A stretch of 64,000 nucleotides of DNA from Tsukamurella paurometabola (lineage in GTDB: Bacteria > Actinomycetota > Actinomycetes > Mycobacteriales > Mycobacteriaceae), in NCBI RefSeq assembly GCF_900631615.1, contig NZ_LR131273.1:1178001-1242000 (forward strand), given 5' to 3'. The position numbers and the translations under genes were made by a program. A model generated the notes under the pieces. The model did not search any database. It worked only from the letters and a program-made list of their open reading frames with translations, and had not been told where the DNA came from. Positions 1 to 64,000 of the stretch are shown here, one piece after another. The stretch's first letter is position 1. Each line of letters opens with the position of its first letter.

Positions 1-174
1 GTTGGCGAGCCCCTCCTTCACCTCCTTGCCGGCGGTCTCGACGTCGCCGACGTCGGAGGTGATCTCGGCCTTCTCCTCGGCGGCCCGCCCGGCCGCGCCG
101 CGGGCCTGCGTCAGCCCGCCGACGATCTCGCTGATCTTCTTGACTACGGCCTTGCCCTGCTCGATCGCGCTCAC
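1..174 (-). CDS. Small helical protein, 3' part missing (runs off the left edge)
   Basis: An open frame of 58 codons reads off the left edge, so the C-terminus is not seen. I chose the GTG at 174 because GGGAGGT lies six bases upstream; another GTG two codons earlier is too close to that site. The visible protein is Ala/Gly/Glu/Lys-rich and looks helical (VSAIEQGKAVVKKISEIVGG at its start), with no signal peptide and no WxG motif so far. I do not recognise the family. Its upstream region carries a 14-base AT-rich sequence (195-208) found again ahead of the ESX operon at 54525-54538. That hints at shared regulation with the secretion system and possibly a role as an ESX-linked protein; this is inference. 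Confidence 0.6.
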   Translation of the reverse strand, partial: MSAIEQGKAVVKKISEIVGGLTQARGAAGRAAEEKAEITSDVGDVETAGKEVKEGLAN

Positions 175-194
175 GACCACACCTCCCGGGAAGA

Positions 195-208
195 TTGTTG
201 GATTGCAA
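195..208 (-). promoter_or_regulatory. AT-rich TTGCAATCCAACAA box upstream of the left-edge gene
   Basis: On the minus strand the 14 bases TTGCAATCCAACAA lie about 20 bases upstream of the GTG at 174. The identical 14-mer occurs upstream of the first ESX gene (54525-54538). In a genome this GC-rich, an exact second copy of a sequence with nine A/T positions is unlikely by chance. It may be a regulator site or part of a promoter; the protein that reads it is unknown. Confidence 0.4.
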
Positions 209-267
209 CCTTCTCACGGCCGGCGCCGCGCTGCCACCGTTCGCGTCACAGTGGCGTCAGCACGGGA

Positions 268-504
268 TCAGGCCCGCTCGCCGGGCGGGTTCCCCTCGTC
301 GGGCGGTTGTTCGGTGCGGGCCTCGTCCGCGGCGGCGGCCTTGGCCGCCTGCCGCATCTCGAGGGCGTCGCTCACGGCGTCGCCGATCTCCCGCGCGACG
401 TCGGCCACGGCGGTGGTGATGATCGTCGCGATCCGGCCGACGCGGATGGCCGTCGACTCGACGGCCTCCTGCGCCGCGTCCTTGCGCCGCTCCAGCTTGC
501 CCAC
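268..504 (-). CDS. Small hypothetical protein, 78 aa
   Basis: A 78-residue frame starts at a GTG (504) and begins MGKLERRKDAAQEAVES. The middle (about residues 20-50) is an Ala/Ile/Val-rich amphipathic stretch and the tail is acidic and Pro-rich (QPPDEGNPPGERA). There is no signal peptide or clear transmembrane helix. A purine-rich GGAAGG sequence sits upstream but is not an ideal ribosome site. It lies just downstream of the desaturase gene on the same strand (24-base gap), so it may be the last gene of that operon. I cannot name a family. The codon pattern (GC-rich third positions) supports a real gene. Confidence 0.5.
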   Translation of the reverse strand: MGKLERRKDAAQEAVESTAIRVGRIATIITTAVADVAREIGDAVSDALEMRQAAKAAAADEARTEQPPDEGNPPGERA

Positions 505-527
505 GTCCGCGCCCTTCCGCCGAGGTC

Positions 528-1700
528 CTAGACCGACACCATCTCACGCTCGACGGCGCGCTGCCAGCCCGCCTTGGCGAGCGCGCCGCGGGCGGCGTCC
601 TCGTGCCGGGCGCGTTCGATGGTGACCGCGAGCTCGGGCTCCTGCTTGGTCCAGCGGTTCGGGAGCGAGAGCTTGGCGATCTTCTTCCAGGTCGAACCGA
701 GCTGCCCGCGCAGCGAACCCGTGTTGTAGGGCAGGCCGAACTCCTCGCACGTCGCGCGGACCTCGGCGGCGATCTCCGGGTAGCGGTTGGCCGGGATGTC
801 GGGGAACAGGTGGTGCTCGATCTGGAAGCTCAGGTTGCCGCTCATGATGTGGAACAGCCGGCCGCCGTCGATGTTCGCGGAGCCCAGCATCTGCCGGACG
901 TACCACTCGCCGCGGGTCTCCTCGGCCGTCTCCTCCTTGGTGAAGGTCTGCACGCCCGACGGGAAGTGGCCGCAGAAGATGATCGAGAAGGTCCACAGGT
1001 TGCGGATCAGGTTGGCCGACATGTTGCCGAGGAAGGTCAGCGGGAACAGCGGGCCGGTGAGCGCCGGGAAGATGACGTAGTCCTTGAGCACCTGCTTGCC
1101 CGCCTTGCGGCGCATGCCGGCGACGAGCTCCTTGATGTCGCCCCACTTGCGCTCGCCCTTGACGATCCGCTCGGCCTCCAGGTCGTGGAGCATGACGCCC
1201 CACTGGAACAGCACCATGAGCGCGCTCGCGTAGGCGAGGTTGCCCAGGTAGTACGGGTGCCACTTCTGCTCCGGCGCCATGCGCAGGATGCCGTAGCCGA
1301 TGTCGCGGTCCATGTCGAGGACGTTGGTGAAGGTGTGGTGCAGGTAGTTGTGGCTGTGCTTCCACTGGTCGGCGGGGCACACGGTGTCCCATTCGAATTC
1401 GCGGGAGTTCAGGCCGGGCTCACGCATCCAGTCGTACTGGCCGTGCATCACGTTGTGGCCGATCTCCATGTTGTCGAGGATCTTCGACACACCGAGGGAG
1501 CCGACGGCCAGCGGCCACAGCGGCGGCAGGTACATCATGGCGCGGCCGGCGATCTCGAAGCCGCGCTGCGCGCGCACGATCTTGTAGATGTACTCGCGGT
1601 CCTTGGCGCCCAGGTCGTTGATGATGCGGGTGCGGATGGCGTCGAAGCGCTCGCCGATGATCTCGACCTGCTCGGCGGTGAGAGTGATCTGTTCCGTCAT
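528..1700 (-). CDS. desA3: Membrane acyl-CoA fatty acid desaturase (DesA3/Rv3229c type)
   Basis: A 390-aa integral membrane di-iron desaturase. The three histidine boxes are present: HNVMH, HSHNYLHH and QIEHHLFP. The flanking sequence (MEIGHNVMHGQYDWM, GQWYVRQMLGSAN-like and MSGNLxxQIEHH stretches) closely follows mycobacterial DesA3, the stearoyl-CoA delta-9 desaturase that makes oleate for membrane lipids. I chose the ATG at 1700 because a GAAGGGGAG ribosome site precedes it and earlier in-frame codons run back into the reductase gene. The gene lies 25 bases downstream of the reductase on the same strand. In mycobacteria Rv3230c passes NADPH electrons to DesA3, and the same two-gene arrangement here supports that pairing. 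Confidence 0.93.
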   Translation of the reverse strand: MTEQITLTAEQVEIIGERFDAIRTRIINDLGAKDREYIYKIVRAQRGFEIAGRAMMYLPPLWPLAVGSLGVSKILDNMEIGHNVMHGQYDWMREPGLNSREFEWDTVCPADQWKHSHNYLHHTFTNVLDMDRDIGYGILRMAPEQKWHPYYLGNLAYASALMVLFQWGVMLHDLEAERIVKGERKWGDIKELVAGMRRKAGKQVLKDYVIFPALTGPLFPLTFLGNMSANLIRNLWTFSIIFCGHFPSGVQTFTKEETAEETRGEWYVRQMLGSANIDGGRLFHIMSGNLSFQIEHHLFPDIPANRYPEIAAEVRATCEEFGLPYNTGSLRGQLGSTWKKIAKLSLPNRWTKQEPELAVTIERARHEDAARGALAKAGWQRAVEREMVSV

Positions 1701-1725
1701 GGTTCTCCCCTTCGAAGGTGGTGGG

Positions 1726-2778
1726 CTACAGCGCGATCTCGACGTCGCCGACGGGCGCGCTGATGCAGAGCTGGATGTGCTGGTCGGGCTCGTCGTTCGT
1801 CTCGCCCGTGAGGATGTTCGTGGTGCAGCCCGACGTGCGGACGGCGGTGCAGGAGAAGCAGATGCCCATGCGGCAGCCGCTCTCGGGGAAAAGGCCGGAG
1901 GACTCGGCCTGGTCGAGGATGCTGCGGCCGTCGTTGTCGACCTCGGTGCCTGCCTTGGTGAAGCGCAGGGTGCCGGTCGCCTCGCCCGACGGTGCGGCCG
2001 CCACCGGCGGGGTGAACTCCTCGACGCGGAGCTCGACACCGGCGTCGGAGTACAGCTGTTTCGCGGTCTCGAGCAGCGGGGCGGGGCCGCACGCGAAGCC
2101 GATGTCGCCGAAGTCCTCGAGGTGCTCGGGGCCGAGGTGACGGCCGCCGGCGCGGGTGTAGACGTAGGTCACCGAGACGTTCGGCCGGCGGGCGAGGTGC
2201 TCGAGTTCGCGGCGGTACGGGTTGTCGGCGGCGTCGCGGCAGAAGTGCAGGACGTCGATCGCACCCTCGTGCTGCTCGTCCACGAGCGTGCGCACGATCG
2301 AGAGTACGGGTGTCACACCACTGCCGCCGCTGATGAGGCGGATCCGTTCGGGCCGGTTCCCCGGCGTCCCGGGCAGCGTGAAGGTGCCGGCGGCCGGGGT
2401 GAGGCCCAGGACGTCGCCCACCGCGAGGTTCTCACGGAGGTGCGTGCTGACGAGGCCGTCGGCGTCCGCGGTGACGGTGAACTCGAGCTCGCCCGGCGCG
2501 TGCTGCGAACCGGCGGGCGAGAAGCAGCGCGTCTGACGCACACCGTCGATCACGGTGCTGACCTGGATGAACTGACCGGCCTCGAAGCCCTCGAACTGGC
2601 GGGTCGGGGTCACGGTGAAGGTCACGGTGCGGTCGGTGCGGCGGCTCACGGCGGTCACGCGGCCACGGATCTCGGTCCACGTGACCATCGGGTCGACGAG
2701 TTCGAGGTAGCGGTCCACCGCGTGGGGCGTCAGCACGGCCTCGACGACGGATCCGGCGAATCGAGTGAAGCGGCTCAT
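1726..2778 (-). CDS. Ferredoxin/flavin oxidoreductase, electron donor to the desaturase (Rv3230c type)
   Basis: A 350-aa NAD(P)H reductase made of an FAD-binding ferredoxin-reductase domain (about residues 40-240, with RQTRCFSPAGS flavin-binding and GGSGVTPVLS nucleotide-binding stretches) and a C-terminal plant-type [2Fe-2S] domain (ESGCRMGICFSCTAV, Cys spacing Cx4CxxC plus a later Cys in GCTTNILTG). It should pass electrons from NAD(P)H to the adjacent desaturase. The ATG at 2778 is preceded by GGAG; an in-frame codon at 2826 is possible but would overlap the likely operator. It is the first gene of the operon, divergent from a TetR regulator. Confidence 0.92.
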   Translation of the reverse strand: MSRFTRFAGSVVEAVLTPHAVDRYLELVDPMVTWTEIRGRVTAVSRRTDRTVTFTVTPTRQFEGFEAGQFIQVSTVIDGVRQTRCFSPAGSQHAPGELEFTVTADADGLVSTHLRENLAVGDVLGLTPAAGTFTLPGTPGNRPERIRLISGGSGVTPVLSIVRTLVDEQHEGAIDVLHFCRDAADNPYRRELEHLARRPNVSVTYVYTRAGGRHLGPEHLEDFGDIGFACGPAPLLETAKQLYSDAGVELRVEEFTPPVAAAPSGEATGTLRFTKAGTEVDNDGRSILDQAESSGLFPESGCRMGICFSCTAVRTSGCTTNILTGETNDEPDQHIQLCISAPVGDVEIAL

Positions 2779-2796
2779 GGCTGTGTTTCTCCGTTC

Positions 2797-2814
2797 AGTG
2801 CACGCTTGTACACT
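2797..2814. promoter_or_regulatory. Candidate TetR operator in the divergent desaturase/TetR intergenic region
   Basis: AGTGCACGCTTGTACACT is an imperfect inverted repeat (half sites AGTGCAC and AGTGTAC) between the reductase start and the divergent TetR gene. Position and symmetry suit an autoregulatory TetR operator controlling desaturation. Binding is inferred only. Confidence 0.35.
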
Positions 2815-2919
2815 CACAGTATGCACGCAGCCGTCCGCTCCCCGTCAAGGAGTTGTTCCGTGACCTCGGCCACAACCTCCGCGACACCGCCCCGACGCAG
2901 GGGCGATAGACTCGAACCC

Positions 2920-3579
2920 ATGCCCAGACCGACCCCGCGCGCCGTCGAACGGCACACCCCGGGACCGTCGCGGGCGGAGGCCAAGGAGCGCACGCGGCAG
3001 ACCCTGCTGGACGAGGCGCTGGCCCTGGCCGGTGAACGCTCGTTCGCGAGCCTGTCGCTGCGCGAGGTCGCCAAGGCGGCCGGCGTGGTGCCCACGGCCT
3101 TCTACCGCCACTTCGCGTCGATGGACGACCTCGGCGTCACCCTCGTCGAGGACGCGATGCGCGTGCTCCGTCGCATGCTGCGGGAGGGGCGGCGCGAAGG
3201 CGTCGCGCCCAGCGGGGCGGAGGCGATCCGCATCGTCGCCAAGCAGGCACGCGCCAACGACGCCGAGTTCCAGTTCCTCGTGCGCGAGCGCTACGGCGGC
3301 TCCCCGGAGCTGCAGCGCGCGATCGACGTCGAACTGCGGCTGTTCGCCAAGGAACTCACCCACGACCTGTCGCGGATCCCCGCGCTCAGCGACTGGAGCG
3401 TGGAGGACCTGGACATGATCGCCGACCTCTACGTCACGATCATGCTGGGCTTCGTCGCCGAGTTGGTGCGCATCGACGCCCGCAATACCCGCGACGAGGC
3501 GGAACTCATCGACCGCACCACCCGCCAGCTCACGGTCGTCGCCCTGGGCCTGGGCTCCTATCAGCCGCGCGAGCAGTAG
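2920..3579 (+). CDS. TetR-family transcriptional regulator
   Basis: A 219-aa TetR regulator. The N-terminal helix-turn-helix (about residues 22-70) contains FASLSLREVAKAAGVVPTAF followed by YRHFASMDDLG, which is typical of the family. The all-helical C-terminal half would bind a ligand, and its YVTIMLGFVAELVR stretch resembles FabR-like fatty-acid regulators. I prefer the ATG at 2920; an in-frame ATG at 2821 would add 33 Arg/Ser-rich residues and start inside the operator region. It is divergent from the reductase-desaturase operon, so it most likely represses that operon in response to acyl-CoA composition. That role is inferred from arrangement. Confidence 0.88.
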   Translation: MPRPTPRAVERHTPGPSRAEAKERTRQTLLDEALALAGERSFASLSLREVAKAAGVVPTAFYRHFASMDDLGVTLVEDAMRVLRRMLREGRREGVAPSGAEAIRIVAKQARANDAEFQFLVRERYGGSPELQRAIDVELRLFAKELTHDLSRIPALSDWSVEDLDMIADLYVTIMLGFVAELVRIDARNTRDEAELIDRTTRQLTVVALGLGSYQPREQ

Positions 3580-3684
3580 CACCGCTCCGCGTCGTCCCCC
3601 ACGCCGCGCCGATTCCCCCGGTGAACGCCGGGACGTTCACCGGATCGCCACCCGGCGATCATCTAGTTCGGCTAACTTTTTGCC

Positions 3685-4065
3685 ATGCGCATCGCACCCC
3701 GCCTCGCGGGATCGGTCGTCGTGGCGCTCGGCGTCACCGTCGCGACCGTCTCGCCCGCCACCGCCGCCCTGCCCACCTGCGCCCTCTCCTCCCTCCCTGC
3801 GGAGGCCACGGACACCGTCGACCTCATCCACCAGGGCGGGCCGTTCCCGTACCCGCGCAACGACGGGGTGGTGTTCCAGAACCGCGAGGGCATCCTGCCC
3901 GCGAAGGCCTCGGGCTACTACCACGAGTACACGGTGCCCACGCCGGGCTCGTCGACCCGCGGCGCGCGCCGGATCGTCACCGGTGGAACGCCGCTCACCT
4001 CGCCGCCCGATTGGTACTACACCGGCGACCACTACGCCTCCTTCTGCATCGTGACGGGAGCCTGA
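3685..4065 (+). CDS. Secreted guanyl-specific ribonuclease (RNase Sa / N1-T1 family)
   Basis: A 126-aa exported ribonuclease. Residues 1-28 are a Sec signal peptide ending in SPATA. The mature part matches Streptomyces RNase Sa almost end to end: DGVVFQNREGILP, YYHEYTVPTPG, TRGARRIVTG and YYTGDHYASF. The catalytic residues correspond to Glu81, Arg96 and His116, and Cys32 and Cys121 are placed for the family's single disulfide. It cleaves RNA after G outside the cell. The next gene, three bases on, is a barstar-type inhibitor that protects the producing cell. Likely uses are phosphate scavenging or competition with other microbes. Confidence 0.93.
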   Translation: MRIAPRLAGSVVVALGVTVATVSPATAALPTCALSSLPAEATDTVDLIHQGGPFPYPRNDGVVFQNREGILPAKASGYYHEYTVPTPGSSTRGARRIVTGGTPLTSPPDWYYTGDHYASFCIVTGA

Positions 4066-4068
4066 GCC

Positions 4069-4365
4069 GTGAAGACCTACACCGTGGACGGCGGCCGGGT
4101 GACCGGCGCAGCCGACTTCTACGCCGAGCTCGGGCGCGCCGTGAACGGCCCCGGCGGCTACTTCGGCAGCAACCTCGACGCCCTCGTCGACTGCCTGCGC
4201 GGCGGCTTCGGCACCCCGGAGGACGAGCCCTTCGGCTTCCGGCTCACCCACGCCGATGACGTCCGCACCGCGCTCGGTCCGGCGCTCTACGCCGAGGTGC
4301 TGGACGTCTTCGCCACGTCGGGCGTGCCCTTCGCGACGGACGAGCGGACCGGGCGCGCGGGCTGA
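4069..4365 (+). CDS. Barstar-type ribonuclease inhibitor
   Basis: A 98-aa cytoplasmic inhibitor. The signature GYFGSNLDALVDCLRGGF (residues 30-47) matches barstar's YYGENLDALWDCL helix, and Asp37 and Asp41 correspond to barstar Asp35 and Asp39, the latter being the residue that plugs the RNase active site. There is no signal peptide, as expected for an inhibitor kept inside. It starts at a GTG three bases after the ribonuclease stop, so the two are co-translated and form a toxin-immunity pair. Confidence 0.92.
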   Translation: MKTYTVDGGRVTGAADFYAELGRAVNGPGGYFGSNLDALVDCLRGGFGTPEDEPFGFRLTHADDVRTALGPALYAEVLDVFATSGVPFATDERTGRAG

Positions 4366-4413
4366 TTCCGCCGAACCGCCCGGCGATCGCCGACGGTGCG
4401 CGACGATCGTGGG

Positions 4414-5877
4414 ATGACCTCTTCTCAGACGCGCAGCGAGCACGACCTGCTCGGCGACATCGACGTCCCCGCCGACGCCTACTACGGCGCCCACACCGCT
4501 CGGGCGCTGCTCAACTTCCCCATCACCGGCGTCCCGATCGCGATCCACACCCACCTGGTGAACGCGCTGGCCGCCGTGAAACAGGCCGCGGCATCGGCGA
4601 ATCGGCAGCTGGGCCTGCTCGACGACGAGCGGTCCGCCGCGATCGTCGCCGCGTGCGAACGGATCCGGGGTGGAGGGCTGCACGAGTGGTTCGTCGTCGA
4701 CACCATCGCGGGCGGCGCGGGTACCTCGACGAACATGAACGCGAACGAGGTGATCGCGAACGCCGCCCTTGAGCACCTGGGCCGGCCGAAGGGCGACTAC
4801 GCCTCGCTGCACCCGCTCGATCACGTGAACCTCGGGCAGAGCACCAACGACGTCTACCCCACCGCGATCAAGATCGCCCTGATCACCCAGCTCGCCGAGC
4901 TGGCGGATGCCCTCACGGAGCTCCGCGGCACGTTCGCCGCGAAGTCCGACGAGTTCGCGCGGATCCTCAAGATGGGGCGCACGCAGTTGCAGGACGCGGT
5001 GCCGATGACGCTCGGACAGGAGTTCGGCGCCTTCGCCACCACGCTCGGCGAGGACATCGTGCGGCTGCAGGAGGCCACCCGACTGCTGCACGAGCTCAAC
5101 ATCGGCGGCACCGCGATCGGCACCGCCCTCAACGCCCACCCCGGATACCGCCGTCAGGTCATCGAGCGGCTGCGCGAGGTCACGGGCATCCACGAGCTGG
5201 TCGGCGCGACCGACCTCATCGAGGCCACCGCCGACGTCGGCGTCTTCGTCCAGCTGTCCGGAGTCCTCAAGCGGATCGCCGTGAAGCTGTCGAAGACCTG
5301 CAACGATCTGCGGCTGCTGTCGTCGGGCCCGCGCGCCGGCCTCGCGGAGATCCACCTGCCCGCCGTGCAGGCCGGGTCGTCGATCATGCCGGGCAAGGTC
5401 AACCCCGTCATCCCCGAGGTTGTGAACCAGATCGCTTACGAGGTGATCGGCCACGACGTCACCATCACCCTGGCCGCGGAGGGAGGCCAGTTGCAGCTCA
5501 ACGCCTTCGAACCGATCATCGGGCGCTCACTGGTCGAGTCGATCGCGCACCTCACGCGCGGCGCCCGGGTGCTCGGCGAGCGCTGCGTCGCCGGGATCAC
5601 CGCGAACTCCGATCGCCTGGAGCGGATGGTCGCCGAGTCCATCGGCGTCGTGACCGCACTGAGCCCGACCATCGGTTACGCCGCGGCCACCTCCGTGGCC
5701 GCCGAGGCGCTCGAGTCCGGGCGGGGCGTCGTCGAGATCGTGCGCGAACGCGCCCTCCTCGACGAGGCGACCCTCGCGTCCCTGCTCAGCCCCGAGTACC
5801 TCACCGGCCACCCGCCGCACGCCCTCACGCCGCAGCCCGACGGTGCCGGCGGCGACGGATCTTCCGAGAGCCGCTGA
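4414..5877 (+). CDS. aspA: Aspartate ammonia-lyase
   Basis: A 487-aa member of the fumarase/aspartase superfamily that converts L-aspartate to fumarate and ammonia. The family signature GSSIMPGKVNP is at residues 321-331, on the mobile loop holding the catalytic Ser. The substrate-binding stretches GAGTSTNMNANEVIANAALE and GQSTNDVYPTAIK are present. The text after the signature (VVNQIAYEVIGHDVTITLAA, then EGGQLQLNAFEP) follows AspA rather than FumC. I chose the ATG at 4414; a GTG six codons earlier is possible. It stands alone and converges with the next operon, with nine bases between stops. Confidence 0.92.
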   Translation: MTSSQTRSEHDLLGDIDVPADAYYGAHTARALLNFPITGVPIAIHTHLVNALAAVKQAAASANRQLGLLDDERSAAIVAACERIRGGGLHEWFVVDTIAGGAGTSTNMNANEVIANAALEHLGRPKGDYASLHPLDHVNLGQSTNDVYPTAIKIALITQLAELADALTELRGTFAAKSDEFARILKMGRTQLQDAVPMTLGQEFGAFATTLGEDIVRLQEATRLLHELNIGGTAIGTALNAHPGYRRQVIERLREVTGIHELVGATDLIEATADVGVFVQLSGVLKRIAVKLSKTCNDLRLLSSGPRAGLAEIHLPAVQAGSSIMPGKVNPVIPEVVNQIAYEVIGHDVTITLAAEGGQLQLNAFEPIIGRSLVESIAHLTRGARVLGERCVAGITANSDRLERMVAESIGVVTALSPTIGYAAATSVAAEALESGRGVVEIVRERALLDEATLASLLSPEYLTGHPPHALTPQPDGAGGDGSSESR

Positions 5878-5886
5878 ACCGTCGGG

Positions 5887-7047
5887 TCATTCCCAGTACG
5901 CGCGCCATTCGCGTTCTTCGCGGACCTTCTCCTCGTGTCGTTCCGCCGTCGCCGGCAGCAGGGTCACCTCGGGGTGGGGCTGCGCGAAGAAGTCGCCCTC
6001 GCCGCGCGCCGCACGGTGATCACCCGTGTCGATGTAGCAGTAGCCGACCCCGGACAGGGACGCCGGGGAGTCCGTGCGGCCCAGGTGGTGCAGCACGGTG
6101 CGGGCGACCGCCGCCGCCCCGTTCTTCGCGAAGATCGCGGCCTTCGGCAGCGGGCGACCCGTCGGCGAGGTGACGGCGGAGACGTCGCCGATCGCCCACA
6201 CCCCGTCGTACTCGGTGGCCATCGATTCCCGGTCCACGGGCGTCCAGCCGGTCCCGTTCAGGGCCAGCGCGGGCTCGTGCGGCGGCACGAACACCAGGAG
6301 GTCGAAGGGCACGGCCTCGCCGTCGGCGAAGTGCACGGTCCGCGCGATGTGATCCACCCGCTCCACCTGGTGCAGCGTGTGCAGGTCGATCCCGGCGTCG
6401 CGCACCCGGCTCGCCAGTTCGAGGCCGGCATCGGGCCCGGCGGAGGGCATCGGCTGCGGCTCCGGGGTGTACACGGCGATGCTCGTCCTGTCGCGCACCC
6501 CGGTCTCGGTGAGGAGGTCGGCGGCCAGGAACGCGCCCTCGTACGGGGCGACGGGGCAGCGGAAGGGCGTCGCCGCCACGAGGAACACGAGTCGTCCGCC
6601 CGCGAACGCGCTGAGCGCGCGGTGGGCGCGCGCCGCCTCCGCGGCCGAGTAGTAGTGCACCGCCAGGCCCGCGTCGACGGCTTCCTGCAGCCCCGGGACC
6701 CGGTGCGTCGCGTTCCGGGCGCCCAGGGCCAGGACCAGGGCGTCGTACGGCAGGCGTTCCCCGGTCTCGAGGACCACCACGCGTGCGGCGGTGTCGACGC
6801 CGGCGATCTCGGCGCGCCGGGTCCGCACTCCGGAGAGGCTCTGCTCGGAGGGACGGATCGGCACGCTCTCGACGGTGCGCCATCCACGCATCACCCACGG
6901 CAGGGTGAATCCGATGTAGTGCTCGAAGTCCTCGTCGACGAGGGTGATCTCGACGTCCTCGAGGGGAACTCCGGACTCGCGCAGCTCCTTGATCACGCTC
7001 AGGCCGCCGATGCCGGCGCCGGCGACGACGATGCGCTGGGTAGTCAT
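5887..7047 (-). CDS. FAD-dependent NAD(P)/quinone oxidoreductase, sulfide:quinone oxidoreductase-like
   Basis: A 386-aa flavoprotein. The N-terminal dinucleotide fold has GAGIGG at residues 9-14 and the C-terminal FAD loop is GVWAIGDVSA. The stretch FRCPVAPYEGAFLAADLL is typical of sulfide:quinone oxidoreductases and flavocytochrome c sulfide dehydrogenases, where the Cys belongs to the catalytic set. The ATG at 7047 is preceded by AAAGG; an upstream in-frame start would run into the DsbA gene. It is second in a two-gene operon with the DsbA-family protein, under a CsoR/CstR-like operator, which supports a role in oxidising sulfide or handling sulfane sulfur. A general NADH dehydrogenase-like role is the alternative. 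Confidence 0.8.
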   Translation of the reverse strand: MTTQRIVVAGAGIGGLSVIKELRESGVPLEDVEITLVDEDFEHYIGFTLPWVMRGWRTVESVPIRPSEQSLSGVRTRRAEIAGVDTAARVVVLETGERLPYDALVLALGARNATHRVPGLQEAVDAGLAVHYYSAAEAARAHRALSAFAGGRLVFLVAATPFRCPVAPYEGAFLAADLLTETGVRDRTSIAVYTPEPQPMPSAGPDAGLELASRVRDAGIDLHTLHQVERVDHIARTVHFADGEAVPFDLLVFVPPHEPALALNGTGWTPVDRESMATEYDGVWAIGDVSAVTSPTGRPLPKAAIFAKNGAAAVARTVLHHLGRTDSPASLSGVGYCYIDTGDHRAARGEGDFFAQPHPEVTLLPATAERHEEKVREEREWRAYWE

Positions 7048-7075
7048 GTGCAGGACCTTTCTGTGTGGGGTTGGG

Positions 7076-7660
7076 TCACGTGGGATGCCGCAGGCGCTGC
7101 ACCGATGTGAAGGCGTCGACGGACGCGACGGTGCCGAGCGCATCGAACAGGGCGCGCCCGGCAGCGGCATCGGGCACCGTGCGCAGGATCGGCCCGTGGA
7201 ACACCGTGTCGCCGAGGGCGATCAGAGGGCTTCCGCCGCTCCCGCCCGCCGCCTCCTGGCTCCGGGCGTGGGCGTCGCTCACGGCGGGATCGAGGGATCG
7301 GTCCGCGACGCTCGCGGCGTGACCGGGCGGGAGTCCGAGCATGCGCAGCATCGTCCGCATCGACGGCTCGTCGAGTACGGCCCCGTCGCGGTGGTAGAGG
7401 TCGTTGAAGGCACGCAGGGCCTCCCACAGGCGCGTGCCGTCGACCTCGCGTGCCAGGCTCGCGAAAAGCCTTCCCGCGGATCGTGAATCGCGCATCCGAG
7501 CCGTTGCGCGCGCGGGGAGTTCGCGCCCCTCGTTGAGGATCGCGAGGCTCATCAGTTCCCATTCCAGCGCCTCCGGGCCGCCCACGGCCTCGTGCAGCCA
7601 CTCGGCGGTCGGCCACGAGTAGGGGCACACCGGATCGAACCAGAATCGGACTGCGGGCAC
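7076..7660 (-). CDS. DsbA-family thiol oxidoreductase (mycothiol-dependent Rv2466c-like)
   Basis: A 194-aa thioredoxin-fold protein. The start (FWFDPVCPYSW), MSLAILNEGRE and GSPLIALGDTVFHGPIL match the Rv2466c family of mycothiol-dependent nitroreductase/DsbA proteins. The active site reads CPYS, where Rv2466c has CPWC, so only one redox Cys remains; such proteins usually act through a mixed disulfide with mycothiol. I prefer the GTG at 7660 (AGGAG five bases upstream); GTG 7666 is also possible. It is first in the operon with the SQR-like gene and sits right behind a GC-rich palindromic operator. A role in persulfide or mycothiol chemistry is inferred. Confidence 0.85.
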   Translation of the reverse strand: MPAVRFWFDPVCPYSWPTAEWLHEAVGGPEALEWELMSLAILNEGRELPARATARMRDSRSAGRLFASLAREVDGTRLWEALRAFNDLYHRDGAVLDEPSMRTMLRMLGLPPGHAASVADRSLDPAVSDAHARSQEAAGGSGGSPLIALGDTVFHGPILRTVPDAAAGRALFDALGTVASVDAFTSVQRLRHPT

Positions 7661-7676
7661 GACCACTCCTCTCCTT

Positions 7677-7694
7677 ATCCCCCCTGGGGGTTAT
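7677..7694. promoter_or_regulatory. CsoR/CstR-like operator for the DsbA-SQR operon
   Basis: ATCCCCCCTGGGGGTTAT is a near-palindrome with a C-run facing a G-run and A/T ends, the layout bound by CsoR-family repressors such as the sulfur sensor CstR and the copper sensor CsoR. It sits just upstream of the ribosome site of the DsbA-family gene, where binding would block transcription. No csoR-like gene is visible in this window. Confidence 0.5.
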
Positions 7695-7896
7695 GACATC
7701 GAGGCTACCGACGTCCGGCGCCACGCGCACCCCCCGGGCGATTCTTCACACGATCGACACATCCGGTGCGTCGCCCTCCACCCGAACCCTCCACCCCCAG
7801 CGCGAATCCGGGGTCCGGCACCACCCGGACACCGATCGCGCACCTCGCCCGACGGCGCGCCGACGGGGGCGCGGCCGCGCGAGGCGACCGATGGCA

Positions 7897-7925
7897 TTGC
7901 ACATCGCGCGGTGGAGTGTTACGTT
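7897..7925 (+). promoter_or_regulatory. Promoter of the PLP enzyme gene
   Basis: TTGCAC and TACGTT are separated by 17 bases. Transcription would begin close to 7932, just before the palindrome at 7936-7951, so a bound repressor would cover the start point. Confidence 0.5.
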
Positions 7926-7935
7926 CCGATCATTC

Positions 7936-7951
7936 ATCCCCCCAGGGGGAT
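7936..7951. promoter_or_regulatory. CsoR/CstR-like operator for the PLP enzyme gene
   Basis: ATCCCCCCAGGGGGAT is a palindrome of the same design as the one at 7677-7694, placed at the predicted transcription start of the rightward gene. The two copies on the two divergent units are the best evidence that both belong to one regulon. Confidence 0.55.
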
Positions 7952-7976
7952 ATTTCGGAGACGGAGACGAACGGCC

Positions 7977-9740
7977 ATGACGACCACAGCACCGGGCGAC
8001 GAGTTCGCGGACACCCCCATCCTGCAACGCATTCGCGAATCGATCATCGGAGACGACCAGGTGGTTCCGGGGCCCTACGGCCCGCGGCGCGTCACGTACG
8101 CCGACTACACCGCCTCCGGGCGCGCGCTGACCTTCCTCGAGGACTTCATCCGCTACGAGGTGCTCCCGCGGTACGCGAACACCCACACCGAATCGAGCGG
8201 GACCGGACTGCAGACGACCCGGCTGCGCGAGGACGCGCGCGCGAAGATCCTCGAGGCCGTCGGCGGCGACGAGGACGTCGCCGTGATCTTCGCCGGTTCG
8301 GGGTGCACCGGGGCGATCGACCGGATGGTGGGGATCCTCGGGATCCGCCTTCCGTCCGAGCTGGATTCGGCCTACGGGTTGTCCGACGCGATCCCCCCGG
8401 ACGAACGCCCCGTCGTCTTCATCGGCCCCTACGAGCACCACTCGAACGAGCTGCCGTGGCGCGAGTCCATCGCCGACGTGGTCGTGATCGACCAGGATCC
8501 GGACGGGCACGTCGACGTCGGCCGGCTCACCTCCGAGCTGGTGAAGTACGCCGCGCGACCGCTGAAGATCGGTTCGTTCTCGGCCGCCAGCAACGTCACC
8601 GGGATCCTCACCGACACGCGTCGGATCAGCCGGATCCTGCACGAGCACGGCGCATTGTCGTTCTGGGACTTCGCCGCCGCGGGCCCCTACATCGACATCG
8701 ACATGTACCTCGGCGATCCCGCCGGCGCCGCGGAGAGCGGCGAGTACCTCGATGCGGTCTTCCTCAGTCCGCACAAGTTCATCGGCGGCCCGGGAACGCC
8801 CGGCGTCCTTGCGGTCCGACGAGCACTACTCACCAACCGGGTGCCCGCCGTCCCCGGCGGCGGCACCGTCGCCTACGTCAACCCGGCGGACCATCGCTAC
8901 CTCGACGATCCGATCCAGCGCGAGGAGGCCGGCACCCCCGCGATCGTCGAGTCCATCCGGGCGGGCCTGGTCTTCGACCTCAAGGCCAACGTCGGCACGG
9001 CGCTCATCCGGGCGCGGGAGGAGCACTTGTTCCGGCGCGCGATCGCCGCCTGGTCCGATGTCGCCGAGATCGAGATCCTGGGCAACCTCGATGCGGAGCG
9101 GCTCTCGATCGTGTCCTTCGTCGTCCGGTCGCCCACCGGGCGGTTCCTGCACCACAACTTCGTCGTGGCCCTCCTCAACGACCTCTTCGGCATCCAGTCC
9201 CGCGGCGGATGCTCGTGCGCCGGGCCGTACGGGCATCGGCTGCTGGGGATCGACCTGGACCACTCGCGGGAGTTCGAGCGCGAGATCGCGAAGGGCTGCG
9301 AGGGGATCAAGCCAGGCTGGGTCCGCATCAACTTCAACTACTTCATCTCCGAGGCGGTCTTCGAGTACATCGTCGACGCCGTCCGACTGATCGCGCGCGA
9401 GGGATGGAAACTGCTCGACGACTACGTCTTCGAGCCCGAGTCGGGGCTGTGGCACCACCGCGACGGCGTCGTCGAACCGCTCGTGCGGCTCTCCGACCTC
9501 AGCTACGACGAGAACGGCGAGCTCCGTTACCCGCGACACGCGGACACCGCGCCGGAATCCGCGCTCGGCGACTATCTGCGACAGGCCGAAGCGGTGTTCG
9601 CACGGCGACAGGGTCCCGGTGATCCCGACGGCGGCGCAGGCGGCGCCGTCTCCGCCGACTTCGAATCCCTGCGGTGGTTCGATCTCCCGGCCACGTGCCT
9701 GATCGCGCCCGCTCAGTCCAGCCCGTTCTCCAGCGCGTAG
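7977..9740 (+). CDS. Class V aminotransferase-fold PLP enzyme, cysteine desulfurase-like
   Basis: A 587-aa fold-type I PLP enzyme. Lys267 in SPHKFIGGPGTPG is the Schiff-base lysine. RGGCSCAGPYGH places Cys412 where cysteine desulfurases carry their sulfur-accepting Cys, with a second Cys two residues on. It is longer than NifS/SufS (about 400 aa), having about 150 extra C-terminal residues without a recognised domain. GGAGACGGAG precedes the ATG. It is divergent from the SQR/DsbA operon and shares its operator type, so it probably handles cysteine or persulfide sulfur. The last residues (QSSPFSSA) are read from a duplicated piece of the neighbouring response-regulator gene (repeat at 9717-9747), so the original C-terminus may have been altered by that insertion. 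Confidence 0.82.
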   Translation: MTTTAPGDEFADTPILQRIRESIIGDDQVVPGPYGPRRVTYADYTASGRALTFLEDFIRYEVLPRYANTHTESSGTGLQTTRLREDARAKILEAVGGDEDVAVIFAGSGCTGAIDRMVGILGIRLPSELDSAYGLSDAIPPDERPVVFIGPYEHHSNELPWRESIADVVVIDQDPDGHVDVGRLTSELVKYAARPLKIGSFSAASNVTGILTDTRRISRILHEHGALSFWDFAAAGPYIDIDMYLGDPAGAAESGEYLDAVFLSPHKFIGGPGTPGVLAVRRALLTNRVPAVPGGGTVAYVNPADHRYLDDPIQREEAGTPAIVESIRAGLVFDLKANVGTALIRAREEHLFRRAIAAWSDVAEIEILGNLDAERLSIVSFVVRSPTGRFLHHNFVVALLNDLFGIQSRGGCSCAGPYGHRLLGIDLDHSREFEREIAKGCEGIKPGWVRINFNYFISEAVFEYIVDAVRLIAREGWKLLDDYVFEPESGLWHHRDGVVEPLVRLSDLSYDENGELRYPRHADTAPESALGDYLRQAEAVFARRQGPGDPDGGAGGAVSADFESLRWFDLPATCLIAPAQSSPFSSA

Positions 9741-9747
9741 CGGGCCA
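9717..9747. repeat. 31-bp direct repeat, copy 1 (remnant of response-regulator 3' end)
   Basis: This stretch is identical to 10345-10375, where it codes the end of the LuxR-type response regulator. Read on the minus strand, copy 1 still spells LARYALENGLD followed by a stop (9713-9715), so it is a cut-off duplicate of that gene end. The two copies flank the SUKH gene. Confidence 0.85.
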
Positions 9748-9768
9748 GGCTCGCCGCCCCGGCGGTTC

Positions 9769-10305
9769 TCATCGCGTGTCGAACGCCGGCCCCTCGTACC
9801 TGCTACCTCCGATCGGGAAGACGCTCGACTCGAGATCACCGGAGAACAACGCGACGAGGTAGTGCAGCAGGCCGGCGGGGTCGTAGTCGATGAACGCCGA
9901 TTCGCAATAGACGACCGGCCACCGATCCGGGTCCTCGTCAGCACTCACCCTCCAGAACCCGGACCCTCCGTCGATCCCGCCACCCCACAACAGGTAGCGG
10001 TCAGCGACTACACCGATGGCCGCATCGACATCCACCCCGGGGGAGGTTCTCGCCAGGCACCGGTAGGGCCCATCCGCGGCGTGATTCCGCACGGTGTCCG
10101 CTATCGCATCGCTCCTGAGTTCCGCCATGCGATCAGGGCCCACGATCGCGAGATCACCGAAGAATCGGCCTTGGCCGTACGTCTCGATCAGAAGCTTGTA
10201 GTCCACCGGCAAGCGCGTCCCGAGTCGCCCCTCGACATCCACCCAATCGACCGGTGCCGGCGCCTCCGGAGGCGCCACCAACTGAACCAACTGCGAGACA
10301 TCCAC
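9769..10305 (-). CDS. SMI1/KNR4 (SUKH) family protein, probable immunity protein
   Basis: A 178-aa SUKH-fold protein. The N-terminal VDWVDVEGRLGTRLPVDYKL is the family's W..vE..lg..LP.dyk motif, and the FFGDLAIVGPDRM and GDLESSVFPIGG stretches fit the rest of the fold. SUKH proteins are often immunity proteins against polymorphic or contact-dependent toxins. No toxin gene lies next to it, so it looks like an orphan immunity gene. It starts at a GTG without a clear ribosome site. It lies wholly between the two copies of the 31-bp repeat, which suggests it arrived by an insertion that duplicated the end of the response-regulator gene. Confidence 0.8.
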   Translation of the reverse strand: MDVSQLVQLVAPPEAPAPVDWVDVEGRLGTRLPVDYKLLIETYGQGRFFGDLAIVGPDRMAELRSDAIADTVRNHAADGPYRCLARTSPGVDVDAAIGVVADRYLLWGGGIDGGSGFWRVSADEDPDRWPVVYCESAFIDYDPAGLLHYLVALFSGDLESSVFPIGGSRYEGPAFDTR

Positions 10306-10340
10306 GCGCTACAACGTCCTTGCCGCCCCGGCCATGCCGC

Positions 10341-11012
10341 CTAATCCAGCCCGTTCTCCAGCGCGTAGCGGGCCAACTCCACCCGGTTGCCGAGCTGCAG
10401 CTTCCGCAACGTGGCCTGCACGTGGTTCTCGACGGTGCGGTGGCTCAGGTGCAGTCTGCTGGCGATCTGCTTGGCGGACAGGCCCTTCGCGACCAGCCGC
10501 AGCACCTCGGTCTCGCGCGCGGTGAGCGCGGGGCCGGCCGGCTCGGGCGCCGATGCCATCCGCCGGAACTCGCCCAGCACCAGCCCGGCGAGGCCCGGCG
10601 TGAACACGGGCTGCCCGGCGGCGGTGGCCTGTACGGCGTCCACAAGTTCCTCCGCGGAGGCGCTCTTGACCAGGTAGCCGCAGGCGCCCGCCTTGACCGC
10701 CTCGACCACGTCGTCGCGCTCGTCGGACGCGGAGAGGATCAGTACCTGCGCGCGCGGCGCTGCCTCGAGCACCAGTGCGGTGCCGGCGGCCCCGTCGCCG
10801 TCGGGCAGCGACATGTCCATCAGCACGACCACGGGCTGCACGGCTTTGGCGATCCGTCCCGCGGCGGCCACCGAATCCGCCGTGCCCGCCACGCGGAAGC
10901 CGCGCGCCTCGAGGTCGCGGGCCACGGCCTCGCGCCACATCGGGTGGTCGTCCACCACCAGGACCGAGATGGCCGCCGGGTCCGCGCCCGGCCCGCTCAC
11001 CGAAGTACCCAC
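10341..11012 (-). CDS. NarL/LuxR-family response regulator
   Basis: A 223-aa two-component regulator. The receiver domain has the acidic pair in VVDDHP, the phospho-acceptor Asp66 (VLMDMSLPDGDG) and the conserved Lys in GYLVKSAS. The C-terminal LuxR helix-turn-helix (about residues 157-215) contains LTARETEVLRLVAKGLSAKQ and HLSHRTVENHV. A GAGGAGA ribosome site precedes the GTG at 11012. The kinase gene ends 16 bases upstream, so the two form an operon and a cognate pair. Confidence 0.93.
   Translation of the reverse strand: MGTSVSGPGADPAAISVLVVDDHPMWREAVARDLEARGFRVAGTADSVAAAGRIAKAVQPVVVLMDMSLPDGDGAAGTALVLEAAPRAQVLILSASDERDDVVEAVKAGACGYLVKSASAEELVDAVQATAAGQPVFTPGLAGLVLGEFRRMASAPEPAGPALTARETEVLRLVAKGLSAKQIASRLHLSHRTVENHVQATLRKLQLGNRVELARYALENGLD
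10345..10375. repeat. 31-bp direct repeat, copy 2 (inside the response-regulator 3' end)
   Basis: Identical to 9717-9747. This copy is part of the intact LuxR-type response-regulator gene and encodes its last residues. Confidence 0.85.
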
Positions 11013-11028
11013 GCTCGTCTCCTCACCG

Positions 11029-12258
11029 TCAGGGCAGTTCCGATCCGTCCACCGGCCTCGGCACCGACAACTCCCATTCCACCCCTCCTCCGACCTCGGT
11101 CGTCAGTTCGGCGCGGCCGCCCAGCGCCCGCATCCGCCCGACGATGGATTCCGACACCCCCAGTCTGCCCTCCGCGCGGGCGGCGTCGAGCCGTCCCGGC
11201 GCGATTCCGGTCCCGTCGTCGCGCACCGTGACCAGCACGGTATCGCCGAGGTCCTCGAGCAGCAGGTACGAGCGCGCCCCCGGGCCGGCGTGCAGCGCGG
11301 TGTTGTCCAGCGCGTTCCGCACGGCGGCGGCGACCTCGGCGGCGGGGCCGGCCTGGAGCGGCACCGGTCCGCCGGGTTCGGCGAGGGTCACGGTCGACGA
11401 GGCGAGGGGGCGCAGCAGGTCCCGCAGGTCGGCGGTGCCCTCCTCCTCCGGCGCGGCGGCCGGGGCGCCGGACGGCGTCTCCGCGATGAGCTGCCGCAGC
11501 GCGCGCTCCTGCTGCGCCGCGAGCTCCCCCAGCGCGCCCAGCTCCGTCCCGGGGCCGCCGAGCTCGGCGCACCGTCGGGCGAGGAAGGCGAGCGCCTGCA
11601 GCACCCCGTCGTGCACCTCCCGGGCGAGCCGCTCCCGGGCGCGGGCCTCGGCGGCCACGCGTTCGGCCTCGCGGAGCTGCTCCTGCGAACGGATCGCGAC
11701 GCGCGCCGCGACCCCGAGGCCCAGGCCGACGGCCATGAAGACGGGGTAGTTCGCGTCCCGCACGATGGTCTCGGGGAAGGTGCCGCGATAGACCGCGTTG
11801 ATGACGGCGATGGCGATCCCGCCGGCCACGCCCGCGACGGGGCCGCCCAGGATCGCGGCGGAGACCACCGGGTTGGTGAGCCAGAGGGTGGTCGGCAGCG
11901 CCTGGTTGTGGGCGGTGAACTCGGGCGAGGCCACCCACACGGTGCCCAGCGCCAGCACGGCGGCGGCGGTGAACTCGCCGACCACGAACCAGCGGTTGCG
12001 CCCGAAGCCGCGCACGTACCCGATCCCGGCGATGAGGCTCACGGCGACCACGGCGGCGATCATCACCCAGCTCCAGCCGATCCGCTGGTACCTGTCGGCC
12101 TCGTCGATCTGCCTGCCCACCGCGTACACGACCGACAGCGCGCGGAACCACTGCGCGCCGCGCCAGAGGGGCGCACGGGGGTCGCCGTCGGACGCGCGCA
12201 CCTCCGCTTCATCGCCGGAGGGTTCGACGCGCCGCAGCCGCGATGCGAGGCCTTGCAT
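11029..12258 (-). CDS. Sensor histidine kinase, MacS family
   Basis: A 409-aa membrane histidine kinase. About five or six hydrophobic helices between residues 65 and 185 form the sensor, with no large extracellular domain. The HisKA_3 motif REVHDGVLQAL holds His216, and the ATPase domain has NALDNTALHAG (N box) and DDGTGI (G1 box). The architecture matches the MacS family of actinobacterial kinases, paired with NarL-type regulators such as the one downstream. The signal is unknown. It is divergent from a flippase-like gene with only 34 bases between, so their promoters overlap. Confidence 0.9.
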   Translation of the reverse strand: MQGLASRLRRVEPSGDEAEVRASDGDPRAPLWRGAQWFRALSVVYAVGRQIDEADRYQRIGWSWVMIAAVVAVSLIAGIGYVRGFGRNRWFVVGEFTAAAVLALGTVWVASPEFTAHNQALPTTLWLTNPVVSAAILGGPVAGVAGGIAIAVINAVYRGTFPETIVRDANYPVFMAVGLGLGVAARVAIRSQEQLREAERVAAEARARERLAREVHDGVLQALAFLARRCAELGGPGTELGALGELAAQQERALRQLIAETPSGAPAAAPEEEGTADLRDLLRPLASSTVTLAEPGGPVPLQAGPAAEVAAAVRNALDNTALHAGPGARSYLLLEDLGDTVLVTVRDDGTGIAPGRLDAARAEGRLGVSESIVGRMRALGGRAELTTEVGGGVEWELSVPRPVDGSELP

Positions 12259-12292
12259 GTGCCCACGTTAACCGCTGAGTAGGCTGGCGCCG

Positions 12293-13567
12293 ATGCAGGC
12301 AGACGACGACGCGCCCTCACCCGGCGCCGAGGACTCCGGCGCCGAGCCGCCCGAGGCCACGCCCTCGAAGGATCCCGCCGTGACCCGGCGGCGGCTCCGG
12401 TGGGTCCGGCGCGCCCTGCTGCTGGTGATCACGATCGTCCTCGGCGTCGAGGTGTACCTGTTCGGGCCGACGGTGTCGAAGTCCATCCGCGAGCTCGAGC
12501 ACATCCGCTGGGAATGGGTTCTGGCCTGCGTGATCGCCGTCTTCTTCTCGATGGACTCGTTCGCCCAGGTGACCCGCGTCCTGCTGCGCTCGGCGGGCGT
12601 GAAGGTGACGCAGCGGCAGGCGCTGGGCCTGCAGCTCGCGTCGAACTCCGTCTCGCAGACGATGCCGGGCGGGCAGGTGCTCGCCCCGACCCTCGTGTAC
12701 CGGCGCACCCGCATGTGGGGCGCGTCGCGGGTGGTGGCCGCGTGGCAGATCGTGATGAGCGGCCTGCTCATGTCGGCCGGCCTGGCGGTGCTGGGCGTCG
12801 CGGGCGCGCTGCTCGCGGGGGCGAAGACCAGCCCGTACTCGGTGCTGTTCTCGGTCGGCATGCTCGTGGTCTTCATCGTGCTCGTGCAGTACGTCGCCTC
12901 GCATCCCGACGGCCTGTACGTCGTGGGCGCGCGCCTGATCCGGTGGATCAACGACCTGCGGAACAAGCCGGAGGACACCGGCCTGGCCCGGCTCCGCGAG
13001 GTGATCGAACAACTCCAGTCGGTGAAGATGAGCCGCCGCTACGGCGCGGAGGCCTTCGGCTGGTCCCTGTTCAACTGGATCGCCGACGTGGCCTGCCTCG
13101 CCTTCGCCTGCTACGCCGTGGGCGAGGCTCCGGGGCTGGCGGCCCTCGCCGGGGCCTACGCGGCCTCGAAGGTGGTCAACACCATCAGCCCGATCCCCGG
13201 CGGCGTGGGGCTGGTCGAGGGAGCGCTCGTCCCCGCGCTGGTCCTGGCCGGCATGCCGCTGAGCCAGGCCTTCACCGCGACCATCCTGTACCGGCTGGTC
13301 AGCTACGTCCTCGTCGTCGTGGTCGGCTGGGTGGTGTTCTTCGTGTCCTACCGCAGCACCATGGACATCGACCCGGACGCACCGGACAAGAACGGCGAGA
13401 AGCCGTCCGAGAAGGCCGCCCGGGCCGCGGAGGAAGCGCAGGCCGCGCAGACCGCCGGCCCGGCCGCGCCACCGGAGGGCGACGAGCGCGGACCGTCGGA
13501 CGAGGGAGGACCGTCGGACGAAGGCGGACCGTCGACCGGGGATACCGGCGCGGACCAGCGGATTTAG
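12293..13567 (+). CDS. Lysylphosphatidylglycerol synthase/flippase-like membrane protein (UPF0104)
   Basis: A 424-aa polytopic membrane protein of the AglD/MprF flippase-like family. There are about seven or eight transmembrane helices between residues 35 and 355, with the family landmarks SNSVSQTMPGGQVLAPTLVY and SKVVNTISPIPGGVGLVEGA. The synthase half of MprF is absent, so a lipid or glycolipid translocation role is more likely than lysylation. The N-terminal 30 residues and the C-terminal 60 are acidic and disordered, and the tail repeats GPSDEG twice. It is divergent from the MacS kinase gene, which may control it. Confidence 0.82.
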   Translation: MQADDDAPSPGAEDSGAEPPEATPSKDPAVTRRRLRWVRRALLLVITIVLGVEVYLFGPTVSKSIRELEHIRWEWVLACVIAVFFSMDSFAQVTRVLLRSAGVKVTQRQALGLQLASNSVSQTMPGGQVLAPTLVYRRTRMWGASRVVAAWQIVMSGLLMSAGLAVLGVAGALLAGAKTSPYSVLFSVGMLVVFIVLVQYVASHPDGLYVVGARLIRWINDLRNKPEDTGLARLREVIEQLQSVKMSRRYGAEAFGWSLFNWIADVACLAFACYAVGEAPGLAALAGAYAASKVVNTISPIPGGVGLVEGALVPALVLAGMPLSQAFTATILYRLVSYVLVVVVGWVVFFVSYRSTMDIDPDAPDKNGEKPSEKAARAAEEAQAAQTAGPAAPPEGDERGPSDEGGPSDEGGPSTGDTGADQRI

Positions 13568-13786
13568 CGCAGTCCAACCGGCGCTCAAGGGCTTGCGGGC
13601 ATCGTTCGTCCCGTGAGCGAGAGACCCACGACGCTCACGGCGCCCCGGAGTGGAGGGGGGCGAGGGGGTCAGGCCCGGTCGGGGTCGCGGTTGGGAGGAC
13701 CGCGCCCCGGCCGCGTGCCGTTCCGGGACGTCACAGCCCCACGATCCGATTCCCGGCAGGGGTTGCAGGTCGATTACCGTTGCCGT

Positions 13787-14191
13787 ATGCGCATCCCGGT
13801 CATCGCCGCCCTCGACGTCGTCTTCGTCCTGTTGTTCGTGGTGATCGGCCGGTTCAACCACAACGAGGCCTTCTCGCCGTCCGGATTCGCCGAGACCGCG
13901 TGGCCGTTCCTCCTCGCCCTCGCCGTGGGCTGGGCGTTCACCTACGTGCTGGCCGCCCTGCGCGGCCACGAGCCCGGCCGGGCGGCGACCTTCGCCCCGG
14001 AGCGCGTCTTCCCCGCCGGCGTCATCATCTGGATCTCGACGGTCGCCTTCGGCATGACCGCCCGCGGACTGCTGACGTCGAAGGGCGTCGAGGTCAGCTT
14101 CGTCGTCGTCGCGACGATCGCGCTGGGCCTGTTCCTGCTGGGGTGGCGCGCCGTCGCCCGCGTCGTGGCGTCCCGCCGGGTCCGTGCCTGA
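13787..14191 (+). CDS. DUF3054 family membrane protein
   Basis: A 134-aa protein with four transmembrane helices. IGRFNHNEAFSPSGFAETAW with the following PFL is the hallmark of DUF3054, a small actinobacterial membrane family of unknown function. I chose the ATG at 13787, where the conserved region begins; a longer frame from 13613 would add Arg/Gly-rich sequence unlike the family. The next gene overlaps its end by eight bases. Confidence 0.8.
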   Translation: MRIPVIAALDVVFVLLFVVIGRFNHNEAFSPSGFAETAWPFLLALAVGWAFTYVLAALRGHEPGRAATFAPERVFPAGVIIWISTVAFGMTARGLLTSKGVEVSFVVVATIALGLFLLGWRAVARVVASRRVRA

Positions 14192-15401
14192 GCTCCGAGC
14201 CCGCCGCGCACCCGCGCTGCAGCGGGCGGCGGCGCTGGCCCTGGGCGGGCTGATCGCCGTGTCGTGCACCGCGTGCACCCGCGTGATCGCCGGAACCGCC
14301 TCGGCGCCGCCCGAGGTCACGCGCCTGGACACCGGGAACTATCCCACCGCACCGCGGACCGTCGAGGCGAAGGCCTCCGCGGACGCCTGGCAGCAGGAGG
14401 GCTGGCGGGTGGCCGATGCGGTGGTGGCTCCCTGGGAGGTGGATCCACGGGCCACCGCGGCACCCGAGTCCGGGCCGCCCGTCCTACCGTTGTTCCAGGC
14501 CCAGGCGCTGGGCACCGAGGCGGGCGCCGGCCTGGTCACCTCCGAGCAGGCCCAATCGTTCATCACCGCGCCGTTCCACACCGGCTTCCTCGCCACCCGA
14601 ACCGCGCGCGACCGCTCGGTGACCGTGCAGACCGGCGTGCTCCGGTTCCCCGACGAGGCCACCGCTCGCCGGGCGATCGACGGTGCGGCGCAGAAGAACC
14701 CGACCCGGGACGACGCCGTCTCCAGCGCGGTCTCGGCGATTCCCGGCGGCACGATCGTGCTGTACGGCGATGTCCCCGGCGCCACCCGCCTCACCGCGGC
14801 GGCGATTCGCGGCGATCTGGTCGCCCTGGCCAGCGTGGAGATGCCGCAGACCGGCCGGGACGGACTCACGGCCCGCGTCGTCGCGGGCCTGGCCGAACAG
14901 GTCGAGCGACTCCCGAAGTACGTTCCCACGCCGCGGAACCCGTCGAGTTTCGTGCCCCCGGTCCCGATGGACAAGGAGGGCATCCTCTCCCGCACGATCG
15001 CGTCGCGCAGTGACGACGCCTCGTACGGCCTGTCCGCGGAGTTCACCCTCGGGGACGGTTACATGAGCGCCTACGCCTTCTCCCTGATGATCTACGAACC
15101 GCGCAGCCTCCAGGAGGAGTACGGGCTCGACCTGGCGGGCCACACCTCGGTCAACGGTGTGCTCCGGATGCGCAGTGCGGCCGATTCCCTTCGCTACCTG
15201 GCCGACTACCGCAAGCGCGCCGGGACGGGCGAGGCGCTCTCGTCCATCCCCGGCATCCCCGCGGGGGCATCCGTCTGCTCGGCGACGCTGTGCCTGACCA
15301 GCTACGGGCGATACGTGGGGCTCAACGCCTTCGCCTCGATCACCCAGTCCAAGCAGGCCGCGGCGGCGCAGTACCTGATCCTCGAGGCTGCCGGCACGTA
15401 G
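14184..15401 (+). CDS. Putative lipoprotein, DUF7373-like family
   Basis: A 405-aa exported protein. The N-terminus is a lipoprotein signal (hydrophobic LALGGLIAVSC, lipidated Cys about residue 28). Shortly after comes GTASAPPEVTRLDTGNYPTA, which is nearly repeated in a second lipoprotein at 54911 (RLDTGGYPTAPRAV), so the two are paralogues. The family is widespread in Mycobacteriales and, as far as I know, has no assigned function. The GTG start lies inside the end of the DUF3054 gene (eight-base overlap), pointing to coupled translation. The single Cys pair near the C-terminus (CSATLC) could form a disulfide. Confidence 0.72.
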   Translation: MPELRARRAPALQRAAALALGGLIAVSCTACTRVIAGTASAPPEVTRLDTGNYPTAPRTVEAKASADAWQQEGWRVADAVVAPWEVDPRATAAPESGPPVLPLFQAQALGTEAGAGLVTSEQAQSFITAPFHTGFLATRTARDRSVTVQTGVLRFPDEATARRAIDGAAQKNPTRDDAVSSAVSAIPGGTIVLYGDVPGATRLTAAAIRGDLVALASVEMPQTGRDGLTARVVAGLAEQVERLPKYVPTPRNPSSFVPPVPMDKEGILSRTIASRSDDASYGLSAEFTLGDGYMSAYAFSLMIYEPRSLQEEYGLDLAGHTSVNGVLRMRSAADSLRYLADYRKRAGTGEALSSIPGIPAGASVCSATLCLTSYGRYVGLNAFASITQSKQAAAAQYLILEAAGT

Positions 15402-15419
15402 CTGCCGGCCCGGGGCACC

Positions 15420-15440
15420 CGGGCGAGCGTCGAGCGCCCG
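15420..15440. terminator. Weak hairpin between convergent lipoprotein and PBP genes
   Basis: CGGGCG and CGCCCG pair around a nine-base loop in the 54-base gap between two convergent genes. There is no T-run, so termination here is only suggested by position. Confidence 0.3.
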
Positions 15441-15455
15441 CGGGAATCGCCGGCG

Positions 15456-17087
15456 CTACTTCAGGTACGCGCCCGCGACCTGCAGGGATCCCGCGCCCGA
15501 GCGCTCACCGGTGACCATGATCGCGAACGCCTGGTCGCCGCGGTAGCCGATGAACCACCCCGGCCCCTCGGGGCCGTTCGTGCCCACGAGGCCCTTCGCC
15601 TTGGTGGAGACCAGGTCGCTGCCGTCGCCCGACGGCGAGACGGTGGCGTCCATCTTCGCTCGCACCGCCTTGAGGATCTTCTCGTCGACGTCGCCGAGCG
15701 GGGCACTCGGCTTCGCGGTCTGGCCCTGCACGACGTACGGCGCGGTGGTCTTGCCCTTGGCGATCGCGGAGGCGAAGACGGCCATGCCGAACGGGCTGGC
15801 CTTGACGGTGTCGGCGCCGAGTTCGGCGGCACCGCGGCCGCCGGTGCCCGGCAGTTCCGCGGTCTTCGTCTTCACGCCGGTCATCGCGAAGTCGGTGCCC
15901 ATCCCGAGCGGGGCGAGCAGTTTCGACTGCTTACCGGCGTCGTTCCCGGCGGCGGCGTTGACCTCGCTGTACAGCGGCTCGAGGACGGGGCCCGTGGTGG
16001 AGAGGCCGGTGAGCGCCCAGTCGGTGGCGATGCCGCTGGCCTGTGTGTTCTGTGCGGCGGCGAGCACGGCACCGGTGGAGACGGAGAGCACCACCATCGC
16101 GGCGGGCTGCCCCAGCTGGACCACGGCGTTCTCGGCGTCGAGCTGCACCTTGGGATCCATCGCGGTGCGCAGGTCGGGACCGGGCGGGCCCTGGAAGCCG
16201 ACGATCTTGGTGGGCGGCTTCCCGTTCGTCAGCAGCTGCACCTCCCAGCCGGCGGTCTCGTCCCGGTTGGCCTGCCAGGCGCCCTTGATGCCGTCGAACA
16301 GCGGGGAGAACAACTGCCGGTTGGCGATGAGCAGGTCGCCCGCGGTCGTGTCCTGCACACCCGGGACCGCCTTGAGCTGATCGCCCAGGACGCCGTAGTC
16401 GTCGTCGCGCAGGTCCACGACGGGCACGGGCTTGCCCGGATCGGCCTTCGCCTTCGCGGCGAGGGATTCGGGCGTGACCAGCGGCGCGACCGGGGAGACG
16501 ATCTTCGCCACCCGGTTCAGGCTGTCGGTGAGGTTCTTGGTCTTCGTCGGGTCGACGGTGAGCCGGTGCACGGTGCCGGCGAACATCAGCTCGGACTTGT
16601 CGGCGGCGAAGACCTTCGGCGGCTTCGCGTCGGTGCGGATCTGCCGGATCGCCGTCTCGGGTGTGAGTCCCGGCGCGAGCACGGCGGGGTCCCAGGAGAT
16701 GCGCCAGCCGATCGACAGCTGCGAGGCGCTGCCCTTGGTGGTGTAGTCCCAGTCGCGGCCGTCGCCGAAGTTCCAGTGCGTCTTCACGTCGAAGGTGGCG
16801 TTGCCGCCCGAGTAGCGCTGCACGTTGGAGGCCTTCACCTCCACGGACTTCGCGTTCATGTCGCGCAGGGTGCGCCCGATGACGCCGCCCGCCGCATCGG
16901 GCGAGGAGGTGAATGCGGCCGCCGCGACGGCCTTGCCCTCCCCCAGTGCGGAGGCGTAGCCGTCGAGCATCTTCTGCACCTCCTCGACGGCGCTGTCGCC
17001 GCACGCGGCCAGCCCCGAACCGAGTGCGAGCAGGAGCCCGGAGACCATCGCGGCGGCGCCGTACCGTACCCGGCCGCTGCGTCTCAC
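15456..17087 (-). CDS. Penicillin-binding lipoprotein (Rv2864c-like) with degenerate transpeptidase motifs
   Basis: A 543-aa lipoprotein: signal peptide with lipobox LAAC (Cys29), an NTF2-like N-terminal domain (about 30-150), a PBP dimerisation region and a transpeptidase-like domain (about 325-543). The frame is intact and the fold landmarks survive (VVLSVSTGAVLAAAQN, KASPFGMAVFASAIAKG, GPGWFIGYRG), but the active-site motifs do not. Where SxxK belongs there is STTG (residues 363-366), and the KTG position reads KGLVG. It is therefore probably not a working transpeptidase and may be a structural or beta-lactam-sensing protein of wall assembly. GAGGAG lies six bases before the GTG start. Confidence 0.82.
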   Translation of the reverse strand: MRRSGRVRYGAAAMVSGLLLALGSGLAACGDSAVEEVQKMLDGYASALGEGKAVAAAAFTSSPDAAGGVIGRTLRDMNAKSVEVKASNVQRYSGGNATFDVKTHWNFGDGRDWDYTTKGSASQLSIGWRISWDPAVLAPGLTPETAIRQIRTDAKPPKVFAADKSELMFAGTVHRLTVDPTKTKNLTDSLNRVAKIVSPVAPLVTPESLAAKAKADPGKPVPVVDLRDDDYGVLGDQLKAVPGVQDTTAGDLLIANRQLFSPLFDGIKGAWQANRDETAGWEVQLLTNGKPPTKIVGFQGPPGPDLRTAMDPKVQLDAENAVVQLGQPAAMVVLSVSTGAVLAAAQNTQASGIATDWALTGLSTTGPVLEPLYSEVNAAAGNDAGKQSKLLAPLGMGTDFAMTGVKTKTAELPGTGGRGAAELGADTVKASPFGMAVFASAIAKGKTTAPYVVQGQTAKPSAPLGDVDEKILKAVRAKMDATVSPSGDGSDLVSTKAKGLVGTNGPEGPGWFIGYRGDQAFAIMVTGERSGAGSLQVAGAYLK

Positions 17088-17166
17088 GTGGTCTCCTCGC
17101 TGGTCATGGTGCGTTCGGCGTCTCTGGCCGCGAAGTTTACCGGTCCTCACATGGCATCCTTGGGAT

Positions 17167-17901
17167 ATGGATCGGTTGGTTCGCTCGGAGGACCGCGCCG
17201 CGTCGTCGATGCCCGGCGTGCGCTCGCGGCACTGCTTCTCCTTCGGCGACCACTACGATCCGGACAATACGCACCACGGCGTGCTCCTCGCGTGCAACGC
17301 CGAGCAGGTGGCGGCGGGTACGGGCTTCGACACGCACCCGCACCGCGCCGTCGAGATCGTCACGTGGGTGCTGTCCGGTTCGCTCGTCCACCAGGACAGC
17401 GAGGGACACGCCGGGCTGGTCCACCCGGGGCTCGCGCAGCGCATGAGCGCCGGCACGGGCGTGCTGCACTCCGAGCGCAACGACCGGCCCGAGCCCGCCG
17501 GCGCCGATGTCCGCTTCGTCCAGATGTGGGTGCTCCCCGACGATCCGGGCGGCGCACCATCGTACGAACAGCGCGACGTGGACGTCGAGCTCGCCGCGGG
17601 CGGGCTGGTGCCCGTCGCGTCGGGCGAGCCCGCCCAGGACGCGGCGATCCGGATCGGCAGCCGCGGTGCCACCCTGTTCGCGGCCCGGCTCGCCCCCGGC
17701 GGCACCGTGGACCTGCCCGACGCGCCGTTCGGGCACCTCTACCTCGCCGACGGTGCCGCGGTCACCGAATCGTCGACGGGCTCCGTCGGCCTGGCCGACG
17801 GCGACTCGCTGCGCACCGTCGGGGACGGGCGGCGGGTGACCGCGGGGCCCGACGGCGCCGAGGTCCTGTTCTGGCGCATGCGCAGCCGCCTCGGCGGCTG
17901 A
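17167..17901 (+). CDS. Pirin family protein
   Basis: A 244-aa bicupin of the pirin/YhhW group. The metal-binding motif is FDTHPHRAVEIVTWVLSG with a further HxxxE-type contribution in GTGVLHSERND. Bacterial relatives bind Fe, Ni or Zn and some open quercetin; the physiological substrate here is unknown. The second cupin half (after about residue 140) lacks metal ligands, as is usual. It stands alone, divergent from the PBP lipoprotein gene and converging with the CocE hydrolase. Confidence 0.88.
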   Translation: MDRLVRSEDRAASSMPGVRSRHCFSFGDHYDPDNTHHGVLLACNAEQVAAGTGFDTHPHRAVEIVTWVLSGSLVHQDSEGHAGLVHPGLAQRMSAGTGVLHSERNDRPEPAGADVRFVQMWVLPDDPGGAPSYEQRDVDVELAAGGLVPVASGEPAQDAAIRIGSRGATLFAARLAPGGTVDLPDAPFGHLYLADGAAVTESSTGSVGLADGDSLRTVGDGRRVTAGPDGAEVLFWRMRSRLGG

Positions 17902-17916
17902 CCCGCGCCGTCGGCA

Positions 17917-19986
17917 TCAGGGCAGCGGGCGGTCCGAGGGCACCACGAGGTAGCTGGGCTTCTTCGGATCGATGAGCACGTGCTGCGGCCGGAACTGCGT
18001 CTCCGCCGTCACGGGCCCGACCGTCATCGCCTTGATCAGGTTGAGCGCGAAGACGTCCACGCGCAGCCGGTGGCCGGGTTTGAGGACCGCGCTGACCGCG
18101 TGCGTGCCGATGTCGAGCTGCACCACCTGGCCGGGCTTCACGAGCTCACGATCGTCGAGGTTGAGCTGGTAGTAGGGCGCCGTGTAATCGCCGCCCGCCG
18201 TGCGGATGCTGCGGGAATCGTCGATCTGCCGCAGCGAGGTGGTGAGCTGGCCCGAGCTGATCTTCTCCGAGCGGCCGTCGGGCGCGACGTCGGTGACGAT
18301 CACGCTCCAGTACGCGTCGCGCGCGTCCTGCGTGGTGGTGAGCCGGAGGTTGATCGGCCCGGAGATGACCGTGGACTTCCCGACCGGTTTCGAGGTGAAG
18401 GTGAGCGCGTTCATCTCGGCGACGCGGGTGTCCTTGGTGCAGCCGGTGAGGACGAGCAGGCCGAACATGGCCTGCCCGGTGTCGTCGGAGCACAGTGTGG
18501 ACAGGCCGGGGCCGACGGTGCGCCGGGCGGCGATCTTCGGCGGCGCGGTCTGCAGGCTGTTGTCGCTCAGCGCGGTGGGCGCCGTCCCCGACGGCAGGCT
18601 GGAGAGGTACATGCGTTGGTACTTCTGCGCCGGCTCCGGGAAGGTCTCGCCCTGCCACCAGCCGCCGCCCTTGCGGTGCACGGTGACCGGGGCGTAGTTG
18701 TCGATGCCGTTGTCGGCGTCCTTGAGCCACTTGTCGAACCACGCCTTCTGCAGCACGTCGGCGCGGGTCGGCTGGTTCACCCCGCCCATGTCGCTGGTGA
18801 CGGTGGCGTGCGCGACGTCGCCCATGATCAGTTTCTTCTTGCTCGTGGGCAGCGCGCTCAGGTCCTTGGGGAGGCGCCATTCCGTGTTGGTGAACAGGTC
18901 GTTCCAGCCGCCGAGCGCGAAGGTGGGCGTGGTGATCTTGTCCAGTGGCGTCCGATAGGCGGCCCGCAGGGTGGAGTTCTTGTCGATGAGTTGCTTGGTC
19001 GTGGGCGTGAGCCCTTCGACGGTCGGCGAGAAGACGCCGGAGAGCAGCTCGGGGACGAAGACCGCCGGATTCTGCAGCCGATCGCGCAGCCAGGTCCAGT
19101 CGAAGGTCCCGTTGAGCAGCGAGCGCAGGTCGGGGATGAACTTGAGGGCGTTGACGATCCCGAGCCACGGGCCGAGGAAGCCGACGCCGAGGCCGCCGCC
19201 GGGGGCGACGATGTCGGCCGCGATGTCGGCGCCCGGCACGACCGGGAAGACGGCCTCCAGGCCCGCGGGGTTCTTCGACGCGGCCTGCAGCTGGTTGATC
19301 GCCGAGTACGAGACGCCCGACATCCCGAGGCGGCCGTTGGTCCAGCTCTGCTTGCGCACCCAGTCGAGCACCTCGATGGTGTCCTTCTGCTCGCGATGAC
19401 CGAAGACGTCCCACACGCCCTGCGAGTACCCCGTGCCGCGCACGTCGACCACCACCTGCGTGTACCCGCTCTGCACCAGCTTCTGGTCGACGGTGAAGGT
19501 GTTGATCAGGCCGCCGTTGAGCACGTTGCGCAGGTCGTCGACGCCGCCGATCGGAGTGCCGGAGAAGTTGAACATGTTGAGCACGCCGACCAGCGCCGGG
19601 TAGAGCACGGGCACGTTCGTCATCACGGTGGCGACGGTGCTCACGAACTTCGTGTACGGCGTGAGGTTGACGATGGTCGGCGTCTTCGTCTCGATCGCCC
19701 TGCCGGAGGCGTCGGCCGGCCGGAAGATGTTGGCCCGCAGGATCGTGCCGTCCGACATGCGGATCGGCACGTCCCACTCCGTGGCCATCCTCGGGTACTG
19801 CGTGGGGCCGTCGTGCGCGGCGATCCATTCGGGATTGACCATCCCCGCGACGCCGGGGCCCGGCTTCCACGGCTCGGCTCCGGAGCGGGCGGCGAGCCCG
19901 GGGACGGTGAGTGACGTTCCGATCAGCACGAACGTCGTGAGCAGCGCCGCCAGTGCGAGCCGCAGGCGCGGACGGGTCAGGCTCAT
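17917..19986 (-). CDS. Secreted CocE/NonD (S15) family hydrolase
   Basis: A 689-aa exported alpha/beta hydrolase. Residues 1-32 are a signal peptide. GRLGMSGVSYSAINQLQAA holds the nucleophile elbow (GxSxS), GGWNDLFTN the likely Asp region and MGDVAHATV the likely His. The C-terminal beta-sandwich (about residue 440 on, with LDIGTHAVSAVLKPGHRLRV) is the X-Pro dipeptidyl-peptidase C-terminal domain. Such enzymes cut acyl-ester or peptide bonds (cocaine esterase, glutaryl-7-ACA acylase). The real substrate is unknown. AAGGGG precedes the ATG. Confidence 0.88.
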   Translation of the reverse strand: MSLTRPRLRLALAALLTTFVLIGTSLTVPGLAARSGAEPWKPGPGVAGMVNPEWIAAHDGPTQYPRMATEWDVPIRMSDGTILRANIFRPADASGRAIETKTPTIVNLTPYTKFVSTVATVMTNVPVLYPALVGVLNMFNFSGTPIGGVDDLRNVLNGGLINTFTVDQKLVQSGYTQVVVDVRGTGYSQGVWDVFGHREQKDTIEVLDWVRKQSWTNGRLGMSGVSYSAINQLQAASKNPAGLEAVFPVVPGADIAADIVAPGGGLGVGFLGPWLGIVNALKFIPDLRSLLNGTFDWTWLRDRLQNPAVFVPELLSGVFSPTVEGLTPTTKQLIDKNSTLRAAYRTPLDKITTPTFALGGWNDLFTNTEWRLPKDLSALPTSKKKLIMGDVAHATVTSDMGGVNQPTRADVLQKAWFDKWLKDADNGIDNYAPVTVHRKGGGWWQGETFPEPAQKYQRMYLSSLPSGTAPTALSDNSLQTAPPKIAARRTVGPGLSTLCSDDTGQAMFGLLVLTGCTKDTRVAEMNALTFTSKPVGKSTVISGPINLRLTTTQDARDAYWSVIVTDVAPDGRSEKISSGQLTTSLRQIDDSRSIRTAGGDYTAPYYQLNLDDRELVKPGQVVQLDIGTHAVSAVLKPGHRLRVDVFALNLIKAMTVGPVTAETQFRPQHVLIDPKKPSYLVVPSDRPLP

Positions 19987-20144
19987 CGAAGAATCCCCTT
20001 TAACTTCTCAGCGTCGCAACAGGGTAACCCCGATTGCGGTATGCGTCACTCCGCACGCTAACGGTGTGCTGCGCCATAGGGAATACTGACGAGTCACTTC
20101 TCCCACCATGTGAGACGGCTGAGGGGCGCTGGCAAGATGGACGG

Positions 20145-22169
20145 GTGACCACCTCTCCCGCTCTGGACCTCAGCCACGTCGACCCCGGCATCCGCGTGCA
20201 GGACGACCTGTTCGGGCACGTCAACGGCGCATGGCTGGACACGCACGAGATCCCGGCCGACCGCTCGACCGACGGCGCGTTCTACGCCCTCCGCGACGCC
20301 GCGGAGGCGACGGTGCGCACGATCATCGAGGACTGCGCCGCCCGCCCCGATGCGACCGGGGACACCGCGCGGATCGGCGGCCTCTACGCGAGCTTCATGG
20401 ACACCGATCGCATCGCCGCGGCCGGGCTCGCGCCGCTCGCCGACGAGCTGACGGAGGTCCGGTGGGCGGAATCCCCGTCGGACCTCGTGACGGTCCTCGG
20501 CCGCCTACAGCGGACGGGCGTGAGCGGCCTGCTCGGCTACTACGTGGACACCGACGCCAAGCGCTCGGACCGGTACCTGGTGAACCTGGTGCAGAGCGGC
20601 ATCTCGCTGCCCGACGAGGCCTACTACCGCGAGGAGCAGTACGCGCCGATCCGGGAGAAGTTCGCCGCGCACGTCGCGGCGACGTTCCGGCTGGCCGCGG
20701 AGGTCCTCGGGGGCATCGTCGCCCCGGGCGAGGAGGACGCGGCGGCGGCGCAGGTCCTCGAGCTGGAGACCGCGATCGCCGCCGGGCACTGGGACGTCGT
20801 CGCCCGGCGCGACGCCGACAAGGGCTACAACCTGCGCACCTTCGCCGAGCTGACCGCCGAGGCGCCCGGGGCGGTTCCGGCCGCGTGGGTCGCCGCCGTC
20901 ACCGGCACCGGCGACTCGGGCGCGTTCGCCGAGGTGAACGTGCGGCAGCCGTCCTTCGTGACGCACGCCGCGAACCTGCTCACCGATCGACCGATCGCCC
21001 AGTGGCGCACGTGGCTCGCGTGGCGAGTGCTGCACGCGCGCAGCCCCTTCCTCACCGACGCCCTGGTCGACGAGCACTTCGCCTTCTACGGCACGGTGCT
21101 CACCGGCACCCCTGAGATCCGCGACCGCTGGAAGCGCGGCGTGACGCTGGTCGAGCAGTACCTGGGGTTCGCCGTGGGCGAGCTGTACACCGCGCAGCAC
21201 TTCCCCGCGGATTCCAAGGAGCGGATGCAGGCCCTCGTCGCCGATCTGGTGGAGGCCTATCGCCGGCGGATCACCGACCTGCCGTGGATGACCCCCGCGA
21301 CGCGCGAGCGCGCGCTGGAGAAACTGGACAAGTTCACCCCGAAGATCGGCTACCCGGACACGGCGCGCGACTACTCGGCGCTCGAGATCCGCCGCGACGA
21401 CCTCCTCGGGAACCTGCGCCGCGGCGAGGCCTTCGAGCACGACCGCGAGTTCGCGAAGATCGGCGCCCCGGTCGACCGCGACGAGTGGTTCATGACGCCG
21501 CAGACCGTGAACGCCTACTACAACCCCGGCATGAACGAGATCGTCTTCCCCGCTGCGATCCTGCAGCCGCCGTTCTTCTCCCCCACCGCCGACGACGCCG
21601 TGAACTACGGCGGCATCGGCGCGGTGATCGGGCACGAGATCGGCCACGGCTTCGACGATCAGGGCGCCAAGTACGACGGTGACGGCAACCTCGAGGACTG
21701 GTGGACCGACGCCGACCGGGAGGAGTTCGGCAAGCGCACCACGGCGCTGATCGAGCAGTACGACGCCCTCGTGCCGAGGGAGTTGGCCGACCTGCCGGAC
21801 GGCTCCGAGCACCACGTCAACGGCGGCTTCACCGTGGGAGAGAACATCGGCGACCTCGGCGGGCTCGGCATCGCGCTGGTCGCGTACGGGATCGCCCGCG
21901 AGCGGGCGGGCGGCACCGTCGACGACGAGTCCACGCGGATCGACGGGCTGACCGGCCTGCAGCGGTTGTTCTTCAGCTGGGGCGTGGTCTGGCGGGGCAA
22001 GTCGCGGCCGGAGGAGGCGATCCGCCGGCTCGCGATCGACCCGCACTCGCCGGCCGAGTTCCGTTGCAATGCCATCGTCTCGAACCTCGACGAGTTCTAC
22101 GAGGCGTTCGGCGTCGATGCCGGGGATCGCCTGTTTTTGGACCGCGACCGCCGCGTCTCGATATGGTGA
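20145..22169 (+). CDS. zmp1: M13-family zinc metallopeptidase (Zmp1/PepO type)
   Basis: A 674-aa neprilysin-like endopeptidase. The zinc motif HEIGH is at residues 497-501 and the third ligand is Glu566 in GENIGDLGG. NAYYNPGMNEIVFPAAILQP is the substrate-side motif of M13. From the start (DLSHVDPGIRVQDDLFGHVN) it follows M. tuberculosis Zmp1 (Rv0198c), and it likewise has no signal peptide or membrane anchor, unlike most M13 enzymes. Zmp1 has been linked to blocking inflammasome activation; whether this one does so is unknown. I chose the GTG at 20145, where the conserved N-terminus begins. Confidence 0.92.
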   Translation: MTTSPALDLSHVDPGIRVQDDLFGHVNGAWLDTHEIPADRSTDGAFYALRDAAEATVRTIIEDCAARPDATGDTARIGGLYASFMDTDRIAAAGLAPLADELTEVRWAESPSDLVTVLGRLQRTGVSGLLGYYVDTDAKRSDRYLVNLVQSGISLPDEAYYREEQYAPIREKFAAHVAATFRLAAEVLGGIVAPGEEDAAAAQVLELETAIAAGHWDVVARRDADKGYNLRTFAELTAEAPGAVPAAWVAAVTGTGDSGAFAEVNVRQPSFVTHAANLLTDRPIAQWRTWLAWRVLHARSPFLTDALVDEHFAFYGTVLTGTPEIRDRWKRGVTLVEQYLGFAVGELYTAQHFPADSKERMQALVADLVEAYRRRITDLPWMTPATRERALEKLDKFTPKIGYPDTARDYSALEIRRDDLLGNLRRGEAFEHDREFAKIGAPVDRDEWFMTPQTVNAYYNPGMNEIVFPAAILQPPFFSPTADDAVNYGGIGAVIGHEIGHGFDDQGAKYDGDGNLEDWWTDADREEFGKRTTALIEQYDALVPRELADLPDGSEHHVNGGFTVGENIGDLGGLGIALVAYGIARERAGGTVDDESTRIDGLTGLQRLFFSWGVVWRGKSRPEEAIRRLAIDPHSPAEFRCNAIVSNLDEFYEAFGVDAGDRLFLDRDRRVSIW

Positions 22170-22260
22170 GATCCGATCAGTAACGACCTGTCGAACGTCC
22201 CGTCCAGCAACCGGCGGATACCCATGATGTGACCCCGTGTCGAGCCGGCACGGAGAACGG

Positions 22261-23025
22261 GTGGCCGTGCACTCACGCAAACATTCCAGTGAACAACTCC
22301 CCTCCGTCCTCGGTGTCGTCCACGAGTCACCCGAGGTACCGCTCGAAGAACTGACTCTGAGCGAACGGATGGGCGAGATCGCGAGGATGCTGCGAGAGCA
22401 GTCCTCGGACTCCGAATCGCTCCTGACCGCCGCCACGCAGTTCGCCGTCGAGCAGGTGCCCGGCGCCGACTTCGCGTGCGTGACCCTCGTGGACCCGAAG
22501 GGCGGCATCTCGCACCCCGTGGTGATCGGTGAGGAGGCGCAGCGCGTCGCCGACGTGCAGCGCGACCTCGAGGAGGGCCCCAGCGTGGGCGCCACCTTCG
22601 AGGCGACGACCATCCTGCTGCTGGAGGACACCGCCACCGACGACCGCTGGCCGCGCTTCGCCGCCGCCGCGCACGCCGCGGGCGTCGGCTCGATCCTCTC
22701 GTTCTGCCTGTACGTGCAGAACGAGGCGTACGGGACGCTCGATCTCATGGCGCGCGAGCCGCACGCCTTCGACGCCGAGTCCATCTCCATCGGATCGCTG
22801 TACGCCGTGCACGCGGCCGTCGCCTTCTCCGCGGTCCGCGAGAAGGAGCAGATCCGCGCGGCGCTCACCACGCGCGACGTGATCGGGCAGGCCAAGGGCA
22901 TGATCATGGAGCGCTACAAGCTGGACTCCGACGCGGCGTTCCGGCTGCTCGCCCGCCTGTCCCAGGACAGCAACGTCCGCCTCGCCGAGGTCGCCGAGCA
23001 GGTGATCGAGGCCGGACCGGAGTAG
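22261..23025 (+). CDS. GAF-ANTAR domain regulator
   Basis: About 254 aa. A GAF domain (about residues 35-175) is followed by an ANTAR RNA-binding domain (RDVIGQAKGMIMERYKLDSD with AFRLLARLSQDSN). ANTAR proteins bind paired hairpins in nascent RNA and stop premature termination; here the GAF domain would be the sensor. I prefer GTG 22261 or 22267, just after GGAGA; a GTG at 22237 is also open. No kinase or obvious antiterminated leader lies beside it. Confidence 0.87.
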   Translation: MAVHSRKHSSEQLPSVLGVVHESPEVPLEELTLSERMGEIARMLREQSSDSESLLTAATQFAVEQVPGADFACVTLVDPKGGISHPVVIGEEAQRVADVQRDLEEGPSVGATFEATTILLLEDTATDDRWPRFAAAAHAAGVGSILSFCLYVQNEAYGTLDLMAREPHAFDAESISIGSLYAVHAAVAFSAVREKEQIRAALTTRDVIGQAKGMIMERYKLDSDAAFRLLARLSQDSNVRLAEVAEQVIEAGPE

Positions 23026-23369
23026 TCCGGGCGCGGGACCACACTCCCTCACTCCGCGCAGTCACGCGCGCGGCTATGCGTGCGGCGCATGGCATCCGAG
23101 CACACGCACCCTCCGCGACCGACGGCGCACCGATGACGACGGGCCGGTCGGCGATGACCGGACGTGCCGTCGACGAGCACGCCACCCGTCGCGCTGACAC
23201 GCGTGGGCACCGTTCTGCGTCGGTCGCGAATTCGAACCGCGACGATCGACACCCGCTGTTCACATCGCAAAACACCGTCTGGTGTGATTGTCTGTCGACG
23301 GCGAAGTGAGACGAACTCAGGTTCACCTCCATCCATCGCCGGGGAACGTCTCACAAGAAGAGGGAGAAC
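23026..23369. other. Intergenic region upstream of the HdeD-like gene
   Basis: These 344 bases hold no convincing gene. A small hairpin or operator-like repeat, ACACC-GTCT-GGTGT, lies at 23272-23285 about 85 bases before the next start, in a locally AT-richer stretch (CATCGCAAAACACC) suited to a promoter. AGAGGGAGA is the ribosome site of the next gene. Confidence 0.4.
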
Positions 23370-23996
23370 ATGTCCACAAACCCGACCGGACCGGTCGACA
23401 CCGGCCAAACGATCTTCGACGAGGTCCGCGGCTTCGCGGCCGACGTCGCCAAGCGCTCCTGGCAGACCGCGATCGCCGTCGGCGCCATCGCCGCGATCCT
23501 CGGCATCGTGCTGCTCGTGTGGCCCGACCCGACGCTGCACGTCGTGGCGATCCTGTTCGCGCTGTACCTGCTCATCACCGGCGTCCTGCAGGTCGTCGCG
23601 ACCTTCGGCGTGCTGCAGTCGTCGGGCTTCTGGTGGCGCCTGCTCACCTTCCTGTCCGGCGTCGTCTCGATCGTGCTCGCCGTGATCGCCTTCCGTAACG
23701 TCGTCGAGTCGCTGGTGATGCTGGCCATCTGGATCGGCGTCGGCTGGATCTTCCGCGGCATCGCGGGCCTGTCTCTCTACACCGACTTCCCGAAGGGCAC
23801 CCCGGGCAAGGTGTGGGGCATCATCCTCGCGATCATCTCGATCGCGGCGGGCGCCTTCGTCGTGATCTACCCGTACGACTCGATCCCGTCGCTGGTGCTG
23901 GCCACCGGTGTCGTCCTGATCGTGCTCGGCGTGGTCGAGATCGTCCACGGCATCCAGATCCGCTCGAACTTCAACCGCCTGCATCCGCAGGTCTAG
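23370..23996 (+). CDS. HdeD/DUF308 family membrane protein
   Basis: A 208-aa protein with six transmembrane helices and short loops, the HdeD layout. Typical stretches are LGIVLLVWPDPTLHVVAIL and GWIFRGIAGLSLY. In enteric bacteria HdeD supports acid resistance; in actinobacteria the family is common with no fixed role. The soluble first 28 residues are polar. A strong hairpin follows the stop. It stands alone. Confidence 0.85.
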   Translation: MSTNPTGPVDTGQTIFDEVRGFAADVAKRSWQTAIAVGAIAAILGIVLLVWPDPTLHVVAILFALYLLITGVLQVVATFGVLQSSGFWWRLLTFLSGVVSIVLAVIAFRNVVESLVMLAIWIGVGWIFRGIAGLSLYTDFPKGTPGKVWGIILAIISIAAGAFVVIYPYDSIPSLVLATGVVLIVLGVVEIVHGIQIRSNFNRLHPQV

Positions 23997-24035
23997 TCCG
24001 CACCCGCGGACCTGCCGACCTCATCCCGGCAGGCG

Positions 24036-24074
24036 AAGGGGCCGGCACCGTCATCTCGACGGTGCCGGCCCTTT
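24036..24074. terminator. Strong bidirectional hairpin terminator
   Basis: A 17-bp stem (24036-24052 with 24058-24074, one G-T pair) with a five-base ATCTC loop lies between the convergent HdeD and fadB genes. The outer AA/TT pairs and flanking CTTT give a short T-run for the rightward transcript. It is the clearest terminator in the window and can serve both genes. Confidence 0.75.
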
Positions 24075-24101
24075 CCGGTTGTTCAGGTCCGAGCGCGGTT
24101 C

Positions 24102-26294
24102 CTACTCGTAGGTCTCGCCGGCCTCGGCCTTGGCGACCAGCGACGCGGGCGGGGTGAACTGCTCGCCGTACTTCGCGGCCAGGGCGTTCGCCTGCGCGAC
24201 GAAGGCCTTGGGCCCGGTGAGGCCCTCGGCGGGCGTGCCCGGGCGGCCCTCGTAGCCGTTGATGTACTGCAGCACGCCGCCGGTCCACGCGGGGAAGCCG
24301 ATGCCGAAGATCGAGCCGATGTTGGCGTCGGCGACGGAATCCATGACGCCCTCGTCGAAGCAGCGCACGGTCTCGATCGACTCGATGAAGAGCATGCGCT
24401 CCTGCAGCTCCGCGAAGTCCGGCTTCGTCGAACCCGACTTGAAGTGCTCCTGGAAGCCCTTCGAGAGGCCGGTGCGCTTGCCGTCGGCGTAGTCGTAGAA
24501 GCCCGCGCCGTCCTTCTTGGACGGGCGGCCGTTCTCGACCATCCAGTCGACCACGGCGAAGGCACCGTGCTGCGGCACGTCCTTGCCCTCGGCCTTGAGC
24601 GCGGTCTCGGTGGCGAGGCGGATCTTCTGCATCAGGGTGAGCGTCAGCTCGTCCGCCAGCTGCAGAGGCGCGGCCGGGTAGCCGGCCTGCTGGCCCGCCT
24701 GCTCCAGGTACACGGGGTCGACGCCCTCGCCGATGGCCGCGAGGGCCTCGTTGATGAACGTACCGATGACCCGCGAGGTGAAGAAGCCGCGGCTGTCGTG
24801 AACGACGATCGGGGTCTTCTTGATCTGCAGCGTGTAGTCGATGACCTTGGCCAGCACCGCATCCGAGGTCTTGGCGCCGCGGATGATCTCCACCAGCGGC
24901 ATCTTGTCGACGGGCGAGAAGAAGTGGATGCCGATGAAGTCCTCCTGGCGCTTCACGCCCTCCGCGAGGATGGTGATCGGCAGGGTGGAGGTGTTGGAGC
25001 CGAGGATGGCGTCGGGCTCGACGATGTCCTCGATCTCCTGGAAGACCTTGTTCTTGACCTCGACGGACTCGAACGCGGCCTCGATCACCAGGTCGACGCC
25101 CTTGAAGTCCTGCGGGTCCACGGTCGGGTGGATCCGCGCGAGGAGCGCGTCGGACTTCTCCTTGGTGGTGCGGCCCTTGGCGAGCGCCTTCTCCTCCAGC
25201 TTGACGCTGTAGTCCTTGCCCCGGTTGGCGGCGTCGATGTCGATGTCCTTGAGGACGACCTCGATACCGGCCTTGGCCGAGACGTAGGCGATGGCCGCGC
25301 CCATCATGCCGGCGCCGATGACGCCGACCTTCTTGGCGGTGTACTTCTCGTACCCCTCGGGCCGGCTGCCGCCGCCGTTGATGGTCTGCAGGTCGAAGAA
25401 GAACGCCTTGATCATGTTCTTCGACACCTGGCCGGTGGCGAGCTTGGTGAAGTAGCGCGACTCGATCTCGAGGGCGGTGTCGAAGTCGACGTAGGTGCCC
25501 TCGAAGGCGGTGGCCATGATGGCCTCCGGAGCCGGCATCGGGGCGCCCTTGAGCTGCTTGCGCAGGTTGGCCGGGAAGGCCGGGGCGTTCGGGGCCAGCG
25601 TCTTGTCGATCGGCGAGCCGCCGGGGATCTCGTAGCCCTTGACGTCCCACGGCTGCGCGACCTTGTCGGGGTTGGCCTTGATCCACGCCTTCGCGGCGGG
25701 GACGAGCTCGTCGACCGTGCCCACGAGATCGTTGACCAGACCGGTCTTCTGGGCCTTGCCGGGGGCCATCTGCTGGCCCTGGAGCAGCACGCCCATGAGC
25801 GCGCCCTGCAGGCCGAGCATCCGGACGGTGCGGGTCACGCCGCCGCCGCCGGGGAGCAGGCCGAGGCTGACCTCGGGGAGGCCGATCTTGCTGCCCTTGA
25901 CGTCCGCCGCGATGCGGTGGTTGGCGGCGAGAGCGATCTCGAGGCCGCCGCCGAGCGCGGCGCCATTGATGGCGGCCACGACGGGCTTGGGCAGCTTCTC
26001 CAGGCGGCGCAGGTCGCGCTTGATCTCCTGGACGTTGTCGAAGACCTGCTGCGCATCGGCCTTGGTGGCCTTGCGGATCTCGGTCAGGTTGCCGCCGGCG
26101 AAGAAGGTCTTCTTCGCGGAGGTGATGACGACACCGGTGATCGACTCGACCTCGGCCTCGAGGCGGTCGACGGTGGCGCGCATGGACGTGCCGTACAGCT
26201 CGTTCATGGTGTTCGCGGAGCTGGTCGGGTCGTCCATCGTCAGGGTGACGATGCCGTCGGCGTCCTGCTCCCAGCGGATCATGTTGTCAGACAT
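24102..26294 (-). CDS. fadB: Fatty acid oxidation multifunctional protein FadB (enoyl-CoA hydratase / 3-hydroxyacyl-CoA dehydrogenase)
   Basis: A 730-aa alpha subunit of the trifunctional beta-oxidation complex. The hydratase domain (about 1-200) has NGAALGGGLEIALAANHR and the catalytic-Glu region GLPEVSLGLLPGGGG. The NAD-binding dehydrogenase domain (about 325-510) has GVIGAGMMGAAIAYVSAKAG and IGIHFFSPVDKMPLVEII, which holds the catalytic His. The C-terminal dehydrogenase half completes it. It hydrates trans-2-enoyl-CoA and oxidises the 3-hydroxyacyl-CoA. It lies 32 bases downstream of fadA in the same order as Rv0859-Rv0860 of M. tuberculosis. A divergent tandem-TetR regulator probably controls the pair. 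Confidence 0.95.
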   Translation of the reverse strand: MSDNMIRWEQDADGIVTLTMDDPTSSANTMNELYGTSMRATVDRLEAEVESITGVVITSAKKTFFAGGNLTEIRKATKADAQQVFDNVQEIKRDLRRLEKLPKPVVAAINGAALGGGLEIALAANHRIAADVKGSKIGLPEVSLGLLPGGGGVTRTVRMLGLQGALMGVLLQGQQMAPGKAQKTGLVNDLVGTVDELVPAAKAWIKANPDKVAQPWDVKGYEIPGGSPIDKTLAPNAPAFPANLRKQLKGAPMPAPEAIMATAFEGTYVDFDTALEIESRYFTKLATGQVSKNMIKAFFFDLQTINGGGSRPEGYEKYTAKKVGVIGAGMMGAAIAYVSAKAGIEVVLKDIDIDAANRGKDYSVKLEEKALAKGRTTKEKSDALLARIHPTVDPQDFKGVDLVIEAAFESVEVKNKVFQEIEDIVEPDAILGSNTSTLPITILAEGVKRQEDFIGIHFFSPVDKMPLVEIIRGAKTSDAVLAKVIDYTLQIKKTPIVVHDSRGFFTSRVIGTFINEALAAIGEGVDPVYLEQAGQQAGYPAAPLQLADELTLTLMQKIRLATETALKAEGKDVPQHGAFAVVDWMVENGRPSKKDGAGFYDYADGKRTGLSKGFQEHFKSGSTKPDFAELQERMLFIESIETVRCFDEGVMDSVADANIGSIFGIGFPAWTGGVLQYINGYEGRPGTPAEGLTGPKAFVAQANALAAKYGEQFTPPASLVAKAEAGETYE

Positions 26295-26326
26295 GTTTCT
26301 TCAGTCTCCTGTTGTTCCGGCGGGCG

Positions 26327-27538
<1,212 letters not shown>

Positions 27539-27630
27539 TTGGTCTTCCCGTCCTTTCGAAGAAGGTGTTCCCGGCCCCCGCGGATACCACGGAGCCCGTC
27601 ACTCCTACAGGCTAACCGCGTGTAGCTTAT

Positions 27631-27663
27631 TTGGAAAGACCGCCAGGTAAATCCTGGTTCCAA
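27631..27663. promoter_or_regulatory. Candidate operator between fadA and the tandem-TetR gene
   Basis: Two inverted repeats overlap here: CCAGG-TAAAT-CCTGG (27643-27657) inside an outer TTGGAA (27631-27636) / TTCCAA (27658-27663). The region is A/T-rich for this genome and lies in the divergent promoter, a natural site for the regulator encoded next door. Confidence 0.45.
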
Positions 27664-27694
27664 ACGCCCACGATGGGCTATTGTGACGTTAATC

Positions 27695-28879
27695 ATGGCA
27701 TCCGCACCACGCACCGCGGGCACTCGCCTGCGTCCCGCCGAGCGGCGTCGACAACTGGTCGACGTCGCCACCGAGCTGTTCCTCGACCAGGGCTACGGCA
27801 AGGTGTCCGTCGCCGATATTGCCCGCGCCGCCGGGATCAGCGGCCCCAGCGTCTACCGGCACTTCCCGGACAAGGAGGCCATCCTCGCCGCGGCCATGCG
27901 CTCCGCGGTCGATGAGATGGCCGAGACCACCGCGCGCGTGCTCGCCCGCCCCGGCGCCACCTTCGACGACCTCTCCTCCGCCGTCTTCGCCATGGCCGTC
28001 TCGCGGCCCGGCCCACTGGCCCTGTGGCGGTGGAACCGGCGGCACCTCACGGCCGAGCAGGCGCGGGAGATGATCGCCGCCAGCGAGGGCGTGCTCGGTT
28101 CCTGGACCGAGGTGCTCCGCCGCGACCACCCCGAACTCACCGACGACGACGCCCGCGTCCTCACCTGGGCCGTGCTGGCCGTGGGCGGCTCCGTGCCGCC
28201 CAGCCGCGGCCGCATCGGCATCCGCCGCTACCGCGCCGACCTCGAGGTGATCGCGCAGCGGGTGCTGCGCGCGGCGCCGTCGACCGCGCCGGAGCTGCCC
28301 GCGCCCCCGCCCCGTCGCGCGCCGGTCGTGCGCAGCGACGAGATCCTCGACGCCGCCTCGGAGCTGTTCTTCTCGCGCGGCTACAGCACGGTGAGCATGG
28401 ACGACATCGGTGCGGCCGTGGGGATCTCGGGCCCCAGTGTGTACGGGCACTTCCCGTCGAAGGGGTCCATCCTGGTGGGCATCGTCGCCCGGGCGCGCGC
28501 CGCACTCGAGATCGGCGTCGTGGGTGCCGCCGGGGCGTCCGGCGGCGACCCGCTGGCCGAGCTGCGCGCGCTCGTCCGGTCCTATGCGGCGAACCTGGTC
28601 TCGTCGACGGATCTCGCCGTGGCGTTCACCGTCGGCCGCGAGGTGGTCATCGAGTCCGGCGGCGAGGCGCTGCTCGCCGCGCAGAAGGCCTACGTGGCGC
28701 GCTGGGTCGCCCTGCTCGCCGACGGTTCCGACGGTGCCGTCGACCCCGCCGGGGCCCGCATCGCCGTCGGCGCCGCGATGACCATCGCCAACGACTTCGC
28801 CCGCACCCGCCGCCTCCGCGGCCGCCCGCGCTTCCACGACGAGCTCGTGCACCTCGTCGACGCCGCCCTCGGCCTCTGA
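27695..28879 (+). CDS. Tandem TetR regulator (two TetR units in one chain)
   Basis: A 394-aa protein, about twice the usual TetR length. Two helix-turn-helix domains are present: residues 18-64 (VADIARAAGISGPSVYRHFP) and 213-259 (MDDIGAAVGISGPSVYGHFP). Each is followed by a helical ligand domain, with a Pro-rich linker near 195-212. The near identity of the two recognition helices points to an internal duplication, so one polypeptide may act as a built-in dimer. It is divergent from fadAB, with overlapping inverted repeats between, so it probably represses fatty-acid oxidation. I chose the ATG at 27695; a GTG four codons earlier is possible. Confidence 0.88.
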   Translation: MASAPRTAGTRLRPAERRRQLVDVATELFLDQGYGKVSVADIARAAGISGPSVYRHFPDKEAILAAAMRSAVDEMAETTARVLARPGATFDDLSSAVFAMAVSRPGPLALWRWNRRHLTAEQAREMIAASEGVLGSWTEVLRRDHPELTDDDARVLTWAVLAVGGSVPPSRGRIGIRRYRADLEVIAQRVLRAAPSTAPELPAPPPRRAPVVRSDEILDAASELFFSRGYSTVSMDDIGAAVGISGPSVYGHFPSKGSILVGIVARARAALEIGVVGAAGASGGDPLAELRALVRSYAANLVSSTDLAVAFTVGREVVIESGGEALLAAQKAYVARWVALLADGSDGAVDPAGARIAVGAAMTIANDFARTRRLRGRPRFHDELVHLVDAALGL

Positions 28880-28890
28880 CCTCGCGATCG

Positions 28891-28918
28891 TCGGTGCGTG
28901 TCGGCGACGACACGCCGA
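28891..28918. terminator. Hairpin between convergent TetR and nitroreductase genes
   Basis: TCGGTGCGTGTCG (28891-28903) pairs with CGACACGCCGA (28908-28918) around a GCGA loop, with small bulges. It lies just after one stop and before the convergent stop at 28976. No T-run follows. Confidence 0.45.
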
Positions 28919-28975
28919 TGACCGCCCGCAGGATTGCACCAGAGGTCCCGACGGTGGCCGCGGCGGACCGTCGGG

Positions 28976-29632
28976 CTACCAGCGGTTGACGTGCAGGACC
29001 GTCTCCAGCGGCGCGCGCTTGGCGGGCTTGAAATCGGTGCCCTTGGTGTACGCGACCGGCAGCAGCACGCCCTGCCGGACGGTGGCGGGGATGCCGAGCG
29101 CCTCGGCGACCTCCCGCTCGTACTCGAGGTGGAGCGTGGTCCAGGCGGATCCGAGGCCACGCTCGCGCAGCGCCAGCGCCAGGCTCCACGCCGCGGGCAG
29201 GAGCGACCCCCAGAGCCCGGCCTGGTTGCCCTCCGGCAGCTCGCCGCCGGGCACGTGGATGGCGCCGATGACCAGTGCCGGAACCTGCTCCATCACCTCG
29301 GCGAGGTAGGTCGCGCTGGAGGCCACCTTCTCCGCCGTCTCGGGGTCCTTCGGCGGCTTCGCGGCCCGCGCCGCGGCGCCCGCCTCGGCGTAGGCGAAGT
29401 AGGACTTCCGGTAGTACTCGGCCACGATCCGCTTCGGCTCGGGGTCGGTGAGCACGATCCAGTGCCACCCCTGCGCGTTGCTGCCCGACGGTGCCTGCAG
29501 CGCCACCTCGAGCGCCTCGGTGATGACCTCGAGCGGGACGGGCTTGTCGAGGTCGAGGCGCTTGCGCACCGACCGGGTGGAGGTCAGTACCTCGTCGGCG
29601 GACAGGTCCAGGTGCGGGAAGTCGGATGCCAT
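28976..29632 (-). CDS. Nitroreductase family flavoprotein
   Basis: A 218-aa FMN-dependent oxidoreductase. The N-terminal STRSVRKRLDL is the family's FMN-phosphate motif, QAPSGSNAQGWHWIVLTD its second FMN contact, and GLGSAWTTLHLEYEREVAEA with LGIPATVRQGVLLPVAYTKG the conserved C-terminal half. It would reduce nitro or quinone compounds with NAD(P)H; the natural substrate is unknown. It stands alone, 22 bases from the end of the next gene on the same strand. Confidence 0.9.
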   Translation of the reverse strand: MASDFPHLDLSADEVLTSTRSVRKRLDLDKPVPLEVITEALEVALQAPSGSNAQGWHWIVLTDPEPKRIVAEYYRKSYFAYAEAGAAARAAKPPKDPETAEKVASSATYLAEVMEQVPALVIGAIHVPGGELPEGNQAGLWGSLLPAAWSLALALRERGLGSAWTTLHLEYEREVAEALGIPATVRQGVLLPVAYTKGTDFKPAKRAPLETVLHVNRW

Positions 29633-29654
29633 GCCTCGACCCTAGCGAGCCGCG

Positions 29655-30296
29655 CTACCGGGCGCGGGCCGAGCCGCTCCCCCGCTTGGCGCGGTCGAGC
29701 GTGGCGAGCGACTTCTTCGCCGCGGCCAGTTCCGCCTGCAGCGCCGCGACACGATCGGCGGCGGCGTCGCGGGCGGCGGACAGCACGTCGTCGACCGCGG
29801 CGAGCGCCTCCTTGTCGCCGAGCCCGGCGAGGGCCTTGTGCACGGCGGGCAGGGGGATCTCCTGGGCGCCGGAGGGCTTCTGCGCGTTCCGCGTGACCTT
29901 GAGCGTGGCCGCGTTGTCGGCGCCCACGTACACGGTGATCGCGACCGAACGGGCGGACCGGCCCGAGGCCTTCGTGCCCGTCGTGGCCGGAGCCTTCGCG
30001 GCCGGCGACTTCGCCGGGGAGGCCTTCGCAGCGGCCTGCTGCTTCGCGGCCCGTTTCACCGGCTTCGGCTGCTTGGTGGCGCGCAGTTCCCGTGCGTCGT
30101 AGGGCAACTGGTCGTCGACGCCCGTCGGCTTGACGGTGACCACCGCACCGTCGACGTCGACCACGCGGGCGGAGGCACCGGCGTCGAGCCCGAGGCTCGG
30201 CACGCCCTCGATGAGGTAGACCAGCGGCTTCCTCCCCTCCGCCAGGGCCGCCGCGTAGCGCTCGAGATCGTCGGCGGTCAGGGTCTGCTCGGCCAT
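29655..30296 (-). CDS. DUF6319-like protein, translationally coupled to the kinase
   Basis: A 213-aa protein. Residues 5-80 (LTADDLERYAAALAEGRKPL, then VYLIEGVPSLGLDAGASARV) are a small beta-rich domain like that of DUF6319 proteins. A Lys/Ala/Pro linker (about 78-112) leads to a second domain with AITVYVGADNAATLKVTRNA and a C-terminal coiled coil (about 170-205). Function is unknown; the basic linker could bind nucleic acid or membranes. The ATG overlaps the kinase stop by one base (TGATG), so the two are co-translated and it may be a kinase substrate or partner. The family name is from memory and tentative. Confidence 0.7.
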   Translation of the reverse strand: MAEQTLTADDLERYAAALAEGRKPLVYLIEGVPSLGLDAGASARVVDVDGAVVTVKPTGVDDQLPYDARELRATKQPKPVKRAAKQQAAAKASPAKSPAAKAPATTGTKASGRSARSVAITVYVGADNAATLKVTRNAQKPSGAQEIPLPAVHKALAGLGDKEALAAVDDVLSAARDAAADRVAALQAELAAAKKSLATLDRAKRGSGSARAR

Positions 30297-32386
30297 CACT
30301 TGATTCCCTTCACGAGTGCGGGGACCACCGACTGCTCGATCGTGTCGATCGCCAGCGGACCTCCGTACAGGAGCGCGTCCACGCCGTTCGTCTTGTCCAC
30401 GATGATGATCGGTACACCGTAGGTCAGCGACGACGGGACCCCGTCGAAGCCGCCGTTGCCGCCCGCGGGATCCGTGCGCGCCACGACCGTCCGGTCCACG
30501 GAGCTCGAGTTCACCGCCTTGTACAGATCGTTCGAGGACAGGGGCAGCCAGGACCCGGTCCCGTCGACGGGGGTCTGGGTGGCGAAACCGATCTGCCCCA
30601 GCAGCTGCAGCGCGTTCGCGGTACCACCGGCGAGCTTCGTCGCCTTACCGTCGTAATGCACGATGTCGACCTTCTTGCCCGCGAACTCCGGGTGCGCCGA
30701 GCGCAGCGCGGTGATGCGGCCCTCGTAGGTCTTCTTCACGGCCTCGGCGCGGTCCTTCGCGCCGAGGGCGGCCGCGATGAACGCGAGCTGCTGCTGCCAG
30801 GTCCACCCGGCCCGGCCCTCGTCGGGGACCGCGATCGCGCGGCCACCCGCGAGCGACTTGAGGTCCTTGACCTTGTCGGCGGCGTCCGGATCGGTGTCCA
30901 GGATCAGGTCCGGGCCGGCCTTCTCGATCACCGACTTGTCCGGGTTGGTGGAGGTGCCGGCGGTCGGCACGGACGACAGCGCGGGAACCCACGACGGCAG
31001 TTCCGATTTCGGGCCGTTCGCCCCGGCGACGACCTCGAAGCCGAGGGCGGCGACGAGCTCGGCGTCGCCCGCGCCGAGCGCGACGATCCGCTGCGGCCGG
31101 TCGGTGAGCTCGGTGGAGCCGTTCACATCCGTCACGGTGCGGGCCGTCCACGCGTCGAGGGCCGGGCGGCCGTCGTCGCCTCCCCCGCCCCGGAGGATCA
31201 CGACGGCGAGCACCACGGCCAGGATCACGACGAGCGCCGCGGCGCCACCGATCAGCAGCTTCGTGCGGTTCTTCGGCGTCGTTCCCGCACCACCGTGCAC
31301 GGGCATCGACGGCGAGCTCGGCCCCATCGGGCCTCCCGGTGTCGCCGGGCCACCGGGGCCGCGCGGTCCGGTGGGACCGACCGGGCCGAGCAGCCCCGTC
31401 GGGGCACCGGGCGGCAGGCCGTGCGCGCCGGGTGCGGGCGACGGAGGGCCGGGCTGGTTGAATCCGGTCGCGAGGGCCGGATTCGACGGTGTTCCCTGCC
31501 AGTTGACGCCCTGCGGCGCCGTGGGCGGCGCGATCCCGGCAGCGCCCGACATGCGGCGCGCGGCGGCGGCCAGGGCGTCGGCGAACTCGCCGGCGGTGCC
31601 GAACCGGTCCGCGGGGTTCTTCGCCATGGCGCGGCCGAGCACGTGGTCGATCTCCGGCGACAGGTCGGGACGCTTGAGCCGCACGCTGGGCGGGTTCTGG
31701 CTGATGTGCGCCAGCATGAGCTGGCCCGAGATGGTGGTGGTGAAGGGCGGTGCGCCGGTGAGCAGGACGACGGTGGCGCAGGCGAGCGAGTAGACGTCGG
31801 CGCGGTGGTCCACGGCGTGGCCGAGGAGCGCCTCGGGAGCGGTGTACGCCAGCGTGCCGACGACGGTGCCGGCCTGGGTGTTCTGCCCGACCTCGGTCTG
31901 GGCGGCACCGATGCCGAAGTCGGCGAGCTTGACCTGCTCGCCGCGGCGGCCGCGGTCGACGAGGAAGTTGGCGGGTTTGACGTCCCGGTGCAGGATGCCG
32001 TGCTGGTGCGCGTAATCGAGGGCGTCGGCGACCTGCTCGACCACGGAGACGGTCCGGTCCAGGCTGAAGGGGCCCTCCCGCTGCACCGTGGACGCGAGGT
32101 TGCCGCCCTCCACGAGCTCCATCGCGATCCACAGGTGCCCGTCGGACTCGCCGCGGTCGTAGACGTCCACGATGTGCGGGTGCTTGAGCCCGGCGATCAG
32201 GTCGGCCTCGCGGTCGAAGCGGGCACGCACCGACGGGTCGGCCGACAGCTGGGTCTGCAACACCTTGAGCGCGACGGACCGCGGCAGCGTGCGGTGCCGG
32301 ACGCGGTACACCGTGCCCATGCCTCCGGTACCGAGGACCGACTCGATCACGTACCCCGCGATCGATTCACCGGGTTCCGACGCCAC
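30296..32386 (-). CDS. Receptor Ser/Thr protein kinase with a FecB/TroA-type extracellular binding domain
   Basis: A 696-aa membrane kinase. The cytoplasmic kinase domain (about residues 11-270) is complete: GTGGMGTVY, Lys41 (VALKVL), HRDVKPANFL with Asp135, DFG at 156-158, and GTLAYTAPEAL after a Thr-rich activation loop. A Pro/Gly linker with collagen-like G-P-x repeats (about 315-360) leads to one transmembrane helix (377-398). The outside part (about 405-696) is a full helical-backbone substrate-binding domain like those of siderophore/metal ABC importers: PQRIVALGAGDAELVAALGF, SVIEKAGPDLILDTD, and QLAFIAAALGAKDRAEAV. GGAGG lies seven bases before GTG 32386 (GTG 32392 is too close). It follows eccE by 66 bases, so it is probably transcribed with the ESX genes and could couple an iron or siderophore signal to them. 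Confidence 0.9.
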   Translation of the reverse strand: MASEPGESIAGYVIESVLGTGGMGTVYRVRHRTLPRSVALKVLQTQLSADPSVRARFDREADLIAGLKHPHIVDVYDRGESDGHLWIAMELVEGGNLASTVQREGPFSLDRTVSVVEQVADALDYAHQHGILHRDVKPANFLVDRGRRGEQVKLADFGIGAAQTEVGQNTQAGTVVGTLAYTAPEALLGHAVDHRADVYSLACATVVLLTGAPPFTTTISGQLMLAHISQNPPSVRLKRPDLSPEIDHVLGRAMAKNPADRFGTAGEFADALAAAARRMSGAAGIAPPTAPQGVNWQGTPSNPALATGFNQPGPPSPAPGAHGLPPGAPTGLLGPVGPTGPRGPGGPATPGGPMGPSSPSMPVHGGAGTTPKNRTKLLIGGAAALVVILAVVLAVVILRGGGGDDGRPALDAWTARTVTDVNGSTELTDRPQRIVALGAGDAELVAALGFEVVAGANGPKSELPSWVPALSSVPTAGTSTNPDKSVIEKAGPDLILDTDPDAADKVKDLKSLAGGRAIAVPDEGRAGWTWQQQLAFIAAALGAKDRAEAVKKTYEGRITALRSAHPEFAGKKVDIVHYDGKATKLAGGTANALQLLGQIGFATQTPVDGTGSWLPLSSNDLYKAVNSSSVDRTVVARTDPAGGNGGFDGVPSSLTYGVPIIIVDKTNGVDALLYGGPLAIDTIEQSVVPALVKGIK

Positions 32387-32452
32387 GAACACACCTCCGC
32401 TCCTGCACGTGTACAGCGGTAAGAATCTACCGCGATGCAGGTTGCCCGCCGC

Positions 32453-34687
32453 TTAACGTGAGATTGGCGGCTCGTCGGAGGGCGGGCGCTCGCCCGTCTT
32501 GCCCCAGCGGGGCGCGGTCGGCGGCTGCAGGGGACGGCGCCGCGGGCCGCGCTCGTCCTGGCCCGCGGTGGGCCGCACCCACCGGTCCCCGACCTGCTTG
32601 CGCTGGGCGCCGCTGCCCCGCTCGTAGGGCGGCGGCGGCAGCGGCCGCACCGGGCGGGGCGGGCGCTGCGGCGGCGCGGCCGGGGGCACCACCGGGTACT
32701 GCGGCGCCGCCGGGTGCTGCGGCGCGGAAGGCTGCGCAGCTGGGGGCTGCGCCCCGGGCGGCTGCGGCGCGGGCCCGGACGGAGCCGCGGCGGGCGCGCC
32801 GGGGGCCTGGGCCGCGGGTGCGGTCGGGTACGGCGCGGGGGCCTGCGGGGCGCCCGGTTGCGCGTGCCGGCCACCCGGCGGAACGGGGACCTGCGGAGCG
32901 GCCGCGGGCCCGGCGACGGGCGACGGCGCGACGGCGGGCCGCGGCGCGGTGGATCCCGGGGCGAGCCGCGGCGGCGCGGGCACCTGGCGAGGCTGGCGGT
33001 GCACGGGCTGCGGGCCCGTGGCGGCGATCGGCTGCGCCTGCGCATCGCAGTACCGCAGTTCCTCGTCGGTCGGGTTGAGGACCACGTCGAACGGGGCGCG
33101 GCGGCCGATGCGCACGCGCACGGCCGACGGCGCGACCTGCTCGACCACCAGATCCGCATTCGCCCGCTGCGGAGCGCTGCCCGGCGCCCGCAGGGTGAGC
33201 ATGGTCCGCTCGGGCACCGCGTCGGCCGGCGCACCGTCGAAGACGGTGATGTCGGCCGGGCGGCCACCGGGCCCCTCGGCGATCCGGAAACGCGCCGGGT
33301 CGGCCAGGGTCGCGGCCAGGGTGGCCCACTGCGCCGGACGGTCGGTGTGCACCGCGACGGACGCACCCGCGCCGACGGAGCGCAGCAGCACCAGTTGCAG
33401 CGGGATCAGCTCGGTCGCGAACTCGACGATCAGCGTCTCGGGGACGGGCGAGCCGTCGAACAGGGGCAGCGCGACGGCATCGGGTCCGGACACGCCCCAG
33501 ACCGGCCCCGCGGGACCGACGGGGATCTCGACCGCACCGAGGTCGTCCAGCGGGGTGGACGGCAGGTCCACGACGCTGGACCCGCCGCCCGGCAGTGTGG
33601 CCCGGGCGAGCTCCAGCTGGCGGCCCGGCATCGGGACGAGCGCATCGTCGAGGTTGTCGACGATCGGCACCGCGGTGTCGTAGCGGACCAGTCCGCTGAT
33701 CTCCACGGGCGCCTGGGCGTGGGCCTTGCGCATGCGCAGCACCACGGAGGTGCTGTCGCTGTCGAGGCCCCACCACCGGTCGAGCTTCTCCGTGGAGGTG
33801 CGCACCGGATCGACGAGGTAGGTGGTGGCGAACTCGGCACCGTGCTCGATGTTCTGCCAGTTCTCCGTGCCGCCCAGCGGATCCGCGCCGAACGTGAGGC
33901 GGGAGTCGAGCAGCGCGAGCTCCTGGGCCGGGAGCACCCGGGCCCGGATCAGGCGCTCCTGCAGCCGCTGTTCGAGCCGACGGGTCGCGGCCATGAGGGC
34001 CTTGGGGCCCGCCGTGCGCGACGGTCCGCGGCGGACGATGCCCTCGAGGTTGCGGCGGGTGTTGACGCGCAGGATCAGCCAGGTGGACCGCTCGGCCATC
34101 GCGGCGTAGAAGCGGACCCCCTGCGAGTACGAGGCGCGGTAGGCCGGCCCGGGCGGCACCCGCCGTCCGGCGGAGGCCACGTCGATGTCCACGTCCAACC
34201 CGTACTGCGTCATCATCGTCGCGAGCAGGTCCAGCGGTACTGTCTCCGCGGCGAACGCACGGCCCTCACGCAGGCGGGTCTCGGCGGGATCGGCGGTGAG
34301 CTCGATCGCCGAGACCAGCTCGAAGCCGTCGCCCTGCCGCACGCCGACACCGTCGACGTCGATGACGCCGCCGGGGATGCCCCCGGCCGCGCGGCGCCGC
34401 CGGCGCAGGAACCGGGCCCGAGCACCGAGCTTCTCGCTGAGCACCGTGCCGTGCACGGAGACGAAGGCGACCAGAGCGCCCGCCACGACGAGCGCGATGA
34501 CCGCCCACAGCGGCCAGCGGCCACCGGCCACGGCGACCAGGCTCGCCGACAGCACCGCCCAGACCAGTGCGCGGCGCAACGAGATCCGGATGCCGACCGG
34601 CCGGCGCAGCCGCGCGACGTCGGGGTGCGTGGGGACGTCGGCGGTCGCCGCGGCACCCGCCGGTGGGCCCGTCAGGGTCTCGGTCAT
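32453..34687 (-). CDS. eccE: Type VII secretion protein EccE with a long Pro-rich tail
   Basis: A 744-aa EccE, the outer-ring subunit of the ESX membrane complex. Two hydrophobic helices near residues 38-75 anchor it, followed by the cytoplasmic EccE domain (WLILRVNTRRNLEGIVRRGP and WGLDSDSTSVVLRMR). After about residue 555 the chain becomes a 190-residue Pro/Ala/Gln-rich tail ending basic, much longer than in mycobacterial EccE (about 330-460 aa overall). The tail may be a docking or scaffolding arm. The ATG (34687) overlaps the mycP stop by four bases (ATGA), behind a GGGGAGG ribosome site. Confidence 0.9.
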   Translation of the reverse strand: MTETLTGPPAGAAATADVPTHPDVARLRRPVGIRISLRRALVWAVLSASLVAVAGGRWPLWAVIALVVAGALVAFVSVHGTVLSEKLGARARFLRRRRRAAGGIPGGVIDVDGVGVRQGDGFELVSAIELTADPAETRLREGRAFAAETVPLDLLATMMTQYGLDVDIDVASAGRRVPPGPAYRASYSQGVRFYAAMAERSTWLILRVNTRRNLEGIVRRGPSRTAGPKALMAATRRLEQRLQERLIRARVLPAQELALLDSRLTFGADPLGGTENWQNIEHGAEFATTYLVDPVRTSTEKLDRWWGLDSDSTSVVLRMRKAHAQAPVEISGLVRYDTAVPIVDNLDDALVPMPGRQLELARATLPGGGSSVVDLPSTPLDDLGAVEIPVGPAGPVWGVSGPDAVALPLFDGSPVPETLIVEFATELIPLQLVLLRSVGAGASVAVHTDRPAQWATLAATLADPARFRIAEGPGGRPADITVFDGAPADAVPERTMLTLRAPGSAPQRANADLVVEQVAPSAVRVRIGRRAPFDVVLNPTDEELRYCDAQAQPIAATGPQPVHRQPRQVPAPPRLAPGSTAPRPAVAPSPVAGPAAAPQVPVPPGGRHAQPGAPQAPAPYPTAPAAQAPGAPAAAPSGPAPQPPGAQPPAAQPSAPQHPAAPQYPVVPPAAPPQRPPRPVRPLPPPPYERGSGAQRKQVGDRWVRPTAGQDERGPRRRPLQPPTAPRWGKTGERPPSDEPPISR

Positions 34688-36108
34688 CGTGTCCTCCCCT
34701 TCCGCCCGGGCCGCGTCAACGCGACCGCGCCGGCGATCACCACGAGCGCCACGGCACCGGCGCCCGCCACGATCGCGGCGGTCCGCCGCGGCCGGGTGTC
34801 GGGCTCGGGGGGCGGCGGCGGCACCAGGAGCTCGTCGACCGACTGCGGGTCGATGTCCGCGTCGATGTCGGGGACCTTCGCCGTCAGGGCCGCCACCGGA
34901 TCGATGAGGCCACGGCCCACCTTGTTGTCCGTGCCGCGGCCGGGCGCGTGCGCCGTGGCCACGAGCCGCGCGGCCGCCTGCGTGGCCGACAGCTGCGGGT
35001 ACCGCGATCGCACCAGGGCCGCCGCGCCCGCGGCGTAGGCCGCTGCGAACTCGGGACCGGCGAAGGGCACGAGGTTCCGCTCGACGGGGGCGCCGTTGAC
35101 CACGCCGTCGCCGCCCCGGGAGCTCAGGGAGACGATGCCCGCGCCGGGCGCGGAGACGTCGAGCCAGGGGCCGTTGAGCGATCCGGGCAGGGGCGTGCCC
35201 TCCGCGGTGGTGGCACCCACCGAGAGCACCTGCGCGTCGAACCAGTTCGGGGTGGCGACGGTGGTCACCTGCCGCCAGCCGCGCGGATCGTCGGGCCGAC
35301 CGGGGTCCGGGTCCGGGTTCGCCTTGCAGTCGTTCGCGCCGACGGTGCCGCCCTGCCGGTCGGTCGCGCCCGCGCCGACCACGACCAGTGCGTCCTTGGC
35401 GCGCAACGCGTACGCCACGGCGCCGCCGATCTCGCGCTGGCGGAACTGATTGTCGGCGGCCATGCACACCGGCTCGGGCACGACGATCACCTTGGCGCCG
35501 CGGTTGGCGGCGCGCACGACGGCGCGGGCGATGCTGCGGGCGTTCACCGCGGCGCGGCCGAGGTTGGGGTCCGCATCGTCCGCGGGGCTGTTCTGCAGGG
35601 AGAACCCCGCGGAGTCCACGCGGATCGAGATGATGCGCGCGTCCGGGGCGACTCCCACGAAGCCGTCACCGGCTGCGGGCTGCGCGCCCACGATGCCCGC
35701 GACCAACGTGCCGGTGGAGTCGCAGTCCACGAGCCCGCGGTCGCCGGCCACCATGTTGTCGCCCGCACCGTCGAGGCCCCGCAGGCGCGCCTGGGGACGC
35801 ACTCCCGTGCTCAGGACCGCAACGGTGACCCCGGCGCCGGTGGAGAACTTGTGCGCCTCCTCGATCCGGAGGGTGTTCGCCGGAGCGGGGGCCGCCGCGA
35901 GGTTCGAGTTCGGCAACACACCGGGCTCGACGCAGCGCGGATTGTTGTTGCGCAACGGGCGCTCCGGGCCGTCGGTGTCCGGCGGCGCACCGCCGATGTC
36001 GGCGACGGGCGGCACCACGGCGCCGGAGACGGCGGGGGCCCAGGTGCCCGCCACGACGACGGTGACGGCAGCGGCGGCGACCGCGGCCGCCCTCGGGATA
36101 CGGAGCAC
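34684..36108 (-). CDS. mycP: Mycosin MycP with all catalytic residues replaced (pseudoprotease)
   Basis: A 474-aa subtilisin-like mycosin: signal peptide (1-30), N-terminal extension wrapping the protease domain (about 80-400), Pro-rich linker and a C-terminal transmembrane helix (about 445-465). The fold is well kept but the active site is gone. The catalytic Asp position reads VAVLSTGV (Ser100), the His position DCDSTGT (Thr132), the oxyanion Asn position VVVGAGA (Ala248) and the Ser position AGPEF (Glu353). The frame is intact. Mycosins are also needed structurally for ESX complex stability independently of proteolysis, which this protein may still provide. GTG 36108 was chosen by its AGGGG-type site, 14 bases after the eccD stop. 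Confidence 0.9.
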   Translation of the reverse strand: MLRIPRAAAVAAAAVTVVVAGTWAPAVSGAVVPPVADIGGAPPDTDGPERPLRNNNPRCVEPGVLPNSNLAAAPAPANTLRIEEAHKFSTGAGVTVAVLSTGVRPQARLRGLDGAGDNMVAGDRGLVDCDSTGTLVAGIVGAQPAAGDGFVGVAPDARIISIRVDSAGFSLQNSPADDADPNLGRAAVNARSIARAVVRAANRGAKVIVVPEPVCMAADNQFRQREIGGAVAYALRAKDALVVVGAGATDRQGGTVGANDCKANPDPDPGRPDDPRGWRQVTTVATPNWFDAQVLSVGATTAEGTPLPGSLNGPWLDVSAPGAGIVSLSSRGGDGVVNGAPVERNLVPFAGPEFAAAYAAGAAALVRSRYPQLSATQAAARLVATAHAPGRGTDNKVGRGLIDPVAALTAKVPDIDADIDPQSVDELLVPPPPPEPDTRPRRTAAIVAGAGAVALVVIAGAVALTRPGRKGRTR

Positions 36109-36122
36109 GGACCCCAGCCCCT

Positions 36123-37691
36123 CTACTTCAGGAACGACAGGTCGAGTTCGCGCATCGCGGCGAACAGGCGGGTGCACCAGAGCGCGAGCATGACGACCGC
36201 GAAGATCGCCAGCTTCTCGCCGGCCTCGATGCGGCCCAGCAGCCGCGCCGAGAGCGGGCGCCCGTGGCCGCCGCGGTCGGTGGAGACGCGGTCCGCGAGC
36301 AGCAGGCCGCCCGCGCCGAAGCTCGCGAGCACGGCGGCGCTGAGCACGATCACGATGAGGCGGCCCAGATCCGAGTCGAGTGCGCCCACGAGGACGACCG
36401 CCAGGCCCGCCGCGATCACGAAGCCCGCCACGAAGAAGACGGTGGCGTGCACCCGATCGTCGAGCGTGCGGCCGCGCAGCACACAGATCACCGAGGTCAG
36501 GGCGGCGATCGCCACCTCGCCCCAGAAGTAGTGGCTGTGCGGCACGATCACGGTCAGTGCGGAGACCACGAGGATCCCGGCGATCGCGACGTAGAAACCG
36601 GTGAGCAGCTTGGCCGCGGTGCGGGCCTTGCGCTCGAGGCCGGTGTTCTCCTGCGCGCGGGCCAGCTCCGTGGTGCTCTCGTCGTCGAAGGTGTCCACGT
36701 GGTACGCCGCGTCGAGTTCGCTGCGGTCGATGTCCTCGCCGGGCGGCGGGAGCGGATCCGGCCGGACACCGGCGAGCATCAGCGCCCAGCCCTGCGCCCA
36801 GTTCGCCAGCAGCAGGCCACCGATCACGCCGAGGGCGGGGATCGCCGGCCGGCCGAGCGGGGTGTACGCGAACAGCGCGCTCGCGACCACCGCGGCCGCG
36901 GCGCCGAGCCCGAGGGCCGCGAGCACCGCGGCGCCCAGGCGGCTCGCGCGGCCCAGCACGACGATGCCGATGAGCGCGAAGGTCGAGCCGGTGAGAACGT
37001 TCGCGGCGGTGAAGGCACCGTCGACCCCGCCGTCCGGGGGGATGAGCACGAACCCGGCGGAGAACAGCACCGGGACCGCGGCCAGTTGCAGCGCGTACGC
37101 CACCTGCGGGGCGCGGTACTGCCGATCCGCGGACAGGGCGGCGAGCACCACGGCGATCGAGGCGAGGGCCGCCACCGGGAACCACCACAGCACGCTCGAA
37201 TGCGCGAACCACGCGATGAGCACGAGCGCCGCGAAGACGGTCGCGCCGAGCACCAGCGCGAGCAGTCCCAGTGCGCGGGCCGTGGCCGATTCGAACCGGC
37301 GGAAGCGCTGCCGGCAGAACTCCTGGATCGCGTCGGCGGTGCTCTCGATGAGCGGCCGGAACGTCTGCGCGGAGAAGGTCTCCGACAGGATCAGCCGATC
37401 CCCGTCGAGCACGCCCGCATCGGCCAGGGACTTGTCGCGGGCCAGCTGGGTGCCGCCCTCCCGCGCGAAGGTCCAGGCGCCGGTCGTCGAGAAGTCGTGA
37501 TCCGGGAAGATCTGCTCGAGCCCGGGGATCACCGAGTCCATCACGACGGACAGCCGCCGGCGGGCCAACAGGCTCCGCTCGACGGAGTTCTCACCGACTT
37601 CGACCAGGACGCGGACCTGCTCGGGGACGGCGGATCGCCCGGGGCCCGCGTTCTCGGTTCCGGCGGGCTCCGGGGTGATCGGGAAGACCAT
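36123..37691 (-). CDS. eccD: Type VII secretion membrane channel protein EccD
   Basis: A 522-aa EccD. The N-terminal ubiquitin-like domain (about 24-112, with VRVLVEVGENSVERSLLARR) is cytoplasmic. Eleven hydrophobic helices follow between residues 138 and 515, with a long cytoplasmic loop after helix 6 (PPPGEDIDRSELDAAYHVDT). EccD dimers line the ESX pore chamber. The gene begins six bases after the EspI-like stop and is followed by mycP after 14 bases, so the order is eccD-mycP-eccE as in mycobacterial ESX-3. Confidence 0.93.
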   Translation of the reverse strand: MVFPITPEPAGTENAGPGRSAVPEQVRVLVEVGENSVERSLLARRRLSVVMDSVIPGLEQIFPDHDFSTTGAWTFAREGGTQLARDKSLADAGVLDGDRLILSETFSAQTFRPLIESTADAIQEFCRQRFRRFESATARALGLLALVLGATVFAALVLIAWFAHSSVLWWFPVAALASIAVVLAALSADRQYRAPQVAYALQLAAVPVLFSAGFVLIPPDGGVDGAFTAANVLTGSTFALIGIVVLGRASRLGAAVLAALGLGAAAAVVASALFAYTPLGRPAIPALGVIGGLLLANWAQGWALMLAGVRPDPLPPPGEDIDRSELDAAYHVDTFDDESTTELARAQENTGLERKARTAAKLLTGFYVAIAGILVVSALTVIVPHSHYFWGEVAIAALTSVICVLRGRTLDDRVHATVFFVAGFVIAAGLAVVLVGALDSDLGRLIVIVLSAAVLASFGAGGLLLADRVSTDRGGHGRPLSARLLGRIEAGEKLAIFAVVMLALWCTRLFAAMRELDLSFLK

Positions 37692-37697
37692 CTGCCG

Positions 37698-39443
37698 TCA
37701 GCGTCCCTCTGTCGTGCGCACCTGCTGCAACTCGGCGAGCTTCTGGGCGGCCGGCGGCTCGTAGCCGGAGTTGAAGCCGTCCGCCAGGTCCGCGGCGAGT
37801 TCCTCGAAGGCGCGCACCGTGCGCTTGCGGAGCAGAGTGATGTCGATCGGCTGGTCCGAATCGAGGTGCGGGTCGTACGGGATCTCGTGGACGCGCAGCT
37901 TCTGCCCCGCGCGGAAGAGCTCGTCGAACTGTTCGACCGAGACGCTGCCGCGGCGCTTGGTGTGGTTGATGACCACGATGGTGTTCGCGAGCAGGCCGTG
38001 CCAGCCGTGGTGCCGGAGCCAGTCGATCGTCGCGGCCACCTTGCGCACGCCACGGGTGGTGGCCGACGCGGGCAGGATCAGCGCCGAGGAGATCTCGAGC
38101 ACGCCGGTGCCGGTCTGGGTCTGAAGGCCGCGGCCGGCGTCGACCAGCGCGAGGCTGTAGTGCGGGCGGAAGATCGAGTACAGGTCGAGCACGTCGTCGT
38201 AGTCGGTCACGTCGCGGCCGTTGAAGCGCCACGGTGTGGGCAGCACGTGCAGGTTGGTCGAGGTCACCGCGAGGTGCTTGTCCACCTGGTTGCGGTCCGA
38301 GAGGTCGCTCTGCTGGATCAGCGTGCGGGCCGTCGAACCGCCCTGGTGCCACGCCGTCACCTGGTCGAGGTCGCCGCCGTCGGGGTCGAGGTCGAGTGCG
38401 ACCACGTTGTCGGCGCGGGTCTGCTCGAGGATCTGGCCGAGCACACCCACGAGCAGCGTGCCCCCGGCGTTGTCGGCGAAGACGCTGGTCACGTGGAACT
38501 TGTTCTTCGGAACGCGGATGCGGTGCACGAGCTCGGCGTGCTCCTGATCGTTGGCGCTCGGCCCCACGTCGAGGCCCATCTTGCGCAGCCAGGCGCGCCA
38601 GCCGGAGACGCGGACCGCCGCGTCCGAGAACCGGATCTGCTGATTGAAGGACGACGAGGCGGTCGACATCGGGGCCGAGAGCGACTCGCCCATCGGGCGC
38701 ATCGGGGCCTGCTGGTGCTGCGGGACCATCGGCGCGCCCTGCACCGGGCCGGGCGCCTGGCCGAACGGCTGCGGCGCGGCCGGGCGATGGATCTGGCCCG
38801 ACGCGGTCGGGAACTGCCCGGTCTGCGGGGCGCCCTGGAACGGGGCGTGCACCTGCCCGTTCTGCACCTGGGCGTGCTGCGCCGCGGCGGGCACGAAGCC
38901 GTTCTGGCCGCCCTGCCACTGCTGCTGCACCTGCTGCGGCTGCGGCACGGGGGCGGGTGCGGGCTTGGTCGCCTGCGGGGCCGACGGTGCCGCGGGCGCC
39001 TCGGCCTTGGGGGTCGCGGCGGGAGCTTCCGGCGTGGCCGAGTCGTCCTTCGCAGCATCGGTCTTCGCAGCATCGGCCTTCGCGGCATCGGTCGCGCCGG
39101 ACGGTGCGGCACCGGACGAGCCGGAGGCGGCCGTATCGGTGTCGTCGTCGACGACGGCCGGCTGCTCCGCAGTGGGCCGCTCGTCCGCGGCGATCACCAC
39201 CGGCGCGGGGGCGGGGGCGGTGGGCACGGCCGCGGATCCGTCGGCCTCGTCGACCTCGGGCAGCTCCGGCTCCTCCCACTCGCCGCTCGCGGGCTCGGAC
39301 AGCGGACCACCCGCGGGGGCGGTCGGCCGCACGACCGGGACGGCGGCATCGGTCGAGGGCAGGATCGCCGCCGCGGAGTCACTCTCGTCGTGACTGGTTT
39401 GCGGTACGAAAGGCACCCGAACGTTAGTGGCTGCGTCGCTCAT
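37698..39443 (-). CDS. EspI-like ESX-associated MinD/ParA-fold protein lacking a Walker A lysine
   Basis: A 581-aa protein. Residues 1-265 are disordered and Ala/Pro/Gln-rich with repeated AAKADAAKTDAAK blocks, a feature of EspI. Residues 275-570 have the MinD/ParA fold: VTSVFADNAGGTLLVGVLGQ, then VVALDLDPDGGDL, LALVDAGRGLQTQTG and TIVVINHTKRRG. The P-loop, normally KGGVGKTT, reads FADNAGGTL (322-330) with no lysine, so ATP binding is doubtful. EspI modulates ESX-1 according to ATP in M. tuberculosis; mycobacterial ESX-3 loci lack this gene between espG and eccD. The ATG at 39443 has GAGAGG upstream. Confidence 0.82.
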   Translation of the reverse strand: MSDAATNVRVPFVPQTSHDESDSAAAILPSTDAAVPVVRPTAPAGGPLSEPASGEWEEPELPEVDEADGSAAVPTAPAPAPVVIAADERPTAEQPAVVDDDTDTAASGSSGAAPSGATDAAKADAAKTDAAKDDSATPEAPAATPKAEAPAAPSAPQATKPAPAPVPQPQQVQQQWQGGQNGFVPAAAQHAQVQNGQVHAPFQGAPQTGQFPTASGQIHRPAAPQPFGQAPGPVQGAPMVPQHQQAPMRPMGESLSAPMSTASSSFNQQIRFSDAAVRVSGWRAWLRKMGLDVGPSANDQEHAELVHRIRVPKNKFHVTSVFADNAGGTLLVGVLGQILEQTRADNVVALDLDPDGGDLDQVTAWHQGGSTARTLIQQSDLSDRNQVDKHLAVTSTNLHVLPTPWRFNGRDVTDYDDVLDLYSIFRPHYSLALVDAGRGLQTQTGTGVLEISSALILPASATTRGVRKVAATIDWLRHHGWHGLLANTIVVINHTKRRGSVSVEQFDELFRAGQKLRVHEIPYDPHLDSDQPIDITLLRKRTVRAFEELAADLADGFNSGYEPPAAQKLAELQQVRTTEGR

Positions 39444-39521
39444 GGACTGCACCTCTCTTGCTGGAAGAATCTTTTGCAGACTAATACATACCCAGGTCAG
39501 ACGACCAGTGGGGGCGCGCTT

Positions 39522-40391
39522 TCAGTTTGTTGTATCGAACCACCCGCGGCATCCACCCCGCTCGACGAGCGCGGCGATGCCCTCGGAGAATCGCCGACGG
39601 GTTCCCGGGCTGAGGGTGACGTCGAGGACACCGTGCGAACCGCGTTCAGTGGTCGACAGGACGCGGCCGGCGACCGTGTCCATCACGCCGACCGCCCACC
39701 CGGCCTGCGTCCGGACTCCGCTGGGATCCGTACGGTGATAGACGATCTCGGCCCGGCGTCCGGTGTATCGCGCTGCGTCGAGAAGGATGTCGACGGTCTG
39801 CTGCGACAGATCGTGCTCGCGCAGCCGGCTGCGGATCGCGCGCTCACCGCGGGGGCCCGCGACCTGCGGGTCGAACGCGGCGACGACCTCCGCCAACTCA
39901 CCGGCCTCGAGGGTCAGCGATTCGAAGTCGGCGGGATCGCTCGCCCCGAGCACCCGCCACAGAGGTTCGACCACGGTCGATTCGAAATCCTCGCGGTCGG
40001 TCCGGAAGCCCTGCACGGTGCACTGATCGTCGTTGCGGAGGGCCACGACCACCAGCTCGTCGCGGCGCACGACCGCGCCGCGGAGCACGGCGTCACCGTC
40101 GAAGACGCGGATCGCGATTTCGGCGGCCGGTGCCTGAAGCGCGCGCAGCCACTGCTTGACCTGGGGATCGACGGACCCGTTCGCATCGACCAGCCCGGCG
40201 TCGACGAGGCCGGGCAGGACGGCGAGGTCCACCACCAGCTGATCGTCGGGCCGGTACACGTTCGGATGCACCGCCAGCACCACGGGCGCCAGTTCGCTGA
40301 CGTCCGCGAGCCGCATCAGCAGGAGCAGCTCATCGATGTCGGCGGCGAAGGCGGACAGCTTCGCCGCCGGTTCCTCACGCAGCAGGGCCAT
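39522..40391 (-). CDS. espG: EspG, ESX-specific chaperone for PE/PPE proteins
   Basis: A 289-aa EspG-family protein. The long beta-sheet region (EIAIRVFDGDAVLRGAVVRR, DELVVVALRNDDQCTVQGFR) and the C-terminal helical bundle ending RRRFSEGIAALVERGGCRGW match the family. EspG binds the tip of the PPE protein of a PE-PPE dimer and keeps it soluble until export. Its position directly after the two esx genes is that of espG3. AGGAGAGG precedes the ATG. The 78 bases to the next gene include an A/T-rich TTTTGCAGACTAATAC stretch that may add a promoter. Confidence 0.88.
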   Translation of the reverse strand: MALLREEPAAKLSAFAADIDELLLLMRLADVSELAPVVLAVHPNVYRPDDQLVVDLAVLPGLVDAGLVDANGSVDPQVKQWLRALQAPAAEIAIRVFDGDAVLRGAVVRRDELVVVALRNDDQCTVQGFRTDREDFESTVVEPLWRVLGASDPADFESLTLEAGELAEVVAAFDPQVAGPRGERAIRSRLREHDLSQQTVDILLDAARYTGRRAEIVYHRTDPSGVRTQAGWAVGVMDTVAGRVLSTTERGSHGVLDVTLSPGTRRRFSEGIAALVERGGCRGWFDTTN

Positions 40392-40456
40392 TCGCCTCTC
40401 CTGTTCCGACGCGGCCCGGCCTCCGCACGCGGTGGCCGGGCCTCGTCACCGTCGTA

Positions 40457-40762
40457 CTAGACCCCGTAGAGACCCGCGGCCTGCACCTGGCCGGCCTGGT
40501 GGATGGTCGCGGCGGTCTGGATGTTGATGCCGGTCTTCCGGATCGCCATGGCCAGGTTCTCGTTGGCCTTCAGGCAGATCTCGTGGACGTGCTGGTAGCT
40601 CTCCTGGTCGACGCCCACCCAGTTGCCCGCGTTCAGGTTGGCGGTGTTGTTGGCGGTCAGCTCGGCGATGTTCGCGTCCGCGATGGCGGACGCCTTGGCG
40701 AGCCCGGCCGACGTGGCGTCGTAGCTGGCGTACGTGACTGTGATGCGCTCGGCGGAAGTCAT
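40457..40762 (-). CDS. WXG100 (ESAT-6-like) secreted protein, EsxH position
   Basis: A 101-aa Esx protein: helix, NWVG turn (the WxG motif near residue 48), helix. It lacks the YxxxD/E signal in its C-terminal helix, as expected if the partner or the PE protein carries the signal. It is the second of two esx genes between PPE and espG, the place of esxH in ESX-3. AAGGGG precedes the ATG. It probably leaves the cell as a heterodimer with the product of the gene just upstream (29-base gap). Confidence 0.88.
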   Translation of the reverse strand: MTSAERITVTYASYDATSAGLAKASAIADANIAELTANNTANLNAGNWVGVDQESYQHVHEICLKANENLAMAIRKTGINIQTAATIHQAGQVQAAGLYGV

Positions 40763-40791
40763 GTGCTGTTACCCCTTCGTGAGATCGGCGG

Positions 40792-41097
40792 CTAGACGAC
40801 GTAGCCGGTGAACAGGCCGCCGGCGTCGCCGTCGGTGCTGGTGATGAGGCCACCGTTGCGGCCGAGCGCCTCGGCGACCGCCTCGAGCTTCTGCTGCTCG
40901 GCGTTGCACACGGCGATGAGCTCCTCCATGTGGGCGGTGGCCTTGTTCGCCGTGTCGCCGTTGTTCGCGGCGCGGTACGCCTCGGCGGTGGTGCGGACGA
41001 ACTTGATGTTGGCGAGGGTGGTCGCGGCCACGTCGTGGGTCTTCGCGGTACCCGCGGCGTGCGCGACGGTGTTCAGGTCGTAGATCTGCGGGGGCAT
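40792..41097 (-). CDS. WXG100-like Esx protein without a WxG motif, EsxG position
   Basis: A 101-aa helical protein (begins MPPQIYDLNTVAHAAGTAKT). By size and position, first after PPE, it is the EsxG-like partner of the next gene. The turn between helices reads YRAANNGDT with no Trp and no WxG, and there is no YxxxD/E near the C-terminus (GGLFTGYVV). GGAGG precedes the ATG. It is strongly diverged from mycobacterial EsxG, so export may depend on the PE protein, which does carry YxxxD. Confidence 0.82.
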   Translation of the reverse strand: MPPQIYDLNTVAHAAGTAKTHDVAATTLANIKFVRTTAEAYRAANNGDTANKATAHMEELIAVCNAEQQKLEAVAEALGRNGGLITSTDGDAGGLFTGYVV

Positions 41098-41147
41098 GGT
41101 TCCTCCAGTTCAGGGATGGTCGTGGTGGGCCGAGTACGTGGTGCGGA

Positions 41148-42524
41148 TCAGCGTCCCTCCCCACTCGACGGGACGTCGACGGGAACGGACTCGTACTCGG
41201 GCGCCGAGTCCTGGTAGATGGGCATGGCCGCGGTGTCGGGAACGACGATGCGCTCACGCTGCTTGCCCTTCGACCGCGTGACGGGCGCACTGGTGCTGGT
41301 CGGCAGGATCGGGCGCAGCGGCTCGGCCGGCACGCGGGGCACGGGTGGGGGCGGCGGAGCGACGGTGAGGCCGCCGGTCTCCCAGTTCGCCGGCGCGGCC
41401 ACCTGCGGCAGCGCGGCGCTGCTGGACTCGGCGCGGAGTGCGGATGCGGAGCGGTGGGCCTGCTCGCCGCGCGACATCCGCTCCAGCGTGGGCGAGCCGG
41501 GGCGCGCACCGAAGTATCCGACGCTGCCGGTCCGGTTCTCGGGGTTCACGTTGGCGAGCAGGGCGCTCATCGGCTGGTAGACCACGCCGCCGCCGGTGGC
41601 GGTGCCCACGCCGGCTCCGGTCTGCAGCGCCTGCCCCCCACCGGAGAACGCGATGCCGACCGCGGCGCCGCCGGCACCCGCCGCCACGCCGCCGCCGACT
41701 CCGCCGAGCTGCTGCACGAGGCTGTGTCCGAGCTGTTGGCCCGTGGTGGGGCGCGCCGCCTGATTCTCGCGCGACTGGGACGCGGCGGTCGCCGCGTTCG
41801 AGGCCGCCTGCTCCAGCCGCTGCGCCTGCGCGGCCACCGTCTGGCCGAGCTTGGTGCCGACGAGCGCTCCGCCGGCGATGCGCATCTCGAGCATGCTCGC
41901 GACGGCCTGCGCCCCCTGGGCGGCGAGGGTCATCTTGGTGACCACCGCATCGCCCACCGAGGCCGCGCCCGCGGCCGCCGCGGGGACCGGCACACCGATC
42001 GACGTGGCGAGGGGCTTCGGCGGGAGGAAGGGCTCGAAGGTCATGTTCGCGGTCGAGTTCGCGAGGTAGGTCGTCATCATCCCGGCGTTCTGCGCCCACA
42101 TCGCCGCGTACTGGGCCTCGTTGGCGGCGATCGCCGCGGTGTTCACGCCCAGGAAGTTGGTGGCCTGGAGCACCGCGTGGGTCACGTGGTTCGCCACGAT
42201 CTCGGGGATCTGGGCCATACCGGCCAGCGCGGCCGAGTAGTCGGCCGCCTGTTTCGTGTGTCGAGTGGAGGCGAGCAGCGCCTGCGTGCGCAGCGCCTCG
42301 TTGTGCGCGAGGTAGATCGCGACGTTGCGCGTCATCAGCGCGGTCTCCGGCGCCTGCCAGGACGCGGCGAGGCGCGGCAGCAGCGATTGGAGGAACGCCG
42401 ACCGCGCACTGACCGACGCCGCCACCGAGGCCCACGCCGCCGCCGCGGCGGTGGCCGGCGCCGGCCCGGCCCCCGACATGAGCAGACCCACGTTGATCTC
42501 GGGGGCCAGAGCGACGAAGTACAT
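41148..42524 (-). CDS. PPE family protein
   Basis: A 458-aa PPE protein. The N-terminal 180-residue helical domain begins MYFVALAPEINVGLLMSGAG, with APE in place of the PPE triplet and the usual AAAAAWASVAA helix. The rest is Gly/Ala/Gln-rich (about 250-330) and then a Pro-rich disordered tail with basic TRSKGKQRER. Such proteins are exported with a PE partner through ESX and chaperoned by EspG, both encoded beside it. The PE stop lies 12 bases upstream of the start. Confidence 0.88.
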   Translation of the reverse strand: MYFVALAPEINVGLLMSGAGPAPATAAAAAWASVAASVSARSAFLQSLLPRLAASWQAPETALMTRNVAIYLAHNEALRTQALLASTRHTKQAADYSAALAGMAQIPEIVANHVTHAVLQATNFLGVNTAAIAANEAQYAAMWAQNAGMMTTYLANSTANMTFEPFLPPKPLATSIGVPVPAAAAGAASVGDAVVTKMTLAAQGAQAVASMLEMRIAGGALVGTKLGQTVAAQAQRLEQAASNAATAASQSRENQAARPTTGQQLGHSLVQQLGGVGGGVAAGAGGAAVGIAFSGGGQALQTGAGVGTATGGGVVYQPMSALLANVNPENRTGSVGYFGARPGSPTLERMSRGEQAHRSASALRAESSSAALPQVAAPANWETGGLTVAPPPPPVPRVPAEPLRPILPTSTSAPVTRSKGKQRERIVVPDTAAMPIYQDSAPEYESVPVDVPSSGEGR

Positions 42525-42536
42525 GGTTCCGCCCCG

Positions 42537-42824
42537 TCAGAACTGCACGGCGTTATCGGCCATGATGTACGTCGAGGCGACGGCCGAGAGGCTCACGGCG
42601 TACTGCGCGACCTCGGCGTGATCGATGATCGAGGTCGCCAGGAAGTTGGCCGCGTGCGCGGCCGAACTCGCCGAGACCAGCAGCGACACGGCATCGGCAC
42701 CCGCGGGCACGACAGCCCCGAGAGCGCCGGCGGCACCACCGATCGAACCCGCGGTGGTGGCGACGTTCGCCATCACTTCGTTGGTTCCCGCCAACAGTTG
42801 AATAGGCGCCACGTTCAGGCCCAC
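42537..42824 (-). CDS. PE family protein
   Basis: A 95-aa PE protein consisting only of the two-helix PE domain. The second helix ends in YIMAD, the YxxxD general secretion signal of type VII substrates. GVVPAGADAVSLL-like text at residues 38-50 matches the PE turn region. It starts at GTG 42824 behind GGAGGGAAG. It opens the PE-PPE-esx-esx-espG group, and the 83 bases upstream hold a probable internal promoter. Confidence 0.86.
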   Translation of the reverse strand: MGLNVAPIQLLAGTNEVMANVATTAGSIGGAAGALGAVVPAGADAVSLLVSASSAAHAANFLATSIIDHAEVAQYAVSLSAVASTYIMADNAVQF

Positions 42825-42907
42825 CTGATCTTCCCTCCGCCTAGATTTTCAAGTTGCAACTAAAACAGAATTGTCAAATTTCGTCAATCCCTGGTTGTCC
42901 GAAATTG
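42825..42907 (-). promoter_or_regulatory. Probable internal promoter region of the PE-PPE-esx group
   Basis: These 83 bases are strikingly A/T-rich for the window and include the palindrome GTTGCAAC (42853-42860), which shares its TTGCAA core with boxes upstream of the first ESX gene and the left-edge gene. The region could add extra transcription of the substrate genes. No exact -10/-35 pair stands out. Confidence 0.45.
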
Positions 42908-45900
42908 TCATCCCCAAACCTCGTCGTCGGACTCCGCTTCGTCCCTGCGCACGCCGTTCCAGGCCACCTGGACGACGTCCGACGGCGCGCCCCGTCCCGG
43001 ATGGAACCGGCCCCGGCCGGGAACACCGAACCGTTGCCCGCGTTCACCTGCGATGTTCACGTTGAACTTGTCCGCGGAGAGGGCCAGCGCCATCGAGCTG
43101 TGGGTGTCGAGGAACTGGATCAACGGGTCCGAGCTCGCCTTGTACAGGTATTCGGAGTCGTTGAGCACCACGATCACGTGGAAGCCCCGGATCACGCCGT
43201 CATTCATCAGCTTGACGGTCTGCGTGAGCGGGTTCGTGCGGTCGCCGCGCGCGACGACGGCGTCGTAGTCGTCGATGATGAGGAAGATCTCGGGGCCGGT
43301 CCACCAGTCGCGGCGCGCGAGCGCGGCACTGTCGGCGGAGTCCGGCACCCTGCGGTAGGTCACCCGCTCGGGATCCGTCTCCCCATCGCCCATCCACTCC
43401 ACGAGCTTGTCCTGCCAACGCCGCAGGAAGTCGTAGAGATCGGAGCCGTGCAGCCCGAGGTTCTTCGGGTTCGGCGCGAACGCGCCGCGGTGCACGCGCT
43501 TGGGATCGAGGAGCGCGATGGCACCGTCGTCGATCGTCGGGTACCGGCGGCTGATCGCCTCGATGAGGGTGTGCACGAAGGCGGACCGGCCGGAACCGCT
43601 CTCGCCGACGACGTACATGTGCGCCTCGCGACCGAAGTCCGCGACGGCGGGGCCGGCGTCGGTCTCCCGGACTCCGAAGGGCAGCCGGACACGCTCGCGG
43701 TCGCTCGCCTCGGCGGGCAGTACGGAGAACAGGTCGTCCTGCAGGACCGATGCGGGCAGCGCCAGCAGCTTCGGCGCCGCGGCCCCGGAGGTGTTGGCGC
43801 GGCGGATCCGCTCCACGACCTCCTCGATGCCGGCACTGAGCGTGTCCGGCGAGGCGTCGCCGTCGGCGCGGGGCAGCGCGACGAGGGCGAGCAGCTCCCG
43901 GTCGGTCGTGATCACGTGGCCGGCCCGATCGGGCACCGCCTTGTTCCGCTGCGAGTTCACCACGGACATGTCGTAGCTCGCGGTCGAGACGCGGCCCTCG
44001 ACGATCGTGTGCATGTGGCTCGCGAGGCCGCGCAGCACGGTGTTGCGGGCCGTGGTGATGACGAAGTGGACGCCGTAGTTCAGCGCGCCCGACGCGAGCG
44101 CCTCGAGCACGGCCACCTTGTCCTCGAAGACCCCGCCCTCGGTCACCGCGGCGTCGAAGCCGTCGATCACGATGAAGACGTCGCCGAAGGCGTCCTCGGT
44201 GATGACCTCGGCGCCGGGGTCGCTGCGCAGTCGCCGGTACTCCGCCATCGAGTTCACGCGGTACTTGCGGAAGAGCTTGACGCGCTGGTCGATCAGGTCC
44301 GCCATCTGCGAGACGATCCGGTTGATCGCGTCCTCCTCGGACCGGGTCGCGATCCGGGAGACGTGCGGGAGGTCCTCGAGCCGCATCCAGCCGCCGCCGG
44401 TGTAGTCGACGACGAAGAACTGCACCTGCTCCGGCGAGTGGGTGAGCGCGAGGGAGGTCACCAGCGTCATGGCGGCGGTGGTCTTGCCCTTCTGCGGCGC
44501 ACCGTAGATGAGCACGTTGCCCTGGCCGCCCGACAGATCCAGCTCCCACACGGGCTGCTGGTGCTTGGCCGGGTCGTCGAAGACACCGAACGGCGTCTTC
44601 AGCGTGGCGGGCGTGGTCACCGCGGGCGCGACCCACTCGTCGGCGGCGAGCGACGGTGCCAGGATGTCCAGCGTCGTCGAGGTGAGCTCCGGGAGCCACG
44701 GCTTGTACGCCGGTCGGGCCGGCGCCTTGGTGAGCAGTTCCTTGACCACCGTGAAGACGGTGGGCGCGGCGAGCAGTTCCTCCTCGGTGCGCACGATCTC
44801 GTCGTCCTCGACGATCTCCGCCTCGAGGTCGGGGATGTCGATCCGGCGCGCGGTGAAACCGCGGGAGGAGAGGTCGTCCGCGGTGGGCTGCACGATCTCC
44901 CGCACGACGGGTTCCGGCGCCGCCTCGGGCGGGAAGTAGGGCTTGCCGGTGAAACCGGCGTAGAACCGGATCAGCTCGTCCTCGTGGAGCGTCTTGATGA
45001 GGCCGTTGCCGGGCTTGCCGGGCAGGTTCTTCGCGTCCGGCACACCGATCACCGCGCGCGAGTCTCCGGCGGTGCCGGTGCGAAGGGCGATGTGGTAGTG
45101 GATGTTCGACTCGAGTCCGCGGGAGCGGGCCATCTCGGCGTTCTGCGAGGCGAGCAACAGGTGCACGCCGACCGAGCGTCCCACGCGGCCGATCTGGCTG
45201 AAGATGTTCACGAACTCCGGTTTGGCCTCCAGGAGCTCGGTGTACTCGTCGATCAGCACCAGCAGGGCGGGCATGGGCTCGAGGTCCGGGCAGTGGCCCG
45301 ACTCCCGGGCCTTCTCGTACTCGGTGAGGCCGATGATGTTGGACGACGGGTAGCGCGCCGCGGCGCTGTCGAACAGCTGCTGGCGGCGCTTGAGCTCGCC
45401 GGTGATGACCTCCATCATGCGGTCGACCATGCTCTCGGACTTCTCGAGGTTGGTGACCACCGCGGCGACGTGCGGGATGTCCTCCATGCCCTGGTACGTG
45501 GCACCGCCCTTGAAGTCGACGAGGAGGAGGTTGAGCATCGACGGCGAATGGAAGAGGCAGGCGTCGAGGACCAGGCAGCGCAGGAACTCCGACTTGCCGG
45601 AGCCCGAGGTGCCGATCATCTCGCCGTGCGGGCCGGTGCCGCCCTGGCTGGCCTCGCGCATGTTCAGGAAGATCCGCGTGCCATCGGGCCCGAAGCCGAT
45701 CGGGAAGTTGAGCCGGCGCGGGTCGTCGAACCGCTTGATGCGCTGCCAGAAGTCGACCACGTCGATCGCGCCGGGATCGTCGACCTGGACCAGGTTGGCC
45801 CAATCCCGCCCGGTGTCCTGACGCTCCTTCGACAGCAGCGACGCCGTGGTCTCGAGTTCCCACCGGGCGAGCTTGCGCGCGTTGGTGTGTGCGTCGATGA

Positions 45901-47128
45901 GGTCGAGGTGGTCGGCCCGGGCGATCTCCTTGGGCTCCTCCAGCGGGAGATCCGAGTCCCACCGCGTGACGATGCCCGCCTGGTCCACGTCGAGCAGGAC
46001 CGCGTGCGGGAAGGAGTCGATCACGCCGTCGGGCGGCGACATCAGGATCCAGGTGACATCGGCCAGCGAGGCGATCGCCTGGTCCGTCATCCGCGCCCGC
46101 TCCGCGGATTCGACGATCACCACGGTGTGCCGGGTGCGACCGGACACCTCGGACTCGGTGGTGAACGGCCGGGAGTAGTCGACGATGCGGTCGGCCTCGG
46201 CCACCGGTTGCTCGTCGCCGCCCGACAGCTCGTCGAGGAACTCCGTCCAGTTGCCGTAGATCATGCGGCGCGAGCCGAGCGCGTCGATGAGCGACGGGTG
46301 CTGCACCTGCGGAAGCCATTTCAGGTACTCCCACCGCCCGCCGTCCGGGGTGTCCGCGACGACGGCGATGCGCAGCCGGTCCGGGCCGTGGGTGATCGCG
46401 AGGTGGTTCAGCATGGCGCGCACCATTCCCGCCGATCGCTCGGGATCGCCGCCCACGCCCAGGACGGGCACCGTGCGCAGCGTGAACGCCAGGGGCATGT
46501 CCGCGATGGTCGAGTGGGTGTGCAGGAACTTGACGGTCTCGGTCCACTGCACCGGGTCGAGGAACTCGCCGTCGGGCGCCTCCGGCGTGAGCAGCTTGGC
46601 CTTCGGCACGATCCGGCCGCGACCGTACCGTGCGGCGGTGAAGCGCGCCTTGCGCTCGGCGTCACCGCCGTTGACCTCCCACATCCGCTCCGTGCCGATG
46701 AGCGAGCCGGCGACGGCCGGATCGGGGTAGGCGTGAGCGAGTGCGTCGAAGTAGTTGCGGCCGCGGGAGAGCGCCTTCTCCCGTGAGGCCCCGATCGAGC
46801 GGCTCGCCTGCTTGCGGTCGTGCAGCAGCTGCGCCTTCGACTTGCTGCCGCTGCCGCCCGGGCCGCCGCCCATGTACGCGAACATGCCGAACAGCAGCAT
46901 CATCGGCATGAGCAGCATCACCGGGTTGAAGCCGCGGTTGAGGCGGATCATCATGAACAGCATGCCGAGCACGGCGACCACCATGATGACGGGCATCATC
47001 ACGGTGCGCCACTTGCCGGGTGGGTCGACCTCGTCGATGGTGTCCGGCGTGCGGACCTCCACCTCCTTCTTGATGACCCGGGGCTCCTTCTTCGGGTGGA
47101 GCGGGGGCTCGAAGACCTGCCTACTCAC
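42908..47128 (-). CDS. eccC: Type VII secretion ATPase EccC (single chain, three ATPase domains)
   Basis: A 1406-aa FtsK/SpoIIIE-type motor. Two transmembrane helices (about 43-62 and 68-86) and a DUF domain precede three ATPase domains. Domain 1 is intact (Walker A GTSGSGKS at 506-513, Walker B with Asp627-Glu628 in LLVLIDEYTE). Domain 2 has GAPQKGKT (876-883) but IDGF in Walker B. Domain 3 has GESGSGRS (1175-1182), with Arg for Lys. Domain 1 gives the essential ATPase activity and domain 3 docks Esx substrates by their C-terminus. GTG 47128 overlaps the eccB stop by one base (TAGTG), behind AAGGGGAA. Confidence 0.94.
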   Translation of the reverse strand: MSRQVFEPPLHPKKEPRVIKKEVEVRTPDTIDEVDPPGKWRTVMMPVIMVVAVLGMLFMMIRLNRGFNPVMLLMPMMLLFGMFAYMGGGPGGSGSKSKAQLLHDRKQASRSIGASREKALSRGRNYFDALAHAYPDPAVAGSLIGTERMWEVNGGDAERKARFTAARYGRGRIVPKAKLLTPEAPDGEFLDPVQWTETVKFLHTHSTIADMPLAFTLRTVPVLGVGGDPERSAGMVRAMLNHLAITHGPDRLRIAVVADTPDGGRWEYLKWLPQVQHPSLIDALGSRRMIYGNWTEFLDELSGGDEQPVAEADRIVDYSRPFTTESEVSGRTRHTVVIVESAERARMTDQAIASLADVTWILMSPPDGVIDSFPHAVLLDVDQAGIVTRWDSDLPLEEPKEIARADHLDLIDAHTNARKLARWELETTASLLSKERQDTGRDWANLVQVDDPGAIDVVDFWQRIKRFDDPRRLNFPIGFGPDGTRIFLNMREASQGGTGPHGEMIGTSGSGKSEFLRCLVLDACLFHSPSMLNLLLVDFKGGATYQGMEDIPHVAAVVTNLEKSESMVDRMMEVITGELKRRQQLFDSAAARYPSSNIIGLTEYEKARESGHCPDLEPMPALLVLIDEYTELLEAKPEFVNIFSQIGRVGRSVGVHLLLASQNAEMARSRGLESNIHYHIALRTGTAGDSRAVIGVPDAKNLPGKPGNGLIKTLHEDELIRFYAGFTGKPYFPPEAAPEPVVREIVQPTADDLSSRGFTARRIDIPDLEAEIVEDDEIVRTEEELLAAPTVFTVVKELLTKAPARPAYKPWLPELTSTTLDILAPSLAADEWVAPAVTTPATLKTPFGVFDDPAKHQQPVWELDLSGGQGNVLIYGAPQKGKTTAAMTLVTSLALTHSPEQVQFFVVDYTGGGWMRLEDLPHVSRIATRSEEDAINRIVSQMADLIDQRVKLFRKYRVNSMAEYRRLRSDPGAEVITEDAFGDVFIVIDGFDAAVTEGGVFEDKVAVLEALASGALNYGVHFVITTARNTVLRGLASHMHTIVEGRVSTASYDMSVVNSQRNKAVPDRAGHVITTDRELLALVALPRADGDASPDTLSAGIEEVVERIRRANTSGAAAPKLLALPASVLQDDLFSVLPAEASDRERVRLPFGVRETDAGPAVADFGREAHMYVVGESGSGRSAFVHTLIEAISRRYPTIDDGAIALLDPKRVHRGAFAPNPKNLGLHGSDLYDFLRRWQDKLVEWMGDGETDPERVTYRRVPDSADSAALARRDWWTGPEIFLIIDDYDAVVARGDRTNPLTQTVKLMNDGVIRGFHVIVVLNDSEYLYKASSDPLIQFLDTHSSMALALSADKFNVNIAGERGQRFGVPGRGRFHPGRGAPSDVVQVAWNGVRRDEAESDDEVWG

Positions 47129-48726
47129 TACTTCCCCTTCGGGTCGAACTTCGCGACGACCGGGTCGTCCGCGCCACCGTCGTGCTTGATGGAAGCGCTG
47201 GCCTTGGACAGGGTCGGGCCCTGCGCGAAAAGGCTGATGATCGTCCACGGCGCGGGCACCGGGTTGCTCAGGCCGAGGGCCTTCGCGGACGAGCCCGGTT
47301 CGGTGGAGCCCTGGTCGTCGATCCCGTACCGGATGCCCGTGTCCGCGATCCAGAACTCACCGCTGTGCTCGCGCGAGTCCTTCGCGGAGCCGGTCGCGTA
47401 GACGTACCGCCCACTGTTCGCGGGCAGGTAGACGTCGTCGGCGATGGTGCCCGCGGAGCCCGGGGCTCCGATCAGGGAGATCCGGGCGGCGTTCTGCTCC
47501 CCGGTGAGGGGCAGTGTGCCCGCGACGACCACCCGCTGATCGGCCGTCGGCGCGTCACCGTCGTGCGACCAGGTCATGCAGGTCACGGGGTCGCTCGTGG
47601 CGTCCTCGACCCGGACCTTCCCGGTCGGGAAGTGGTCGACGGCGATCCGCCCGCCCACCTTGGGCCACTGGTTCGCTTTCGACGCCTCCGTCTCGACGAC
47701 GCCGCTCTTGACGGGCGAGACGGTCTGCAGGATCGCCGCGGCGGTCTGGCTGACCTGCTGGATGCCGTCGGCCGCCACCACGTAGTAGGTCCACCCGCCG
47801 TCGACCGTGGCGACGCGGAGTGTGGTTCCCACGAGCAGCTTCTCGGTGTTCGGGAAGCGCACGGGCTTACCGAGATCCGTGATCTGCGGTACGTCGATCG
47901 GCTCGCGCGCGGCGAGCGCGTTGAACAGGCCCGACGACATCGGGATGACCCGCTGGTCGATGCCGATGCCCAGGGCCTCGCGGATCGCCGAGTTGCCCAG
48001 GTCCAGCCGGGCGCGGGCGACCACCCCGTCGTCGGAGTACACGAGCCACGTCTGGTTGTCGAAGGCCACGACCCGGGCGCGGTCGCCCATCAGCTCGTCG
48101 GTGCCGTCGGCGGGAGTCAGCGGCCCGCCGATGACGGTGACCTTCACGGCCGAGGTGGCGGTGGTCGGCAGCCCGGTCGAGGGGTCGAGCGGTACGGCCG
48201 ATCCGGTGGCGGTGGTGTCGCACACCGCCCATTGCGAGAGCCGGCTGGACGAGTTCCGGATCACCGTGGGGGCGTACGGGATACCCACCATCGGACCGCG
48301 CGGGAGTTTCTCGATCTCGCCCGACTTCGCCAGCACCGGCCTCGCGGGGGAACCGATGATGAGCTGGCCGGAGACCACGTTGGGGATCGGGCTCAGCGCG
48401 TCGCCCACCTTGACGTACAGGGCGCCGGTCTGGCTGTCCTGGATGATGTCCCCGTCGCCGACCTTGCCGGCGGGGAAGATCACGGCGGCGATCACACAGC
48501 CGAGCGCCACGACGAGTCCCACGGCGATCGCCATGTACAGCGGCGATCCCTGGAACTTCTTGACGTCGTCGATCCACCGCGTGTCGCGGCGCACGAGGGC
48601 TTCCTCGTTGCGCCGCTGCAGGTAGGCCTCGCCCGACTTCTGGTACTTGGAGGTGAGGCGGAAGCCGCGGACCCGTTCCTGCAGGCCCGACGCCGGATTC
48701 GACGGTTCCGGGGTGGTCTCAGCCAT
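47128..48726 (-). CDS. eccB: Type VII secretion protein EccB
   Basis: A 532-aa EccB. A short cytoplasmic N-terminus (to about residue 60, with QERVRGFRLTSKYQKSGEAY typical of EccB) and one transmembrane helix (about 63-85) are followed by a large periplasmic domain of repeated beta modules (LYVKVGDALSPIPNVVSGQL, VYLPANSGRYVYATG). EccB caps the ESX pore on the outer face. Cys172 or so and a second periplasmic Cys (VTCMTW) could form the family's disulfide. It overlaps eccA by eight bases and eccC by one. Confidence 0.93.
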   Translation of the reverse strand: MAETTPEPSNPASGLQERVRGFRLTSKYQKSGEAYLQRRNEEALVRRDTRWIDDVKKFQGSPLYMAIAVGLVVALGCVIAAVIFPAGKVGDGDIIQDSQTGALYVKVGDALSPIPNVVSGQLIIGSPARPVLAKSGEIEKLPRGPMVGIPYAPTVIRNSSSRLSQWAVCDTTATGSAVPLDPSTGLPTTATSAVKVTVIGGPLTPADGTDELMGDRARVVAFDNQTWLVYSDDGVVARARLDLGNSAIREALGIGIDQRVIPMSSGLFNALAAREPIDVPQITDLGKPVRFPNTEKLLVGTTLRVATVDGGWTYYVVAADGIQQVSQTAAAILQTVSPVKSGVVETEASKANQWPKVGGRIAVDHFPTGKVRVEDATSDPVTCMTWSHDGDAPTADQRVVVAGTLPLTGEQNAARISLIGAPGSAGTIADDVYLPANSGRYVYATGSAKDSREHSGEFWIADTGIRYGIDDQGSTEPGSSAKALGLSNPVPAPWTIISLFAQGPTLSKASASIKHDGGADDPVVAKFDPKGK

Positions 48727-50653
48727 TCGACTCCTCCTCCCAACTCACCTCGAGGAGGTGCCACTGCGACCACGGGAAGTTCGGTGACACGCGCAGCGTC
48801 TCCTCGTAGGCCAGGCGCACGTCCTCGAGTTCGAGCGTCCGCAGCAGCGTGCGCTTCTCCTCGGACGAGAGGGCCGACCGGTCGGTGGCACTGACCCGGA
48901 AGTCCCGGAACCCGCGGGCCGACGAGATCACGGTGCGCATGAAGCGGGCGTTCGACATCAGGTCGATGCCCGAGCACAGTCGGCCCTTGAGGTCGAGCGC
49001 ACTGACCTCGGCGAGCCGCTTGTTGTGCTCCTCCAGGTAGCCGCGCACGCCGACCCCGAGCTGCTCGCGGCTCTTCGCGGCGACGGATTCGGCGATCTCC
49101 ACCAGTTCCTCGGCGGTGAAGGAGCTGAACGAGATGCGCGTCGGGAATCGTAGCGGGAGACCGGGGTTCACCTGCAGCAGCCGATTCATGTCGTCGTCGT
49201 AGCCCGCGAGCACCACGACCACCTTGTCGCGCAGGGGCTTGTCCCCCTCGTTCTCGATCCGGGCGAGCAGCGCCTCGAGCGCCTCGCGGCCGAACCGGGA
49301 GGCCTGGTCCTCGCCGTCCCCGGCGACGAGGCCGTACGCCTCGTCGAGGAAGAACAGGCCGCCCCGGGACTCGTCGACGAGCTTGTTGGTGCGGATGCCC
49401 GCCTGCCCCACGTACCCCGTCATCATGTCGCTCGGCTGGTGTTCGTAGACCTCGGGTTTGGCGATCACGCCGAGGCCGTAGTACAGCTTCGCGAGGATCC
49501 GCACGCCCGTCGTCTTGCCCGTACCGGGCGGCCCGGTGATGATCGCGGAGAGGCGCATCTCCTCCTCGCTGTACTCCTCGCCGAGTTCCTCGCTGAGCAG
49601 CTTGCGTTCCCGGTCCATCTCGACCTTGGAGGCGAGGCGGCGGATCTGCGACTTCACGTCCGGGCTGCCCACCAGGGCGTCCAACTCGCGCCACGCGTCG
49701 GCGAGGACGGCGTCGCGCTGCCGGTCGAGGCTCGCCTGCTCGATCTCCTGGGCCGTGGTTCCCGACGCGGGATCCCAGGGATCCGTGCGGGTGTTCATGG
49801 ACTGCGCCGTGACCACCTCGAGGGCGCCGCCCGCGGCGGCGTGATCGAGGTCGGGGCGCGACGAGATCCAGGCGCGGGCGTCGCGGATCAGCTTCGCCGC
49901 CCCGTCCTCGTCGCCGGTGGCCCGCAGCGCGTAGGCCTGGGTGACCAGGAGACTGGCCTGCACCAGTTTGAAGTCCTCGGAGGCGAGCGCCGTTCTGGTC
50001 GCCGAGAGCGCCTGGTGGGCGTCTCCGGTCCCGACGAGGGCGCGCGCGGTCAGCGCGGTGACGCCGAGCTGCCAGAACCTGACGGCACCGTCGGACTCCG
50101 CGGAGACCCAGAGGGGCTCGCGGCCGTCGGCCACCGTCGAGAGCACCTCGGGCCACCGGTGCGCCATCCCGAGCAGGCAGATCCACAGGTATCGGAGGTA
50201 GTTGCGCTGGGCCGGCGAGTCGGCGCTCACCTCGCGCTGGAGCCGGGTCAGTTCCGCGGCCGCCTCGGCGAGGTGCCCGGACTGCGCGAGGATGACCGCG
50301 GCGCCGGCGCGCGCGTAGATCACGTCGGTGACGGGCATGCCGAGTTCGACGACGCCCATGTGGACGGGGATCTTCAACCCGAGCGCGCCCTCGGCGGGGT
50401 CCACGACCATGCCGTTGCGGCGCAGCTCCACACCGAAGTTGCGGGCCGAGGCCAGGAGGCCCCGCGCGGCGGCCGGGTCGCTCAGTTGCGTCCGGTCGAC
50501 GGCCATCAGGCCGATCCACGCGTCGCACATCGTGGGGTCGGCCTCGACGGCGAGCCGGAACGCCTGCGCCGGTTCACGGGTGTCCGTGCGCGCCGCGAGT
50601 GATCGCAGCCCGAGCGAGAAGTACCGCTGGGCAGTGGGATTCGAGTTCGTCAT
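48719..50653 (-). CDS. eccA: Type VII secretion AAA+ ATPase EccA
   Basis: A 644-aa cytosolic CbxX/CfxQ-type AAA+ ATPase. Residues 1-300 form a TPR-like helical domain. The AAA+ core begins with ITGPPGTGKTT (Walker A 374-381), with GGLFFLDEAYGL as Walker B and RFPTRISFSSFTAEELVEIA after it. EccA is thought to remove EspG from PE-PPE substrates and is found with ESX systems that carry PE/PPE genes, as here. Its ATG overlaps the upstream stop by four bases (ATGA). Confidence 0.93.
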   Translation of the reverse strand: MTNSNPTAQRYFSLGLRSLAARTDTREPAQAFRLAVEADPTMCDAWIGLMAVDRTQLSDPAAARGLLASARNFGVELRRNGMVVDPAEGALGLKIPVHMGVVELGMPVTDVIYARAGAAVILAQSGHLAEAAAELTRLQREVSADSPAQRNYLRYLWICLLGMAHRWPEVLSTVADGREPLWVSAESDGAVRFWQLGVTALTARALVGTGDAHQALSATRTALASEDFKLVQASLLVTQAYALRATGDEDGAAKLIRDARAWISSRPDLDHAAAGGALEVVTAQSMNTRTDPWDPASGTTAQEIEQASLDRQRDAVLADAWRELDALVGSPDVKSQIRRLASKVEMDRERKLLSEELGEEYSEEEMRLSAIITGPPGTGKTTGVRILAKLYYGLGVIAKPEVYEHQPSDMMTGYVGQAGIRTNKLVDESRGGLFFLDEAYGLVAGDGEDQASRFGREALEALLARIENEGDKPLRDKVVVVLAGYDDDMNRLLQVNPGLPLRFPTRISFSSFTAEELVEIAESVAAKSREQLGVGVRGYLEEHNKRLAEVSALDLKGRLCSGIDLMSNARFMRTVISSARGFRDFRVSATDRSALSSEEKRTLLRTLELEDVRLAYEETLRVSPNFPWSQWHLLEVSWEEESNG

Positions 50654-53600
50654 CGTGCTTGCTTGGGATCCTGATCCTGGCTCGAGAGGAACCGCGCGTA
50701 CGTCCAGGCGTACACGGCCGACTCGATGTCGTGGTACGCCGCCGCGAGCGTGGCGACGAGGATCGCCCGTTCGAGCATCCGGTCGCGCAGTCGCGCCGCC
50801 TCCGGCGCCGCGCTCCCGAGATCGGCCGCCGAGGCCGGCACCCGGTCGAGGCTGAGGGCGTCGCCGAGCGCACGCTCGTCGGTGTGCAGCTGATCGAGCA
50901 CCGCCGGCGGTACCTCGTCGCGCTCGTCGAGGAAGCACCGGGCGTCGATACGCGCGGCCTCGATGCCGATGGCGTGTTCGGGCGCGATGGGCTGGGTCTC
51001 CAGGTCGCGGATCAGCGCTCGCGCCTGCCGCTCGGCCTGTTCGCGATCGAGGGATCGGATGTGCTGCAGCCGAGCGGGCGACACCGTGACCTCGAACCGG
51101 CTGCGCCCGCCGGGGAGCACCGCCCCCGGGCGGGTGACGCGGACGAGGCTGGACTCGCCCACGACGGGGGCGTAGGCGCGGCTCGGGTGCGTCGTCGCGA
51201 TCGCAGTGAGCGTGTAGCCGTCCTGCCGGGCGTATTCGATGAGCTGCCGCGCCGGGTCGTCGATCGACGCCCACCGGTATCCGGTGGGCGTGTTCCACAG
51301 CACCCGCGCACCGGCCGGGATCAGCACGCCGGGGGGCAGCCAGCCCGCGTCCGACGTGGTCACGGCCATGATCGTCTCGCTCCCCCGGACCAGCAGGCCC
51401 GCGGCCCAGTGCAGCCCCGTCTCGGGGCCGTGCGGCCCACCCCGGAGCGAGCCGAGGATCGACGCGACCGTGTCGTGCACCTGCTGCACCGCCGGCGACA
51501 CCCGCCGGCCCAGCACCAGGGGCTCGGTCCGGCCGAGGATCACCGGTCCGGTGGCGAGCACGGGCGCCGGTTTGACCGGGGCCTCGTCCGCGGGCGCCTC
51601 GGCACCGGCGTCGGGCGTGGACGCGGCCGGTGCGGTCCCGGTATCAGCGGATTCCGCGGCCTCGATACCGGCGACGGGGTCCGTGCCGGCGACGGCGGGG
51701 TCCGTGGCCGCGGGAGCGGCGGCGTCCGGAGCCTCGGTGTCGGCGGGGAGCGTGCCCGACGCGACGAGCGCGGCGGGCGCGACGTGCGCGGGGTCGACCT
51801 TGTTCGCATTCGCGGCCTTGAGCAGGTCCGAGAACTTCACCGGGCCGGACTTGCGCACCGGCCTCTGCTCCGCGAACGAGGTTCTCGCCTTCGGCGCGGG
51901 AACCGCGGGGGCGTCGGTGCGTTCCGGTGCCTCCACCGGAGCCTCCGCCCGCGCCTCCTCCGCCGCGGGCCCGGCGACGACTTCGGCGGTCGTCTCGTCG
52001 ATCGCAGGGGCCGCCGGCGCGTCGTCGTCCTCGTGCCCGGCCTCCGGCTCGGTCTCGTGTGCGGGCTCGGCGGCCTCCGCAGGCTCATCCGCGACGACCT
52101 CGACGTCCCCCGCGTCGTCCGCGGGCTCATCCGCGACGTCCTCGACGTCCCCCGCGTCGTCCGCGGGCTCATCCGCGACGTCCTGGACGTCCTGGATGTC
52201 CTCGACGGCCTCCGCGTCGTTCGCGGGCGCGGACTCGTCGGCCACCGGCTCGTCCGCGTCGTCGTCGAATTCGTCCTCCGCATCGAGCGCGACGACCTCG
52301 TCGGCGTCGAGTTCGTCGGCGAAGTCGACCTCCGCATCCGCGGGCTCGTCATCGACGGGCTGCTCGTCCGTCACGTCGTCGAGCACGAGCTCGTCGGCCG
52401 CGTCGTCGGCCCCGTCGACCGGTTCGTCGTCGGCCTCGACCGACTCCTCGGCATCGTCGCGGGACTGCTCGTGCGCCGCCGCATCCTGGACCTCTCCGAT
52501 GGCACCGGTGGTCTCCTCCGCCGCTTCGGCGGCTTCGTCGTCGGACTCGTCCTCGTTGCTCTCGTCAGCCCGCGCGACGGATTCGTCGGCCGCGCCGTCC
52601 GGGCCCTCGAACGCGTCGTCACCGTCCTCGGGCGGGGCCGAGCCGGGGGTGACGGGCACCGTCGGGAGGACCCCCGAGCCGCCGGGGGCACCGGCGGTGG
52701 GGACGCGACCGAAGGAGAGGAAGCCCTCGTCCATCGTGTCCGCTGCGGTGTCGTCGCCCGCGCGCGAGGGGCCGTCCTCCGGACGGGACAGCGTCAGCGG
52801 AGTTCCGAGCTCGACGCCGGCGGACTCGTCCGTCTCGCCCGCGACGATCTGCGCGGGTGTCACGGGGATGGGCAGGAACTGGGTCGGGGCGGCGACGGGG
52901 ATCGGGCCGCTGCTGGGGCCCTGCTGCACGGCCGCTCCGTCGGTACCCGGCGTGCGGCCGAAGGCCATGAACCCGTTGACCATCGGTTGGGGCACCACCG
53001 GCACCCCGGCATCATCCGCGGCGGTCACCGCCGGTGCGTCGCCCAGGCCGAGGAATCCGTTCGACACGACGGGCGCGGCAGCCTCCGACTCCTCCGCGTC
53101 CGCGTCGTCGGTGTTCTCCGTCGCGCGTTCCGCGCCGGCGGTCGCGTCCCCAGCCGCGGGAACCACGGTCGACGGGGTGCGACCGAAGCCCATGAATCCG
53201 AGATCCATGGTGGTCTCGTCCCCCGAGTTCGCGAACGCGTCCTGCGCTGCGGCCGCCGCGTTCTGCTGCGCGGCGTCGGCATGCTCAGCGACGGCGGCGT
53301 CATGGGGGTCATGCCCGTTCATCGCGTCGTGCCCGGTGACGACGTCGTTGCCGTTCGGCCGCGAGTACCCGTTGGCAACCCCGTGACCGTTCGGCGCGCC
53401 GTGGCCGTTCTGCTCCGTTCGCGTGGTGCGGATCGCGTAGCCGTTGCGCGCGTGCCCGTTCCGTGCCACCCGCCCGTTCCGCTCGGCGGCCTCGGCGCTG
53501 GCGCCCGGGACCCTCCCGAACGCCATGAACCCGCTGACCAGGCCGGCCGCGGGCTTCTTCGCGGAACTCGCGGTCTCGGGAGTGACCATCTTCTCCGCGA

Positions 53601-54045
53601 CCTCCGCGGCGCGTGCCCGCGCGGCGGCGATGAGTTCCGCGATCTGTTCCGCCGGGTCGACGCCCGCCTGCGCGGACTGCCGCTGGGCGGCCTCGATCTC
53701 GGCCTCGACCTGGTAGACGATCTCGGACTGCTCGAGGTTCACCTGCTGCAGGCTGCGCGCCAGTTCGCCGAGCGCGTGCGAGACGTGGACCAGGGACTCG
53801 CCCACCCGGACGATGCCGATGAAGCTCTGCGCCCACTTGCCCGTCTCGGTCTCGAGGAACTCGGCAACGTCGACCTCGCCGAGTTGAGCTGTCGCGGTGG
53901 TCCCCTCGCTCGCCACGCGGAAGGCGTACGACGAGGCCTGGGCCGCGGACAGGGCGCGCGACGCGAGATCGTCGGGCGTCACCTCGTCCTCCCAGATCCC
54001 TTCGAGGAGGACGTCGGCGTGGGGGGTATCAGGGCGATCGATCAC
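50650..54045 (-). CDS. Large ESX-linked protein with five GF-x-x-FGR-x-P repeats and a DUF5632-like C-terminus
   Basis: A 1131-aa protein of unknown function. Residues 1-165 are helical, with GKWAQSFIGIVRVGESLVHV and an amphipathic coiled coil. Residues 165-870 are disordered: an Asn-Gly/His-rich part (189-245), an acidic part (about 460-710) and five copies of a short motif at 172-180, 283-291, 330-338, 358-366 and 441-449 (GFMAFGRVP, GFMGFGRTP, GFLGLGDAP, GFMAFGRTP, GFLSFGRVP). Residues about 880-1131 form a folded domain (GWLPPGVLIPAGARVLWNTP) resembling DUF5632-type domains of ESX-associated mycobacterial proteins such as Rv3899c; that match is from memory. It starts at GTG 54045 behind GAGGT and is coupled to eccA (ATGA). 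It may be a substrate or scaffold of this ESX system. Confidence 0.75.
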   Translation of the reverse strand: MIDRPDTPHADVLLEGIWEDEVTPDDLASRALSAAQASSYAFRVASEGTTATAQLGEVDVAEFLETETGKWAQSFIGIVRVGESLVHVSHALGELARSLQQVNLEQSEIVYQVEAEIEAAQRQSAQAGVDPAEQIAELIAAARARAAEVAEKMVTPETASSAKKPAAGLVSGFMAFGRVPGASAEAAERNGRVARNGHARNGYAIRTTRTEQNGHGAPNGHGVANGYSRPNGNDVVTGHDAMNGHDPHDAAVAEHADAAQQNAAAAAQDAFANSGDETTMDLGFMGFGRTPSTVVPAAGDATAGAERATENTDDADAEESEAAAPVVSNGFLGLGDAPAVTAADDAGVPVVPQPMVNGFMAFGRTPGTDGAAVQQGPSSGPIPVAAPTQFLPIPVTPAQIVAGETDESAGVELGTPLTLSRPEDGPSRAGDDTAADTMDEGFLSFGRVPTAGAPGGSGVLPTVPVTPGSAPPEDGDDAFEGPDGAADESVARADESNEDESDDEAAEAAEETTGAIGEVQDAAAHEQSRDDAEESVEADDEPVDGADDAADELVLDDVTDEQPVDDEPADAEVDFADELDADEVVALDAEDEFDDDADEPVADESAPANDAEAVEDIQDVQDVADEPADDAGDVEDVADEPADDAGDVEVVADEPAEAAEPAHETEPEAGHEDDDAPAAPAIDETTAEVVAGPAAEEARAEAPVEAPERTDAPAVPAPKARTSFAEQRPVRKSGPVKFSDLLKAANANKVDPAHVAPAALVASGTLPADTEAPDAAAPAATDPAVAGTDPVAGIEAAESADTGTAPAASTPDAGAEAPADEAPVKPAPVLATGPVILGRTEPLVLGRRVSPAVQQVHDTVASILGSLRGGPHGPETGLHWAAGLLVRGSETIMAVTTSDAGWLPPGVLIPAGARVLWNTPTGYRWASIDDPARQLIEYARQDGYTLTAIATTHPSRAYAPVVGESSLVRVTRPGAVLPGGRSRFEVTVSPARLQHIRSLDREQAERQARALIRDLETQPIAPEHAIGIEAARIDARCFLDERDEVPPAVLDQLHTDERALGDALSLDRVPASAADLGSAAPEAARLRDRMLERAILVATLAAAYHDIESAVYAWTYARFLSSQDQDPKQAR
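52081..52186. repeat. 42-bp tandem repeat in the acidic region of the 1131-aa protein gene
   Basis: About 2.5 copies of a 42-bp unit (best copy 52121-52162) encode repeated DVADEPADDAGDVE-type acidic residues. The repeat keeps the frame and probably varies in copy number between strains. Confidence 0.7.
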
Positions 54046-54100
54046 TTCGACACCTCACTTCAGGCCGGGCACGGCGCGGGCGCCGCGACGAACGACGTGC

Positions 54101-54415
54101 TCACGAGGAAGCACCCACAGTCGACTGGGTCTCCACCCACAGCGACGGCCGCGATGTCGGGCCGTCGGGCGCCCGCCCGGACGTGCGGGCGGCCGTGAGG
54201 GCCTCGGCGGCCTCGAGCTCGGGCATGACGTCGTCGACGAGGTCGTCGATGGTCTCGACGATCCGCTCACCGTGCGGGCTGGTCCAGCCCACCGAGGAGC
54301 TGATCGAGGTCACGGTCGACCGCAACTGCGCCGTCGCGATCGCTGCGCGCGCCTCGATGGCCCGCGCACCGGCACTCTGGCCGAGGTTCGCACCGGCGTC
54401 CTTCTCGGAACTCAA
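54101..54415 (-). CDS. Small WXG100-like protein opening the ESX operon
   Basis: A 104-aa helix-turn-helix-shaped protein. Between two predicted helices lies SSSVGWTSPHGERI, where WTS stands in for WxG. The C-terminal 30 residues are polar and disordered. I prefer the TTG at 54415 (LSSEKDAGANLGQ) because GGGAGG lies six bases upstream; the GTG two codons earlier touches that site. It is 55 bases upstream of the 1131-aa gene and is the first gene of the ESX operon. It is probably a partner or substrate of that protein; the family is not recognised with certainty. Confidence 0.62.
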   Translation of the reverse strand: MSSEKDAGANLGQSAGARAIEARAAIATAQLRSTVTSISSSVGWTSPHGERIVETIDDLVDDVMPELEAAEALTAARTSGRAPDGPTSRPSLWVETQSTVGASS

Positions 54416-54910
54416 TGCCACCCTCCCGTCCTGCCCAGCCAGACGGCACAGACGTACCGACTGAATTCGTTGTCGCAAAAGAATGTACCACCCGTATTGC
54501 AACTGCACTTCTTTGAAGTCACCGTTGTTGGATTGCAAGATAGGCAGGTCAGGGCTCACAGGATCATGATTCTCAATTCCGGTTGTTGATCACGTTGTGC
54601 ACCCTCGCGGCGCGCGACCTCGCTTCGCGACAACCCGCCCACAACCGCCGGCGACGAGCATCCGCCCCGAATCACCTAGAACACGTTGCACCACGAGCCA
54701 GTTCACCCTGAGGGGCCTGGTCGCCGGGCGCGAACCGGCATCGGGGCCCAGCGCCGGCACGTGAGTGGCGGCGGTCCGCGAAAGTGCTTCGTGAGCATCT
54801 GCATCGAACCCATGAATTCAGTTCCGTAATTTTCCCGCGCCCTCGGCCGGCGCGGTTCCGGCACCTCGCCGGCCGTGTCCCTCGAGTCGCGCTGTGCCAA
54901 GCTGTCCGTC
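54416..54910. promoter_or_regulatory. Divergent intergenic region between the ESX operon and a lipoprotein gene
   Basis: These 495 bases hold no convincing gene. The left part (54470-54600) is A/T-rich and contains two TTGCAA cores on the minus strand: the 14-base box at 54525-54538 and GTTGCAAT at 54496-54503, spaced about 35 bases apart. It is the likely ESX promoter. I looked for an IdeR-type iron box, as found ahead of mycobacterial ESX-3, and did not see one. The right part is ordinary GC-rich DNA. Confidence 0.5.
54525..54538 (-). promoter_or_regulatory. AT-rich TTGCAATCCAACAA box upstream of the ESX operon
   Basis: This 14-mer is identical to the one at 195-208, upstream of the truncated left-edge gene, and in the same orientation relative to the gene. 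It lies about 110 bases before the first ESX start. Confidence 0.45.
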
Positions 54911-56107
54911 ATGAGGGGATTCCGACGCGATCGCATCGTGCTCGTCCTGGCGGCGGTGCTGGTCGCGACGACCGCCTGCGCCACCGTCGTCGACGGCACC
55001 GCCCAGCCCGACCCGAGCGCCGCCGCCCGTCTCGACACCGGCGGATATCCGACAGCACCGCGAGCCGTTCCTGCGCGCACGGATCCCAACGACCAGCGCG
55101 TGCAGGCCGGCTACGAGCTGTCGGGCGCCCTCGTCTCCCCGGCCGAGCTCGACGCGGCGTTCACCTTCTCGGCACCGGCGTCGACCCCCGTGCTCCCCTC
55201 ACCGGAGTCGCTGGGACTGGTCTTCGGAATTCCGCTGGTGGCGGCGCTGTCGCAGACCAACACCTACGTCGGAGGCGCCGTCTCCGCACGTCAGACGACG
55301 CTGGTCGAACGCGAGACCGCCGACACCGCGCGCATGATGACCGCCGTCATCCGATATCGCAGCGCCGACCGGGCCGCCGCTGCCACGCAGGCCGTCAGCA
55401 CCGAAACATCCTCGCCCGCTTCCCTTCCCGCACGGCCTGCAGCGGTTCCCGGCGCGGCGCTCCCGCGCCGGTCGCTGACCAGGGTGTGGTGGATGCCGTT
55501 CCAGGACTATCTGCTCATGATCGGCGTCGGCAACGTCCCCGACAGCAGAGCCGATGCCCTGGCCGCGACGTGGTTCGACCGCCAGACCGCCGCATTGCGC
55601 GCCATCACCGCCACGCCCGAACAACTCCTGAGCCTGCCCCCGGACCGCGACGGCATCATGTCGCTGACGCTGCCGAACGTGATCCGGACCAGCGACGGAG
55701 CGCAACTGGCGCTCGGCTACCTCACGCCGCGGGCCTGGGCGAACGCCGCCGCCGACGATTGGATGGCGACATGGGCGCTGCTCGAACGCGCGGGAGTGGA
55801 TCTCGTCGGCACGGCCGAGTCGGCGGTGACCCGCACGCGCGGTGCGGCCAGCGCACGCTATCTGGCCGACGCGTACTGGTCGGGGGAGGCCAGCGGCACG
55901 CTCGGCACCGAGGAGCCGAAGGTGGCGGGCGTCCCCGACGGACGCTGCCTCTCCTTCATCACGCGCTCCAACGGCGAACCGCGCAAGGCATTCTCGTGCA
56001 GCTTCGCGTCGGGCCGCTACTACGTGCGGACGGGAGCCGTGAGCACGCTCGCGCAGGCGCACCAGCAGGCGGCCGCGAGCTACCTGATGGTCAAGAACGC
56101 GAAGTAG
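54911..56107 (+). CDS. Putative lipoprotein, DUF7373-like family (paralogue of the one at 14.2 kb)
   Basis: A 398-aa exported protein. The signal ends in LVATTAC, a lipobox-like site with Cys near residue 22. Next come VVDGTAQPDPSAAARLDTGG and YPTAPRAV, matching the other lipoprotein in this window (IAGTASAPPEVTRLDTGNYP). It has a Cys pair late in the chain (RCLSF and FSCSF). The function of the family is unknown. It starts at an ATG without a strong ribosome site and is divergent from the ESX operon; its stop is one base from the convergent ROK gene. Confidence 0.72.
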   Translation: MRGFRRDRIVLVLAAVLVATTACATVVDGTAQPDPSAAARLDTGGYPTAPRAVPARTDPNDQRVQAGYELSGALVSPAELDAAFTFSAPASTPVLPSPESLGLVFGIPLVAALSQTNTYVGGAVSARQTTLVERETADTARMMTAVIRYRSADRAAAATQAVSTETSSPASLPARPAAVPGAALPRRSLTRVWWMPFQDYLLMIGVGNVPDSRADALAATWFDRQTAALRAITATPEQLLSLPPDRDGIMSLTLPNVIRTSDGAQLALGYLTPRAWANAAADDWMATWALLERAGVDLVGTAESAVTRTRGAASARYLADAYWSGEASGTLGTEEPKVAGVPDGRCLSFITRSNGEPRKAFSCSFASGRYYVRTGAVSTLAQAHQQAAASYLMVKNAK

Positions 56108-56108
56108 A

Positions 56109-57419
56109 TCAGGCCGTCACCCGCGCGACGGCACCCAGCGGGTCGGTGTAGACACCGTCGAGCGCGGCCGCGCCGGCGGCCTGCTGCTGCACGCGACCAC
56201 CGGCGCCGCTGACCCGCACGGACCGGCCGGGCTCGGCCGAGGTGGCCTTCAGCGCGGCGGAGACGTGCGGGAGGATCGCGGTGTGGTCGGTGAAGGCCTG
56301 GCCGCCCAGGATGAGCCGGTCGGGGTTGAAGATGTCGGCCACCAGTGCAGCGGCCTCGCCCAGCACCCGTCCGCGCTCGGCGACGATCGCTCGCGCCGTC
56401 TCATCGCCGCCGTCGGCCAGCTTGTGCAGATCCGCGATGGTCCGCACCGGAAGCTTCTGCGCGCGTGCGGCATCCACGACCGCGGTGTCGGTCACGGCGT
56501 CCTCGAGCCGACCGGTGCGCCTCGGGTCGAGGAGCTCGACGTTCCGCGTCGGGAGGTGGCCGATGGTGTGCGGGCCCGACTTCGGCGAGTGCACGGCGCC
56601 GTGCAGCGCCAACGCGACGCCCACGGTCTCGCGACCGTAGAAGTACAGCGTGGAACCCTGCGACTCGTACTCCTCCGACAGGTGGAGCTCGGCGGCGGCC
56701 ATCGCCTCCACGTGCGGCGCGACGGTGACGGGAAGCCCGATCGCACCCGAAAGGCGTTCGCCCAGAGCGACGTCCTTCCAGCCGAGACGCGGATGGTCGG
56801 CGACCACGCCGCGGTCGTCCACGCGGCCGCCGATCGCGACGCCGGCGCCCAGCACGGTGCGGCCGTCCCAGCGGGCCAGGAAGCGCCGCGCGCTGGTCGC
56901 GATCACCGAGAGCACCTCGCCGGGCTCGCCGCTCTCGGGCGTGGGGATCTGGATGGCGCCGACGACCTTGCCGGCGACGTCGTGCATGGTCACCGTGCTC
57001 ACGCGGAAACCGATGTGGATCCCGAGGGCGACGGGGCCGTTCGGGTCGACCTCGAGCGGCAGGCGGGGACGGCCGACGACGCCGCTGGCCGCACGATCGG
57101 CGCGCTCCCGCACGAGTCCCGCCTCGATCAGGGCCGTGACCTGGCGGTTCACGGTGGCGGCGGAGAGCTGCGTCTCGCGCACGATCTCGTCGCGCAGCAC
57201 GAGGCCGCCGCGACGGATCACGCGCAGGACGGCCGCCGCGGGCTTCTCGGAGACGCGCAGCTGGGGCGCGAAGACACGGGCCGGTGCGGCGACCCTGGCC
57301 TGGCGTTCGCCGGCGGCGGGCCGGGCCAGAGGGTTACGGGGCCGGGCCGTGCGCGCCTGCGCGGGGCGGGCCTGCGGCGAGCGGGTGGCGGAAACGGCGG
57401 GAAGATCAACGACGGTCAT
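56109..57419 (-). CDS. ROK-family transcriptional regulator (Rv0485-like)
   Basis: A 436-aa regulator. Residues 1-55 are Ala/Arg/Pro-rich and disordered. A winged helix-turn-helix (about 60-120, RDEIVRETQLSAATVNRQVT) precedes a ROK sugar-kinase-like domain (about 130-430, GAGVAIGGRVDDRG, then LYFYGRETVGVALALHGAVH). The usual ROK zinc Cys cluster is not visible, so the domain is probably a ligand sensor, not a kinase. Length and layout resemble M. tuberculosis Rv0485, a ROK regulator reported to affect the pe13/ppe18 genes, so control of the nearby PE/PPE locus is possible. GAGGAA precedes the ATG. Confidence 0.82.
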   Translation of the reverse strand: MTVVDLPAVSATRSPQARPAQARTARPRNPLARPAAGERQARVAAPARVFAPQLRVSEKPAAAVLRVIRRGGLVLRDEIVRETQLSAATVNRQVTALIEAGLVRERADRAASGVVGRPRLPLEVDPNGPVALGIHIGFRVSTVTMHDVAGKVVGAIQIPTPESGEPGEVLSVIATSARRFLARWDGRTVLGAGVAIGGRVDDRGVVADHPRLGWKDVALGERLSGAIGLPVTVAPHVEAMAAAELHLSEEYESQGSTLYFYGRETVGVALALHGAVHSPKSGPHTIGHLPTRNVELLDPRRTGRLEDAVTDTAVVDAARAQKLPVRTIADLHKLADGGDETARAIVAERGRVLGEAAALVADIFNPDRLILGGQAFTDHTAILPHVSAALKATSAEPGRSVRVSGAGGRVQQQAAGAAALDGVYTDPLGAVARVTA

Positions 57420-57863
57420 GGTTCCTCGAAGGTGTGCGTACGCCGCGACCTCCGGGGCTACCCCGGGCGCTGGCGTGGAATGGAGTTGTCGAACGGATCA
57501 GCCCAGATGAAAGGGCCGGCGGAAGTGCGAGCGGGAACGCTCAGCAGCAGCACATTCGACAGTGCACGCGAACCATGGGGAGACGGCAGCCCAGCGCGAC
57601 GGTCTCATAACCGACGCGCAGATGGGCCTCAAGACTCCCGGACATGTGTTGAAAGTAGCACCACACACCGCGCGCCGCACAAGCACCACGGGCCGGAGTG
57701 GGACGCAGATCACACTCGCTATCCCCCGAAATTCCGGTGCGAAGCGCAAGCACCCTTGTTTAGACTCGTCGCCATGCTGTCCTGAGACGTCTTCGGCCCT
57801 GCCGCTCGCACCCGGTGTGTCCACTCCACCCGTCGCGGCCCCTGACGACCTCAAGGAGCAATC
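57420..57863. promoter_or_regulatory. Divergent region between the ROK gene and the ABC-F gene, with a possible minimal leader ORF
   Basis: These 444 bases hold no full gene. The right part has TTGTTTAGACT near 57757-57767, a plausible -10 region, followed at 57774-57785 by a four-codon open frame (ATG CTG TCC TGA) about 80 bases before the ABC-F start. Resistance-type ABC-F genes often sit behind such leader peptides. CCGGGG-CTA-CCCCGG near 57455 is a small hairpin close to the ROK start. Confidence 0.35.
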
Positions 57864-59399
57864 ATGGCTACCTCTCTCGCCGTCTCCGCACTGTCCCTGC
57901 GCTGGCCTGACGGCACCGTCGTCTTCGACGACCTGAGCTTCACCATCCCGGCCGGGCGGGCGGCCCTGGTCGGCGCCAACGGCGCCGGCAAGAGCACCGT
58001 GCTCCGCATCCTCGCAGGTCGGATCACCCCGACCGCCGGCTCCGTGAGCGGCACGGGCGTCGTCAGCTACGTGCCGCAACACCCGCAGGCCCGCCCGGAG
58101 GACACCCTGGCCGATGCGCTCGGGATCGGCGGCACCGTCGCCGCCCTGCGCCGCATCGAGGGCGGGTCGGCCGAGCCGGCGGACTTCGAGGCCGTCGGCG
58201 ACGACTGGGACGTCGAGGAGCGCGCCACCGCCGTGCTCGACGGCCTGGGCCTGCGGCTCGGGGCCCTGGACCGGACCGTCGGGACGTTGTCCGGCGGCGA
58301 GGCCACCCTCCTCGCCATCGCCGGCCAGCTCCTCCTGCGGCCCGACACCCTGCTGCTCGACGAGCCGACCAACAACCTCGACGAGCGCGCCCGCGGGCTC
58401 CTCACCGAGGCGCTGGAACGGTTCGGCGGCACCGCCGTGGTGGTGAGTCACGACCTGACACTGCTCGAGCGCATGGACACCACGGTGGAGCTCTACCGCG
58501 GGGCCGTGCGCGTGTTCGGGGGTCCGTACTCGCACTACCGCGAGGTGCTCGACGCGGAGCAGGCCGCCGCGGAACAGGCGGTGACCTCGGCGAAGGTCGA
58601 CCTCAAGGCGCAGCGCCGAGATCTGGTGGAGGCGCAGGTCAAGCTGGACCGTCGCGCGCGGTTCGCCGCGAAGGCCGAGGCGGAGAAGCGGGTCCCGAAG
58701 ATCATCGCCGGCCTGCGGAAGAACGCCGCCGAGGTCTCGGCGGGCAAGCACCGCGGCCTCCACGAGGACCGCGTCGACTCCGCGCGCGACGCCCTCGACG
58801 CCGCCAAGGAGGGCGTCCGCGACGACCGCTCCGTCCGGATCGCCATGCCGGAGCCGGGTCCGGGACTGCACCGCATGCAACTCGACGACGGTCCGCTGCA
58901 GGTCGTGGGTCCGGAGCGGATCGCGCTCGTGGGACCCAACGGGGCGGGCAAGACGACGGTGCTGCGCCGCGCCATCGACGCCGCGCGGGCCGCGGAGCCG
59001 GCGACGGTGATCGGCTACGTCCCGCAGGACGTGCGCTTCGGTGCGGCTGAGGAGGGTTCGCTGCTGGACGCGGTGCGTGACGCCCACCCCGATCTCGACG
59101 CCCAGCACGCGCACGCCGCGCTCGCCCGGATGCTGTTCCGCGGGCGGCAGTCGGAGCGCATCGTCAGCACCCTCAGCGGCGGCGAACGCCTGCGGCTCGC
59201 GCTGGCGATCGCCCTGCTCGGGGATCCCGCGCCGTCGTTGCTGGCGCTGGACGAGCCGACCAACAACCTCGACGTCCCGTCGGTGGAACTGCTGGTGGAG
59301 GCGCTGAAGTCGTGGGAGGGCGCGCTCGTCGTCGTCTCGCACGACCGGGCCTTCCTCGACCTGCTGGATCTGACCCGCGAGGTCGAGATCACGCGATAG
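57864..59399 (+). CDS. ABC-F family ATPase
   Basis: A 511-aa protein with two ABC ATPase domains and no membrane segment. Domain 1 has GANGAGKST, LSGGEATLL and LLLDEPTNNLDE; domain 2 has GPNGAGKTT, LSGGERLRL and LALDEPTNNLD. Between them lies the charged helical linker (about 230-320, KVDLKAQRRDLVEAQVKLDR) that in ABC-F proteins reaches into the ribosome. Such proteins act in translation, some protecting the ribosome from antibiotics; which applies here cannot be told from sequence. AAGGAG precedes the ATG. Confidence 0.92.
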   Translation: MATSLAVSALSLRWPDGTVVFDDLSFTIPAGRAALVGANGAGKSTVLRILAGRITPTAGSVSGTGVVSYVPQHPQARPEDTLADALGIGGTVAALRRIEGGSAEPADFEAVGDDWDVEERATAVLDGLGLRLGALDRTVGTLSGGEATLLAIAGQLLLRPDTLLLDEPTNNLDERARGLLTEALERFGGTAVVVSHDLTLLERMDTTVELYRGAVRVFGGPYSHYREVLDAEQAAAEQAVTSAKVDLKAQRRDLVEAQVKLDRRARFAAKAEAEKRVPKIIAGLRKNAAEVSAGKHRGLHEDRVDSARDALDAAKEGVRDDRSVRIAMPEPGPGLHRMQLDDGPLQVVGPERIALVGPNGAGKTTVLRRAIDAARAAEPATVIGYVPQDVRFGAAEEGSLLDAVRDAHPDLDAQHAHAALARMLFRGRQSERIVSTLSGGERLRLALAIALLGDPAPSLLALDEPTNNLDVPSVELLVEALKSWEGALVVVSHDRAFLDLLDLTREVEITR

Positions 59400-59408
59400 C
59401 CCTCGGTA

Positions 59409-59470
59409 ATTTCGCGTTCTGCGGGCATCCGAAGCCGAATTCGGCCTCGGACTGCCCCTGAGCGCGAAAT
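59409..59470. terminator. 62-bp imperfect palindrome between the ABC-F and fic genes
   Basis: Two 31-base arms centred on GCCGAATTCGGC pair at 24 of 31 positions, with ATTTCGCG/CGCGAAAT at the ends. It starts nine bases after the ABC-F stop, so termination is the simplest role. Its length and perfect tips also fit a REP-like or former mobile repeat. Confidence 0.55.
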
Positions 59471-59505
59471 CTCCGGGGACTCGCATCGCTCGATATGCTG
59501 CGGGG

Positions 59506-60324
59506 ATGGATCCAGCGGTCGTGCTGCGCGGGGCGATCGCGAACAGCGCTCTTGAGGGCTGGGCGCCGACGGCGCTGGACGTCGAGCGGCTCCTCGCGCT
59601 GGCAACGGGCGCGGTGCAACTCGACGACTACGTCGCCGCGTCGATCGACCGCGCCCTGCGCGCGGGCGAAGTCGGGCCGCCGGACTGCATCGAAGTGCCG
59701 CTCGAGTTCCCGGACACGTTCTATCCGGGCACGCGGATCCTGCGCAATCGCTTCGGGATCCGCGATCCGCGGGCGCTACGGCAGCTGGAGTTCGAGGTCG
59801 GGACCGCTCAGCAGTTCGGCATCGAGACCGGGCTCGTCGCGGTCCCCGCCACCTTCGACGGTGCGCATCTGGTCGCGATCCACCGCGCCCTCTTCGGCGC
59901 GGTCTATCCGTGGGCGGGCGTCTTCCGCCGGTATGACATGGGCCTGCGCGATCAGACCTTCGGCGCCACGTTGATCGAGCGCTACCTCGACGATGCGACG
60001 GTGATCCTCCAGCTCCCGTCCGAGGCGTTCGCGGCGGCAGTCGTGCCGCAGGAGCGCGATCGGCGCGCGTACGCGCATCGCGCGGCGACGGCGTACGCCT
60101 ACCTCAACTGCGCCCATCCCTTCCGCGAGGGCAACGGGCGGGCCGCGAAAACGCTGTTGCAGCTCGTCGCCGTACGGGCCGGGTACCGGTTCGACTTCTC
60201 CGCGATCACCAAGAAGCAGTGGGACGGCGCTTCCCGTCGGTCCGCGCCCGACCCCGGCCACTACCGCCCCGACGCTCACGCCCTGTACCGCGTGTTCGAG
60301 GCCATCACGACTCCGATCGAGTAG
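59506..60324 (+). CDS. Fic domain protein with an antitoxin-like N-terminal helix
   Basis: A 272-aa Fic protein. The active-site motif is HPFREGNGRAAK (His204), matching HxFx(D/E)GNGRxxR except for Lys in place of the last Arg. Fic proteins move AMP or other nucleotide parts onto target hydroxyls. The N-terminus (AIANSALEGWAPTALDVERL) resembles the inhibitory VbhA-type helix with (S/T)xxxE(G/N), but here Asn13 is in the Ser/Thr place and Ser is one residue later. If that helix works, this is a self-inhibited (class II-like) Fic enzyme. There is no signal peptide and no separate antitoxin gene next to it. Confidence 0.87.
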   Translation: MDPAVVLRGAIANSALEGWAPTALDVERLLALATGAVQLDDYVAASIDRALRAGEVGPPDCIEVPLEFPDTFYPGTRILRNRFGIRDPRALRQLEFEVGTAQQFGIETGLVAVPATFDGAHLVAIHRALFGAVYPWAGVFRRYDMGLRDQTFGATLIERYLDDATVILQLPSEAFAAAVVPQERDRRAYAHRAATAYAYLNCAHPFREGNGRAAKTLLQLVAVRAGYRFDFSAITKKQWDGASRRSAPDPGHYRPDAHALYRVFEAITTPIE

Positions 60325-60377
60325 CAGATACTCAGTTCGGAATACGCGATCCTGGATGCGGCACGTAGTCTCGGGGC

Positions 60378-60938
60378 ATGGGTTTCGACTCGCAGAAGGA
60401 CAGACTGGCAGCGTGGGGCCTGCTCGCCATCCCCGTGTACATCGCCGTTGCGTCCATCTACGTGCTCATCCACGTGACCGTCTTCTTCGTGTGCGCGTTC
60501 GTGATCGACGGCGTGCTCAGCACTGTTTTCGACGGTGCGGCCATCACGTCATCGGGGTGGTGGACGGCGGGTGTCGTCGCGCTCGCGATCGCCGCTTCGA
60601 TCGGTATCGTCCGCACCTACGACCGCATCGTCCTCGGAATCCGTCGCAAGCGCGGCAAGGCACAGGCCGACTCCATCACGCTGCGCAAGGCAGCCGGAGA
60701 AGTGGTGTTCACGGCGGTCGACTGGGCCGAGTTGGTGCGCAACCTGGCCGTGTTGGTCCCTGCGCTCGCAGCGGCCCTACTCATCGTCAAGAACACCGCG
60801 GTGCCGTGGTTCGCCCCGTCGCCGTTCGTCACGAAACTACTGGTCGTATTCGTCGGAGTCCTCATCGCCTACCCGCTGTTCAAGGTCGAGGAACGGGTTC
60901 TCGGCGCCGCGAAGCGGCGTCGGCTACGCCGACTGTGA
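60378..60938 (+). CDS. Hypothetical membrane protein
   Basis: A 186-aa protein with about four transmembrane helices (near residues 13-45, 60-82, 122-138 and 150-166). It has a positively charged loop (RIVLGIRRKRGKAQ) and a basic C-terminus (GAAKRRRLRRL), so both probably face the cytoplasm. I do not recognise a family. It lies 53 bases after fic on the same strand and could be co-transcribed with it, and its end is nine bases from the convergent YcaQ-like gene. Codon use is like its neighbours. Confidence 0.65.
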   Translation: MGFDSQKDRLAAWGLLAIPVYIAVASIYVLIHVTVFFVCAFVIDGVLSTVFDGAAITSSGWWTAGVVALAIAASIGIVRTYDRIVLGIRRKRGKAQADSITLRKAAGEVVFTAVDWAELVRNLAVLVPALAAALLIVKNTAVPWFAPSPFVTKLLVVFVGVLIAYPLFKVEERVLGAAKRRRLRRL

Positions 60939-60947
60939 CGCGTCGGC

Positions 60948-62105
60948 TCAGAGTCGATAGGACTCGAGCCCGAGCCAGCCGGCCATCTCGGCGACGGTCT
61001 GCTCCAACGCCGCCTCGGACTCGGCGTCGCGGCCGCCGGGCTCCCACGTGGTCGAGTGGATCAGCAGTTCCCCCGCCGCGCGGTCGGCCTTGACGTCGCA
61101 GCGGGCGACGATGCGGTCGCCGAACAGGAAGGGCAGCACGTAGTAACCGTGCACCCGCTTCTCCTTGGGCGTGTAGATCTCGATCCGGTAGAAGAAGTCG
61201 AACAGCGCCTCGGCCCGTTCGCGCTGCCACACGACGGGGTCGAAGGGCGAGAGCAGCGCCCGCGCGGCGATCGCCCGGGGGCGCTTGGCCTCCGCGTGCA
61301 GGTAGACGGTGCCGGGCCACCAGTCGGCCTCCACCGGTAGGAGTTCGCCTGCGGCCACGAGCTTCTCGACGGCGGGCACCGCCTGCGCCGTGGACAACCG
61401 GAAGTAGTCGCGCAGGCAGCGCAGCGTCCCGATTCCGTGCGCCTTCGCCGATTGCCGCAGCAGCTCGACGTACGCATCCTCGTCCGCGACCTCGCGCTCC
61501 GCGAGGGGGCCGAGCACCGTCGGCGTGGGCGCGTACAGCCGCTCGAACTGGCTGGTGCGGCCGGCGCTGGTGACCTCGCCCGCGTGGAAGAGCACCTCCA
61601 GCCCCTCCTTCACCGACGACCAGTTCCAGCCCCAGTGCGTCTTCTCCACCACCTGCTCGTGCTCCAGGTGCGCCTCGAGCGCGCGAGCGGTGAGCGGCGG
61701 CAGCTCGGCGAGCGCTCCGCGCAGCCGGTCCAGTTGACCGGGATGCCGGGCGTCGTAGCTCGCGAACCGCTGCGCCACCCGGTCAGCGGTCCGACGGTGC
61801 CGCAGCAGCGGCCAGGTCTCGGGCGGCACCAGCGAGGCCTCGTGGGCCCACGCCTCGACGAGCCGGCGCGGCGCCTTGTCGCGGGCGCGGTCGAGCAGCG
61901 CGGTGTCGTAGTCGCCGAGGCGCGCGAAGACGGGCAGGTACTGGCTGCGGGCGACCACGTTGACACTGTCGATCTGGATGAGCTTGAGCCGGTCGATGGT
62001 CTTCTGCACCTGCCGCATCGTCGGCGCCGAGGTGCCGGCGAAACCTGACTCGAAGCCCTGGGCGGCGAGGGCGATCCGCCGCGCCTGGGGCTGGGTGATC
62101 CTCAT
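60948..62105 (-). CDS. YcaQ/AlkX-type winged-helix DNA glycosylase
   Basis: A 385-aa member of the HTH_42 (formerly DUF1006) family. The N-terminal ITQPQARRIALAAQGF and LKLIQIDSVNVVARSQYLPV stretches are typical, and QID fits the catalytic QxD motif of E. coli YcaQ, which unhooks DNA interstrand crosslinks. The three winged-helix units cover most of the chain, ending LLIHSTTWEPGGRDAESEAA. Related AlkZ enzymes give self-resistance to crosslinking antibiotics, but no such biosynthesis genes are nearby. Its ATG overlaps the Nudix stop (ATGA), so both may serve genome or nucleotide-pool repair. Confidence 0.87.
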   Translation of the reverse strand: MRITQPQARRIALAAQGFESGFAGTSAPTMRQVQKTIDRLKLIQIDSVNVVARSQYLPVFARLGDYDTALLDRARDKAPRRLVEAWAHEASLVPPETWPLLRHRRTADRVAQRFASYDARHPGQLDRLRGALAELPPLTARALEAHLEHEQVVEKTHWGWNWSSVKEGLEVLFHAGEVTSAGRTSQFERLYAPTPTVLGPLAEREVADEDAYVELLRQSAKAHGIGTLRCLRDYFRLSTAQAVPAVEKLVAAGELLPVEADWWPGTVYLHAEAKRPRAIAARALLSPFDPVVWQRERAEALFDFFYRIEIYTPKEKRVHGYYVLPFLFGDRIVARCDVKADRAAGELLIHSTTWEPGGRDAESEAALEQTVAEMAGWLGLESYRL

Positions 62106-62506
62106 GCGGTAGGGGCGCCCGCCAGCCGCGGGAAGAGGTACTGCTCCAGCATCGGCGCGATGGTCACGTCGCCGTGGTCTGCGGGGTCGATCCAGCGGGC
62201 CTCAGTGATCTCCGCCGCGGCGCGCGGCTCGACCCGCAGGTCCGTGGCGAAGACGGTGGATTCGATATCGGTGTTCGCCTCGTTCGCGGCGGGGCCGCGC
62301 CACGAGACGAGGTGGGTGAGGTCTTCGGTCGTGAGCGAGACGCCCAGCTCCTCGTCGATCTCGCGGACCGCGCAGTCGATCGCGGCCTCCCCCGGTTCCA
62401 GCTTGCCGCCGGGCAGCATGAAGGCGTCGGTACCGCGTTTGCGGACCGTGAGCACCCGCCCGGCTTCGTCCCGGAAACACACCGCAGCCACCGTCAGCAC
62501 GTCCAT
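62102..62506 (-). CDS. Nudix hydrolase
   Basis: A 134-aa Nudix protein. The Nudix box runs from GGKLEPGEAA to VREIDEELGV and has all the metal-binding Glu residues. It would cleave a nucleoside diphosphate linked to another group; a MutT-like role on oxidised nucleotides fits its coupling to the YcaQ-like repair gene (four-base ATGA overlap), but the substrate cannot be read from sequence. Confidence 0.9.
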   Translation of the reverse strand: MDVLTVAAVCFRDEAGRVLTVRKRGTDAFMLPGGKLEPGEAAIDCAVREIDEELGVSLTTEDLTHLVSWRGPAANEANTDIESTVFATDLRVEPRAAAEITEARWIDPADHGDVTIAPMLEQYLFPRLAGAPTA

Positions 62507-62670
62507 GCCGCCACCCTAGCGACCACCACCGACAGGTTCCGTCGGCGCCGGGTGCGGCCCGCGGACGCTACCGGGGAGTCGCCTGCGGCGCTCGATCGAC
62601 TCCACATTTGCAACGGTAATATGTCCGCATCGACGCGGCGGTCGCCGCAGCGGGGCACGGGGAGGAACAC

Positions 62671-63282
62671 ATGACACAGGGACCACAGCCGCCGGAGTTC
62701 CCGGGGCAGCAGCCTGGAACGCCCCCGCACTTCCAGGGACAGCCGGGCATGCCGCCCCAGTTCCCGCCGCCCGCTCCCCCGAAGCAGTCGAGAAAGACGA
62801 TCATCATCGTCGTCATCGCGGTCGTCATCGCGCTCATCGCGGGTGCAGCTCTGACTTTTGCCCTCACGCGCTCCAGCCAAACCTCGGGCACCGCCGCCCC
62901 ATCCGCCGCGTCCAGTTCCTCGGCGATCTCATCCGCAGACTATCGACTTCGCGGAACCATGGTCTCGAAAGCGGCAGTGTGTACCGCTGGCGGGTTGACC
63001 TCGCAGCAGATTCCCAAGTTCGCGAAACCGCTCGACTACTCGACCCGGCCGAACCTGGACGCGGACATTGAGAAAGCTCGCCAGGATCTCTCCAGGCTGG
63101 CCTCCCGCATTTCGCCCAACGCTGCAGAGCCAATTCGTTCCACTCTGCAGGACTGGATCACCAGCTACGTGGACCTACTCGACTCGTTCTCACGACGCGA
63201 GCCCCCGGCCGACATCACCTGGAAGGGCGATCTCGTCGACAACCTCGCGGGTCAGATCAACCGAATCTGTCAGAGCAACTAG
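62671..63282 (+). CDS. Hypothetical Pro-rich single-pass membrane protein
   Basis: A 203-aa protein. The cytoplasmic N-terminus is Pro/Gln-rich (about 1-38) and ends in a basic KQSRK. One transmembrane helix follows (about 43-66, IIIVVIAVVIALIAGAALTF), then a Ser/Ala linker and a helical outside domain (about 90-203). That domain has one Cys early (AAVCTAGG) and one at the end (INRICQSN), probably joined. This layout is common for small actinobacterial cell-surface proteins of unknown function. It stands alone, and the 164 bases upstream are shared with the divergent Nudix gene. Confidence 0.72.
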   Translation: MTQGPQPPEFPGQQPGTPPHFQGQPGMPPQFPPPAPPKQSRKTIIIVVIAVVIALIAGAALTFALTRSSQTSGTAAPSAASSSSAISSADYRLRGTMVSKAAVCTAGGLTSQQIPKFAKPLDYSTRPNLDADIEKARQDLSRLASRISPNAAEPIRSTLQDWITSYVDLLDSFSRREPPADITWKGDLVDNLAGQINRICQSN

Positions 63283-63304
63283 GCGCGCTAGGTACCAGAC
63301 AAAC

Positions 63305-64000
63305 TCAGCACTCCGGCACGTTGACGGCGAGGCCGCCGAGGGAGGTCTCCTTGTACTTCGACAGCATGTCGGCGCCGGTCTGGCGCATGGTCTCGATGGC
63401 CTGATCCAGCGAGACGCGGTGCGTGCCGTCGCCGTGCAGGGCGATGCGGGCGGCGTTCACGGCCTTGACCGAGGCGATGGCGTTGCGCTCGATGCACGGG
63501 ATCTGCACGAGGCCGCCGATGGGGTCGCAGGTCAGGCCCAGGTTGTGCTCGATGCCGATCTCGGCGGCGTTCTCCACCTGCGCGGGCGTGGCACCCATGA
63601 CCTGCGCGAGCGCGCCCGCGGCCATCGAGCACGCGGAGCCGACCTCGCCCTGGCAACCCACCTCGGCACCGGAGATCGACGCCCGCCGCTTGTAGAGCAC
63701 CGCGATCGCGGCGGCGGTCAGCAGGTAGTCGCACACCGTCTCCTCGCGCCGCTCGGCGAGGTGCGGCCGGAACTTCAGCGCGTAGTACAGCACCGCCGGC
63801 ACGATCCCCGCCGCGCCGTTGGTCGGCGCGGTGACGATCCGGCCACCGCAGGCGTTCTCCTCGTTGACCGCCATGGCCGCGACGTTGAGCCAGTCCATGG
63901 CGTCGGCACCGTCGGAATCGACGAGCCGGCGGTACAGGCCCGGCGCGCGCCGCTTGACCCCCAGCCCGCCGGGCAGCACGCCCTCGGCGCGGAAGCCCCG
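63305..64000 (-). CDS. sdaA: L-serine dehydratase, iron-sulfur type, C-terminal part
   Basis: The last 231 residues; the start lies beyond the right edge. The sequence follows bacterial Sda[41 protein letters not shown] and [20 protein letters not shown], with the Cys residues that hold the [4Fe-4S] cluster. The enzyme turns L-serine into pyruvate and ammonia. The visible part is unbroken and full to the normal C-terminus. Confidence 0.93.

Follow-up and report, generated by a model that had tools for sequence, protein, structure and literature searches.

A receptor Ser/Thr kinase of the PknQ type is encoded by one intact gene at 30296..32386, on the minus strand of the window, i.e. the whole 64,000-nucleotide stretch of Tsukamurella paurometabola DNA that was analysed. 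It joins a cytoplasmic kinase domain to an outside domain related to siderophore-binding proteins, and domains fused in this way form a single clade in which a glutamate used for docking to permeases is nearly always missing, a loss reported here as new. The protein is probably a PknQ-family receptor kinase whose outside domain descends from a siderophore binder, has lost docking and tunes the kinase through a ligand. With the ligand class, the signalling step and the substrates as we infer them, a domain derived from a siderophore-type substrate-binding protein would be held outside the membrane on one helix, having lost its N-lobe contact with an ABC permease; a ligand, most likely of the iron-chelate or heme class, would bind there and shift the lobes or the pairing of receptors, thereby tuning the kinase inside, which near ESX loci would probably help to adjust secretion or the state of the surface to outside conditions. 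Little is known of what bacterial Ser/Thr receptor kinases sense with their outside domains, and the ligands of the present domain family are directly testable.

Gene, frame and domain layout

The open frame occupies 30296-32392 on the minus strand, encoding 698 amino acids when counted from its first GTG (32392). The GTG at 32386 is preceded by GGAGG, gives 696 amino acids and coincides with the start given in an earlier sequence-only reading; on these sequence features it appears the likelier start. Immediately upstream lies eccE (32453..34684, minus strand, start approximate). A spacer of 66 bases separates its stop codon from this GTG, and its match to TIGR03923 (199.6 bits against 108) bears out the synteny proposed in that reading.

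The same reading had described a kinase, a collagen-like linker, one helix and a FecB/TroA-like domain in a single frame, and this layout was confirmed through the Pfam models Pkinase and Peripla_BP_2. The N-terminal kinase domain (31598..32353, minus strand; Pkinase at residues 14-265, E 2.5e-51) has complete catalytic residues, comprising the invariant Lys43 and Glu62, HRD-K-N and DFG. It is followed by a collagen-like juxtamembrane linker of low conservation (31268..31537, minus strand), Gly/Pro-rich in Tsukamurella and mainly proline-rich in mycobacterial relatives, and by a single hydrophobic stretch at about residues 379-400 (31193..31258, minus strand), read directly off the sequence as the putative membrane helix. 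HRD and DFG share an open frame with the binding domain in 39 of the 42 loci examined, the exceptions being two broken frames (L071, L103) and one contig edge (L096). Within Tsukamurella, a relative of the gene is present in all 16 genomes, including that of the window; 15 of them keep the frame intact, and in one (G009) it is broken.

A conserved element, TTAAG(C/T)-N19-GGTA(C/G)ATT, lies upstream of the kinase gene at 32424..32456 (minus strand), with the eccE stop codon inside it. All 17 Tsukamurella sequences compared contain it, including those that lack ESX; such a conserved element of its own accompanies the kinase gene whether or not an ESX cluster adjoins, and it may serve as a promoter.

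The outside domain and the loss of its docking residue

The outside domain (30299..31159, minus strand; about residues 412-698) was assigned to the class III substrate-binding fold (FecB/FepB/SirA-like) by combining Pfam, a PDB profile search and AlphaFold2. The domain search of the C-terminal part, which the sequence-only reading had suggested as a check, placed Peripla_BP_2 at residues 436-624, above the curated cut-off (29.8 against 27.5 bits; E 5e-7). A profile built on 42 fused domains matched 52 distinct PDB sequences at E <= 1e-5, headed by the siderophore-binding SirA (6e-27); most of the 52 carry names referring to iron or siderophore binding, and about eight have generic names only. 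The AlphaFold2 model (pLDDT 87.2, pTM 0.87) predicts two alpha/beta lobes joined by long helices, and together with the profile matches it points to a class III fold. A chance domain call was ruled out by conservation in all 16 genomes and by the profile matches.

In a tree of 21 fused rows and 23 stand-alone proteins, the binding domains fused to kinases, from Tsukamurella, PknQ and other mycobacteria, formed one clade (100/98), with PknQ inside its mycobacterial half; one origin was weakly supported in the kinase-domain tree (56/24). Genome searches ruled out a wide actinobacterial spread of the fusion. Among 394 genomes drawn from the class, the best eight matches (E <= 1.1e-98) all belonged to Tsukamurella or Mycobacterium, the next stood at 7e-41 and the rest were mostly open frames of stand-alone size, while among 401 family genomes 28 reached E <= 4.1e-97 and the next 8.6e-39, both gaps being widened because the two profiles contain some of the matched sequences. 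With the window's domain alone as query (E <= 1e-20), 23 of 301 family genomes matched, again all Tsukamurella or Mycobacterium. Three lower matches of the class-wide search fall in uninspected open frames of 565, 616 and 668 amino acids.

Class III binding proteins dock to their permease through such glutamates, as stated in PMC3741162. At the N-lobe site, which was the one scored (the second docking site lies in the C-lobe), this Glu is absent from 41 of the 42 fused domains; the window's domain has Ser in its place, and L108 alone retains Glu. The motif was found in 22 of 23 stand-alone relatives examined, representing only about eight lineages, and 21 of these have Glu, the remaining one Asp. 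Such a loss fits a receptor rather than part of a transporter, and at the level of sequence it strengthens a sensor role for the kinase, which is plausible.

The outside domain might instead bind no small molecule and act as a platform for a protein, e.g. a DUF7373 lipoprotein, or as a reader of cell-wall crowding. This alternative, possible though doubtful, draws on the end of the domain: most PDB alignments stop by about position 235 of the 287 in the fused-domain profile, and the last part differs from known siderophore binders. It also draws on the DUF7373 genes: 30 of 36 mycobacterial loci have one no more than 1.5 kb upstream of the kinase, the ESX-less Tsukamurella G009 has one, split between frames, next to its kinase, and the window has one at 54875..56107 (plus strand), where the ESX block ends on the side away from the kinase, with a lipoprotein-like signal recognised by eye. 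However, both lobes are predicted to be intact, and the positions occupied by Trp and by Arg-Asp vary little or not at all among fused domains, as a retained cleft would require, their cleft-facing position being putative.

Relation to known receptors and binding proteins

The architecture is not new to science: PknQ (MUP011), from plasmid pMUM001 of M. ulcerans, had been published in 2014 as having an outside domain termed 'FepB-like' (PMC4238996), and the suggestion in the sequence-only reading that no receptor kinase with a periplasmic-binding-protein fold of this class is known does not stand. According to that report, PknQ has kinase activity and binds an FHA protein of the same plasmid; hemin inhibits the full protein and the isolated kinase domain alike, and Fe3+ inhibits the isolated kinase domain (PMC4238996), so that neither effect speaks for the outside domain as the sensor. 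PknQ and the window's kinase share the succession of kinase, membrane helix and outside FepB-like domain and belong to the same fused-domain clade, but PknQ resides on a plasmid close to FHA and DivIVA genes, whereas the Tsukamurella gene stands beside ESX or ROK genes, and two mycobacterial FHA queries detected no FHA gene in any of six Tsukamurella loci. In favour of the PknQ-family reading, FHA genes are present in 23 of the 36 mycobacterial loci, and DUF7373, FHA and PknH_C were found in none of 17 ESX stretches without an adjoining fusion kinase. Between Tsukamurella and mycobacterial relatives (PknQ itself not compared), the outside domains are about 30% identical and the kinases about 50%.

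FecB of M. tuberculosis binds ferric carboxymycobactin and heme, as PMC10553834 reports. FecB and other class III binders of iron chelates have the same fold and sequence family as the outside domain, but they are stand-alone chains, of which the scored relatives keep the N-lobe Glu, and the fused domain diverges from them in its C-terminal part. Kinase family and layout are common to the window's kinase and the PASTA kinases (PknB); no PASTA repeats were found in the former, its sensor domain is different from that of PknB, and its match to NF033483 (residues 14-281) reaches 282 bits against a cut-off of 450. Mycobacterial work on a solute-binding protein and PknG reportedly concerns two separate proteins, with a kinase other than the PknQ type. 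There likewise, a solute-binding protein sets Ser/Thr kinase activity, according to PMC6069109.

The ESX cluster and the genomic neighbourhood

On the minus strand beyond eccE follow mycP (34684..36120, start approximate), eccD (36123..37691), an EspI-like gene (37698..39452), espG (39522..40391), two Esx-like genes of 101 amino acids each, recognised by position and size (40457-40762 and 40792-41097), PPE (41148-42524) and PE (42537-42824), both named after T. tyrosinosolvens counterparts, eccC and eccB (42908..48726), and eccA (48719..50653, start approximate; EccA model match below cut-off). The product of 37698..39452, here called EspI-like, was placed by similarity only, with about 33% identity over its C-terminal half to a mycobacterial CbiA/ParA-like protein adjoining eccD; by itself it matches no Pfam model at E <= 1. 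A ROK-family regulator lies at 56109..57419 (minus strand).

The sequence-only reading had linked the kinase to ESX-3 and iron, as a sensor of iron-siderophore or another ligand that would signal to the ESX machine. A dedicated iron-siderophore sensor of ESX-3 is an improbable role despite the kinship of the outside domain with siderophore binders and the presence of relatives beside ESX-3 in four cases (L083, L080, L092, G341). The link to ESX-3 fails for the window's own cluster. In a tree without any ESX-P3 plasmid cluster, the EccC of this cluster was placed outside the chromosomal ESX-3 clade (100/100) and only tentatively with ESX-1 (80/86), where long-branch attraction may have joined them; EccB is equally distant from EccB3 and EccB5, and MycP and EspG are closest to ESX-1 proteins. 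The survey by Newton-Foot (2016), which adds to the EccC tree and EccB distances against ESX-3, credits T. paurometabola with ESX-4ev and an ancestral ESX-1; outside mycobacteria, the only genus for which it records ESX-3 is Segniliparus. The EspI-like gene also points away from ESX-3, as weaker evidence because the plasmid cluster ESX-P3 has espI too (Newton-Foot, 2016). No iron-box-like site was found in the window at <=3 mismatches, in a weak consensus scan that gave four places in the whole genome against three for the control.

The expectation that orthologues would lie at ESX loci held in part. ESX genes occur in 12 of the 36 mycobacterial loci of the fusion, typed examples being ESX-3 and ESX-1 (the latter in G154 and G223), and none was found in the other 24, several of which are short; in Tsukamurella, the site lacks ESX in three of 16 genomes (G009, G010, G011), G009 and G011 being incomplete or fragmented assemblies, and in G010 and G011 the ROK gene is directly upstream of the kinase. 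As a weak control for proximity, G154 and G223 each have two other kinases within 35 kb of an EccC gene and none within 15 kb. Among the 23 mycobacterial fusion plasmids listed, at least four carry ESX (overlap of two listings, the second comprising 60 of 108 records). The kinase is not an ESX component, as its gene also occurs at sites without the cluster, and its neighbourhood to ESX loci, whose inputs are also poorly known, is recurrent and not obligatory.

It is very unlikely that the protein is a tethered uptake protein that passes iron chelates on to an ABC permease and is controlled by the fused kinase, since its domain belongs to the siderophore-binding superfamily but the N-lobe docking Glu is nearly always gone and no ABC permease was found among the neighbouring genes scanned in part of the window.

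Beyond the ligand-tuned receptor preferred here, it may tentatively be proposed that a mobile module, which arose a single time by joining a kinase to an iron-chelate binder no longer active in transport, came to lie repeatedly beside different ESX systems and on ESX plasmids, and that it supplies type VII secretion with a shared external input via DUF7373 lipoproteins and FHA proteins. The ESX systems concerned would be ESX-1 and ESX-3 in mycobacteria and the ancestral ESX in Tsukamurella. The latter genus allows a natural comparison, in which the same kinase occurs with the ESX block adjoining or absent. On the other side of the kinase, a gene for a 214-aa protein (29655..30299, minus strand), whose start overlaps the kinase stop, adjoins it in all 16 Tsukamurella loci.

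Architecture and distribution of the fusion kinase

The kinase gene occupies window positions 30296-32386 on the minus strand (to 32392, by choice of GTG start) and encodes, as the sequence-only reading had proposed, a kinase and a FecB/TroA-like domain in one frame. Pfam assigns residues 14-265 to Pkinase (E 2.5e-51) and residues 436-624 to Peripla_BP_2 (29.8 bits, cut-off 27.5); a linker rich in Gly and Pro and a single hydrophobic helix separate the two. Among NCBIfam models, the PknB/PASTA kinase model covers the kinase part only (282 bits, cut-off 450), and the outside part matches iron-chelate binding-protein models, all below their cut-offs. Even as a single-sequence query, the outside domain matched PDB proteins that bind iron compounds and siderophores (best 1.8e-6). 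When 42 fused domains were combined into a profile, 52 distinct sequences of the PDB matched at E <= 1e-5, led by SirA (6e-27); their names mostly denote iron or siderophore binding, about eight being generic. In the AlphaFold2 model (pLDDT 87.2, pTM 0.87), long helices connect two alpha/beta lobes.

The outside domain was present in all 16 Tsukamurella genomes searched, own included, the other 15 sharing 50-90% identity with the window's. At every Tsukamurella locus the kinase lies ahead of it, and the two share a frame everywhere except in G009 (Tsukamurella sp. PLM1; L055/L071), which has a broken fusion kinase frame and no ESX cluster at this site; this genome is rated only 83% complete, hence a sequencing error is possible. 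The outside-domain profile, built with several of the matched sequences included, matched 28 of 401 genomes of the GTDB family at E <= 4.1e-97 (16 Tsukamurella and 12 of a second genus, named Mycobacterium/Mycolicibacterium by way of contigs common to both scans); the next best match scored 8.6e-39, and the remainder lay mostly in open frames of stand-alone size. With the window domain alone as query (E <= 1e-20), 23 of 301 family genomes matched, all Tsukamurella or Mycobacterium. Across 394 genomes of the class, no other match came near the fusion scores, three longer open frames at E ~1e-38 remaining uninspected. Among the matches listed there are at least 42 fusion loci (6 Tsukamurella, 36 mycobacterial, some plasmid-borne), and the kinase motifs HRD and DFG share an open frame with the binding domain in 39 of these 42; of the exceptions, L071 and L103 have broken frames and L096 lies at a contig edge. 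The open-access literature yielded no description of the Tsukamurella gene or its ESX link; one could exist elsewhere.

PknQ and the docking position of the outside domain

The sequence-only reading knew of no mycobacterial receptor kinase with such a binding fold, a statement contradicted by PknQ, which PMC4238996 describes as a cytosolic kinase, a membrane helix and an outside 'FepB-like iron transporter module'. According to the same paper, PknQ interacts with MupFHA, is activated by Fe2+ and is inhibited by Fe3+ and hemin; hemin also inhibits the isolated kinase domain, on which the Fe3+ effect was measured. Because the kinase domain itself responds, these hemin and Fe3+ effects are no proof of outside-domain sensing. 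The words ESX, type VII and Tsukamurella are absent from the main text of that paper. In a plasmid search, pMUM001 and pRAW were among the plasmids carrying this fusion, and the pMUM001 copy, a 660-aa kinase, fits MUP011/PknQ. The window kinase resembles PknQ in having a kinase, a membrane helix and a FepB-type outside domain, and in a common binding-domain clade. In a tree of 44 binding domains, one clade (100/98) holds all 21 fused domains and splits into a Tsukamurella half and a mycobacterial half containing PknQ; the seven fused domains in a tree of 33 kinase domains group together weakly (56/24).

Among 23 stand-alone binding proteins, many of them orthologues and representing about eight lineages in the 44-domain tree, 22 carry a PDLI motif. 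The N-lobe docking glutamate is taken here to be the residue seven before this motif, a placement made for this analysis from alignment. This position is Glu in 21 stand-alone proteins and Asp in one; among the matches listed, it is Glu in 1 of 42 fused domains (L108) and Ser, Ala, Gly, Thr or Asn in the other 41. Two glutamates dock class III binding proteins to ABC permeases (PMC3741162). The comparison, which concerns the N-lobe site, fits an outside domain serving as a receptor rather than as a transport part.

The ESX cluster and the kinase site in Tsukamurella

The minus-strand order is eccA, eccB, eccC, PE, PPE, two Esx-like genes, espG, an EspI-like gene, eccD, mycP, eccE and the kinase, eccE immediately preceding the kinase as had been claimed; next come a gene for a 214-aa protein, which overlaps the stop of the kinase gene, and one for a nitroreductase. 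The supposed link to ESX-3 was not borne out here. The window EccC falls outside the 100/100 clade containing ESX-3 loci, in a tree that contained no ESX-P3 cluster, and joins the split EccC of ESX-1 at 80/86, a join flagged by the program as possibly false. MycP and EspG are nearest to ESX-1 proteins (MycP1 325.7 bits, MycP5 298.5; EspG1 51.3, EspG3 44.5), and EccB is equidistant from EccB3 (223.7) and EccB5 (222.4), with EccB1 at 171.9 on shorter PDB chains. A published survey credits T. paurometabola with ESX-4ev plus an ancestral ESX-1 and names Segniliparus as the only carrier of ESX-3 beyond the mycobacteria (Newton-Foot 2016, PMC4791881). Because espI is also part of the plasmid clusters ESX-P1 to -P5 (same source), the EspI-like gene alone is not decisive for cluster type. 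Judged by sequence comparison, the window cluster is not ESX-3, an identity rejected on EccC placement, MycP/EspG similarity, EccB and the survey.

Between eccA and the DUF7373 gene lies a 1131-aa protein (50650-54045, minus strand) with a weak DUF5632 match below cut-off; T. tyrosinosolvens has a hypothetical protein of similar size at this position, and the window protein is possibly ESX-associated. A T. tyrosinosolvens record labelled plasmid 12 (L149, NZ_LR134454.1) carries this ESX cluster together with housekeeping-type genes and may be a mislabelled chromosomal piece.

Of the 16 Tsukamurella genomes, 11 have ESX genes ahead of the kinase: the genome of the window, nine others and G001; in G001, an insertion of about 1.7 kb with small open frames was seen by eye between the eccE tail and the kinase (L049 11800-13530). 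The contig ends at the kinase in G008 and G012. No ESX genes were found in the 8 to 12 kb upstream in G009, G010 and G011, so the suggested neighbourhood held in the 11 genomes and failed in these three, where a ROK regulator occupies this position, separated from the kinase by a DUF7373 gene in G009 but not in the other two. The window has its DUF7373 gene (54875-56107) between the ESX block and the ROK gene (56109-57419). Past the latter, the window, G009 and G010 agree in gene order, with an ABC ATPase and then an AlkZ-like gene; the ABC ATPase was not found beyond the ROK gene in G011. Since the ROK neighbours are shared with ESX-less genomes, the ESX block (32453-56107, with DUF7373) sits between the ROK gene and the kinase. 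G009 (83% complete) and G011 (about 890 contigs) each have a single EccC match, of the second, high-scoring type whose place in the tree is with ESX-4-like loci; at this assembly quality, the loss of ESX elsewhere in the two genomes may be only apparent. G010 has, besides such a match, two adjoining sub-cut-off pieces on another contig. The EccC match beside the kinase in G004 (C1:333298-334809) is interrupted by a TGA and falls short of the family cut-off. A second DUF7373-like gene was located by tblastn at window 14253-15392 (plus strand).

All 17 Tsukamurella sequences compared, ESX-less ones included, carry the element TTAAG(C/T)-N19-GGTA(C/G)ATT ahead of the kinase, and in the window the eccE stop codon falls within it. 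On the simplest reading, the kinase would have a promoter of its own and would not depend on ESX. An inverted repeat, GCGGTA-N6-TACCGC (32416-32433), overlaps this element and occurs in only part of the Tsukamurella sequences.

Mycobacterial loci and linkage to ESX

Among the matches listed, the 36 mycobacterial fusion loci (L074-L109, some on short contigs) have a DUF7373 gene at most 1.5 kb upstream in 30 cases. PknH_C-like genes occur at 25 of the loci, FHA genes at 23 and ESX genes at 12, of which L076, L087 and L097 are counted on a single ESX gene each. From 20 ESX stretches, L191 was set aside as ending within a fusion gene; DUF7373 and FHA matches were present in L181 and L184, both next to a fusion kinase, and the remaining 17, selected for ESX rather than at random, contained no DUF7373, FHA or PknH_C. 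Beyond the architecture, conservation, docking loss and neighbourhoods observed, we infer that the outside domains are most likely closed or paired by a small ligand, which may be an iron chelate or heme, that this would tune the kinase, and that signalling, with any effect it may have on secretion, would run via FHA proteins for the mycobacterial fusion kinases and via some partner in Tsukamurella.

The ESX beside the fusion is ESX-3 in L083 (EccB3 695 bits vs EccB5 325) and ESX-1 in G223 (EccB1-type chain 695 vs EccB3 248), whose best chain, 5cyu, is assigned to EccB1 because named EccB1 chains rank behind it (574 and 558). Of 12 related Mycobacterium genomes, 8 have the fusion no more than 35 kb from an EccC gene, five of them within 15 kb; for a random gene, roughly 5% would be expected by our estimate (about 4 EccC genes per 5.5 Mb). 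In G290, a single contig, the fusion is not within 35 kb of an EccC gene; in G252 and G301 the two are on different contigs, and G163 is a short contig. The proximity amounts to recurrent linkage, not proof of function. As a control, G154 and G223 each have two further kinases at distances of up to 35 kb from an EccC gene, but none of these within 15 kb.
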